Of a stretch of DNA of 38,755 nucleotides, positions 1-38,755 are shown piece by piece (position 1 is the first letter of the stretch; each line of letters starts with the position of its first letter). Under the pieces are notes generated by a model that did no database searches, was not told where the DNA came from, and saw nothing but the letters and a program-made list of their open reading frames with translations. The stretch comes from an uncultured Ectothiorhodospiraceae bacterium (GTDB taxonomy: Bacteria; Pseudomonadota; Gammaproteobacteria; Nitrococcales; Nitrococcaceae), in contig CAJXND010000018.1 in the NCBI GenBank assembly GCA_913056385.1, positions 1-38,755 of the forward strand, given 5' to 3'. Made by a program: the position numbers and the translations under genes.

Positions 1-959
1 GGACCATCGATGGGATAGTCCTTCACGACCTCCACCTGCAGCGTGACGCTGCCCGAGACATCCATCGTATGCCCGGCGATCTCGCCATCGCCCTGGCCGG
101 CATGCATGTCACCCAGATAAAGGCCACCTCCCTTGACCTTGCAAGGCGCCACCAGGATCGCGCCGGCACGCACCGCATCGATATCCATGTGGCCATCCGT
201 CTTGTGCCGGACCAACTCCTCCGCACTGATGGCGTAGTCATGCGGCGCACCGACGAGAAAGGCGCCGAAATCGCCGGCGTTATGGCTGTCCGGCATGGCC
301 CGCGACGGGCAACTGCCAAGCTGCCCCAGGAACGGGCGCATCCGCACCAGCGCCCCGGGCATATCGGACGGCGCATAGTTCAGTATCGAGTGCTGATGGC
401 TGCCATCCGGCAGCGCGGCATAGTGATCGGCATCGTGGCCGACCCGCTCGGCCGCCTCCTTTGGCAGGGTCACGCCGACGCTGCGGGTGTCGTCGAAGGC
501 CACGGTGTAGCCATGCACAATCTCGAAGGGCTTGACCGGATTCCCGCAGATATCGCAGCGCACCGAATCCTGGCCGATACCCTCCACATGGGTCTCGGGC
601 CATACCGTATCGCAGGTCGGGCAGCGTGCAGCGACGTAGGGGTCGCCGACGCAGAAACCCTCGGGCGAGGAATCATGGCCCGACGCGGTGGCAGTCGCCG
701 TGACGGTAATATCACGGATGCGTATGGCAATGCCGTCGCCCACTTCGGCGCCGGCCACTTCCACCGGCCGGGTCACTTCATGTCCTCCACGGAGGCTGGG
801 CGTGATCATCGGCCCCCAGCAACCGGGCGCCGTGTTCGCAATGATGGTGCCACCATCCTCCACAGGCCCCAGCATGGTCCCTTCGGGATCCAGCACGGAG
901 TTGGTGAATTCGTTGACCACCAGGCTGCGCCGCGCAGCATTCTTGGTTTTATCCAGCAT
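1..959 (-). CDS. Acetamidase/formamidase family protein (3' end cut by window)
   Basis: My minus-strand translation gives 319 codons from the ATG at 957-959, open to the window edge. Family features of FmdA/AmdA-type amide hydrolases are visible: an N-terminal VNEFTNSVLDP stretch, PGCWGPMITPSLRGGHEV, HSILNYAPSDMPGALVRM, PDSHNAGDFGAFLVGAPHDY and a late GGGLYLGDMHAGQGDGE segment typical of the catalytic fold. These enzymes release ammonia from formamide or short amides in the cytoplasm. A GAGGAG-like ribosome site lies about 8 nt upstream (around 967-973), supporting this start. Unusual for the family as I know it is a four-cysteine insertion (C113, C116, C135, C138) resembling a zinc ribbon. 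The substrate cannot be read from sequence. The long plus-strand ORF across the same DNA is its antisense shadow. Confidence 0.85.
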   Translation of the reverse strand, partial: MLDKTKNAARRSLVVNEFTNSVLDPEGTMLGPVEDGGTIIANTAPGCWGPMITPSLRGGHEVTRPVEVAGAEVGDGIAIRIRDITVTATATASGHDSSPEGFCVGDPYVAARCPTCDTVWPETHVEGIGQDSVRCDICGNPVKPFEIVHGYTVAFDDTRSVGVTLPKEAAERVGHDADHYAALPDGSHQHSILNYAPSDMPGALVRMRPFLGQLGSCPSRAMPDSHNAGDFGAFLVGAPHDYAISAEELVRHKTDGHMDIDAVRAGAILVAPCKVKGGGLYLGDMHAGQGDGEIAGHTMDVSGSVTLQVEVVKDYPIDG

Positions 960-1030
960 GCTCTCACTCCTCGAAAATGATGGTGGATCGAGTATCCGGC
1001 GGAATTCGGAGAATGGCAATCGTCCGTGAT

Positions 1031-2155
1031 CTAGCGGGCCAGCGCCCCCACTGCCCGACGGAAACCGGCCAGTGAAATGGCGAACAATGCAGCCCCGATC
1101 AGCGCGAGGGCGAGGAACTGTGGCCAGACCACGGTCAGACCGGCGCCGCGGAAGAGAATCGCCTGCGAGAGCATGACGAAATGGGTATCGGGAGCGGCCA
1201 GCATGATCCAGCGGATAAACGCGGGCATGCTCTCGCGGGGTGTCATGGCCCCGGAGAGCATCAACAGCGGCAGCAGCACCAGCAGGATCAGCAGAGCGAA
1301 CTGCGGCATCGAACGGGCGAAGGTCCCCAGCACCACCCCCATCGAGGTCGCCGCAAACAGATGGAGCCCCGTACCCGCCAGGAACAGGGTAACCGAACCC
1401 TGCAACGGCACCCCGATCAGCCCGTGGACAATGCTGAACAGCGAAACCGCCGCCGCCAGCCATACGACAACCCCCATCGAGAGCACCTTCGCGGTCATGA
1501 TCTCGAGTGGCGTGACCGGCATGACCAGAAGGTGCTGAATCGTGCCGTGCTCGCGCTCCCGGATCAGGGCGGCGCCGGTCAGGATGATCGCCAGCATCGT
1601 GATGCGGCTGGTCAGCTCGGTTACCCCGCCAAACCAGGACTGATCGAGCTGCGGGTTGAACAGGGCGCGCAGCTCAAGACTGGCCGGGGATCGCCGTTCT
1701 TCACCGTAACGCCCGAGGAACTGGTTGACCTGCTGGTCGATGATGGCCTGTATGTACCCCGCCCCGGAGAAGGCCTGGGTCATTCGTGTGGCGTCCACGT
1801 TGAGCTGCAGAGCCGGGTCCCGCCCCCCGATCAGGTCGCGCTGGAATCCGGGCGGAATGGCAAGGGCAAAGGTCGTAAGCCCCTCGTCCATCCGGGCATC
1901 CATTCGCTCGGTGCTGATGAGCGCCGGCGGCAGGAACGCCGGGGGGTTGAAGGCATCCACCAGCCGCCATGAGAGCGGCGAACGATCCTCGTTGACGATG
2001 GAAATCGAGGCCTTGCTAAGGGTCTCCGGCATGGCGGTGGCGGCGGCATGGATGGAGATACTGAAGGCGTAGACAATCAACCCGAGCATGATCGGATCCC
2101 GCAAAAGGATCTGCAGCTCTTTCACCGCCAGGTTGAGCACGTTGCGCAGTCGCAT
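1031..2155 (-). CDS. yhhJ: ABC-2 type transporter permease, YhhJ-like
   Basis: 374-residue inner-membrane permease of the ABC-2 family. One N-terminal membrane helix (about residues 20-45) is followed by a large periplasmic domain (about 45-170) with IPPGFQRDLIGG and VDATRM motifs, then a five-helix membrane bundle containing ALIREREHGTIQHLLVMP, a signature loop of YhhJ/YbhR-type permeases. It starts 2 nt after the stop of the RbbA-like gene, so it is co-transcribed as the last gene of a yhiI-rbbA-yhhJ operon, the same content and order as in E. coli. It probably forms half of the export channel with the permease half of the RbbA-like protein. The exported substrate is unknown. Confidence 0.9.
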   Translation of the reverse strand: MRLRNVLNLAVKELQILLRDPIMLGLIVYAFSISIHAAATAMPETLSKASISIVNEDRSPLSWRLVDAFNPPAFLPPALISTERMDARMDEGLTTFALAIPPGFQRDLIGGRDPALQLNVDATRMTQAFSGAGYIQAIIDQQVNQFLGRYGEERRSPASLELRALFNPQLDQSWFGGVTELTSRITMLAIILTGAALIREREHGTIQHLLVMPVTPLEIMTAKVLSMGVVVWLAAAVSLFSIVHGLIGVPLQGSVTLFLAGTGLHLFAATSMGVVLGTFARSMPQFALLILLVLLPLLMLSGAMTPRESMPAFIRWIMLAAPDTHFVMLSQAILFRGAGLTVVWPQFLALALIGAALFAISLAGFRRAVGALAR

Positions 2156-2157
2156 GG

Positions 2158-4893
2158 CTAGCGAGCCTGCTTCCGGAGCAGGACAACCGCCAACCCGATC
2201 AGCACCGGGACGGCCAGCAGCAGTGGCAGGAATGCATCCTTCAGCTCGGCCATCCCCAGCCCCTTGGCAAAGGCACCCCGGGCAATGGTCAGGAAATGGG
2301 TGGTGGGATAGAGCTCGCCGATCACCCGGCCGAAACCCTGCAGTGAACTGACCGGCTCCAGCATCCCGGAAAAACTCACCGCCGGAATGATCGACAGGAT
2401 GGCCGTGCCGAATATCGCCGCTATCTGGCTGCGCATGAACGCCGAGATCACCAGCCCGACCGCCGTCGCCGCGCTCAGGTAAACCAGCGCGGCCAGGCTC
2501 AGCGTGATGAAACTCCCGGTGAGCGGCACGTCCAGCACGCTGATCGTCATGATCGTGAGGAGCAGGAAACTGCCCATCGACAGGACGACATACGGCATCT
2601 GCTTGCCAAGCAGGAACTCCAGCCGGCTGGTCGGGGTGACATGGAAGTTGGTGATGGAACCGAGCTCCTTCTCCCGAACCACACTGAGGGCCGTGAGCAT
2701 TGCCGGGATCAGCATTAAAAGGAGGGGAATCACGGCGGGCGCCATGGCCACCATGCTCTCCAGGTTGGGGTTGTAACGGAAACGGGTCTCGAGGGCATAG
2801 GGCGGCATGATGGCGTCGGCCTGCCCGCTTTCCACCGCCTTGCGCTGCAACCAGTGGGCATGGATCCCTTCCACATAACCGCGGATCGTTTCAGCCCGCT
2901 GCGGCATCGCGCCGTCAATCCAGGCGCCGATCTCCACGCCAGCCCCCCGTCTCAGATCGCGGGCAAAACCCGGCGGAATCTCCAGGGCGAGGCCCAGTTC
3001 ACCGCTGCGCATCCGTGCTTCCAGCTCCGACTGGCTGGCAATGGATGGTTGCTCGATGAAGTACCGAGACCCGGCAATGTCGCTGATGTAGTCACGGCTG
3101 GTCGTGGTGCGGTCACGGTCCAACACCGCGAAATCAAGATCATCAACATCCAGGCTGATGCCGTAGCCCATCACGAAAAGCAGGATCAGACTGCCCAGCA
3201 GCGCCATCGTCAGCCTCAGAGGGTCGCGCATCAGCTCGAGGCTCTCCCGCCAGGCATAACTGAGCATCCGGCGCCCGTCGAAGCGGGCCGGCGTTGATGA
3301 TTGCTCCGCTCCGCGCTGATCGGCCGAGAGGCTTCCACCGCCTCCACCATCCGGCTGGTCGCTGTCGACCCGACGCTCCAGCGTCGCCACGAACGCCGCC
3401 TCCAGGTCATCGACCCCCTCGCGATCCACGATGGCGGCCGGCGTATCGGTGCTGAGCACCTCTCCGGCATGCATCAGCGCGATGCGATCGCAGCGCTCCG
3501 CCTCGTTCATGAAATGCGTGGAGATGAAAATGGTGACACCGTCGTTGCGCGATAGATCAACCAGAATCCGCCAGAAATCATCACGGGCCACAGGATCGAC
3601 GCCGGAAGTCGGCTCATCGAGAATCAGCACCGGTGGCTGGTGGATCATCGCGGCCGCCAGCGATAGCCGCTGCCGATGACCCAGCGACAGATGCGCCGGC
3701 AGACGGTCCAGCGAGTCCGTCAGACCCAAACGCGCCGCCAGGCTGCATATCCGTTCGCTCGCGCTCGGACCCGACAGCCCGAAAAGCCTTGCATGCAAGC
3801 GCAGATTCCGGCGAACGGTCAGCTCATCGTAGAGCGAGAAGAACTGCGACATATAACCCACCTGACGGCGGGTCTGCAGGTCCCGGGGATCTAGCACATG
3901 ACTGAAAAGGCGGGCCTCCCCCTCGCTGGGCGGCAACAGCCCGGTGAGCATCTTCATGGTCGTGGTCTTGCCACAGCCATTCGAGCCCACGAAGCCGAAA
4001 ATCTCGCCACGTCGGATGGAGAAGCTCGCCGCATCCACTGCCGTGAAGTCACCAAACCGCCGCGTCAGCGAGTCCGCCTCGATGACCACCTGGCTGGCCT
4101 GGTCATCCGGCCGGGGCGGAATCTCCACTGGCGCGTGCCGGCCACGGCGGCGCTCCGGGAGCAGCCCGATGAAGGCCGACTCAAGGGATTGCGTGCCGGT
4201 TCGCTCACGAAGCGCTTCCACACTGCCACTTCCGAGGACCCGCCCACCATCGAGCGCGGTCACCCAGTCAAAGCGTTCCGCTTCCTCGAACGTGGCGGTC
4301 GCCACGACGACGCTCATCCCCGGCCGGCGCGCGCGAACCGCCTCCACAAGCGACCAGAACTGGCGCCGTGAAAGCGGATCGACGCCGGTGGTGGGCTCGT
4401 CGAGAATCAGCAGATCCGGGTCGTGAACCAACGCACAGCAAAGCCCAAGCTTCTGCTTCATGCCGCCGGAGAGCTTGTCCACTGGTCGCGAGAGGAATTC
4501 GTTGAGCCCGGTCGCCCGTGTCAGTGTCTCTATCCGCACTCGACGCTCGGCTGCCGCCTGGCCGAACAGACGCGCAAAGAAATCGATGTTCTCCGCAACG
4601 GAGAGAGTGGCATAGAGATTGCGACCCAACCCTTGCGGCATATAGGCGATCCGCGGATAGAGGCGCCGGCGTGCCGTGCTGTCCGACAGGTCCGCACCCA
4701 GGACATGAACACCGCCCGCCTGGATGGCCCGCGCCCCGGCCAGCAGGCCGAGCAGACTGGACTTGCCGGCGCCGTCAGGTCCGATGATCCCCGCCAGGCA
4801 ACCCGCGGGGATCTCCAGGGAGACGTCATCCAGAGCAATCGTGCGGCGATAGACCAGCCGCAACCCCCGGACCTGTGCAACAGGCCCGGTCAT
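2158..4893 (-). CDS. rbbA: RbbA/YhiH-like fusion: two ABC ATPases plus ABC-2 permease
   Basis: From the ATG at 4891-4893 the product is 911 residues, the E. coli RbbA length as I remember it. This start overlaps the yhiI stop as ATGA; an upstream in-frame start at 4926 would add 11 residues inside yhiI and is less likely. Order of domains: ATPase 1 (Walker [10 protein letters not shown] near 38-46, LSGGMKQ near 140, [10 protein letters not shown] near 160), ATPase 2 ([10 protein letters not shown] near 306, a degenerate signature LSLGHRQ, Walker [11 protein letters not shown]), then a permease from about 540 with an N-terminal helix, a periplasmic domain and a terminal helix bundle containing [17 protein letters not shown]. 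In E. coli RbbA is described as a ribosome-associated ATPase; the operon with an HlyD protein and a second permease argues for an exporter. Confidence 0.9.
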
Positions 4894-5987
4894 TCCGGCA
4901 GATTCAACTGCAGCTCCGCCGGCCAATCCGCCTCCGGATCGAGCCGCACATAGGCCATGCCCGGCAGCCCGGTCTTGACCTGCCTCAGATGGCGGCGCAG
5001 CAGCTCGGGATCGATGGACGCCTTCAGGCGGAACATGAGCTTTTCTCGCTCCTGCTCGGTCTCCACGGTCTTCGGCGTGAACTGCGCCTCATCGGCGACG
5101 AAACTGATATGCGCCGGGATCACGTAGTCCGGGGCGGCATCCACAACGATCCGGGCCTCGGCGCCAATAGCGGTGCGTCCGGCTTCGGCGGTCGGCAGGA
5201 AAAACGTCATGTAGACGTCGGTCAGGTCAACCAGGTTCAGCACCGCCCCACCGGCGGCCAGCACTTCGCCGGGTTGGGCCACCCGGTACTGGACGCGCCC
5301 GCTCCGGGGTGCACGCAGGACGGCCTCGTCCAGATCACTCTGAATGCGCTCGACCGTCGCCTGCGCCGCGGACCGCTCCGCGCGGGCGGCGACAACGCCC
5401 GAGCGGGCCGCACCAAGCGCCGCACGCGCCGATGCAACCTCGGCCTCCGCGGCACTGACTGCGGCCCGGGCACCCTCGAACGCGGCCTCATCCTCGTCCA
5501 GTTGAGCGGGCGTGGCGCTCCCGCGGTCGACAAGCTGGCGGGTGCGTTCCAGCCGCTTCCGCGCGGCATTCAGCTCGGCCTCACGCTGACGGACGACCGC
5601 CTCGGCCGTCTCGAGCCGGGATTGGCGCTCCTCCACCTGGCGCTCGGCCGTGTCGACACCGATGCGCGCCCGCTCGGCCTGCGCCTCGGCCTCGTGCAGC
5701 CGGGCCTCGAGGCTGACGGTATCCATGCGGGCCAGGACATCTCCGGATTCGACGAAGTCGCCCTCTTCCACGCCGACGCTTTGCAGACGTCCGGCCGTGC
5801 GGGTGGCGACATTGATCTCGACCGCCTCAATACGGCCATTGCTGCCGGCGAATCCCTCGGGCAGACCGTTGTCGACCCACGGCCGCCAGGTCAACACCGC
5901 GATACCGATGACCACGACCACCGTCAGCCCCAGCCACGAGGCACGTGCCCCCAACCATTGTCGCCAGCATGGCTTGTCGGCGCTCAT
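4890..5987 (-). CDS. yhiI: HlyD-family periplasmic adaptor, YhiI-like
   Basis: 365-residue membrane fusion protein. One N-terminal membrane anchor (about residues 18-35) is followed by a biotinyl-lipoyl half-motif ([22 protein letters not shown]), a long Ala/Glu/Arg-rich coiled coil (about 95-210, helical hairpin), the second lipoyl half ([23 protein letters not shown]) and a beta-barrel domain. It would link the RbbA/YhhJ inner-membrane exporter to an outer-membrane TolC-type channel; a tolC gene exists in this window but 23 kb away. AAGGGG five bases before the ATG at 5985-5987 supports the start. First gene of the minus-strand operon, translationally coupled to the RbbA-like gene by an ATGA overlap. 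Confidence 0.9.
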
Positions 5988-6193
5988 TCGGGCCCCTTGC
6001 CGCAGTCGGCGCCGCAGCCGGCACGGGAAACGTGACTCATGAAGACACCTCGGTCATTATCCAATACTCAGGTTGGGTATCCGACCCGCTTCTAAGGTTA
6101 GAGACTCCGGATCTGCCGGTCATGGTTCCCGAGAGGGAAATCATTCCGGGCTTAGAGGGTCTGACAGGGTAGGAAATGGCAAGGAGATGTTCG
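5988..6193. other. Divergent intergenic region (yhiI / lipoprotein gene)
   Basis: About 200 bases separate the two divergent starts. The region must hold promoters in both directions. I see the yhiI ribosome site at its left edge and AAGGAG at 6181-6186 for the lipoprotein gene, but no convincing -35/-10 pair, hairpin or repeat. Confidence 0.5.
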
Positions 6194-6856
6194 ATGCAGA
6201 TAATCCGGGAATGGAGAGGTCCCTGGCTCGCGATTGCCATGGCGCTGGTGGTAAGCGCCTGCGCATCGGTAAGCGGGAGCGGGGAGTACAATCGCAGTTT
6301 TGATTTCTCCAGTATCCAGCGCACCGCGGTGGTCTCGGTTGAAGGCGTCGGCGGGCAGGCTGCCCGCGACCAGATCGCCAGCATGTTCAATCAGGCCCTG
6401 CTTCGGCATGGCTACAGCCCGATCGAGCGCAGCCAGATCAACGCCGTGCTCGAGGAGCAGGACTTTTCACGATCGCAGATCACCACGGCCTCTGGTGCGG
6501 CCCGGGCGGGTCAGGTCTTGAACGTGGATAGCGTCGTCCTGGTCAATATCCCGGACTTCGGTGACGACATGAGCATGAGCGCCCAGATGGTGGACGTGGA
6601 GGACGGCACCATTCTGTGGTCCGCCTCCGGCAGCGCCCGGACCGGTGCCAACATGACCCGTCGCGCCGGGCAGCTGCTTGGTGCCATCGGTGGCGGCATT
6701 ATCGGTGCCGAGGTGGGTGATGACACGGGCGCCATCGTTGGTGGCGTGGGGGGTGCCGTTGGTGGCGGCATCGCCGCGGATGCGCTGTCCAAACAGCGTC
6801 AGGAGCAGACGGCGATACTCATCGACCAGCTCACGCAGAGTCTGCCCATGCGCTGA
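6194..6856 (+). CDS. CsgG/HfaB-like outer-membrane lipoprotein
   Basis: 220 residues from the ATG at 6194, which has AAGGAG at 6181-6186 at good spacing; an earlier in-frame ATG at 6176 lacks this. A signal peptide ends in a lipobox VVSAC (Cys about residue 23), so the mature protein should be a lipoprotein. The body (IQRTAVVSVEGVGGQAARDQIASMFNQ, GYSPIERSQINAVLEEQ, NVDSVVLVNIPDF) resembles the nucleotide-like fold of CsgG/FlgO-type assembly lipoproteins. It is followed by a Gly/Ala-rich stretch (about 160-200: LLGAIGGGIIGAEVGDD, VGGVGGAVGGGIA) that looks like a glycine-zipper membrane segment. Single-gene unit; its partner is unknown. Function is inferred only from fold resemblance. Confidence 0.75.
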   Translation: MQIIREWRGPWLAIAMALVVSACASVSGSGEYNRSFDFSSIQRTAVVSVEGVGGQAARDQIASMFNQALLRHGYSPIERSQINAVLEEQDFSRSQITTASGAARAGQVLNVDSVVLVNIPDFGDDMSMSAQMVDVEDGTILWSASGSARTGANMTRRAGQLLGAIGGGIIGAEVGDDTGAIVGGVGGAVGGGIAADALSKQRQEQTAILIDQLTQSLPMR

Positions 6857-6889
6857 GCGCGGCACGCGGGAATGATCCCTTGCTGATCA

Positions 6890-6923
6890 CAGGCCGTGAT
6901 ACCGTGTGGCGGATCACGGCCTG
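6890..6923. repeat. Perfect 11-bp inverted repeat before the CMD-like gene
   Basis: caggccgtgat at 6890-6900 pairs exactly with atcacggcctg at 6913-6923, with a 12-nt loop. No T-run follows, so it is not a classical terminator. It sits between the lipoprotein stop and the ribosome site at 6934-6937, so it could be an operator or a 5' leader hairpin. Confidence 0.6.
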
Positions 6924-6944
6924 GACGACAACCGGAGTCAAGCA

Positions 6945-7298
6945 ATGAGCAACGACCTGCCGCACGGCGCCAACGATGTCGCCACCAACAATCCGGATGT
7001 CTGGGATGCCTACAGTGAACTGGGACTGGCGGTGGCCGAATCGGGCCCGCTGGACGGCAGCGAGCGCCGGCTGGTGAAGCTGGCTCTGTCGATCGGCATC
7101 GGCAGCGAGGGCGCTACGCACTCGCACACACGTCGGGCCCTTGACGAGGGATTCAGCGCCGAGGCCCTGCGCCAGGTCGCGCTGCTGGCCATCCCCACGG
7201 CGGGATTCCCGGCGGCGGTGGCCGGCCTCACCTGGATAGAGGATGTCCTCTCCGAAGAAGACGAAGACGAAGAGGACGAGTCCGACGACGGCGAATGA
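6945..7298 (+). CDS. Carboxymuconolactone decarboxylase-like (AhpD fold) protein without cysteines
   Basis: 117 residues from the ATG at 6945 (GGAG at 6934-6937, seven bases away); a GTG at 6906 would start inside the upstream hairpin and is rejected. The helical core (WDAYSELGLAVAESG, ERRLVKLALSIGIGSEGATHSHTRRALDEGFS, ALRQVALLAIPTAGFPAAVAGLTW) matches the CMD/AhpD family. In family members with peroxidase or thiol activity a CxxC lies just before the conserved His; here the equivalent stretch reads GSEGATHSH with no Cys, so thiol redox chemistry is unlikely. The last 20 residues are nearly all Asp/Glu (EEDEDEEDESDDGE), as seen in halophilic proteins. Substrate unknown. Confidence 0.8.
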   Translation: MSNDLPHGANDVATNNPDVWDAYSELGLAVAESGPLDGSERRLVKLALSIGIGSEGATHSHTRRALDEGFSAEALRQVALLAIPTAGFPAAVAGLTWIEDVLSEEDEDEEDESDDGE

Positions 7299-7310
7299 GG
7301 CGCCCGGCGA

Positions 7311-7955
7311 TCAGCCAATGCCATGCTGCACCGCCCAGACGGCGGCCTCGACGCGGGAGCGCAGCTTCATCTTGCGAAGCAGGTTCCTTACGTGGATCTT
7401 CGCCGTGCCCTCGGTGATATGCAGCTCGCGGGCGATCATCTTGTTGCTCTGGCCATGCGCCAATCGGCCGAGAATTTCGCGCTCCCGGGCAGTCAGCGCC
7501 TCAATCCCGAATGAATCGCTGTCCGAGTCGGCGTTCATCGCCCTCGCCAGGGTGGCGGTCAGGGCGGGGCTGATCACCACCTCGCCCTCAACCGCCCGCG
7601 AGAGCGAGTCGATCAGGCGCTCCGGCTCCATGTCCTTGAGCAGATAACCACTGGCGCCGGCGCGCAGGGCCTCGCCGACATCTTCATCCCGGTCGGAGAC
7701 GGTGAGGACAACCACGGGGGTGGTATAGCCGGCCTCGCGCAGCGCTTTCAGCGTATCGACGCCACTCATGCCCGGCATCTCCAGATCCAGCAGGATCAGA
7801 TCCGGGTCCAGCGACTCTGCCAGACGCAGACCCTCCGAACCGCTTCCCGCCTCTCCGGCAAGCTCAAGCCCCCGGCCCGGCTCCAGCGCCAGGAGTTGTG
7901 CCAGTCCGCGGCGGAGCAGCGGATGGTCATCAACGATCAGTATGCGATGGGTCAT
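7311..7955 (-). CDS. narL: NarL/FixJ-type response regulator
   Basis: 214-residue two-domain regulator. The receiver domain has the acidic pair D9-D10, phospho-acceptor D57 in ILLDLEMPGMSG, a conserved Thr in VVLTVSD and Lys in YLLKDM. A LuxR-type helix-turn-helix follows (about 150-210: LTAREREILGRLAHGQSNKMIARELHITEGTAKIHVRNLLRKM). Its start overlaps the stop of the sensor kinase by ATGA (7952-7955), so the two are coupled. The pairing with a NarX-type sensor and the LLKDMEPERL segment point to NarL. No nitrate reductase genes lie in the window, so targets must be elsewhere. Confidence 0.85.
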   Translation of the reverse strand: MTHRILIVDDHPLLRRGLAQLLALEPGRGLELAGEAGSGSEGLRLAESLDPDLILLDLEMPGMSGVDTLKALREAGYTTPVVVLTVSDRDEDVGEALRAGASGYLLKDMEPERLIDSLSRAVEGEVVISPALTATLARAMNADSDSDSFGIEALTAREREILGRLAHGQSNKMIARELHITEGTAKIHVRNLLRKMKLRSRVEAAVWAVQHGIG

Positions 7956-9763
7956 CCCGCCGGGACCTCAACCTCAATTCGGGTGCCACCTGTCTCCGGA
8001 TGCTGAATACTCAACACACCACCAAGACGTTCCGCTCTCTCACGCATCGTGACGAGGCCATAGTGCCCGATTCGATTCATATCGGGCTCAGGGTTGATGC
8101 CAATGCCATCGTCGTCTATCCGCAGGACGAGTGGCCTACCCGCTCCGCGCCGGAATAAAGCCACGGTCGCATTGCGCGCACTCGAGTGGCGAACAATATT
8201 GGCGAGAGCCTCCCTGACGATATGGAGCATGTGAATCGTCTCAGGGGCGGTTAACCCGATCTGCCTCTCAGAGAACTCCAACTCTATCGTGAGTTCCGGG
8301 GAACGCCGCGCACACTCGCTCACCGCACCGCGGAGTGCCAACTCCAAATCCGGTTCGTCGACTCGCAGACGAAAAGTGGCAAGCAGTTCTCGAAGATCCT
8401 GATATGCGGCAGTTAGCCCTATTTGGAGTTCGTCCAGTATTGCTTCTGTCTCGGGGGATGCCTGACCGGATACGGTTATCTGACTGCCCAGCCGCACTAC
8501 CTGAATCTTGAGATAGGAGAGCGCCTGTGCCAGCGAGTCATGGAGCTCTCGGGCAATGACCGCACGCTCCTCCATCAAAGACAGGATCTCCTGCTCGCGC
8601 GATGCACGCGCCAGCCGGCTCGCCCAGCTGAAGCGCTCGGCAACCGCTTCGAGCAGCTGACGGTCCATGTCTGTCAGCCGCTTATCCGTATCGCTGACTA
8701 CGGTTAATGCACCGCATTCGATCTTGCCGTCGCTCAGCGAAATACGGGTGTGAGTGGAGGATTCGCGAGCCGCATTGGCAAATTGCCATGCATCACCACC
8801 CGGGCGGGATACCGTTATCACAACCCCTCGGTCCATAGCACTCGGATCGCGGATCTCCAGGTTGACTGAGCACAGGCCGATGATCCGGCGCAAGCGCCCC
8901 AGCAGCGGCTCAATCGTCTGATAATTCAGTTCGAGCGGAACCAGATCGCACGTCAAGTCATAGAGCAGCATCAGCGACTGATTGCGATATCGCAGCTCCG
9001 CACTCTTGCTGCCAACCTCAGACTCAAGATCGATCTGCAAGCGCTCGACGTGAGCGACCATATGGTTGAAATGATCCGCGATCACGCCGATCTCATTATC
9101 CGGCAGCGGCTCAACCCGAACACCGCGATTTCCGCTCGAGGCTCTCCTGACGGCTTGGCCGAGGCGAGCCAGAGGCCTGAAAAGGCCATCCTGCAACTGC
9201 AGCATCGCGAGCGCGGCGAGGGAAAGAATCAGCGCAATGACGGCCGCCTGCGCCCACCACAGCAGCCGAACCCGTGACTCGGCCTCGGATTGAAGCGCAG
9301 AAACCATGGCGTCGATATGTGACACGAAGCGCGACACCGCGTCCAAATAGCGAACGGCCGTCACCGGATCACTTGCCACCGTGGTGGCAAAGCGACGCCA
9401 GTCGTTCACGACTCGCTTGTAAGCAGCCGCAGAGGATTCCTCTCCATGCGCCAAGGCATGCATCAGGCGGGCATCCGACAAGGTCTCTCCGAATCGCTGC
9501 GCGGCGTTGCCTACAGCGGATTGGCCGGCGCCATCTCTGACTAACAACGCGACTTGAAAAGCCTGCATACGCAGCGAGCCAGCCAAGTTGATCGCCGCCG
9601 CGTCAGTACGAATAGAGTCGCCGATATAGGTCAACCCGGACATCCCAGACGCGGCCACCACAGCAATGCCCAGGACCAACAGGCCAACGCGAAACCGCAG
9701 GGAGCGAATTCCGGATCCGGTTTTAGCTCGTGAGATCCACCTCGCCATAGACCGGCGCCACAC
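7952..9763 (-). CDS. narX: Nitrate/nitrite sensor histidine kinase, NarX-type
   Basis: 603 residues from a GTG at 9763; an ATG at 9748 (residue 6) is an equally possible start, as neither has a strong ribosome site. Layout: membrane helix about 24-46, a P-box-like periplasmic segment at about 50-70 (DSIRTDAAAINLAGSLRMQ) as in NarX/NarQ nitrate sensors, a helical periplasmic domain, second membrane helix about 167-190, HAMP, a central GAF-like region, a HisKA_3 H-box with H408 in VIARELHDSLAQALSYLKIQ, and a C-terminal ATPase domain ending MRERAERLGG with GGTRIEVEVP. It phosphorylates the adjacent NarL-like regulator. Confidence 0.85.
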   Translation of the reverse strand: MWRRSMARWISRAKTGSGIRSLRFRVGLLVLGIAVVAASGMSGLTYIGDSIRTDAAAINLAGSLRMQAFQVALLVRDGAGQSAVGNAAQRFGETLSDARLMHALAHGEESSAAAYKRVVNDWRRFATTVASDPVTAVRYLDAVSRFVSHIDAMVSALQSEAESRVRLLWWAQAAVIALILSLAALAMLQLQDGLFRPLARLGQAVRRASSGNRGVRVEPLPDNEIGVIADHFNHMVAHVERLQIDLESEVGSKSAELRYRNQSLMLLYDLTCDLVPLELNYQTIEPLLGRLRRIIGLCSVNLEIRDPSAMDRGVVITVSRPGGDAWQFANAARESSTHTRISLSDGKIECGALTVVSDTDKRLTDMDRQLLEAVAERFSWASRLARASREQEILSLMEERAVIARELHDSLAQALSYLKIQVVRLGSQITVSGQASPETEAILDELQIGLTAAYQDLRELLATFRLRVDEPDLELALRGAVSECARRSPELTIELEFSERQIGLTAPETIHMLHIVREALANIVRHSSARNATVALFRRGAGRPLVLRIDDDGIGINPEPDMNRIGHYGLVTMRERAERLGGVLSIQHPETGGTRIEVEVPAG

Positions 9764-9932
9764 TCATGGATACGTTGTGCCCCTGCATCCCTCTGATGCG
9801 TAGGGAGTCAAGTGTACCTGCTCCGTGGGCGTAATAGGCGAAGGCTATTGTTCAGCGCAGCCCGTTGCATTTTCCCCAACGCCGGTTCCGGCCTATCATT
9901 GGTGCTTTCTGTTGTATGCAGGATCGACCGAC

Positions 9933-11039
9933 ATGCCAATGTACAGCGCCAAGCCGAATGCCCATCATGACGATATTCCCCGTCTGGGCGTGCTAGTCAC
10001 CAACCTCGGGACACCCGATGCGCCCACGACGCCGGCCCTGCGCCGCTATCTGGCCGAGTTCCTGGGTGACCCCCGTGTCGTCGAGATCAATCGCCCACTC
10101 TGGTGGCTGCTCCTGCATGGCGTCATCCTGCGCACGCGGCCGAAAAAATCCGCCGCTGCGTATGCCGAGGTATGGGAGGAAGGCGGCTCGCCGCTGCTCA
10201 CCATCGGCAAGGAACAGACCGAGGGGATTGCCAAGCGTCTGAAGGAACGGCTGGACGGGCCGGTCAGCGTCGAACTCGCCATGCGCTACGGCAACCCGTC
10301 CATCCGGGATGGGCTGCGCAAGCTCCGCGAGGAAGGGGCGGAGCGGATTCTGGTGATGCCGCTCTACCCGCAATACTCCGCCACCACGGTGGGGTCGACC
10401 TACGACGCCGTCTTCGACGAGCTCAAGAAATGGCGGGTCATCCCGGAGCTGCGACTGATCGGCCAGTATCACGACGACCCGCAGTATATCGAATCGCTGG
10501 CCAACACCATTCGCGAGCACTGGGAGGCGCACGGCAAGGCCGAGAAGATGCTTTTCTCCTTCCATGGCATGCCCCGGCGCTACCTGCTGAATGGCGACTT
10601 CTATCACTGCCAGTGCCAGAAAACCGCCCGCCTGGTCGCCGAGCGACTGGGCATGGCAGACGGGGATTGGCAGGTCACCTTCCAGTCGCTTTTCGGGCGC
10701 GAGGTCTGGCTTCAGCCCTACACCGACGAGACGGTCAAGGGCCTCGCCGAGTCGGGAATGGAGAAACTCGACGTGATCTGCCCCGGATTCTCGGCGGATT
10801 GCCTGGAGACGCTCGAGGAAATCGAGGGCGAGAACGCGGAGATCTTCGAGGAAAACGGCGGCGGCGAGTTGCGCTACATCCGCGCGCTCAACGCACGGCC
10901 GGATCATCTCGACATGCTGACCAACCTGGCCATTGATCATCTTCAGGGCTGGCCGGAGGCGAGCCCGGAGGTACGGCGCAACCGGCGCGACCCCAAGGCC
11001 ACCCGGGAGCGGGCCAAGGCCATGGGCTGCGACTACTGA
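9933..11039 (+). CDS. hemH: Ferrochelatase
   Basis: 368 residues from the ATG at 9933. Inserts ferrous iron into protoporphyrin IX in the last step of heme synthesis. Clear motifs: LGVLVTNLGTPDAPT at the N-terminus, EINRPLWW, GSPLLTIGKEQ, VMPLYPQYSATTVGS, the catalytic-His motif FSFHGMPRRYL, GDFYHCQCQKTARL, TFQSLFGREVWLQPYT and CPGFSADCLETLEEI. The open frame extends back to 9825, but conserved homology begins after 9933 and the extra 36 residues look non-family. It lies directly before the LysE-type exporter gene with almost no gap. Heme supply fits with the bd oxidase genes downstream, though there is no operon link. Confidence 0.95.
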   Translation: MPMYSAKPNAHHDDIPRLGVLVTNLGTPDAPTTPALRRYLAEFLGDPRVVEINRPLWWLLLHGVILRTRPKKSAAAYAEVWEEGGSPLLTIGKEQTEGIAKRLKERLDGPVSVELAMRYGNPSIRDGLRKLREEGAERILVMPLYPQYSATTVGSTYDAVFDELKKWRVIPELRLIGQYHDDPQYIESLANTIREHWEAHGKAEKMLFSFHGMPRRYLLNGDFYHCQCQKTARLVAERLGMADGDWQVTFQSLFGREVWLQPYTDETVKGLAESGMEKLDVICPGFSADCLETLEEIEGENAEIFEENGGGELRYIRALNARPDHLDMLTNLAIDHLQGWPEASPEVRRNRRDPKATRERAKAMGCDY

Positions 11040-11059
11040 CCAGCGTTTTTTTTACCGGC

Positions 11060-11656
11060 ATGGCGATGGGCCTCGCGCTCATCGTCGCCATTGGCGCCCA
11101 GAATGCCTTCGTCCTGCGGCAGGGGCTTCTTGGTGAACACGTATTCACCGTCTGCCTGACGTGCGCCCTGTCAGACGCCATCCTGATTACGCTTGGGGTA
11201 ACGGCGTTTGAAGAGGTAACAAACTGGCTCCCCGCGATCGAGCCGATCGCGCGTATCGCCGGGGCGCTCTTTCTGTTCGTTTTCGGTGCCAGGAGCCTCT
11301 GGTCGGCACTTCGCTCACGCCGGGCCCTGCACGCGGACGAGCGAACCGTCATTGGCGTCACCAGGCCTCGCCTTGGCCGCACGCTACTGGCCTGTCTGGC
11401 GATCACGTGGCTGAACCCGCATGTCTATCTCGACACAGTCGTCATGCTGGGGGCGATATCAACCCAATTCGAGGGAGCAAGAGTGGTGTTTGCGAGCGGT
11501 GCGATCACCGGATCGTTTCTGTTTTTCTTCGCCCTCGGATACGGCGCAAGGCCGTTAAGGCCGTTATTCGAACGACCCGCGGCCTGGCGGATACTTGAGG
11601 CCGGCATTGCCGTGATGGTGTGGACGATTGCCGTCGGCCTACTGACGGGACATTGA
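11060..11656 (+). CDS. LysE/ArgO-family amino-acid exporter
   Basis: 198-residue multi-helix membrane protein with the family motif GLALIVAIGAQNAFVLRQGLLGEH near the N-terminus and ITWLNPHVYLDTVVMLGAI in the middle, as in the ArgO/LysE basic amino-acid exporters. The usual first residues of the family (about eight before GMAMG) are encoded upstream in the same frame (codons for TSVFFTG), but no ATG, GTG or TTG precedes them. Either translation begins at the internal ATG 11060, shortening helix 1, or at a CTG at 11036 that overlaps the hemH stop. The very short gap to hemH suggests co-transcription. The exported substrate is inferred from family only. Confidence 0.85.
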   Translation: MAMGLALIVAIGAQNAFVLRQGLLGEHVFTVCLTCALSDAILITLGVTAFEEVTNWLPAIEPIARIAGALFLFVFGARSLWSALRSRRALHADERTVIGVTRPRLGRTLLACLAITWLNPHVYLDTVVMLGAISTQFEGARVVFASGAITGSFLFFFALGYGARPLRPLFERPAAWRILEAGIAVMVWTIAVGLLTGH

Positions 11657-11680
11657 GCGTCACGGGCCGTGGCGAATGGC

Positions 11681-11707
11681 CCGGGGCAGGCAGAGTGCCT
11701 GCCCCGG
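11681..11707. terminator. Strong hairpin between convergent genes
   Basis: ccggggcaggca at 11681-11692 pairs perfectly with tgcctgccccgg at 11696-11707 over a 3-nt loop. It lies between the ends of the exporter gene (plus) and the rhodanese gene (minus). The T-tract is weak on both sides, so it is a probable rather than certain bidirectional terminator. Confidence 0.65.
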
Positions 11708-11715
11708 TTGTGGGC

Positions 11716-12669
11716 CTACTGGCCTATGACCAGTGAACGCTCACCGTCGAGGGTCCACTCGTGAAGCGAACCATCATAGAGGGCAACATCGGCCATCCCG
11801 CCGATCTCCGACATGGCAAACCAGGCCAGCGACGAGACGTGGCCGGAGTTGCAATAGTCGATGATCCGGCCCTCCACGCCCGGCAGCATCGCCGACATGA
11901 TGTCCCGGACCTGGTCGGGAGTACGCCAGTAGACAACGCCCTCACGGGGGGCGACGAAGAGGTTGAACGGGACGGGCCTCGCCGCCGGCAAATGGCCACT
12001 GCCATCCACATAGTCCTTGCTCATCACGCCGGTAAACTGCGGCAGGGGTCGATTATCCACCAGCTGGGCAGACTCCTCCCCGGCGATCACCGCTGCCACC
12101 TCGGCCGTCGTGGCGAGGAGCTCGCCGCGCGGTTCACCGGCTGTGTAACTGCCGCCCCCGGGCGACGCTGCCGGCGAGTCGGAGACCTCGCCACCGGCGG
12201 CGTCCCAGGCCGCGACACCGCCATCCAGAATGGCAACGTTGTCATGGCCGAAGTACTTGAGCTGCCAGTAAAGTCGCGAGGCAACCGTGGCATCACCATA
12301 GACGGTGGTCCCCGCCGGCGCGATGACCACCAGGTCGCCGGCATCCACACCGAGTCCCTGCATGACGGTCTCGAATTGCCCGGCGGTGGGTGCAAGGTAG
12401 CGGATCGTGTCCTTGAGCCCCGGGCGCTCGGTCAGGAACTCCCCCATCCCCACGAACGGTGCGCCAGCGATAAAGCCGGTCTCATCATAGTTCGACGGGC
12501 GACGGGACACATTGATCAGGGTGAGGTCATCCTGATGGTCGAGGGCCCATCCGGCGTCCACCACCGGCCCGATATCGGCCATCGACGTGCCGGACTGTGC
12601 GCCGGCCATCCCGGGGACCGCAATGGCCAGAGCGAGCATCAGGTTTCGCGCGAGTTTTCCGGTTTGCAT
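11716..12669 (-). CDS. Periplasmic two-domain rhodanese (thiosulfate sulfurtransferase-like)
   Basis: 317 residues with an N-terminal signal peptide (LMLALAIAVPGMAGAQ), so exported. It has two rhodanese domains: an inactive-looking first domain (about 40-155) and a C-terminal one with active-site loop DYCNSGHVSSLAW (Cys about 266). Such enzymes move sulfane sulfur to thiol acceptors. GGAGGA seven bases before the ATG at 12667-12669 fixes the start. It is preceded in the same direction by a DsrE-like exported protein and a small DUF2892-type membrane protein, giving a three-gene sulfur-handling cluster. The exact donor and acceptor are unknown. Confidence 0.85.
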   Translation of the reverse strand: MQTGKLARNLMLALAIAVPGMAGAQSGTSMADIGPVVDAGWALDHQDDLTLINVSRRPSNYDETGFIAGAPFVGMGEFLTERPGLKDTIRYLAPTAGQFETVMQGLGVDAGDLVVIAPAGTTVYGDATVASRLYWQLKYFGHDNVAILDGGVAAWDAAGGEVSDSPAASPGGGSYTAGEPRGELLATTAEVAAVIAGEESAQLVDNRPLPQFTGVMSKDYVDGSGHLPAARPVPFNLFVAPREGVVYWRTPDQVRDIMSAMLPGVEGRIIDYCNSGHVSSLAWFAMSEIGGMADVALYDGSLHEWTLDGERSLVIGQ

Positions 12670-12689
12670 GGGATCGTCCTCCGCGAATA

Positions 12690-13127
12690 TCAGAACGTGA
12701 AAAGACGGATGGCCGGATTGGCGACGAGCTCACCAATGGCCGGTGGCTGGGCAACGCCAACCCCTTCGATGAGGTCGGTCTCGGTGTACTCGCGGTTGGG
12801 CAGGTAAATGGCACAGACATCGACGGTCACACCGTTATTGACCAGGCCCTGAATCATCTGCGCCGGGCTCGCATCAGGGCCACGCAGCGTCTCGGACTCA
12901 GCGACCTCCGAGCGCACCGCCAGGTCACCGGCGTCATCACAGAGCAGAACCTGCGGCGACGCCCCTTTCTGCTGGGCCTGCATGGTCAGGATCAGGGCCA
13001 TGGCCTGCGTCTCATCCTCATCACTGGTGATGATGGTGAGCATGTCGGCATCGTTCTGCGCCATGGCGACGCTGGAGAAGAGCGCCAGCAGCAGGGTGGC
13101 CGTCAGGGATTTGATCGACTTCATCAT
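12690..13127 (-). CDS. Exported DsrE/DsrF-like protein
   Basis: 145 residues with a signal peptide (SLTATLLLALFSSVAMA). The mature part (DMLTIITSDEDETQAMALILTMQAQQKGASPQVLLCDDAGDLA, then SPAQMIQGLVNNGVTVDVCAIYLPNREYTETDLIEGVGVA) has the DsrE fold, with two cysteines: one in LLCDD and one in VDVCAIYLP, where DsrE-like sulfur carriers often have their reactive Cys. AGGA lies five bases before the first of two tandem ATGs (13125-13127, 13122-13124). Only 20 nt separate it from the rhodanese gene, so it is probably a sulfur-relay partner of that enzyme. Confidence 0.8.
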   Translation of the reverse strand: MMKSIKSLTATLLLALFSSVAMAQNDADMLTIITSDEDETQAMALILTMQAQQKGASPQVLLCDDAGDLAVRSEVAESETLRGPDASPAQMIQGLVNNGVTVDVCAIYLPNREYTETDLIEGVGVAQPPAIGELVANPAIRLFTF

Positions 13128-13151
13128 TGGATTCCTCGTATGATCAACGTT

Positions 13152-13352
13152 TCAGTGCTGGGCTTTGCGTCCGCAAGTGTTGAGACCGAAAATGCCGTAG
13201 GCCGGACAGTAGCTGACGACCGATGTGGCAAGTGGCACCAGGCCGATCCAGCCCCAGGCCATGCCCTGGCCGAAGACCGCCATGGCAATGAGAGCCAGTC
13301 CCACAATGGCGCGAACGATGCGATCGGCGGAACCGACGTTTTGTTTGAACAT
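13152..13352 (-). CDS. Small DUF2892 (YgaP-type) inner-membrane protein
   Basis: 66 residues from the ATG at 13350-13352, which has AAGGAG eight bases upstream; a GTG three codons earlier is the only other choice. Two hydrophobic helices (IVRAIVGLALIAMAVFGQ and GWIGLVPLATSVVSYCPAYGIFG) and the family motif YCPAYGIFGLNTC with its two Cys residues identify DUF2892. The same domain forms the membrane part of the YgaP rhodanese in E. coli, which fits the rhodanese and DsrE-like genes directly downstream. First gene of the minus-strand sulfur cluster. Confidence 0.8.
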   Translation of the reverse strand: MFKQNVGSADRIVRAIVGLALIAMAVFGQGMAWGWIGLVPLATSVVSYCPAYGIFGLNTCGRKAQH

Positions 13353-13435
13353 GAGGTGCACTCCTTTGATCCAATTCGGTCAATGCCTCTGGACATTGAC
13401 CCCAGTAGGCGCGCCTGCTCATCAGGCGATCAGTG

Positions 13436-14155
13436 ATGAAGTCACATAACTTCGGACAGACCATGCATAAACATGATCCGCGTCATGTCCCTGACGCCCC
13501 GCCACCCGCCTTTGCAGAGCTTGACCAGAGCACCTGGAGCGAGCTGAGGCGGGCCGCTCAGCAGCTGACCCTGCCGGCGGGGACCTCGGTGTTTGGACCC
13601 GGCGATGAATGCCAAGGGCTGCCGCTGGTACTCAACGGTGAAATCCGTGTCCAGATGGTGGGTGCATCGGGGAACGAAATCGTCCTTTATCGAATCAAAG
13701 GGGGTGAATTGTGCCCGCTCTCCGTGGCGTGTCTGCTCACGCAAGGCAGTCACCAGTCGGAAGCGGTTGTCGAGGAAGACAGCGAGGTGCTGCTCATTCC
13801 GGTCGCCTTGACGGAGCGGCTGATGAACGACGCAGCCGGGTTCCGGCAGGCCGTGCTCGAGAGCTATGGCCAGCGACTGCAGTCACTGATGCTGGTGATC
13901 GAGGAGGTCGCCTTCCGGCGGCTTGACCAGCGCCTGGCCGAGCGGCTGCTTGAGCGCCAGCGCGACGGTCAACTATCGATCACACATCAGGATCTGGCAG
14001 TGGAACTGGGTACGGCGAGGGAAGTGGTCAGCCGTCTTCTGAAGGAATTCGAGCGGCGGGGACTGGTCAACCTGGAGCGTGGTCTCATCACCATCATCAA
14101 TCCGACGGCCCTGAGTGACGTGGGGCGGGTGCAGGCCGGTAAGGCGAGCGCCTGA
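13436..14155 (+). CDS. Crp/Fnr-family transcription regulator
   Basis: About 239 residues from the ATG at 13436; a GTG one codon earlier is possible, and the ATG at 13463 is another option. It has a cyclic-nucleotide-binding-like beta roll (about 25-135: LTLPAGTSVFGPGDECQGLPLVLNGEIRVQMVG) and a winged helix at the C-terminus (SITHQDLAVELGTAREVVSRLLKEFERRGLV). The N-terminal Cys cluster of oxygen-sensing FNR is absent, although three Cys residues sit in the sensor domain (DEC, ELC, VAC). It is divergent from the sulfur cluster (84 nt between starts) and just upstream of cydABDC, so either could be its target. I see no clear FNR-type palindrome in either gap. Confidence 0.85.
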   Translation: MKSHNFGQTMHKHDPRHVPDAPPPAFAELDQSTWSELRRAAQQLTLPAGTSVFGPGDECQGLPLVLNGEIRVQMVGASGNEIVLYRIKGGELCPLSVACLLTQGSHQSEAVVEEDSEVLLIPVALTERLMNDAAGFRQAVLESYGQRLQSLMLVIEEVAFRRLDQRLAERLLERQRDGQLSITHQDLAVELGTAREVVSRLLKEFERRGLVNLERGLITIINPTALSDVGRVQAGKASA

Positions 14156-14168
14156 GACGGCACGCAAC

Positions 14169-14214
14169 GTCGTCCTGCGGGACGACACCGAGAACCGGGC
14201 ACGCAGGGCGTGCC
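14169..14214 (+). promoter_or_regulatory. Two tandem hairpins in front of cydA
   Basis: gtcgtcc (14169-14175) pairs with ggacgac (14180-14186), and ggcacgc (14198-14204) pairs with gcgtgcc (14208-14214). Both lie in the 87-base gap between the regulator gene and cydA. No T-tract follows, so leader structures or operators are as likely as termination. Confidence 0.4.
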
Positions 14215-14242
14215 TCAGACATGCAATACAGAGGCAGGTGTC

Positions 14243-15664
14243 ATGGAGTTCGATCCGCTGCTGATCTCGCGAATCCAGTTCGCGTTTGTCGTGTCCTTTC
14301 ACGCGATATTCCCGGTGTTCACCATCGGCCTGGCATCCTATATCGCGCTGCTTGAGGGCCTTCACTTCAAGACCGGCAATCCGGCCTGGGCTCAACTCTC
14401 CCGCTTCTGGACCAAGGTATTCGCCGTTGCCTTCGGAATGGGCGTTGTCTCGGGCATCGTGATGTCGTTCCAGTTCGGCACCAACTGGAGCAATTTCGCC
14501 CAGATGTCGGCGAACTTCCTCGGGCCGATCCTCAGTTATGAGGTCGTCACTGCTTTCTTCCTGGAGGCCGCGTTCCTGGGTGTACTGCTCTTCGGCCGCG
14601 ACAAGGTACCCCGGGGCACACATCTTTTTGCCGCGATCATGGTGGCCCTCGGCACCTTCATCTCCTCGTTCTGGATTCTGGTGGCCAACAGCTGGATGCA
14701 TACGCCGGCCGGCGTCGAATTCCAGGACGGCATGCTGCATGTCCGCAGCTGGGCCGAGGCGATCTTCAACCCGTCGTTCCCCTACCGCTTCACACACATG
14801 GCGGTGGCAAGCTTCCTGACCGGGAGCTTCGTGGTGGCTGGTGTGAGCGCCTGGTATCTGCTCAAGGGACACATGGTCGAGGCCAACCGCAAGGCGCTCT
14901 CCATGTGCCTCTGGATGATCCTGTTCCTGGCCCCGGCCCAGGCGGTCATCGGCGACTTCCATGGCATCAATACGCTGGAGTATCAGCCGATCAAGGTGGC
15001 CGCGATGGAGGGCAACTGGGAGCGGCAGGCCGGTGCTCCTCTGCTGCTCTTTGCCCTGCCCGATCAGGCCGCACAGGAAAACCGGTTTGAAATCGGCATC
15101 CCCAAGCTCGCCAGCTTCATCCTCACGCACGATGCCAATGGCGTCATACCGGGGATCAGCGAGGTTGCACCGCAGGATCAGCCACCGGTCTCCATCGTCT
15201 TCTGGTCGTTCAGAATCATGGTCGGTATCGGCTTCCTGATGATTGCATTCGGTATTTGGGGCCTCGTACTTCGGCTGCGCGGGCGGCTCTACGAGCCGGG
15301 GTTCTTTCATCGCGTGCTGCCGCTGATGATCGCTGCGCCCTTTGTCGCTGTGCTGGCCGGCTGGTTCACCACCGAGTCGGGCCGTGCACCGTGGCTGGTA
15401 TACGGAATGATCAACTTCTCGGAGGGGGTCACACCGTCGCTCACCGGCTGGATGGCGATGGTGAGCCTTGTTGGCTACATGTCCGTCTATGCCGTGGTGT
15501 ACGCCTCCGGCGGGTACTACCTCTGGCGACTCGTTCAGGGCGGCATGGCGGATGTCGAGCCGGGCAGCAGCGAACCCGGCGCCCATCCCAAGCGGCCGTT
15601 GTCGGCCGGGGGGCCGATTGGTGATACCGCCCCCGCGGCACCGGCCAGGGGAGACTGGACATGA
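14243..15664 (+). CDS. cydA: Cytochrome bd-type quinol oxidase subunit I (CIO type)
   Basis: 473 residues from the ATG at 14243. It is the heme-bearing subunit that oxidises ubiquinol and reduces oxygen in the inner membrane. Expected ligands are present: H20 (SFHAIFP), E100 and E108 (SYEVVTAFFLEAAF), H185 (YRFTHMAVASF) and M389 (WLVYGMI). The quinol motif, GRQPW in E. coli, reads GRAPW here (380-384), and the Q-loop is short, both typical of the cyanide-insensitive CioA branch. The stop overlaps cydB by ATGA (15661-15664). The extended C-terminal tail (about 440-473) is rich in Gly/Pro/Ala. The 537-codon minus-strand frame across it is antisense shadow. Confidence 0.95.
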   Translation: MEFDPLLISRIQFAFVVSFHAIFPVFTIGLASYIALLEGLHFKTGNPAWAQLSRFWTKVFAVAFGMGVVSGIVMSFQFGTNWSNFAQMSANFLGPILSYEVVTAFFLEAAFLGVLLFGRDKVPRGTHLFAAIMVALGTFISSFWILVANSWMHTPAGVEFQDGMLHVRSWAEAIFNPSFPYRFTHMAVASFLTGSFVVAGVSAWYLLKGHMVEANRKALSMCLWMILFLAPAQAVIGDFHGINTLEYQPIKVAAMEGNWERQAGAPLLLFALPDQAAQENRFEIGIPKLASFILTHDANGVIPGISEVAPQDQPPVSIVFWSFRIMVGIGFLMIAFGIWGLVLRLRGRLYEPGFFHRVLPLMIAAPFVAVLAGWFTTESGRAPWLVYGMINFSEGVTPSLTGWMAMVSLVGYMSVYAVVYASGGYYLWRLVQGGMADVEPGSSEPGAHPKRPLSAGGPIGDTAPAAPARGDWT

Positions 15665-16659
15665 TCGACTTCACCATGATCTGGGCGATCATCATCGCCT
15701 TTGGTGTGATCATGTACGTCCTCATGGATGGCTTCGATCTGGGGGTTGGGATTCTCTATCCCTTCGCCCCGGACGAGGAATCGCGTGACGTCATGATGAA
15801 CTCCGTGGCACCGGTCTGGGATGGCAACGAGACCTGGCTGGTGCTGGGTGGTGCCGGGCTGCTTGGCGCTTTCCCACTGGTCTACTCCGTGCTGCTGCCT
15901 GCGCTCTACCTGGGGGTGTTCCTGCTGCTTGCCGGCCTGATCTTCCGCGGCGTGGCCTTCGAGTTCCGGTTCAAGGCAAGTCCGGCGAAAAAGGGTTGGT
16001 GGAGCGCGGCCTTCGCCGGCGGATCCACGGTTGCGGCACTGGCGCAGGGTATCGTGGTCGGTGCCTATATCCAGGGCTTTGAGACGGAGAATTTCGCCTA
16101 CGTCGGCGGGGCCTTTGACTGGCTGACACCCTTCTCGGTGCTGACCGGGATCGGGCTCGTACTCGGCTATGCGCTGCTGGGCAGCACCTGGCTGATCATG
16201 AAAACCGAAGGCCCGGTGCAGGAGTGGGCCTACCGGCTGACGCCGAAGCTATTGGGTGGCGTCCTGGGCGTATTCCTGATTATCAGCTTCTGGACGCCAC
16301 TGGTGGACGAGTTCGTTCGCGATCGCTGGTTCAGTCACCTTTTCTCCATCTGGCTCCTGCCCGCCGGCGCCCTGGCCTGCGCCTGGCTGATCCTGCGCTC
16401 CGTGCGCAACCGGGCCGAAGGCCTGCCATTCGTGGCGACCATGGGGCTTTTCATCTTTACCTACCTGGGACTGCTGGCCAGCAAGTGGCCTTACGTGGTC
16501 CCGCCGGACTACACCCTCTACGACGCTGCATCGGCGCGCGAGTCGCAGATGTTCCTCCTGCTGGGTGTGCTCTTCGTCATACCGGTAGTGCTTGCCTACA
16601 CCGCCTGGACCTACTGGGTCTTCCGCGGCAAAGTGCGGCCCGGCGAGGGATACCACTAG
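15661..16659 (+). CDS. cydB: Cytochrome bd-type quinol oxidase subunit II
   Basis: 332 residues, about eight membrane helices. Family motifs: MYVLMDGFDLGVGILYPF near the N-terminus, VAPVWDGNETWLVLGGAGLLGAFP, and LGSTWLIMKTEG in the middle. It partners CydA in the inner membrane. It is coupled to cydA by an ATGA overlap and followed four bases later by cydD. No small cydX-like ORF lies between cydB and cydD, in keeping with a CIO-type enzyme. Confidence 0.95.
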   Translation: MIDFTMIWAIIIAFGVIMYVLMDGFDLGVGILYPFAPDEESRDVMMNSVAPVWDGNETWLVLGGAGLLGAFPLVYSVLLPALYLGVFLLLAGLIFRGVAFEFRFKASPAKKGWWSAAFAGGSTVAALAQGIVVGAYIQGFETENFAYVGGAFDWLTPFSVLTGIGLVLGYALLGSTWLIMKTEGPVQEWAYRLTPKLLGGVLGVFLIISFWTPLVDEFVRDRWFSHLFSIWLLPAGALACAWLILRSVRNRAEGLPFVATMGLFIFTYLGLLASKWPYVVPPDYTLYDAASARESQMFLLLGVLFVIPVVLAYTAWTYWVFRGKVRPGEGYH

Positions 16660-16663
16660 CGAA

Positions 16664-18385
16664 ATGACACCCGCCGCATGGCTCGCCCGGGAAGGCCGGG
16701 CGGTCACCCACAGGTTGCGGCTTGCCGCTCTGTACGGGGTTATCGAGGGCCTGTTGATCATCACCCAGGCGGGTCTGATCGCCTGGCTCGTTCATCGGGT
16801 GGTGATGGCGGGTGCCAGCCTGAACGCCATGCTGGCACCCGCCATGATCCTCGTGCTGGTTGTCCTGCTCCGTCCGGTGGCGCAGATTCTGCGCGCTCGG
16901 GCATCCATCGAGGCCTCGAGCCGGGTGAGACAGCGCGTGCGCTCGCGGCTGATCGACCATGCCGAGTCCCTGGGACCCGCTGGCCTTGCCGCCCGGGACA
17001 CCGGAGAAACCGCCAGCCAGCTGACCGAACAGATCAGCGCCCTGGATGGCTACTATTCGCGCTATCGACCGCAAATGACGGTGGCCGCGGTGATTCCGCT
17101 CGTCATTGCGATCACGGCATTCACGCAGGACTGGATCGCGGCTGTTTTCCTCGTCGTCTCGGCACCGCTCATCCCGCTTTTCATGGCGCTGGTCGGCATG
17201 GGGGCGGAACGTCTCAACCGCGATCAGTTCGAGTCGGTCGCCCGGCTGTCGGGGCAGTTTCTGGATCGCGTCCGTGGCCTGACCACCCTGCGCCTGTTCG
17301 GTCGGGTGCAAGACGCCACGGACGGTATTCTCGCCGGTTCAGACGAGTACAGGCAGCGCAGTATGCGGGTACTGCGTGTCGCCTTCCTGTCCTCGGCGGT
17401 GCTCGAGTTCTTCGCCTCCGTGGCGATCGCGGTGATCGCCATCTATATCGGTTTCGGCCTGCTGGGTTATATCGAGTTCGGCCCGGCGCCGGAGCTCACG
17501 CTGTTCAGCGGCCTGTTCGTGCTATTGCTCGCCCCCGAGTTTTTCCAGCCACTCCGCACGCTGGCTCAGCATTACCACGACCGCGCCACAGCGCTGGGGG
17601 CAGCGGAACTGCTGATGGGGTTCGAGGCCGAGGCTGAAACAGAGGCTGAGGATGGAGGCAGGACGGAGGCGGAAGCTCAATCCGCACCCGGCGAAACACT
17701 TCGGCAGGCAGCACCCGCCGCGACCGCCCGGACACCGGACGGACATCAGGGGCTCCGTGCGATTGATCTGAAACTCGAGCGTCCGGGTCGGGGGATCGTA
17801 CTGGAAGTCGCCGAGCTGGTCGCCGATCCGGGAGAGCGGGTGCTGATCGAGGGCCCCTCCGGTACCGGCAAGACGACATTGCTGCTCGCGCTGGCCGGGC
17901 TGCTCTCACCCGCCACCGGCGAGATCCGGCGCCCCTCGACTGATCAGCGGACGGGCTGGCTTGGTGCCCCCCCGTTCATCGCCAGTGCGACCCTGCGCGA
18001 AAACATCCGTCTGGGCTATCCAGACGCGAGCGACGATGCGCTGGAGGCGGCCGCGAACCGCGCCGGCGTCATCGAATTCGCCGAGCGACTCCCGGCCGGG
18101 CTTGATACCGGCGTTGGTGAGCGAGGCGTCGGTCTGTCCGGGGGACAGGCACAACGCGTGGCCCTGGCCAGGGCATTTGTCTCGCCGGCGCCGCTGATCC
18201 TGCTCGATGAACCGACGGCAGCCCTCGACGCTGAAACAGAGCGTTATGTCGTCGACGGGTTGGGTGCCCTGGCCGCCGAGGGGCGCATCATCGTCATTGC
18301 CAGCCACGACCGGGCGCTGCGAGACAGCGCAGAGCGCCGCTACCGGATCCGCCATGCGCGACTGGAGCCTGTCGTCGATGCATGA
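16664..18385 (+). CDS. cydD: Heme/thiol ABC exporter subunit CydD
   Basis: 573 residues from the ATG at 16664; earlier in-frame starts lie inside cydB. It has an N-terminal six-helix membrane domain (about 20-310) and a C-terminal ATPase with Walker A GPSGTGKTTLL, signature LSGGQAQRVALARAF and Walker B LILLDEPTAALD. CydDC is needed for assembly of bd oxidases, exporting thiols or handling heme, which fits its place behind cydAB. A linker of about 45 residues between the two domains is unusually rich in Glu/Ala/Thr. The signature motif is encoded partly by GGGACAGGCAC (18142-18152), and a perfect 15-bp inverted repeat lies in an early helix-coding region (16805-16845). Confidence 0.93.
   Translation: MTPAAWLAREGRAVTHRLRLAALYGVIEGLLIITQAGLIAWLVHRVVMAGASLNAMLAPAMILVLVVLLRPVAQILRARASIEASSRVRQRVRSRLIDHAESLGPAGLAARDTGETASQLTEQISALDGYYSRYRPQMTVAAVIPLVIAITAFTQDWIAAVFLVVSAPLIPLFMALVGMGAERLNRDQFESVARLSGQFLDRVRGLTTLRLFGRVQDATDGILAGSDEYRQRSMRVLRVAFLSSAVLEFFASVAIAVIAIYIGFGLLGYIEFGPAPELTLFSGLFVLLLAPEFFQPLRTLAQHYHDRATALGAAELLMGFEAEAETEAEDGGRTEAEAQSAPGETLRQAAPAATARTPDGHQGLRAIDLKLERPGRGIVLEVAELVADPGERVLIEGPSGTGKTTLLLALAGLLSPATGEIRRPSTDQRTGWLGAPPFIASATLRENIRLGYPDASDDALEAAANRAGVIEFAERLPAGLDTGVGERGVGLSGGQAQRVALARAFVSPAPLILLDEPTAALDAETERYVVDGLGALAAEGRIIVIASHDRALRDSAERRYRIRHARLEPVVDA
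16805..16845. repeat. Perfect 15-bp inverted repeat inside cydD
   Basis: atggcgggtgccagc (16805-16819) pairs exactly with gctggcacccgccat (16831-16845), leaving an 11-nt loop. It lies within codons for MAGASLNAMLAPAM. An exact 15-bp arm is unlikely by chance in a window of this size, and the hairpin would form in the mRNA about 140 nt after the cydD start. Confidence 0.6.
18142..18152 (+). repeat. GGGACAGGCAC copy in cydD
   Basis: Sense copy encoding GQA within the conserved ABC signature LSGGQAQ. The protein sequence is family-typical here, so this copy may be coincidental. Confidence 0.7.
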
Positions 18386-20090
18386 GCTGCGCCCCTATCT
18401 GAGCATGCTGCGTCCCTATCGCGGGCGCCTTCTCATCGGCGGCGCACTGATGCTGGTGACCGCGGCATCCGGGATCGGGCTACTGGCGCTCTCGGGCTGG
18501 TTCATTACCGCGACGGCCGTGACCGGCGCACTGCTCGCCGCCGGCGTCGCGGCGCGGCTTGATATCTATGTGCCGGGTGGTGGCATTCGCACGTTTGCCG
18601 TCACGCGCACTGTGGCGCGTTACTTTGAGCGGGTCTTCAATCACGACGTGGTGTTGAGGCTGCTGCGCGACCTGCGCGGACAGACCTTCTCGCGGCTGGC
18701 GAACCTCTCGCCCAGCGCACTGGGCCAGCTGCGCAGTGGCGAACTGCTCAACCGGCTGACCACTGACATCGATCGCCTGGACGGGCTCTATCTGCGGGGA
18801 CTGGCACCGCCTGTGGTGGCCGGCCTCGCGATACTGATTACCGTCGCGCTCCTGGCCATCGGCTCGGTCACCGTGGCATCAATTGCCGGCCTGACTCTGA
18901 TAACAGCGGGCGCGCTGATCGGACTTCGCGCCTGGTTTTCGGGACAGGCACTGACCAGACGCCTGGCGAGCGCCAATGCGAACCTGCGCGCTCAGCTGGT
19001 TGATCATCTTCGGGGGCTGACCGAATTGAAGGCCTTTGGCAGTGTTGGTTATCACCGCGAACGCGTGGATGGTCTCGATGAAGAGGAACGCGCGGACGAG
19101 AACCGACTCGCCACCGGAATTGCGACGGGCGAGGCGATCCTTCACGGCACGCTGCAGCTGGTCGCGGTGGGGGTCCTGCTCGCTGCCCTGAGTCTGTTCG
19201 CGGCCGATCGGATCAATGGCGCCGTTGCAGTGATGATGCCTCTGGCCGTCCTGGCCCTGCTCGAGCCCCTGGGCGTATTACCGGGATCCGGATTGCATCT
19301 GGCCCGGGCCCGGGCGTCAGCAAAGCGCCTCGACACGGGTGAGATCGGCCGTACACCCTCGAGCCACACGACACAGCCGGGACATGGCGATGGCCATGGC
19401 GATCAATCTATCGAGGCCACGCCGGGGCAGGCGTCGGATATCCGATTCGAGTCGGTCACGGTCCGTCGCGGTGCGGGTGCGAGGGTCCTCGATGAGCTGA
19501 ACCTTGCCGTGAGTGAAGGCGAACATCTCGGAATAGTCGGCGCCTCGGGCTGCGGAAAGTCGAGTCTGGCCGATCTCGTCGCCGGATGGCTCGTGCCTGA
19601 CACCGGTCGGGTATTGGCGGGGGGAAAACCGGTCGGAATGCTGGACGCCGCCAGTCATCTGGCCCGGCTGGGTTACCTGACCCAGCAGACCGATCTGTTC
19701 AGTGGAACAATCGCCGGCAATCTGCGGGTCGCCTGCCCGGACGCAAGCGAAGCCCGCCTGTGGTCTCTACTCGAAGCGCTGGCGCTGGACGAATTCGTCG
19801 CGAGTTGCCCCGATGGAATGCACACGTGGATCGGGGAATCCGGCCTGGAAGTCTCCGGCGGGCAGGCGCGGCGGCTTGCACTCGGCCGTGTGATGTTGCG
19901 CGACGCGACGATCGTCGTACTCGACGAACCCCTCAGCGGGCTGGATGAGGCCACTGCCGCGCACGTCAGCGTTGCCATTGAGCGCTGGCTCACCGGACGA
20001 ACGGCCATCGTCCTTGGTCACGAGCCCTCCGCGATTCCATCCGTCGACCGGATGCTGCAACTGCGCACAGGTCGACTGGTACCAATCTGA
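18378..20090 (+). CDS. cydC: Heme/thiol ABC exporter subunit CydC
   Basis: 570 residues from the ATG at 18378, which overlaps the cydD end by 8 nt and has GGAG at 18363-18366; longer in-frame starts lie within cydD. Six membrane helices (about 15-300) precede an ATPase domain: Walker A GASGCGKSSLADLV, signature VSGGQARRLALGRV, Walker B IVVLDEPLSGLDEAT. A His/Gly/Asp-rich linker (GHGDGHGDQS) joins the two parts. It heterodimerises with CydD. GGGACAGGCAC at 18941-18951 encodes SGQAL here. Last gene of a cydABDC operon. Confidence 0.93.
   Translation: MHELRPYLSMLRPYRGRLLIGGALMLVTAASGIGLLALSGWFITATAVTGALLAAGVAARLDIYVPGGGIRTFAVTRTVARYFERVFNHDVVLRLLRDLRGQTFSRLANLSPSALGQLRSGELLNRLTTDIDRLDGLYLRGLAPPVVAGLAILITVALLAIGSVTVASIAGLTLITAGALIGLRAWFSGQALTRRLASANANLRAQLVDHLRGLTELKAFGSVGYHRERVDGLDEEERADENRLATGIATGEAILHGTLQLVAVGVLLAALSLFAADRINGAVAVMMPLAVLALLEPLGVLPGSGLHLARARASAKRLDTGEIGRTPSSHTTQPGHGDGHGDQSIEATPGQASDIRFESVTVRRGAGARVLDELNLAVSEGEHLGIVGASGCGKSSLADLVAGWLVPDTGRVLAGGKPVGMLDAASHLARLGYLTQQTDLFSGTIAGNLRVACPDASEARLWSLLEALALDEFVASCPDGMHTWIGESGLEVSGGQARRLALGRVMLRDATIVVLDEPLSGLDEATAAHVSVAIERWLTGRTAIVLGHEPSAIPSVDRMLQLRTGRLVPI
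18941..18951 (+). repeat. GGGACAGGCAC copy in cydC
   Basis: Sense copy encoding GQAL in the membrane-domain half of CydC. It could be coincidental, as for the cydD copy. Confidence 0.7.
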
Positions 20091-20100
20091 AAATCGCCTG

Positions 20101-20127
20101 TCCGGCCGGCGATTCGGTCCGGCCGGA
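20101..20127. terminator. Possible terminator hairpin after cydC
   Basis: tccggccgg (20101-20109) pairs with ccggccgga (20119-20127), loop 9 nt, ten bases after the cydC stop. There is no T-run, so intrinsic termination is uncertain. Confidence 0.4.
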
Positions 20128-20207
20128 TCCACCGCCGCGCGCTGTGCCCGGACCCGCTTATCCGCTAGCATTGCAGCTCCATCATTGACCAGTGTGAAAG
20201 GTTCAGC

Positions 20208-21269
20208 ATGACCCATCGAATCGCCCTCATACCCGGTGACGGTATCGGCCAGGAGGTTACCCCCGTCGGCGTGCGCTGCCTGGAGGCCCTCGCCAGACGT
20301 CCGGGCCTTGATTTTGCGTTCACCGAGTTCCCCTACTCCTGCGAGTACTATGCTGAACATGGCGCCATGATGCCGGACGATGGTATCGAACGGCTGCGGC
20401 CGCACGACGCGATTCTCCTGGGAGCCGTCGGTTACCCCGGTGTCCCTGATCATGTCTCGCTCTGGGGCCTGCTTCTGCCGATCCGGCGCGAATTCCAGCA
20501 ATACGTCAATCTGCGTCCAGTGCGCCTGCTCCGTGGCCTCACCTCAGCGCTTCGAGACCGGGGTCCCGAGGACATCAACTATCTGGTGGTTCGCGAGAAC
20601 AACGAGGGCGAGTATTCCGAGATCGGGGGAAGACTCTACGATGGACTGCCGGAGGCCATGGCGGTGCAGGCCACCGTGATCACCCGCAAGGGTAGTGAAC
20701 GCATTCTTGAATATGCCTTCCGGCTGGCGCAGTCACGGGCGCGCAAGCGGCTGGCCTACGCCACTAAATCCAACGGCATCAAGCATACGATGCCCTTCTG
20801 GGACGAGCAGGTAGCGGCCATGGCTCCGAATTGGCCTGACGTGCAGGTGGATGGCTACCATGTCGACATCCTTGCCGCCAACTTCGTCACCCATCCGGAC
20901 TGGTTCGATGTCGTGGTGGGGACCAACCTCTTCGGAGATATCCTCTCCGACCTCGGACCGGCAACGGCCGGCGGGATCGGTGTCGCGCCATCGGCGAACA
21001 TCAACCCCGCCCCGGACATGCCCTCGATGTTCGAGCCCGTTCACGGCTCCGCGCCGGATATCGCCGGACAGGATACTGCCAACCCGATTGCCATGATCTG
21101 GACCGTGGTCATGATGCTGGAAGACCTCGGCGAGCAGGAAGCCGCCGATGACCTGATGGGAGCGCTCGAGACGGTGACCGGCGAAGGCCGCGTCCTCACC
21201 CGGGACCTGGGTGGCGAGGCGGGCACCCGCGAATTTGCAGACCGCGTGCTCGCCGAACTGAAGGGATGA
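20208..21269 (+). CDS. Tartrate/D-malate dehydrogenase-type beta-decarboxylating dehydrogenase
   Basis: 353 residues, cytoplasmic member of the isocitrate/isopropylmalate dehydrogenase family. Visible features: IALIPGDGIGQEVTP at the N-terminus; QQYVNLRPVRLLRG and YLVVRENNEGEYSEIGG, which favour the tartrate/D-malate branch; ATKSNGIKHTMPFWDEQV; the metal-binding Asp residues in TNLFGDILSDLGPATAGGIGVAPSANI; and the cofactor segment FEPVHGSAPDIAGQDTANPIA. It oxidises a 2-hydroxy acid with NAD and decarboxylates it. The leuB role is less likely because no leuCD genes are nearby. AAAGGT precedes the ATG. Confidence 0.85.
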   Translation: MTHRIALIPGDGIGQEVTPVGVRCLEALARRPGLDFAFTEFPYSCEYYAEHGAMMPDDGIERLRPHDAILLGAVGYPGVPDHVSLWGLLLPIRREFQQYVNLRPVRLLRGLTSALRDRGPEDINYLVVRENNEGEYSEIGGRLYDGLPEAMAVQATVITRKGSERILEYAFRLAQSRARKRLAYATKSNGIKHTMPFWDEQVAAMAPNWPDVQVDGYHVDILAANFVTHPDWFDVVVGTNLFGDILSDLGPATAGGIGVAPSANINPAPDMPSMFEPVHGSAPDIAGQDTANPIAMIWTVVMMLEDLGEQEAADDLMGALETVTGEGRVLTRDLGGEAGTREFADRVLAELKG

Positions 21270-21276
21270 TTTGATC

Positions 21277-21287
21277 GGGACAGGCAC
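21277..21287 (+). repeat. GGGACAGGCAC copy, intergenic
   Basis: Lies 8 nt after the tartrate-dehydrogenase-type stop, 34 bases ahead of the next copy. Confidence 0.9.
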
Positions 21288-21310
21288 GCTCTGATCGAGA
21301 CCGAAATTTC

Positions 21311-21321
21311 GGGACAGGCAC
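21311..21321 (+). repeat. GGGACAGGCAC copy, intergenic
   Basis: In the leader of the dienelactone-hydrolase gene. With its flank it shares the 19-mer gaaatttcgggacaggcac with the copy at 36634. Confidence 0.9.
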
Positions 21322-21349
21322 TTTAGCGACCCTCAGGAGGATCTCCGAA

Positions 21350-22117
21350 ATGTCGAGGTTGATCACCGCCATCACGGTGTTCGGGCTACTGGCAGTCAGC
21401 CAGGCCGTGCATGCAGAAATCGTCTCTGAATCAGTTCGTTACACACATGATGATGCTGCTTTCGAGGGTTATGTCGCATACAACCGGGCGTTGGGCGAGG
21501 ACCAGCCCACGGTTGTGATCGTGCATGACTGGGATGGTCTCGGCGAGTATGAGCGCACGCGGGCAAGAATGCTTGCCCGCGAGGGCTATGCGGCCTTCGC
21601 CATCGATCTCTTTGGAGAGGGAATCCGTCCGGAAAGCATTGAACGTCGCCGGGAACTGACCGGCGCCCTCTATGCTGATCGCGATCGCATGCGTGCCCTC
21701 GTCGATGCTGGAATGGATGCGGCGTTCAACCAGCGCGCAACGGATATCGCCGAGATGGTGGCAATCGGCTATTGCTTTGGCGGCGCAGTGGTTCTCGAGA
21801 TGGCGCGTGCGGGTTCACCCCTTGAGGGCTTCGTGTCCTTTCATGGCGGGCTCGGCACGCCAGAGGACCAGGACTATACCGACGTGCAGAGCGAGTTGCT
21901 GATTCTTCATGGGAGCAGCGATGCCGTTGCGCCAATGGAAGACGTATCATCGCTCGCGGATCGTCTTGACGCCGACGGAGTCGATTATCAGATCGAGATC
22001 TATGGCGGAGCGCGACATGCCTTTACCGACTGGGAGGCGGAAGATCGGTATGACCCGCGGGCCGATCTTGCGTCCTGGGAAGCGCTGCGGGCGTTTCTGG
22101 GCAAGACGCTGAACTGA
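21350..22117 (+). CDS. Exported dienelactone-hydrolase-family protein
   Basis: 255 residues. The signal peptide ends near residue 22 (VSQAVHA), so the enzyme is periplasmic or secreted. It has an alpha/beta-hydrolase fold with the DLH triad: nucleophile C142 in GYCFGGAVVLEM, D191 in HGSSDAVAP and H223 in GARHAFTD. VVIVHDWDGLGEYERTRARML matches the family N-terminal region. AGGAGG at about 21335-21340 supports the ATG at 21350. The leader holds a GGGACAGGCAC copy ending 29 bases before the start codon. Natural substrate unknown; many family members act on esters or lactones. Confidence 0.85.
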   Translation: MSRLITAITVFGLLAVSQAVHAEIVSESVRYTHDDAAFEGYVAYNRALGEDQPTVVIVHDWDGLGEYERTRARMLAREGYAAFAIDLFGEGIRPESIERRRELTGALYADRDRMRALVDAGMDAAFNQRATDIAEMVAIGYCFGGAVVLEMARAGSPLEGFVSFHGGLGTPEDQDYTDVQSELLILHGSSDAVAPMEDVSSLADRLDADGVDYQIEIYGGARHAFTDWEAEDRYDPRADLASWEALRAFLGKTLN

Positions 22118-22123
22118 ATCGAG

Positions 22124-23731
22124 ATGCTCAATACGACAATGGGCATCCGCGGCATGGTGACCGCCCCCCATCACATGGCCGCCGAGGCGGGCCGCGACGT
22201 GCTCCGCGAGAACGGGACAGCCACTGAAGCAATGGTGGCTGCGGCGGCGGTCATCGCCGTTGTCTATCCGCATATGAATTCGATTGGCGGCGATGGTTTC
22301 TGGCTGATCGGTCGGCCGGGGGCGGCACCGATCGGCATCGATGCCTCTGGACCGGCAGCCAAATTGGCTAGCCGGGACTTCTACCGCGAGCACGGGTTGG
22401 CAGCGATTCCGACCAGGGGGCCAATGGCCGCACTCACGGTGCCAGGAACCATCGGAGGTTGGAAGGCGGCTTTATCCCACGCCACGGTTGAAAGGGGTAG
22501 ATTACCCCTATCGCGTCTGCTCGAACCGGCAATAGCACTGGCCCGTGAGGGTGTTCCAGTCACCTCGGGCCAAGTCCGGGTTACAAGCGAAAAGCTCGAA
22601 GAGCTCCGTGATTTGCCGGGATTCTCGAAAACCTTTCTCGATGCCTCGGATCGTCCGCCCGAATGCGGAGCACGGCTTCGTCAGCCGGCGCTCGCCGATA
22701 CGCTGGAGCACTTGGGCAGTGCGGGGCTGGATGACTTCTACCGCGGCGATATTGCCCGTAGCATGGCCGCCGATCTCGACGCGCTCGGCAGTCCTCTACG
22801 GCTCAACGACCTCCTGGAGTACAGACCACTCACGGTCGAACCACTCAGCCTCCGCCTCGGCAGAGCCCGTCTCTACAACATGCCCCCGCCCACTCAGGGA
22901 CTGGCCTCACTGTTGATACTTGGGATTCATCAAAGAGTGCCTGTCCCCGATATGGATTCGCCCGATATGGATTCGTATAGGTATGTCCACGCGCTCGTCG
23001 AATCCACGAAAAAGGCCTTCCGCGTCCGGGACAGGCACATTACCGACCCGGGCTGGATGACGGTAAACCCAGAGACGTTCCTGCGCGATGAGTGGCTGGA
23101 AGCGGCTGCCAATGAAATCGATATGACCCGGGCAGCGCCCTGGCCCCATCCGGGCGCCTCCGGCGACACGGTCTGGATGGGCGCCATCGACTCGCAGGGC
23201 CAGGCGGTCAGCTTTATCCAGTCGGTCTACTGGGAATATGGGGCGGGCGTCGTGCTACCGGCGACTGGAGTCCTGATGCAGAACCGGGGCATCAGCTTCG
23301 GTTTGGACGTACAGAGCCCGCAGGCTCTTGAGCCCAGCCGCCGACCCTTTCATACCCTGAATCCGGCGATGGCGAGCTTCGACGACGGCCGCCATATGGT
23401 CTACGGCACGATGGGCGGTGAGGGACAGCCACAAACCCAAGCAGCGATCTTCACCCGTTATGCCAATGAGATGATGCCTCTTCAAAAGGCCGTCAGTGCG
23501 CCGCGTTGGTTGCTCGGCCGAACCTGGGGGGACTCAACCACAGACCTCAAACTCGAGTCCCGATTCCCGGCGAGCCTTTTGGAGCAACTCCAGGCGGCAG
23601 GGCATGCCATTGAAACGGTGAAGGATTTCGACAGCATGATGGGGCATGCCGGGGCAATCGTGCGTCACTCCGACGGATTGCTGGAGGGTGCCAGCGATCC
23701 CCGTAGTGATGGAGCCGTGGCGGCGGGCTGA
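22124..23731 (+). CDS. Gamma-glutamyltransferase family protein
   Basis: 535 residues, Ntn-hydrolase fold. N-terminal GMVTAPHHMAAEAGRDVLRENGTATEA and GGDGFWLIG are typical. The expected autoprocessing and nucleophile Thr is T349 in SGDTVWMGAID, in the more divergent GDT form, and the C-terminal GTMGGEGQPQTQA and GASDPRSDGAVAAG are conserved. There is no signal peptide, so it is probably cytoplasmic, unlike classical periplasmic Ggt. Odd features: two GGGACAGGCAC copies in opposite directions (22937-22947 and 23028-23038), two GGGACAGCCAC copies (22214, 23422) and a 15-bp tandem duplication giving PDMDSPDMDS (about residues 275-284). The start 6 nt after the hydrolase stop suggests co-transcription. 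Confidence 0.88.
   Translation: MLNTTMGIRGMVTAPHHMAAEAGRDVLRENGTATEAMVAAAAVIAVVYPHMNSIGGDGFWLIGRPGAAPIGIDASGPAAKLASRDFYREHGLAAIPTRGPMAALTVPGTIGGWKAALSHATVERGRLPLSRLLEPAIALAREGVPVTSGQVRVTSEKLEELRDLPGFSKTFLDASDRPPECGARLRQPALADTLEHLGSAGLDDFYRGDIARSMAADLDALGSPLRLNDLLEYRPLTVEPLSLRLGRARLYNMPPPTQGLASLLILGIHQRVPVPDMDSPDMDSYRYVHALVESTKKAFRVRDRHITDPGWMTVNPETFLRDEWLEAAANEIDMTRAAPWPHPGASGDTVWMGAIDSQGQAVSFIQSVYWEYGAGVVLPATGVLMQNRGISFGLDVQSPQALEPSRRPFHTLNPAMASFDDGRHMVYGTMGGEGQPQTQAAIFTRYANEMMPLQKAVSAPRWLLGRTWGDSTTDLKLESRFPASLLEQLQAAGHAIETVKDFDSMMGHAGAIVRHSDGLLEGASDPRSDGAVAAG
22214..22224 (+). repeat. Sister motif GGGACAGCCAC in gamma-glutamyltransferase gene
   Basis: Encodes GTAT near the N-terminus. Confidence 0.75.
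22937..22947 (-). repeat. GGGACAGGCAC copy, antisense in gamma-glutamyltransferase gene
   Basis: Inverted copy, read as RVPVPD in the protein, next to a 15-bp tandem duplication. Confidence 0.9.
22946..22975 (+). repeat. 15-bp tandem duplication next to a motif copy
   Basis: cccgatatggattcg occurs at 22946-22960 and again at 22961-22975, adding the in-frame repeat PDMDS twice. The first unit overlaps the end of the inverted GGGACAGGCAC copy at 22937-22947. Confidence 0.85.
23028..23038 (+). repeat. GGGACAGGCAC copy in gamma-glutamyltransferase gene
   Basis: Sense copy encoding RDRH at a position where the family has a conserved ADR-like stretch. Confidence 0.9.
23422..23432 (+). repeat. Sister motif GGGACAGCCAC in gamma-glutamyltransferase gene
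   Basis: Encodes GQPQ, a family-conserved stretch, so it may be coincidental. Confidence 0.6.
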
Positions 23732-23740
23732 GAGAGACAA

Positions 23741-24559
23741 TCAGCGCTGACAACGCGGACAGTACACGGTGGTGCGCTGGGCGAGGCGAATTTCCCTCAA
23801 GCTACGCCCGCAACAGACGCACGGCATGCCACCTCGCCCATACGCATGGAGTGTTTGCTGGAAGTATCCGGGGACACCATCGGCGCCGCTGAAATCTCGT
23901 AGGGTTGTGCCACCCGCCTCGATCGCTTCGGCCAGAACTGCGCGAATGCAGCCGACCAGGCGATCATAGCGCTGGCGGGCAATGCGCCCCGCGGGTCGCT
24001 TTGGATGGATACCTGCGCGATAGAGTGCCTCGGTCGCATAGATATTCCCGACACCAGCCACCACATGGCTGTCCATTATCAGGTTTTTTATTCCAACACG
24101 ACGTTTGGCGGCTATATGGTGCAGGTACTGGCCGCTGAATTCGTCGCCAAGCGGTTCTGGCCCGAGCCGGAATAGCAACGGATGCTGCTCCGGTGGATCT
24201 TCGGTGATATGAAGGCTCCCGAAGCGTCGCGGGTCGTTGAATCGAAGTAGCTCGCCTGTGTCCAGCTCGAAATCAACATGATCATGGGTATTCAGTGCCT
24301 GTCCCGGCCCGACCACGCGCATATGCCCTGACATGCCGAGGTGCAGGATAATCGTAGTGCCTGCTTCGAGCCGGAATAATAGATACTTGCCACGTCGATC
24401 AAGGGAATGGATGCGGGCACCCGCGACCCGAGCGGGGTCTGTCGCCGGAACATGCCAACGCAGTCTGGGCTCTCGCACCCTCAAGCACTGTAGTCGATGG
24501 CCCACGCAATGAGGTTCCAGGCCCCGGCGCGTCGTCTCCACCTCAGGCAGTTCGGGCAT
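23741..24559 (-). CDS. mutM: Formamidopyrimidine-DNA glycosylase
   Basis: 272 residues. The catalytic N-terminus is MPELPEVETTRRGL with the essential P2 and E3, followed by RRGKYLLFRL with the beta-loop Lys and HLGMSGHMRV. The helix-two-turn-helix region is near GVGNIYATEALYRAGIHPKRPAG. The C-terminal zinc finger (CVCC ... YCPRCQ) is complete. It removes oxidised purines such as 8-oxoguanine and nicks the strand. It converges with the gamma-glutamyltransferase gene, 9 nt apart. A sense-direction GGGACAGGCAC (24295-24305) encodes GQAL at about residue 86. Confidence 0.96.
   Translation of the reverse strand: MPELPEVETTRRGLEPHCVGHRLQCLRVREPRLRWHVPATDPARVAGARIHSLDRRGKYLLFRLEAGTTIILHLGMSGHMRVVGPGQALNTHDHVDFELDTGELLRFNDPRRFGSLHITEDPPEQHPLLFRLGPEPLGDEFSGQYLHHIAAKRRVGIKNLIMDSHVVAGVGNIYATEALYRAGIHPKRPAGRIARQRYDRLVGCIRAVLAEAIEAGGTTLRDFSGADGVPGYFQQTLHAYGRGGMPCVCCGRSLREIRLAQRTTVYCPRCQR
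24295..24305 (-). repeat. GGGACAGGCAC copy in mutM
   Basis: Sense for mutM, encoding GQAL in a surface-loop region. Confidence 0.9.
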
Positions 24560-24586
24560 GCGATCGGATTTCCGGGTGTCACTTGC

Positions 24587-24613
24587 AAAAAAGCCCGCCG
24601 GGTAGCGGGCTTT
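24587..24613 (-). terminator. Rho-independent terminator of rpmBG
   Basis: On the minus strand, aaagcccgc and gcgggcttt (arms at 24605-24613 and 24590-24598) form a perfect 9-bp stem with a 6-nt loop, followed by a run of T (six A on the plus strand at 24587-24592). It lies 25 bases after the rpmG stop. Confidence 0.85.
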
Positions 24614-24637
24614 CGCGTCGGGCTCGGGATCCGAGCC

Positions 24638-24793
24638 CTACTTGATCTTGGCTTCCTTGTAGATCACATGCTTGCGCACCACTGGATCATACTTACGGAA
24701 CTCGAGCTTGTGCGGAGTGTTACGCCGATTCTTGTCCGTCGTGTAGAAATGCCCGGTGCCAGCCGAAGAGACGAGTTTGATCTTGTCGCGCAT
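24638..24793 (-). CDS. rpmG: 50S ribosomal protein L33
   Basis: 51 residues, too short for most ORF calls. My minus-strand reading begins [17 protein letters not shown], continues with [19 protein letters not shown] and ends [10 protein letters not shown], a complete L33. It lacks the CxxC pairs of the zinc-binding L33 form. GAGGT precedes the ATG. It follows rpmB by 8 nt and ends before a clear terminator. Confidence 0.97.
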
Positions 24794-24801
24794 CAGTTAC
24801 C

Positions 24802-25038
24802 TCAGACTTTCTCGCCGCGGTCACGCAGGTCCATAATTACCTGCTCGATACCGACCTTGTCGATAATCCGCATGCCCTTGCTGGAAACACGCAGCCGCAC
24901 CCAGCGGCTTTCACTGTCCAGCCAGAAGCGATGGTAGCGCAGGTTCGGCAGGAAACGCCGGCGCGTCTTGTTGTTGGCGTGAGAAACATTATTTCCGGTC
25001 ATCGGACGCTTGCCGGTGACCTGACATACCTTGGCCAT
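24802..25038 (-). CDS. rpmB: 50S ribosomal protein L28
   Basis: 78 residues beginning [23 protein letters not shown], a complete L28. GGGAGG lies five bases before the ATG at 25036-25038. It is the first gene of the usual rpmB-rpmG operon, with a promoter of near-consensus form 60 bases upstream. Confidence 0.97.
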
Positions 25039-25098
25039 TGGGGCCTCCCGAAGTCCTTGTCCGAACGTGCGCGCCTAACCGCGCTCGGTAAACCGATC

Positions 25099-25127
25099 TT
25101 TATACCAGCCCAAACCGGATGCTGCAA
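25099..25127 (-). promoter_or_regulatory. Sigma-70 type promoter of rpmBG
   Basis: On the minus strand, TTGCAG (25122-25127) and TATAAA (25099-25104) are separated by 17 bases, close to consensus. The -10 box is about 60 bases before the rpmB ATG. This is the best promoter match I found in the window. Confidence 0.75.
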
Positions 25128-25197
25128 TCCTAATGCGGCGCATCATTGAATTTGCCGGTGGCAGCCTCCACCTCTTTACAAACAGATCGGCGGAGTT

Positions 25198-25208
25198 GGG
25201 ACAGGCAC
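25198..25208 (+). repeat. GGGACAGGCAC copy before cbpA
   Basis: Ends 10 nt before the cbpA ATG, in the place a ribosome site would occupy. Confidence 0.9.
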
Positions 25209-25217
25209 CAAAAGGAT

Positions 25218-26177
25218 ATGGAGTTCCAAGACTACTACAAGACGCTCGGAGTGAGCCGCGAGGCATCCAAAGATGAGATCAAGAAGGCATATCGTCGCCT
25301 AGCGCGCAAGTATCATCCGGATGTCAGCCAGGAACCGGACGCCGAAACCAAGTTCAAGCAGGTTGCAGAGGCTTATGAGGTCCTCAAGGATCCGGATAAG
25401 CGCAAGATGTATGACGAACTTGGTGAGAACTGGCAATCGGGCCAAGACTTCAGGCCACCTCCGGGTTGGGAACAGCGTGCTGGTACGCAGGGTGGCGCGA
25501 GATACAGCGCAGGCTTTGGTGATTTCAGCGATTTCTTCGAGAACCTGTTCGGAGGAGGCCTTGGTAGCGGGTTTGGCGCTAATGGTTTCGGCAGACGCGC
25601 TGATGGGGACAGGCACGCAGCAGGTTACGCAAGCGAGTTTCGCAGCCCGGATACCACGGCGAAGTTGCAGATTGACCTCGAAGACGCTTACACAGGCGCG
25701 ACCAGGTCAGTGGATGTCAGCACGGGCGGCGGATCTCCGAAACGGCTTCGCGTGAAAATCCCCGAGGGCGTTACAAACGGACAACAGATTCGACTCAAGG
25801 GCCAAGGCACCCGCTCACCCATGGGTGGCGAGCCGGGTGATCTACTCCTTGAGGTGCACATCCGCCCGCATAATCTCTTCCATCTCCGCGGCAAGGACAT
25901 CCACGTCGATGTGCCAGTGGCGCCATGGGAAGCCGCACTGGGGGGAACCATCACGGCCCCGACACTGGGCGGCAAGGTGGAGCTGAAAGTACCGAAAGGA
26001 AGCCAGACTGGCGCACGGCTACGCTTGAAAGGCCGGGGGCTGCCCGGACAGAAAAAGGGGGATCAATATGTCTCGCTGAAGATCGTCAACCCGCCGCTCG
26101 ACACGCAGCAGTCAGAGGACTTCTTTAAGTCGATGGCAGAGACCTTCGACTTCGACCCACGTGCTTCGATGAGCTGA
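25218..26177 (+). CDS. cbpA: CbpA/DnaJ-class co-chaperone
   Basis: 319 residues from the ATG at 25218 ([12 protein letters not shown]); the frame extends upstream but homology starts here. The N-terminal J domain has the HPD motif (KYHPDVSQ, about residues 34-41), a Gly/Phe-rich linker (about 80-145) follows, then two C-terminal substrate-binding domains ([19 protein letters not shown] to LKGRGLPG). The zinc-finger domain of DnaJ is absent, as in CbpA. It stimulates DnaK. The nearest purine-rich ribosome site (AGGA at 25213-25216) is only one base from the start codon; a GGGACAGGCAC copy ends 10 bases before the ATG. A second copy in the linker encodes GDRH. Confidence 0.92.
25606..25616 (+). 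repeat. GGGACAGGCAC copy in cbpA linker
   Basis: Sense copy encoding GDRH in the Gly-rich linker of CbpA. Confidence 0.9.
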
Positions 26178-27186
26178 AACGAAGGCGTTCGCCAGCCCGC
26201 CTGAAAAGTGCGGCGGCAAGCCCGCGGCCTTTCAAATGGTGACGCCCGAGAGATTCCGCCCATGATCCGAGACTCTCGGGGTCACCGAGCACGGCCAACC
26301 CACGCCCGCTACCACCAGCGACAAAATCGCCGAACACGTCAGACCCAATCCCCAATCGCTCTAATACCGGCGGTATATCCTCCGGCATAGCTGCGCCTTT
26401 GCCAGCGATAACCGCCCGACCACTCCAATCGATGAGCTCTAGGTATTCGAGCGAGGTCACTGGAAGCGGAGTCAACTCCTCGTCACCCTTGACCGTCCCA
26501 TTTGCCGGGAAATCCATCACCTTGGGACCTATCCCCACAAACGGCCGACCAGCCGCGGCAGAGAACCGTTGAGCCACAGAGGCGTACTGCGCATCTTCAG
26601 GGCGCTCGACCATCCCTGCCCTCAGAGGATTGAGGTCCACATAGGCCATAGCAGTCATCAATGCCCCTTCATCCAGCAATGCCTGACAGCGGTAGCGCCC
26701 TTGCCAAAAATGGCCACTCACCTGGTCTTCCCGATTCGCCCGACGAGCGATCGGTTCGTTCATGCAGCGCATGAACCAGGACAGGCTCATCAGGCGGGAT
26801 CGATACATCGCCACGATGAGCGCCATCGACGGATGCGACGCCATCCGATGGCCGGATTCCACAACCTCATGCATCCACGCAGGCCCTTTGAAAAGCATTA
26901 GCCAGCGCCTCAAGACTTCATGTGGCGTCCACGATCTGGCGGTTTGTTCATCTATATGCACTACCAAATGGTAGTGATTGGACATCACGGCGTAGGCGCA
27001 GACATCGACAGCGAAGACCTGAACGAGCCTTTCTAAGCGCTGACATATCCACCGTCGCCTATGCGAGTAATCCCTCCCCGTCAGCGGGTCATGACCGCAC
27101 AAAAACTCGCGCCTCACGCATCGAGATACGAGGTGATAACAAGGCGTTGCCTTGAGCGATATCTGATTGCGACGCGGTTGCCCCAT
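26125..27186 (-). CDS. REP-associated tyrosine transposase (RAYT), HUH/Y1 family
   Basis: 353 residues from the ATG at 27184-27186 ([31 protein letters not shown], the usual RAYT start); the open frame runs back to 27306, but those 40 residues do not look like the family. HUH motif: SNHYHLVVH. The probable nucleophile Tyr is in [12 protein letters not shown], a RAYT hallmark. [13 protein letters not shown] is also conserved. Enzymes of this group act on single-stranded DNA and are linked to short dispersed repeats. There are no partner genes, no target duplications and no obvious IS ends. Its 3' end overlaps the cbpA 3' end by 53 nt. It contains no exact copy of GGGACAGGCAC, but copies lie at 25606 and 27669 on either side. 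Confidence 0.88.
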
Positions 27187-27769
27187 CCCTGGATAACCTT
27201 CGGTGTTCAGTTCAATCTGTCGTAAATGCTTCAGGAACTGTGGTGGCAGCCGCCGGCGTCCCGGCGTGGCATCCATTCCTATGCCGGGTTGCCGGCGACT
27301 GGCCACGGACTCAGTCTCGGAAAAGTGCTCCTGAATTGCCAGTACCTAAGGGCCGGAACCGACAGGCGGTGGTCGTTTCAGGATCAACGGCTAATCAGGG
27401 GTGGCTCGCCTCACTCGCGACATCCGCCCAAGAGGGCCACGAGTCAATCCAATAGCGGGAAAGAGTAGTGTCCGAGCGATAAAGGCGACCAGCCGCCAGC
27501 CCAAGCGGTTTTTCAGCGTCCCTGCTGCCGTATCCGACGGGCCAGCGACTGGTCTAGGACAGAGTATCTCCAACCGCCACCGCGAAAACCATCCCCCATA
27601 TGCGGGGTATGGATGATGCTTGTCGCTCTTCGGCAAACGCCTTAACCTCTTACGGCAGGCAATATTTTGGGACAGGCACTCATGCGGGTAGGCATCCCTC
27701 GCGAGCGGATTCAGTACTCCCGCAGGTCTCACACCGGTCATCGACATGGCCATCACAGAGCGGACCTCC
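27187..27769. other. Non-coding stretch upstream of the RAYT gene
   Basis: About 580 bases between the divergent RAYT and pcm-like genes. It holds one GGGACAGGCAC copy (27669-27679) and a weak imperfect hairpin around 27591-27612. A minus-strand frame (27391 to about 27680) has no recognisable similarity and no good start; it could be a remnant. I see no clear promoter, REP palindrome or RNA gene here. Confidence 0.5.
27669..27679 (+). repeat. GGGACAGGCAC copy upstream of RAYT and pcm-like genes
   Basis: Intergenic, about 480 bases upstream of the RAYT start and 91 bases before the pcm-like ATG. Confidence 0.9.
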
Positions 27770-28432
27770 ATGACTGACGTGAATCTGGCTGACGCAAGGG
27801 AAAACATGATCGAGCAGCAATTGAGGACCTGGGAGGTTTTGAACGACCGCGTCCTCGATGTCCTTGAGAAGCTGCCACGGGAGTCCTTTACGCCGGCACA
27901 ATATTCAAAGCTTGCCTATGCAGACATGCAGGTACCTTTGGGGCACGGTGAGGTGATGCTCGAACCGAAAGTTGAGGGACGGCTCCTGCAGGCGCTGGAT
28001 CCACAGCCCAATGAGCGTGTTCTCGAAGTAGGCACTGGGTCCGGCTATGTCACGTGTTGTCTTGCCCATCTCGCATCTCATGTGACGAGTGTTGATATCT
28101 ACCCCGACTTCACGGCGCGCGCCGAGGACTCCATTCGTCACATGGGAGTGCGGAACACCCATCTTGAAGTGGGCGATGCAGCACTGGGCTGGGACGATAG
28201 TCGACGCTACGACGTCATCGCCGTAACGGGTTCATTACCCCAGCCGCACCAAGGATTCCATCGCAGCCTGGCCGAAGGCGGACGCCTATTCCTGATTCTG
28301 GGACAGCCACCAATCATGGAGGCGGTGCTCATCACCCGAGTTGGTGAGGATCAGTGGTCGAGCGAGAGCTTGTTCGACACAACAGCGCCGCCACTTCTGG
28401 GCTCGCCCATCACTCGAGAATTCTCTCTCTGA
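27770..28432 (+). CDS. Protein-L-isoaspartate O-methyltransferase family protein
   Basis: About 220 residues from the ATG at 27770; the ATG at 27746 is possible but family similarity begins at MTDVNLADARENMIEQQLRTW. The SAM-binding motif is VLEVGTGSGYVTCCLA, with SVDIYPDF and the PCMT-type RDYDVIAVTGSLP-like segment (RYDVIAVTGSLP). Family enzymes repair isoaspartyl residues. This branch, found next to rhodanese and tolC in gammaproteobacteria, may have another role. The LGQPPIMEA stretch is encoded by GGGACAGCCAC (28300-28310). Co-directional with the next two genes. Confidence 0.85.
   Translation: MTDVNLADARENMIEQQLRTWEVLNDRVLDVLEKLPRESFTPAQYSKLAYADMQVPLGHGEVMLEPKVEGRLLQALDPQPNERVLEVGTGSGYVTCCLAHLASHVTSVDIYPDFTARAEDSIRHMGVRNTHLEVGDAALGWDDSRRYDVIAVTGSLPQPHQGFHRSLAEGGRLFLILGQPPIMEAVLITRVGEDQWSSESLFDTTAPPLLGSPITREFSL
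28300..28310 (+). repeat. Sister motif GGGACAGCCAC in pcm-like gene
   Basis: Encodes LGQPP. Confidence 0.75.
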
Positions 28433-28456
28433 GACCGCTTCGGCGGCATTCCGCAT

Positions 28457-28780
28457 ATGCAGAGCTTGACGCCCCAGGAGCTCCACCAAAAGATTGAACA
28501 GGGACAGGCACAAATTATGGTCCTCGATGTACGGGAGCCATGGGAGGCTCACCTCGCCCGACTCGAGGGAAGCGTCCTTGCGCCCATGAGCACCCTCGGC
28601 ACCGGAGTCATGGCCGATTTGCCGGATGACAGAGATATTGTTGTCCTCTGTCATCACGGCGTTCGAAGTGCCATTGTGAGTCTGTGGCTTGAACAAAATG
28701 GCTTGGAACGAGTCTTTAATCTGAGTGGTGGGATCGACGAATGGTCCCTCACCGTCGATCCTAGCCTGCCCAGGTACTAA
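28457..28780 (+). CDS. Single-domain rhodanese
   Basis: 107 residues, cytoplasmic. LDVREPWEAHLARLEGSVLAPM and the active-site loop LCHHGVRSAIV (Cys about residue 70) identify a rhodanese; FNLSGGIDEWS near the end is standard. Position between a PCMT-like gene and tolC is a known gammaproteobacterial arrangement. GGGACAGGCAC (28501-28511) falls in codons for QGQAQ early in the protein. No good ribosome site is visible before the ATG at 28457. Confidence 0.9.
   Translation: MQSLTPQELHQKIEQGQAQIMVLDVREPWEAHLARLEGSVLAPMSTLGTGVMADLPDDRDIVVLCHHGVRSAIVSLWLEQNGLERVFNLSGGIDEWSLTVDPSLPRY
28501..28511 (+). repeat. GGGACAGGCAC copy in rhodanese gene
   Basis: Sense copy encoding QGQAQ just before the first beta-strand. 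Confidence 0.9.
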
Positions 28781-28795
28781 AGATAGGATTTGATA

Positions 28796-30139
28796 ATGCC
28801 TCGCCCGCACACAGTGATCATTGGCCTGGCGGTCTTTGCAATCGTTGCATTAGTGGCTGTCCCTCACCAGCAGGCGACAGCAGAGGACCTTCTGGACGTT
28901 TATGAGTTGGCGCTCACCAGTGATCCGCAGTTCCAGCAGGCTATCGCTGACCGTCAGGCTCTTGAGGAGGCACTCCCGCAGGCGAGGGCGGGACTCCGAC
29001 CGGACGTCTCTCTGACGTCGTCATTCAACGCCACTGACAACAACGGAGATCTGTCCGGCGTGCAAACGGATGGACAGTATCGACAGCTCACCTACGGTGT
29101 TTCCCTTTCGCAGCCCCTGTACAGGTACTCTCAAGCTCAGGCTGTTGACCGTGCAGACGCGCAGGTGCGCCAGGCCAAGGCTCAATTCGCATTCGCTGAA
29201 CAGGCACTCATCCTGAGGGTGTCGGAGAGATACTTCGATGTCCTGGACGCGAGGGAGGCGGTTGATGCCGCCGAAGCCAGTCTCGAGGCTATCGAACGTC
29301 AGCTCGAGCAGGCGGAGCAACGCTTCGAGGTGGGAGTCATCGCAAGGACGGATGTCGAGGAAGCCAGAGCGCGTGCCGATCTGGCCCGAGCTGAGCTGTT
29401 TCAGGCACGGGATGACCTCCAGAATCGCCGGGAAGAGCTTCGAGAACTGACCGACCAACCCCCCGGCGTATTGGAAGCCGTCAGAGCCGGAATCTCGCTG
29501 ACGGCACCCGAGCCGACCGACCTGACTTCGTGGAGAGAACAGGCGCAGCAGGAAAACCGACGGCTCGCCGCTGCACGCTTTGCAGCGGAGGCGGCCATGG
29601 AGGGCATCGACGTGGAGCGCGGCGTGCGTCGTCCCACGGTTGACTTTGTCGCCGGGTACGATGGCCTTGAGCAGTATGGGCGCCAGGGCCGTGACTCCAG
29701 TTCCGACGAACTGAGCGCAGGCGTGCAGCTCAATCTTCCGCTCTACAGGGGCGGAGGTATCTCGTCGAATATCCGCGAGGCACAATTCCGCTACACCGAG
29801 GCGAGAGAGGCACTGGAGGAAACGCGGCGCACGGTCACGCGCGACGCGGCAAACGCCTACCGAGGGGTATTGACGGCACTCGAGCGAGTCCAGGCGTTGG
29901 ATCAGGCCAGAGTATCTACCCGATCAGCCCTGGAGGCGACCCAGGCCGGCTTCGACGTCGGCACACGAACCATCGTTGATGTCCTGAACGCCCAGCGCGA
30001 GGTGTTCAATGCAGAGCGCGACTACCAGCAAGCCCGGAACGCATATCTTCTGAACACGCTCAGGCTGCAGCAAGCAGCCGGAACGCTCTCGAAGGAGGAC
30101 ATTGACCGAGTCAATGCATTGCTCGAGAAGGGGTCGTAA
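28796..30139 (+). CDS. tolC: TolC-family outer-membrane efflux channel
   Basis: 447 residues from the ATG at 28796 (AGGA at 28785-28788); the TTG six bases earlier is rejected. A signal peptide (IIGLAVFAIVALVAVPHQQATA) is followed by the duplicated TolC repeat: DLLDVYELALTSDPQFQQA at the start, long heptad-type helices about 130-230 and 320-430, VSLSQPLYRYSQA and VQLNLPLYRGGGISSNIREA beta-strand segments, and VDVLNAQREVFNAERDYQQARNAYLLN at the end. It forms the outer-membrane duct for tripartite exporters and could serve the yhiI-rbbA-yhhJ exporter in this window, though that is inference. It ends 3 nt from the convergent waaA gene. Confidence 0.95.
   Translation: MPRPHTVIIGLAVFAIVALVAVPHQQATAEDLLDVYELALTSDPQFQQAIADRQALEEALPQARAGLRPDVSLTSSFNATDNNGDLSGVQTDGQYRQLTYGVSLSQPLYRYSQAQAVDRADAQVRQAKAQFAFAEQALILRVSERYFDVLDAREAVDAAEASLEAIERQLEQAEQRFEVGVIARTDVEEARARADLARAELFQARDDLQNRREELRELTDQPPGVLEAVRAGISLTAPEPTDLTSWREQAQQENRRLAAARFAAEAAMEGIDVERGVRRPTVDFVAGYDGLEQYGRQGRDSSSDELSAGVQLNLPLYRGGGISSNIREAQFRYTEAREALEETRRTVTRDAANAYRGVLTALERVQALDQARVSTRSALEATQAGFDVGTRTIVDVLNAQREVFNAERDYQQARNAYLLNTLRLQQAAGTLSKEDIDRVNALLEKGS
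28853..28863 (-). repeat. Sister motif GGGACAGCCAC, antisense in tolC signal peptide
   Basis: Read as VAVPH at the end of the signal peptide region. Confidence 0.75.
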
Positions 30140-30142
30140 GGC

Positions 30143-31483
30143 TCAACGCGTTTTCTGGCTATCTGATACGACAGTCAGAAAACGCTGATCCGCGAAAATA
30201 GTCCCTTGAAGAGCGCCCATCGTGCGCTCCGTTGCCCCTCCGTGCTCCTCCACAAGTCGCCTCGCGTTTTCTCCTACCTCCGCAAGATGGTGGCTGTCCC
30301 GAAATAATGACATGAGCGCGTCAGAGAGCTCGGTCGCGCTATGCACCCGAATACGCCCACCACACTCCCCCAAAAAGCCGTCGATCTGACGGAAATTGGT
30401 GACATCCGGTCCCATCAAAATCGGTTTGGCCAAGGACGCCGGCTCGAGAGGATTATGTCCACCGACCGGTGTGAGCGTGCCACCGACGAACGCGATATCA
30501 GCGGCGGACAGAAACCGGATCATCTCTCCGTATGTATCGGCAATGACTACGCTCGTTACGGGAGCTAGCGGTTCGTCATCATGCAGTTCCGAAGCTATCA
30601 GAAGGTGCCTGTCCCGAACCGAGCGTTCGCTATCATGCGCGTGCGCCTCAGTAGCAGGCCACATGAACTGCCCAGGATGTCTCGGCACTGCGATGAGGAG
30701 TGCATTCGGGTAGCGCGCGCGCAGTAACTCGTGGGCCTCTCTCACTATCGGCGCCTCCGCCTGCCTCAGGCTCGCCGCCACCCAGACCGGTCGATCGCGA
30801 CCGATCTGCGACCGCAGGACCCGTCCCAGTCGGATCTGGTGATCGTTGATGGATTGATCGAACTTGAGATTGCCCGTGACGTGTATCCGCTGATGAGGGA
30901 CACCCATTTTTCTGTACCGCTCCCCGTCGGCCTCGGTTTGCGCGGCAATGCAGGCAACCCCCTCCAGGCATTGGCTCATCAGGCGTCCGAATCGCGCATA
31001 TCGCCGGAAACTGGTCTGGCTGAGACGGGCATTCACGAGGGCGACGGGGATGTTTCTTCTAGCGAGGGCGATCAGTCGATTGGGCCATAGTTCCAGCTCG
31101 ACGAATAAGACGGCAGAGGGCCGGAGCTTATCGAGGAACCGCTCAATCGCATCCGGGACATCCAGCGGAGGGAATCTCACCACAATATCGGCGCCATAAC
31201 GATCCTCGGCGGTCTGACGGCCCGTCGGTGTGTTCGTCGTGATAAAAAGTGGCAGATGCTCCTCTCGCAGCCGATCGATCAGAGGCTGAGCAGCCCGGAC
31301 CTCACCCACCGAAGCCGCATGAATCCAGATGGATCCTTGAGTAACCGAACGATAATCACCCCGCCCCCATCGCTCTCCGACGCCACGTCGGTAGGCTGGA
31401 TCCTTTCGCCCGAGCCACGACAGATAAGCATGTACAAGCGGCCGCAAAAGCCGAGATAACAGTTGGTAGGAAGTGACCGTCAT
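30143..31483 (-). CDS. waaA: 3-deoxy-D-manno-octulosonic acid (KDO) transferase
   Basis: 446 residues. An N-terminal membrane-associated segment precedes GSIWIHAASVGEVRAAQPLI with the catalytic Glu, then LFITTNTPTGRQTAEDRYG, LFVELELWPNRL, and in the C-terminal half GNLKFDQ, VGGTLTPVGGHNPLEPASLAKPILMGP. It adds KDO to lipid IV-A at the cytoplasmic face of the inner membrane. Start overlaps the upstream GT9 stop by ATGA (31480-31483). Two motif copies lie within it: GGGACAGGCAC (30605-30615, sense, RDRH) and GGGACAGCCAC (30290-30300, RDSH). Confidence 0.95.
   Translation of the reverse strand: MTVTSYQLLSRLLRPLVHAYLSWLGRKDPAYRRGVGERWGRGDYRSVTQGSIWIHAASVGEVRAAQPLIDRLREEHLPLFITTNTPTGRQTAEDRYGADIVVRFPPLDVPDAIERFLDKLRPSAVLFVELELWPNRLIALARRNIPVALVNARLSQTSFRRYARFGRLMSQCLEGVACIAAQTEADGERYRKMGVPHQRIHVTGNLKFDQSINDHQIRLGRVLRSQIGRDRPVWVAASLRQAEAPIVREAHELLRARYPNALLIAVPRHPGQFMWPATEAHAHDSERSVRDRHLLIASELHDDEPLAPVTSVVIADTYGEMIRFLSAADIAFVGGTLTPVGGHNPLEPASLAKPILMGPDVTNFRQIDGFLGECGGRIRVHSATELSDALMSLFRDSHHLAEVGENARRLVEEHGGATERTMGALQGTIFADQRFLTVVSDSQKTR
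30290..30300 (-). repeat. Sister motif GGGACAGCCAC in waaA
   Basis: Sense copy encoding RDSH. Confidence 0.75.
30605..30615 (-). repeat. GGGACAGGCAC copy in waaA
   Basis: Sense copy encoding RDRH. Confidence 0.9.
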
Positions 31484-32646
31484 ACGACCAACCGGTCCTC
31501 AACCGGCGTGGACATCAACTCATCCAGCTTTGCGATTACAGCCGCTGGTTTGATCAACTCCATGGCATGAGGATCCCTCACCCGTTTACCCCAATGGACA
31601 TCATCCACCCCTCGGTTCAATGACTCCCGAACCGCCTGCGGATAGGCATTAACCACCCATCGCATGCCAAGCACCGGGCCCGTCCGCTCCGGATTGGAGG
31701 TCGCATAGAGACCAATCGCTGGAATTCCAGCGGCGACCGCCATATGCAAAGGACCCGAGTCCGGCGCGAGCACGGCCGTTGCCCTCTGCATGAGCGCAAA
31801 CAGTGTCTTGAGATCCGTCCGTCCAATCAGGTTCAGGATCGGGACAGGCACTTTCTGACCGCGCATGTTCTCGCTGGATTGATGATGCAGCGCGCCTGTT
31901 ATCCGCTCTCCATAATCTCGCTCGACCTCGCTTTTGCCGCCGGTCAGGATGATTCGCAGTCCGTGTACCGATGCCGCATACCGAGCAACCTCCGCATAGT
32001 AGTCCGGAGACCAGTTTCTGAAGTTCCGGAAACGATCACTGCTGCATGGGCTGATCAGCAAGATGTTAGGAGCCGTTGTCATATCGTCACCGGCACCTGA
32101 CGCTCCCGGACCAAGTTCCGTCAGCCAATGCTCCGCTCGTTCTCTTGAGCGAGTGGGAACCGGGATGCCCCAACGCAGATGACGCTCCTGAACACCGAGC
32201 GCCTCGCAGAAACCGAAAAAGCCATCGATGACATGGCCGGGCGGAGTGCTCGGAATGCGTTGATTAATGAATAGGCCATGCCCATCCCTCGAGCGTGACC
32301 TATCGAATCCGATACGTACCGGTGCCTTGACCACCCGCGATGCCAGCCCTGCACGAAGCGCTACCTGCATGAGCAACAAAGTGTCAAAAGATCGACCGGA
32401 CAGTTTGTGGCGAAGGGTGCCTGTCCCGGATTGTTTGTCGTGAGTGATAACCTCTACACCGTCAAGATCACCGAGCAGGGCGGCCTCGGTCTGGCCCATG
32501 ATCCAGGTAAGCCGCGTCTCTGGCAGATGCTGCTGAAGAGTGCGAACAATGGGAACCATGTTGCAGCAATCACCAATCGCCGAGAGACGGAACAGGCACA
32601 GTCGATGTGGTGCATTGGCACTCACGGGTGATTGTTGATGGTGCAT
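31480..32646 (-). CDS. Glycosyltransferase family 9 (heptosyltransferase-like)
   Basis: 388 residues. LCLFRLSAIGDCCNMVPIVRTLQQ at the N-terminus and LAPDSGPLHMAVAAGIPAIGLYATSNPERTGP near the C-terminus are GT9 hallmarks. NILLISPCSSDRFRNFRNWSPDYYAEVARY is in the middle. It most likely adds heptose to the LPS inner core, acting in sequence with WaaF; heptosyltransferase I is the natural guess but III/IV types are possible. Its ATG (32644-32646) lies inside the 5' end of divergent kdkA; a GTG at residue 8 would reduce this overlap. It contains GGGACAGGCAC at 32417 (sense, GTGT) and at 31841 (antisense, VPVP). Confidence 0.88.
   Translation of the reverse strand: MHHQQSPVSANAPHRLCLFRLSAIGDCCNMVPIVRTLQQHLPETRLTWIMGQTEAALLGDLDGVEVITHDKQSGTGTLRHKLSGRSFDTLLLMQVALRAGLASRVVKAPVRIGFDRSRSRDGHGLFINQRIPSTPPGHVIDGFFGFCEALGVQERHLRWGIPVPTRSRERAEHWLTELGPGASGAGDDMTTAPNILLISPCSSDRFRNFRNWSPDYYAEVARYAASVHGLRIILTGGKSEVERDYGERITGALHHQSSENMRGQKVPVPILNLIGRTDLKTLFALMQRATAVLAPDSGPLHMAVAAGIPAIGLYATSNPERTGPVLGMRWVVNAYPQAVRESLNRGVDDVHWGKRVRDPHAMELIKPAAVIAKLDELMSTPVEDRLVV
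31841..31851 (+). repeat. GGGACAGGCAC copy, antisense in GT9 gene
   Basis: Read as KVPVPI in the protein. One of only two antisense copies inside genes. Confidence 0.9.
32417..32427 (-). repeat. GGGACAGGCAC copy in GT9 gene
   Basis: Sense copy encoding GTGT. A one-mismatch copy (GGAACAGGCAC) lies on the plus strand at 32589-32599 in the same gene. Confidence 0.9.
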
Positions 32647-33375
32647 TTGGATGTCCGCGCTCTAGATCGAACTTACTTTATCAGCCCGCCGATCACCTCG
32701 TCGCACGAGGCGTCTCCCAACCTTTTCAACCTGCAATGGCTCGAAGAGCAGGAGCTGATCGAGGGAACGGCGACAGGCCGAGCTACCGCCTGGTTCATCC
32801 GTTTTCATGACGAGAACCTGGTGCTTCGCCATTACCGCAGAGGCGGCCTGCCAGCGAGGTTCAGCGAGGATCGGTTCCTCTGGACCGGGCTAAAAAAGAG
32901 CCGCCCATGGCAAGAGCTGGCAGTCCTTTCACAACTGCATGCTCTCGGCCTTCCCGTGCCTACCCCCATCTCCGGCCGTATCCAGAGGACAGCCGCCAGC
33001 TACACTGCGGACATCATCACGAGGCGCATACCCGGGGCTCGTTCGCTGGCGGATTTCATTTTCGAAGGCAATTTTCGGGACACCCACGATCCGACAGCTC
33101 TCGACCAGGTGTGGTGTGAAACGGGGCGCGTGATCCGGAAGTTCCACTCGATCGGTGCGCATCATGCTGACCTGAATGTCCGCAATATCCTGATCGACGC
33201 CCAATGCAAGGTCTGGTTGATTGACTGGGACCGTGGCAGGTTGAATGCAGGCGGCGCGATGCAACGTCGAAGCCTGGCAAGACTTCGCCGTTCCCTATCC
33301 CGGGAGGCAGGTTTGGAAAAAATGGCTCGGCATGGCTGGCCTCTGTTGATGAATGCTTATTCCGAGCGCCTCTGA
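32638..33375 (+). CDS. kdkA: KDO kinase
   Basis: 245 residues from the ATG at 32638; a TTG two codons earlier is possible. Kinase-like fold: [31 protein letters not shown], then catalytic [15 protein letters not shown] and metal-binding LIDWDRGRL. It phosphorylates KDO at position 4 on the lipid A precursor. The 3' end overlaps hldE by 19 nt (convergent). The start overlaps the divergent GT9 gene by 9 nt, leaving no intergenic space for either promoter. Confidence 0.92.
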
Positions 33376-34796
33376 ATTCGATCGATGATCGCACTCGTTG
33401 ACTCACCCTCGACGAAATCCAGGACACGCACTTCACCGCCAGCCGCCGTGACAGCTTCATATCCGGCGATCTGGTCGGCTGCGTAGTCACCGCCCTTGAC
33501 CAGCACGTCCGGCAGAATCTCACCAATCAGCGCCACCGGCGTATCTTGGGAGAAGGAAATGACCCAATCGACGGCGTTCAAAGCGGCGAGCACCGACATC
33601 CGCTGCGCCAGCGGCATTACAGGGCGCCCCTCGCCCTTGAGCCTCTGCACCGAATCATCGTCATTGACTGCCACAACCAGGCGATCGCCAAGCCGTCTTG
33701 CCTGTTCCAGATAATGGACATGACCGGCATGGAGCAGATCGAAGCAACCATTGGTCATCACGACCTTTTCCCCGCGTTTGCGAAGTGGCTCCAGGATAGC
33801 TCGGAGCGTCCCGGGATCGAGAATCTCGCGGTTGCCATGCAGGACGCCAGCCGCCGCCTCCAGTTCCGGGACAGTCACTGATGCGGTACCGACTTTTGCC
33901 ACCACCAGGGAGGCTGCGAGGTTCGCGAGCGAGGTGGCACGCCGAAAATCCGCCCCGGCCGCAAGCGCAGCGGCGAGAAGCGCGATCACTGTGTCTCCAG
34001 CACCCGTGACGTCAAAAACCTCGCGCGCATGCGCTGGCAGATGAAACGGGGTTTGGCCACGACACAGCAAACTCATGCCCTCCTCGCCACGGGTGATCAA
34101 CATCCCGGCGAGCGCCAATTGCTCAACCGCCTGATCCGCCAGCTGCTCCAGAGGGTGGCTGTCCCAATTACCAGTGCCATGCTGTGCCTGATATTGCCGG
34201 AACTCGGCGAGATTGGGCGTCAGCAGGGTCGCTCCTGAATAGCGATGCCAATCCGTTCCCTTTGGGTCCACCAGAATTGGGACACCCACTCTGCGTGCCT
34301 GTCCAATAAGATCCTCAACGCCACACAGCGTCCCTTTGGCGTAATCCGAGATCACCACCACGTCGGCGTCATGCAGGGCTTCTTCAAATCGTTCCGCAAG
34401 ACCGGTCGTCTCGGAGGGGGTGAACGGTCGCTCGAAATCGAGTCTCATCAGCTGCTGGCGCTGGCTGATGACGCGAAGCTTGCAAATCGTTGGGTGAGTG
34501 TCGAGCCGCTGGAGCAGTGGTTCCACCCCTGCTGAGCGAAGCCGTGACTCAAGCAGCCGGCCATGATCATCGTTCCCTATCAGCCCGATAACCCTGACCT
34601 TCGCGCCGAGTGTGCCGAGGTTCATCGCAACATTGGCGGCGCCACCGGGACGTAGATCCTCTTCATCAACGCGCAGGACCGGCACCGGTGCCTCGGGAGA
34701 TATGCGACCGGTTGGCCCGTGCCAGTAGCGATCTAGCATGACATCACCGACCACGAGCACTCGGGCGGCACCAAAATCCGGAACTTCAAGCTGCAT
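33357..34796 (-). CDS. hldE: Bifunctional heptose-7-phosphate kinase / heptose-1-phosphate adenylyltransferase
   Basis: 479 residues. N-terminal PfkB-type kinase (about 1-320): [62 protein letters not shown]-terminal cytidylyltransferase-like domain (about 340-479): [39 protein letters not shown]. It makes ADP-D-glycero-manno-heptose precursors for WaaF and the GT9 enzyme in this cluster. GAGGA five bases before the ATG supports the start. It carries GGGACAGCCAC (34155), GGGACACCCAC (34279), GGGACAGTCAC (33868) and a one-mismatch motif copy at 34295-34305. Confidence 0.96.
34155..34165 (-). repeat. Sister motif GGGACAGCCAC in hldE
   Basis: Sense copy encoding WDSH. Close to two other variants in the same gene (34279 and 34295). 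Confidence 0.75.
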
Positions 34797-34895
34797 CGAG
34801 GTCCTCGAGACGGTAAATTATGAGAACGATCAATCAGATTCTAGCAGCCACCATCACCAACGACGCCCTCACTCTGACAGAGAGCCTCAGCTAAC

Positions 34896-35855
34896 GTGTC
34901 CGATCCGACAACTCGCCCCTCGTATCACCCGCAGAACGCCGGCCAATGGCTAATGCTGGCGCTGCTCTGGCTGATCGGCAAGCTTCCGCCCAGAGCAGCA
35001 TTTTCCGTCGGTGAATGGACGGGCGTGCTGCTGCGTCTGTCCAGACAACGGCGCCAGATCGCACTGCGGAACCTCGAACTTTGTTTCCCGGAATTGGGAC
35101 AGGCACAACGTGAGCAGCTGGTCCGTGAGAATCTTTGCTATATGGGCAGGGCCATCGCGGAAACAGCACTCGCATGGTTTGGCGGGAGAAGCGTTGACGA
35201 AATCCCGTGCCAGGTCAGGGGCCTCCATCATCTTCAGGCCGCACAGGCAGACGGCAGCCCGGTCATCCTCCTCTCGGGACATTTCCTGTGCGTCGAGCTG
35301 GCAGCAAGGCTCATCGGACCGCAGCTACATATGGCTGTGATCTACAAACCATTGCGGAAAAAACCACTTATGGACCGAGCGATGCTTCGGAGCCGATCGA
35401 GGACCCTCGCCGGCGCGATACCTCGAGATGATCTGCGGGGCATCATTCGAACGCTCAGGAGCGGAACCCCGGTCTGGTATGCAGGCGATCAAGATTACGG
35501 CGTAAGAAACAGCGTTTTTGTGCCGTTCATGGGCGTCCCTGCCGCCACGATCACCGGACTGACCCGTCTCAGCAAACTTGGAAAAGCGCGGGTCGTACCG
35601 CTCTCCTTCAACGTGAATGCCTCCGGTAATGGATATGAAGTAACGCTTGGTAAAGCCCTGGAGGGTTTCCCGACCGGTTCCGATATTCTTGATGCGCAAT
35701 GGATGAATGCGGTCATAGAACGCGGAATTCGCGCGCACCCAGAGCAATACCTATGGGTCCATCGTCGATTCAAGCATCCGCCACCGGGTGAGCGGCCCGC
35801 TTATCGCAACTCGCTGCAGAAGCCCTACAACCGGATCAAGGGTGCCCCGTGGTGA
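34896..35855 (+). CDS. Lipid A lauroyl/myristoyl acyltransferase (LpxL/HtrB family)
   Basis: 319 residues from a GTG at 34896. One N-terminal membrane helix is followed by the acyltransferase motif HFLCVE (H-x4-E) in ILLSGHFLCVELAARL, then AVIYKPLRKKPLMDR, WYAGDQDYGVRNSVFVPFMGVPAATITGLTRLSK and HPEQYLWVHRRFKHPP. It transfers a secondary acyl chain to KDO2-lipid IV-A at the inner membrane. No strong ribosome site precedes the GTG. GGGACAGGCAC (35096-35106) encodes LGQAQ. It overlaps waaF by 7 nt, so the two are coupled. Confidence 0.9.
   Translation: MSDPTTRPSYHPQNAGQWLMLALLWLIGKLPPRAAFSVGEWTGVLLRLSRQRRQIALRNLELCFPELGQAQREQLVRENLCYMGRAIAETALAWFGGRSVDEIPCQVRGLHHLQAAQADGSPVILLSGHFLCVELAARLIGPQLHMAVIYKPLRKKPLMDRAMLRSRSRTLAGAIPRDDLRGIIRTLRSGTPVWYAGDQDYGVRNSVFVPFMGVPAATITGLTRLSKLGKARVVPLSFNVNASGNGYEVTLGKALEGFPTGSDILDAQWMNAVIERGIRAHPEQYLWVHRRFKHPPPGERPAYRNSLQKPYNRIKGAPW
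35096..35106 (+). repeat. GGGACAGGCAC copy in lpxL-like gene
   Basis: Sense copy encoding LGQAQ. Confidence 0.9.
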
Positions 35856-36988
35856 GTGCACCGACCGATTCGGGCGACGTGAATCCAATCCTGATCGTCG
35901 GACCGGGCTGGGTCGGTGACATGGTCATGGCGCAGAGTCTATGCAAGGCACTCAAACAAGAGGCACCCACTCGCCCGATCGATGTGATCACCCCACCTTG
36001 GGGACAGGCACTGCTCGAACGCATGCCGGAAGTCCGACGTGCGATTCCCTTGGCTGTTGGGCACGGGAAACTGGGATTGGGCAGACGCTGGAGACTGGGA
36101 AAGGCACTCCGCGAGCAGCGCTATGCGCAGGCGATCGTACTGCCGCGCTCGGCAAAGGCTGCATGGGCGCCATGGATCGCGCGCATCCCGCGCAGAACAG
36201 GCTACCTCGGTGAGTATCGCTATGGTCTGCTGAACGATATCCGCCCGCTCGACCGGGCGAGGCATTACCGGACGGTCGATCGCTTTGTCGCCTTATCCAA
36301 TCCAGCGGGCGTCGGAGCGGACATTGAGCGATCGGCGGAAGGTTCTGGGACAGGCACAAACCGATTCAACATCCTGCATCCAGCCCTTGAGAGCTCAAAT
36401 GCTCAAAAATCATCGGCAATACAGCAACTTGATCTTCCCATCGCTTGGGGATCAGCGGCCACGCGATCCGGGACAGGCACTATTCTCACGCTCTGTCCGG
36501 GGGCGGAATACGGGCCGGCGAAGCGATGGCCGGCTGAGTACTTCGCGAGCCTTGCGAGGACATATCTCCAGCGGGGCTGGTCGGTGTGGATGCTGGGATC
36601 CAGCAAAGACACACGAATGACCCGGGAAATTTCGGGACAGGCACCCGGTGTGGTGGATCTTGCCGGCCGCACGACACTGAGCCAGGCAATCGATCTACTG
36701 GCTGCCAGCACGGTGGTCGTGACCAATGATTCCGGCCTGATGCATATCGCAGCCGCGACGTCCACGCCACTCGTCGCACTATACGGCTCCTCAGATCCTC
36801 AATATACTCCGCCACTTAGCGACAACGCCGAGATCATCTACAGGGATCTTGACTGCAGCCCCTGCTTTGAGCGCGTCTGCCCTTTGGGGCACCTCAAGTG
36901 TCTCCGCAGCATCGACTCGCACCAGGTGGCTGAGGCGGTCGATCGAGCAGCATCAGCGGATGCCCACACCCGCAAATCGAGATTCTGA
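35849..36988 (+). CDS. waaF: LPS heptosyltransferase II
   Basis: 379 residues from a GTG at 35849 (a second GTG follows directly). N-terminal ILIVGPGWVGDMVMAQSLCKAL, then LPRSAKAAWAPWIARIPRRTGYLGEYRYGLLNDI, and C-terminal LCPGAEYGPAKRWPAEYF, VVTNDSGLMHIAAATSTPLVALYGSSDP and CSPCFERVCPLGHLKCL are all typical of WaaF. It adds the second heptose. It is about 30 residues longer than the E. coli enzyme as I recall it; the extra length seems to lie near 160-215, where two GTGT stretches are encoded by GGGACAGGCAC copies (36347, 36470). Two more copies at 36001 and 36634 encode GQA. Four copies in one gene is the highest density in the window. Confidence 0.92.
   Translation: MVSAPTDSGDVNPILIVGPGWVGDMVMAQSLCKALKQEAPTRPIDVITPPWGQALLERMPEVRRAIPLAVGHGKLGLGRRWRLGKALREQRYAQAIVLPRSAKAAWAPWIARIPRRTGYLGEYRYGLLNDIRPLDRARHYRTVDRFVALSNPAGVGADIERSAEGSGTGTNRFNILHPALESSNAQKSSAIQQLDLPIAWGSAATRSGTGTILTLCPGAEYGPAKRWPAEYFASLARTYLQRGWSVWMLGSSKDTRMTREISGQAPGVVDLAGRTTLSQAIDLLAASTVVVTNDSGLMHIAAATSTPLVALYGSSDPQYTPPLSDNAEIIYRDLDCSPCFERVCPLGHLKCLRSIDSHQVAEAVDRAASADAHTRKSRF
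36001..36011 (+). repeat. GGGACAGGCAC copy 1 in waaF
   Basis: Sense copy encoding WGQAL. Confidence 0.9.
36347..36357 (+). repeat. GGGACAGGCAC copy 2 in waaF
   Basis: Sense copy encoding GTGT in the variable middle of the protein. Confidence 0.9.
36470..36480 (+). repeat. GGGACAGGCAC copy 3 in waaF
   Basis: Sense copy encoding GTGT just before the conserved LCPGAEYG motif. Confidence 0.9.
36634..36644 (+). repeat. GGGACAGGCAC copy 4 in waaF
   Basis: Sense copy encoding SGQAP. Shares a 19-base identity with the intergenic copy at 21311. Confidence 0.9.
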
Positions 36989-36991
36989 GCT

Positions 36992-37960
36992 ATGCCCACA
37001 CGCAATCATTTCCGAAAGACCTATCTGGTGACCGGTGGGGCTGGCTTCATTGGTTCCCACCTCTGCGACCGGCTCATCGAAGCCGGCCACGGCGTGCTCT
37101 GCGTGGATAATTACCTCACCGGCAGTCGGGACAACATCGCGCATTTGCTGGATCACCCGCATTTCGAGGCCATGCGACACGACGTCACCTTCCCGCTGTT
37201 CGTGGAGGTTGATGGCATCTACAACCTTGCCTGTCCCGCATCACCCATTCACTATCAGCGCGACCCGGTACAGACGACCAAGACCAGTGTCCATGGCGCG
37301 ATCAACATGCTGGGCCTCGCCAAGCGGCTCAACGTCCCGATCCTCCAGGCATCCACGAGCGAGATCTATGGCGACCCGGAAATCCATCCGCAGACCGAGG
37401 ATTACTGGGGCCACGTGAATCCGATCGGTACCCGCGCCTGCTATGACGAGGGCAAGCGCTGCGCCGAGACGCTCTTCTTCGACTACCACCGCGAGCACGG
37501 TCTCGAGATCAAGGTCGCACGCATCTTCAACACCTATGGGCCGCGGATGCACCCGAACGACGGCCGTGTCGTCTCGAATTTCATCGTCCAGGCGCTCAAG
37601 GGCGAGAACATTACGCTTTACGGGGACGGGGAGCAGACGCGCTCCTTCTGCTATGTGGATGACCTGGTCGACGGGCTGCATCGCCTGATGGAGACAAATG
37701 CCGATGTCACCGGGCCCATCAACCTCGGCAATCCCGGCGAATTCACCATGCGCGAACTGGCACAGCAGGTGATCATGGAGACCGGTGCCGGCGTCGAGAT
37801 GATCCACCACCCTTTGCCTTCGGATGACCCGCGCCAGAGGAGGCCGGACATCTCGCAGGCCAGGGCGACACTGGACTGGACACCCGGTATCGGGCTGACC
37901 GACGGGCTGAAACCCACGGTCGCCTACTTCCGTGGCCTTATTGAGCAAGGGCTTGCCTGA
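36992..37960 (+). CDS. UDP-glucuronate decarboxylase (UDP-xylose synthase type SDR)
   Basis: 322 residues. Extended short-chain dehydrogenase: NAD-binding [49 protein letters not shown], catalytic Ser/Thr region [30 protein letters not shown] with the catalytic Tyr and Lys, and [22 protein letters not shown]. All match UXS enzymes, which make UDP-xylose from UDP-glucuronate. Placement in an LPS core cluster suggests a pentose in the core or O-chain, which is inference. It follows waaF by 3 nt. Confidence 0.9.
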
Positions 37961-37961
37961 A

Positions 37962-38755
37962 TTGAGTACCGGTCAGGGACAGGCACCCTCGGAGCGGGAT
38001 ACGGGACAGGCACTCTCCCTCTCCGTTGCCATCATCACCAAGAATGAGGGCGATAACCTGCCGAGACTCCTGGATAGCCTGACGGCCCTGAATCCCCGCG
38101 AGGTTATCGTGGTCGACTCCGGCTCGACCGACGATACCGCAGAAATCGCCCGCGCCCGCGGTGCACAAGTCGTCGTCACCGACTGGCCAGGCCATGTCGA
38201 GCAGAAGAACCGGGCCCTCGATGCCTGTACTCAGCCATGGATCCTGTCATTGGACGCCGACGAGCCGATCAGTGCCGAACTGGCTCATAACCTTCGCGAT
38301 CTCCTGGGAAATAGCGAGCCGGACAAGGATGGCTACGAGATCAGCCGCCTGACCTGGTATCTCGGTGACTGGCTCCGGCATATCTGGTATCCGGAGTGGC
38401 GACTCCGCCTGGTGCGCAATGGCAAGGCACGATGGACAGGCCACAACCCGCACGATCGGCTTGAAACCAATGGCAGCGTCGGCCGCATAAACGGGGACAT
38501 CCACCATTACTCCTATATGGATGTCGAGGACCACTTCCGGCGTAGCATCGACTATGCGCGCATCGGTGCGCATGCCCTTGCCGCCCGTGGCAAACGCTTC
38601 CGTTGGCACAAGATCGTGCTTGCGCCACTGGTTCGCCTCATCCGCCTGATGATTGTCCGTCAGGGCTGGAGAGATGGATGGCGCGGATGGATCATCGCCT
38701 GGTCCTCGATGTTCTCCTGTTTTCTCAAGTACGCCTTCCTCTATGAAATCGAGAG
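37962..38755 (+). CDS. Glycosyltransferase family 2, WaaE/KdtX-like (3' end cut by window)
   Basis: The frame is open to the window end. The conserved GT2 start LSVAIITKNEGDNLPRLLDSL, nucleotide-sugar site VIVVDSGSTDDTAEIAR, GHVEQKNRALDACTQPWILSLDADEPIS and EWRLRLVRNGKARW match the WaaE/KdtX family of LPS core glucosyltransferases. No ATG or GTG lies upstream in frame. The best start is TTG at 37962 (AAGG at 37948-37951), with TTG at 37953 or 37941 as alternatives. From 37962 the first 20 or so residues are mostly encoded by two GGGACAGGCAC copies (GQGQAPSERDTGQAL), so the N-terminus looks repeat-derived. It follows the UDP-xylose synthase gene directly. Confidence 0.85.
   Translation, partial: MSTGQGQAPSERDTGQALSLSVAIITKNEGDNLPRLLDSLTALNPREVIVVDSGSTDDTAEIARARGAQVVVTDWPGHVEQKNRALDACTQPWILSLDADEPISAELAHNLRDLLGNSEPDKDGYEISRLTWYLGDWLRHIWYPEWRLRLVRNGKARWTGHNPHDRLETNGSVGRINGDIHHYSYMDVEDHFRRSIDYARIGAHALAARGKRFRWHKIVLAPLVRLIRLMIVRQGWRDGWRGWIIAWSSMFSCFLKYAFLYEIE
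37976..37986 (+). repeat. GGGACAGGCAC copy at the start of the GT2 gene
   Basis: Encodes GQAP in the N-terminal tail, 27 bases ahead of the next copy. Confidence 0.9.
38003..38013 (+). repeat. GGGACAGGCAC copy, second in the GT2 gene
   Basis: Encodes GQAL immediately before the conserved SLSVAIITKNE start of the GT2 domain. Confidence 0.9.

Follow-up and report, generated by a model that had tools for sequence, protein, structure and literature searches.

A linear sequence mark clusters around RAYT-type Y1/HUH genes and follows them in its spelling

In the present study, dense clouds of a short DNA mark were found around genes for RAYT-type Y1/HUH proteins. Density is high at linked RAYTs, and the spelling of each cloud matches the RAYT beside it; in two exceptions no RAYT was found. 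Moreover, in mobile members of the family the RAYT gene forms a short element that ends in inverted copies of the mark, clearly at the left ends and less sharply at the right ends. Herein, we propose with moderate confidence that each mark is a solo copy of the RAYT's linear recognition (end) sequence, spread and kept near the gene by a cis-acting HUH nuclease. The results suggest that enzyme and marks evolve as one local system. The window, that is, the whole stretch of DNA analysed, is one entire contig of 38,755 bases (C18) from a genome of 1.95 Mb in 86 contigs (G000).

The window contains 21 exact copies of the mark GGGACAGGCAC and 13 with one mismatch, where 0.97 would be expected (Table 1). 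Genome-wide, 22 exact copies were counted in 1.95 Mb, 21 of them in the window's contig, and 5 copies of a reversed control pattern. The contig that holds 21 of the 22 copies also carries the sole RAYT found: a genome-wide Y1_Tnp search at E<=1 returned the gene at 26125-27186 alone (14.8 bits, under the family cut-off), in agreement with the first-pass annotation of a single RAYT. That annotation had also placed the motif at 25606 and 27669, on either side of the gene, and had called it dense nearby; both copies are exact, and the density is larger than it had stated. Four neighbouring pairs of marks lie less than 150 nt apart. A REPIN is a mobile unit of two inverted REPs, and the marks of the window do not take this form, as they are non-palindromic and one of the four close pairs (22937/23028) is inverted. 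Ordinary genes surround the RAYT (mutM-like, cbpA, PIMT, rhodanese, outer membrane efflux protein and LPS genes), and no Rfam matches were obtained in 18000-38755. The overlap of the RAYT with the 3' end of cbpA, noticed earlier, measures 53 nt. A geneless stretch of about 580 bases had been said to follow the RAYT; the stretch is real and 559 nt long, but, because the RAYT lies on the minus strand with this stretch on its 5' side, the gene is preceded by it.

Table 1. Positions of the RAYT gene, the marks and the adjoining features in the window.
Feature	Position	Strand	Basis or remark
RAYT-type Y1/HUH protein, 353 aa	26125..27186	-	ORF, Pfam/NCBIfam, alignment, AlphaFold model; architecture like TnpAY1 subclass 2.3
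DnaJ/CbpA gene (cbpA)	25146..26177	+	3' end overlaps RAYT by 53 nt; two marks in ORF
Spacer, 5' side of RAYT	27187..27745		559 nt without clear gene; one mark
Mark GGGACAGGCAC, in gene	18142..18152	+	exact match
Mark, in gene	18941..18951	+	exact match
Mark, between genes	21277..21287	+	exact match
Mark, between genes	21311..21321	+	exact match
Mark, antisense in gene	22937..22947	-	exact match
Mark, in gene	23028..23038	+	exact match
Mark, mutM-like gene, sense	24295..24305	-	exact match
Mark, 5' end of cbpA ORF	25198..25208	+	exact match
Mark, cbpA linker	25606..25616	+	exact match
Mark, spacer upstream of RAYT	27669..27679	+	exact match
Mark, rhodanese gene	28501..28511	+	exact match
Mark, KDO-transferase gene, sense	30605..30615	-	exact match
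Mark, antisense in gene	31841..31851	+	exact match
Mark, in gene, sense	32417..32427	-	exact match
Mark, lipid A acyltransferase gene	35096..35106	+	exact match
Mark, glycosyltransferase family 9 gene	36001..36011	+	exact match
Mark, same gene as 36001	36347..36357	+	exact match
Mark, same gene as 36001	36470..36480	+	exact match
Mark, same gene as 36001	36634..36644	+	also in G009; G001 without mark, length unchanged
Mark	37976..37986	+	exact match
Mark	38003..38013	+	exact match
Near-mark GGGACAGCCAC	22214..22224	+	six copies; other starts 23422, 28300, 28853, 30290, 34155

The RAYT is an intact open reading frame of 353 aa counted from the ATG at 27186, where the alignment of its relatives begins; the program's list of reading frames opens it at the GTG at 27306. 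The HUH motif (H71-Y72-H73) and Y182---N186-P187 are invariant in 13/13 aligned RAYT sequences, and the window's RAYT thereby carries the HUH plus Y---NP motifs given as the signature of class 2 TnpAY1 (RAYT/TnpAREP) in the passages of PMC6006769 on this class. The Pfam model Y1_Tnp scored 23.2 bits on the protein, barely above the cut-off of 23, and the NCBIfam model REP_Tyr_transpos 46.6 bits, under its cut-off of 80. In the AlphaFold model (pLDDT 74.7, pTM 0.79), residues 227-240 and 319-353 are unreliable. Its best PDB match is the E. coli RAYT 4er8 (Foldseek E 3.6e-3, probability 1.00), whose fold it shares (VIA Z 11.6, 159 residues, rmsd 3.1), followed in rank by IS200/IS605 transposases. 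A sequence search of solved structures was set aside; its top match was an unrelated kinase domain (E 0.016), with an IS200-type transposase at E 0.39. Subclass 2.3 of TnpAY1 is described in parts of PMC6006769 (Quentin 2018) as a long protein with insertions beta1/alphaA and beta3/alphaC and a long C-terminal part. The length of 353 aa, a 19-residue stretch between strand 16-22 and helix 42-57 and the helices 80-132 after the HUH strand appear to fit this description, as judged from the modelled protein against the text of PMC6006769. The dN/dS of the genus RAYT is 0.14, 0.08 and 0.09 in three pairs, and the inverted end pair that defines a TIRYT or TIRtron is absent at 12/12 genus loci; the window's RAYT has one family variant 224 nt after its stop and no left partner. 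The RAYT of the genus is a resident gene under purifying selection, without an inverted end pair.

The marks do not behave as hairpins. In DNA folding at 12 genus loci, their mean structure was weaker than that of random windows in 12/12, the two being nearly equal in G003 and G004. Within 1 kb of the window's RAYT, two hairpins with a GT(A/G)G foot were found, a number reached in 16/50 first-order shuffles (mean 1.44); this chance level bears out the earlier remark that no REP-like palindromes are evident around the gene, and the flanking palindromic REPs with a GT(A/G)G foot of a classical REP-associated RAYT were not found there. In the genus clouds, A/T is preferred 3-4 bases before the mark, and GTAG or GTAC, recalling the REP foot, is seen in some genomes.

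The distribution of the mark was followed by counting GGGACAGGCAC in 59 genomes, the window's own included, and at least one copy was present in 38. Within the genus, the own genome has 22 copies, six others 20-39 and the last seven 0-4. Among genomes outside it, 40 copies were counted in G038 and 30 in G036, both with RAYTs of the window's family. This family was found in 11/14 genus genomes (9/9 of the near-complete ones), in 21/54 genomes of the order and in 55/370 genomes searched in the class. In the six genomes spelled GGGACAGGCAC, the bulk of the copies is no more than about 15 kb from the RAYT and a few extend to 40 kb, the fetch limit; on one side of the window's RAYT, the contig stops after 12 kb. 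Some marked contigs of G036 have no RAYT on the same contig. A more distant RAYT-like match in Chromatiales BM003 (L045, PKUM01000048.1) lies on a contig with 14 copies of another local repeat, AAATAAACC.

Two RAYT loci are present in the genus, locus A in the window's neighbourhood (seven genomes) and locus B in another (five genomes), with G011 having both. At locus B, polA lies 9-13 kb from the RAYT, and the RGACANNCA marks within 1.5 kb on either side of polA number 13 in G006, 18 in G003, 12 in G005, 16 in G011 and 12 in G004. In eight genus genomes in which no locus-B RAYT was found, two of them (G007 and G010) 84-86% complete, the numbers are 2, 1, 0, 0, 0, 1, 2 and 2, and in ten outgroups 0-4. 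The two exceptions are G008 (74% complete), with 16 marks around polA, and G034 (99% complete), with five co-oriented GGGACAGGCAC within 5.5 kb; no RAYT was found in either at E<=0.01. The G008 marks form a dense AGACACCCA cloud around polA at L195 and L221 (G008:C207), where no RAYT was found, and those of G034 lie at L219 (G034:C44), contig positions about 18700-24210, and are perhaps relics of a lost RAYT. The first-pass annotation had held that the motif in genomes with no RAYT would speak against an association; these two genomes are partial cases of what it had named, one incomplete and one with five marks. Close homologues of the RAYT in genomes where the motif is absent had been named likewise. 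Such homologues exist in G005 (2 copies of GGGACAGGCAC) and G006 (0 copies), yet this literal test misleads because each of these RAYTs carries its own spelling nearby.

The spellings in the genus were found by counting repeated 9- to 11-mers around each RAYT with no prior pattern, and all belong to one family, RGACANNCA. While GGGACAGGCAC is the common spelling of six genus genomes, G005 has GGACAGACAC (26 in 64 kb), G006 TGGACACCCA (44 in 60 kb), and G003 and G004 TGGACAGGCA (44 in 40 kb and 27 in 32 kb, respectively). In G011, two RAYTs 190 kb apart have two clouds and two spellings, AGGACAGGCA around RAYT a (30 in 80 kb) and AGACACCCAC around RAYT b (60 in 80 kb). The latter 60 are among 78 copies in G011, 42/53 copies of AGGACAGGCA lie in C12:32-175 kb around RAYT a, and each spelling has only 2 copies in the 80 kb of the other RAYT. 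On the tree, the spelling requires 30 changes against a shuffled mean of 45.8 (0/200 shuffles as low), in a test that counts loci without a spelling as one group and in which near copies alone can make spelling cluster.

The spelling also differs at single sites. When any RGACANNCA was counted at codons homologous to the marks of genomes whose motif differs, the genome's own dinucleotide was found at 24/26 sites in G006, 12/19 in G005, 19/29 in G003 and 17/21 for G011 RAYT b, although part of these counts is no test of switching because G006 and G011b share CC and G003 and G004 share a motif. The mixture in G004 (14 CC and 8 GG of 26) counts against our explanation. On contig C8 and others of G004, GG and CC are mixed around one RAYT, and AGACACCCAC occurs on other contigs too; this genome is perhaps in transition, or its 86%-complete assembly perhaps lacks a second RAYT. 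One polA site reads GGACACCCA in G006, GGACAGACA in G005 and GGACAGGCA in G003 and G004, and 19 other genomes have no mark there, the G012 row being misaligned. The early guess of a RAYT branch with a different kind of DNA mark has thus gained substance: the mark is non-palindromic and unfolded, and is tied to the RAYT by place, spelling and element ends.

Many of the marks lie within genes. In G000, 18/21 are in genes, with called genes covering 87% of the window; at locus B, where they are somewhat rarer in genes, G003 has 28/44 at 92% coverage. Given this coverage, the marks are not enriched in genes, a point against our explanation. The sense direction is taken by 16/18 in-gene marks in G000 (locus A) and by 21/38 in G006 (locus B). 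At locus A (window 18000-38755), the marks follow the coding strand, 13/14 on one gene strand and 3/4 on the other in G000. Protein tolerance and transcription are candidate sources of this sense-strand bias, which also counts against our explanation. Marks are shared at orthologous codons in 14/18 cases between G000 and G009 and in 11/16 between G000 and G001, against 0.9 expected, and are kept in proteins as low as 54% identical; GGA CAG GCA, GAC AGG CAC and GGG ACA GGC AC are retained despite available synonyms and variable surrounding linkers. Unshared in-gene marks coincide with alignment gaps in 33/402 cases at locus A (1.6% at random) and 56/359 at locus B (2.5% at random). At L130 (G038:C1, contig about 345830-346002), an in-frame array of eight inverted marks lengthens an open frame by a GQA-rich stretch. 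This frame seems to resemble glycogen synthase. The excess at gaps and the in-frame array make some insertion likely. Most unshared marks are off the gaps, which stands against our explanation and rules out pure insertion into genes as the only route; most mark gains look as if they happen in place.

For a wider survey, loci were hand-picked from among the matches in the order and class searches and 78 stretches were fetched; the L130 stretch is the neighbour of L129 and has no RAYT of its own. The commonest local 9-mer in these stretches was often of the family RGACANNCA. This pattern was defined after the commonest 9-mers of the same loci had been viewed, and 20 control stretches, every one taken from a surveyed genome, were scored alike, as were permuted patterns. 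The top-scoring of 32 variants outdid 400 permuted patterns (p<=0.01) in 44 of the 83 RAYT stretches of at least 10 kb, that is, in 12/12 in the genus and 32/71 outside it, and in 0/20 control stretches. The 39/83 RAYT stretches that miss p 0.01 stand against our explanation.

The ends of the mobile form were located by comparing RAYT copies within one genome or clade. The shared DNA begins 80-101 nt before the gene in 8/11 pairs and 16-32 nt before it in the other three. In G334, the mark is at the left boundary in 5/5 copies and inverted beyond the stop in 4/5; both marks are present in 2/2 copies of G352, and the copies of G179 have the right mark and no left one. Right ends are less sharp, shared DNA stopping near the gene end in 3/4 G334 pairs. 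Of 82 loci outside the genus, 48 have a mark 60-110 nt upstream of the start and 52 have its inverse 60-260 nt downstream of the stop; both ends are marked in 31, with an identical 9-mer in 16, and the opposite orientation is rare. These positions, together with the inverted orientation, show the mark to be the terminal inverted repeat of mobile RAYT elements. No target duplication was seen by eye at four G334 copies. In a plasmid collection, 10 of 16 RAYT records were examined: a left mark lies at -74 to -79 in four (three Pseudoalteromonas and one Shewanella), marks are nested in Vibrio tritonius NZ_CP152309.1 and Photobacterium NZ_CP073579.1, no clear pattern was seen in the Catenovulum, Saccharobesus and P. 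piscicida records, and no mark was seen in the Pseudoalteromonas NC201 record.

Extra marks near the class-level elements share the polarity of the nearer end, by 16:1 (0.3-1 kb) and 27:3 (1-3 kb) on the left and 36:4 and 32:17 at the same distances on the right. This polarity is lost at 3-10 kb (27:19 left, 17:17 right), and in the genus clouds the orientation no longer follows the element. The five recent RAYT copies of G334, four of which are 86-92% DNA-identical to the fifth, have 2-3 copies of their commonest mark, the single RAYT copies in G179 (L160) and G400 (L110) have 4, and the resident RAYTs of the genus have 12-28 marks within 10 kb, suggesting that clouds may grow with the residence time of the RAYT.

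Under the explanation that we favour, the HUH nuclease would recognise the linear mark in single-stranded DNA and would act mainly in cis, near its source gene. Nicking and strand transfer might add marks or convert near-matches to the current spelling, and copies that harm proteins would be purged. As the specificity of the RAYT drifts, marks would be rewritten singly, so that the same codons come to carry different spellings; point mutations under selection could also be a route for this rewriting. More tentatively, and with less than even confidence, we raise the idea that a transposase-derived HUH nuclease rewrites patches of about 10-14 nt around its own gene, polA codons included, as a protein-specified, cis-limited sequence-conversion drive. 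In that case, dozens of sites, including sites in essential genes, would share a single spelling that evolves together with the enzyme. Selection on the host side might account for the marks instead, with a domesticated RAYT serving as a local DNA-binding or ssDNA-processing factor (e.g. in fork rescue or local regulation) and the marks arising as its sites by ordinary mutation, with no copying. The marks kept at orthologous codons in diverged proteins, the mark that differs in place without a change of length, the low dN/dS of 0.08-0.14 and the genus RAYTs without an end pair are all consistent with this account. We nevertheless consider it rather unlikely, as it requires weak selection at dozens of sites per spelling change and does not predict that extra marks outside the genus are oriented like element ends; in addition, the in-frame arrays of G038 look inserted, as judged from G038 itself.

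The polarity of the extra marks found up to 3 kb from class-level elements, as well as the five co-oriented marks of G034 without a RAYT, would be expected if the marks were passive relics, namely old ends from nested or one-ended transposition that now only decay. This reading appears improbable, since the spelling of the present RAYT is found at most homologous codons, locus B without a RAYT is almost markless, and the orientation of the genus clouds is no longer element-like. A host landmark unrelated to the RAYT, such as an uptake sequence, Chi, KOPS or a macrodomain or partition site, could also be a short non-palindromic motif with strand bias; however, place and spelling track the RAYT in the genomes examined (the two clouds of G011, and polA with and without a RAYT), and we give this alternative very little credence. 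Equally hard to credit is an ordinary REP/REPIN system missed in the first pass, which would involve the same protein superfamily, because the marks fold no better than random windows and lie in coding sequence and GT(A/G)G hairpins are at chance.

In the open-access literature searched, the string GGGACAGGCAC gave no match on RAYTs or repeats by title, and four related mark strings gave none on RAYTs by title among the matches listed; TIRYT or TIRtron was found only in PMC3733652 and PMC6006769, and a query for a RAYT with a non-palindromic clustered repeat returned only a match on E. coli transcription factors. As far as these searches go, the linear mark of a subclass-2.3-like RAYT, the cloud in coding sequence and the concerted respelling at homologous codons are new. 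The spelling around each gene suggests the target of its protein, a readable specificity code, and many protein-target pairs are therefore testable. The marks also provide a natural record of repeat turnover, site by site, inside conserved genes, in which the spread of REP-like repeats and the persistence of RAYTs become directly testable.

Local repeat build-up near RAYT genes is already known for palindromic REPs: parts of Nunvar 2010 (PMC2817692) describe it in regions of up to 200 kb in three marine gammaproteobacteria and the betaproteobacterium Thauera, with repeat numbers that track the presence of a rayt gene. The present system resembles it in having a Y1/HUH protein with its own repeat gathered near the gene; however, REPs are described there as a GT(A/G)G head with a GC-rich imperfect palindrome, mostly extragenic, whereas here a linear, unfolded mark lies largely within coding sequence. 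IS200/IS605 TnpA proteins (IS608, ISDra2) share the HUH-Y1 fold and the lack of a target duplication, judged here by eye at four G334 copies, but have subterminal hairpins in the account given in parts of PMC6006769, in place of the short inverted linear marks that serve as ends here. For the TIRYT/TIRtron elements of Di Nocera 2013 (PMC3733652), the passages on them describe RAYT-like genes between inverted repeats, some at similar distances, some sharing GGGGWSAS and some in repeat families; NGGGACAG matches GGGGWSAS when N = G, and N varies. The local cloud and the change of spelling are absent from these passages, and an inverted pair is lacking at the window's RAYT. TnpAY1 subclass 2.3, according to the sections of PMC6006769 on it, is common in certain Gammaproteobacteria, whose genomes carry several divergent copies, and has no REP hairpins, and for subclasses 2.1 and 2.3 REP-like sequences were not found there by automatic or manual search. 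The window's RAYT seems to resemble this subclass in its length, its insertions, its long C-terminal part and its lack of REP hairpins. Whereas those sections assign no repeat to the long-C-terminal RAYTs of that survey, a linear repeat is herein given to this subclass-2.3-like branch.
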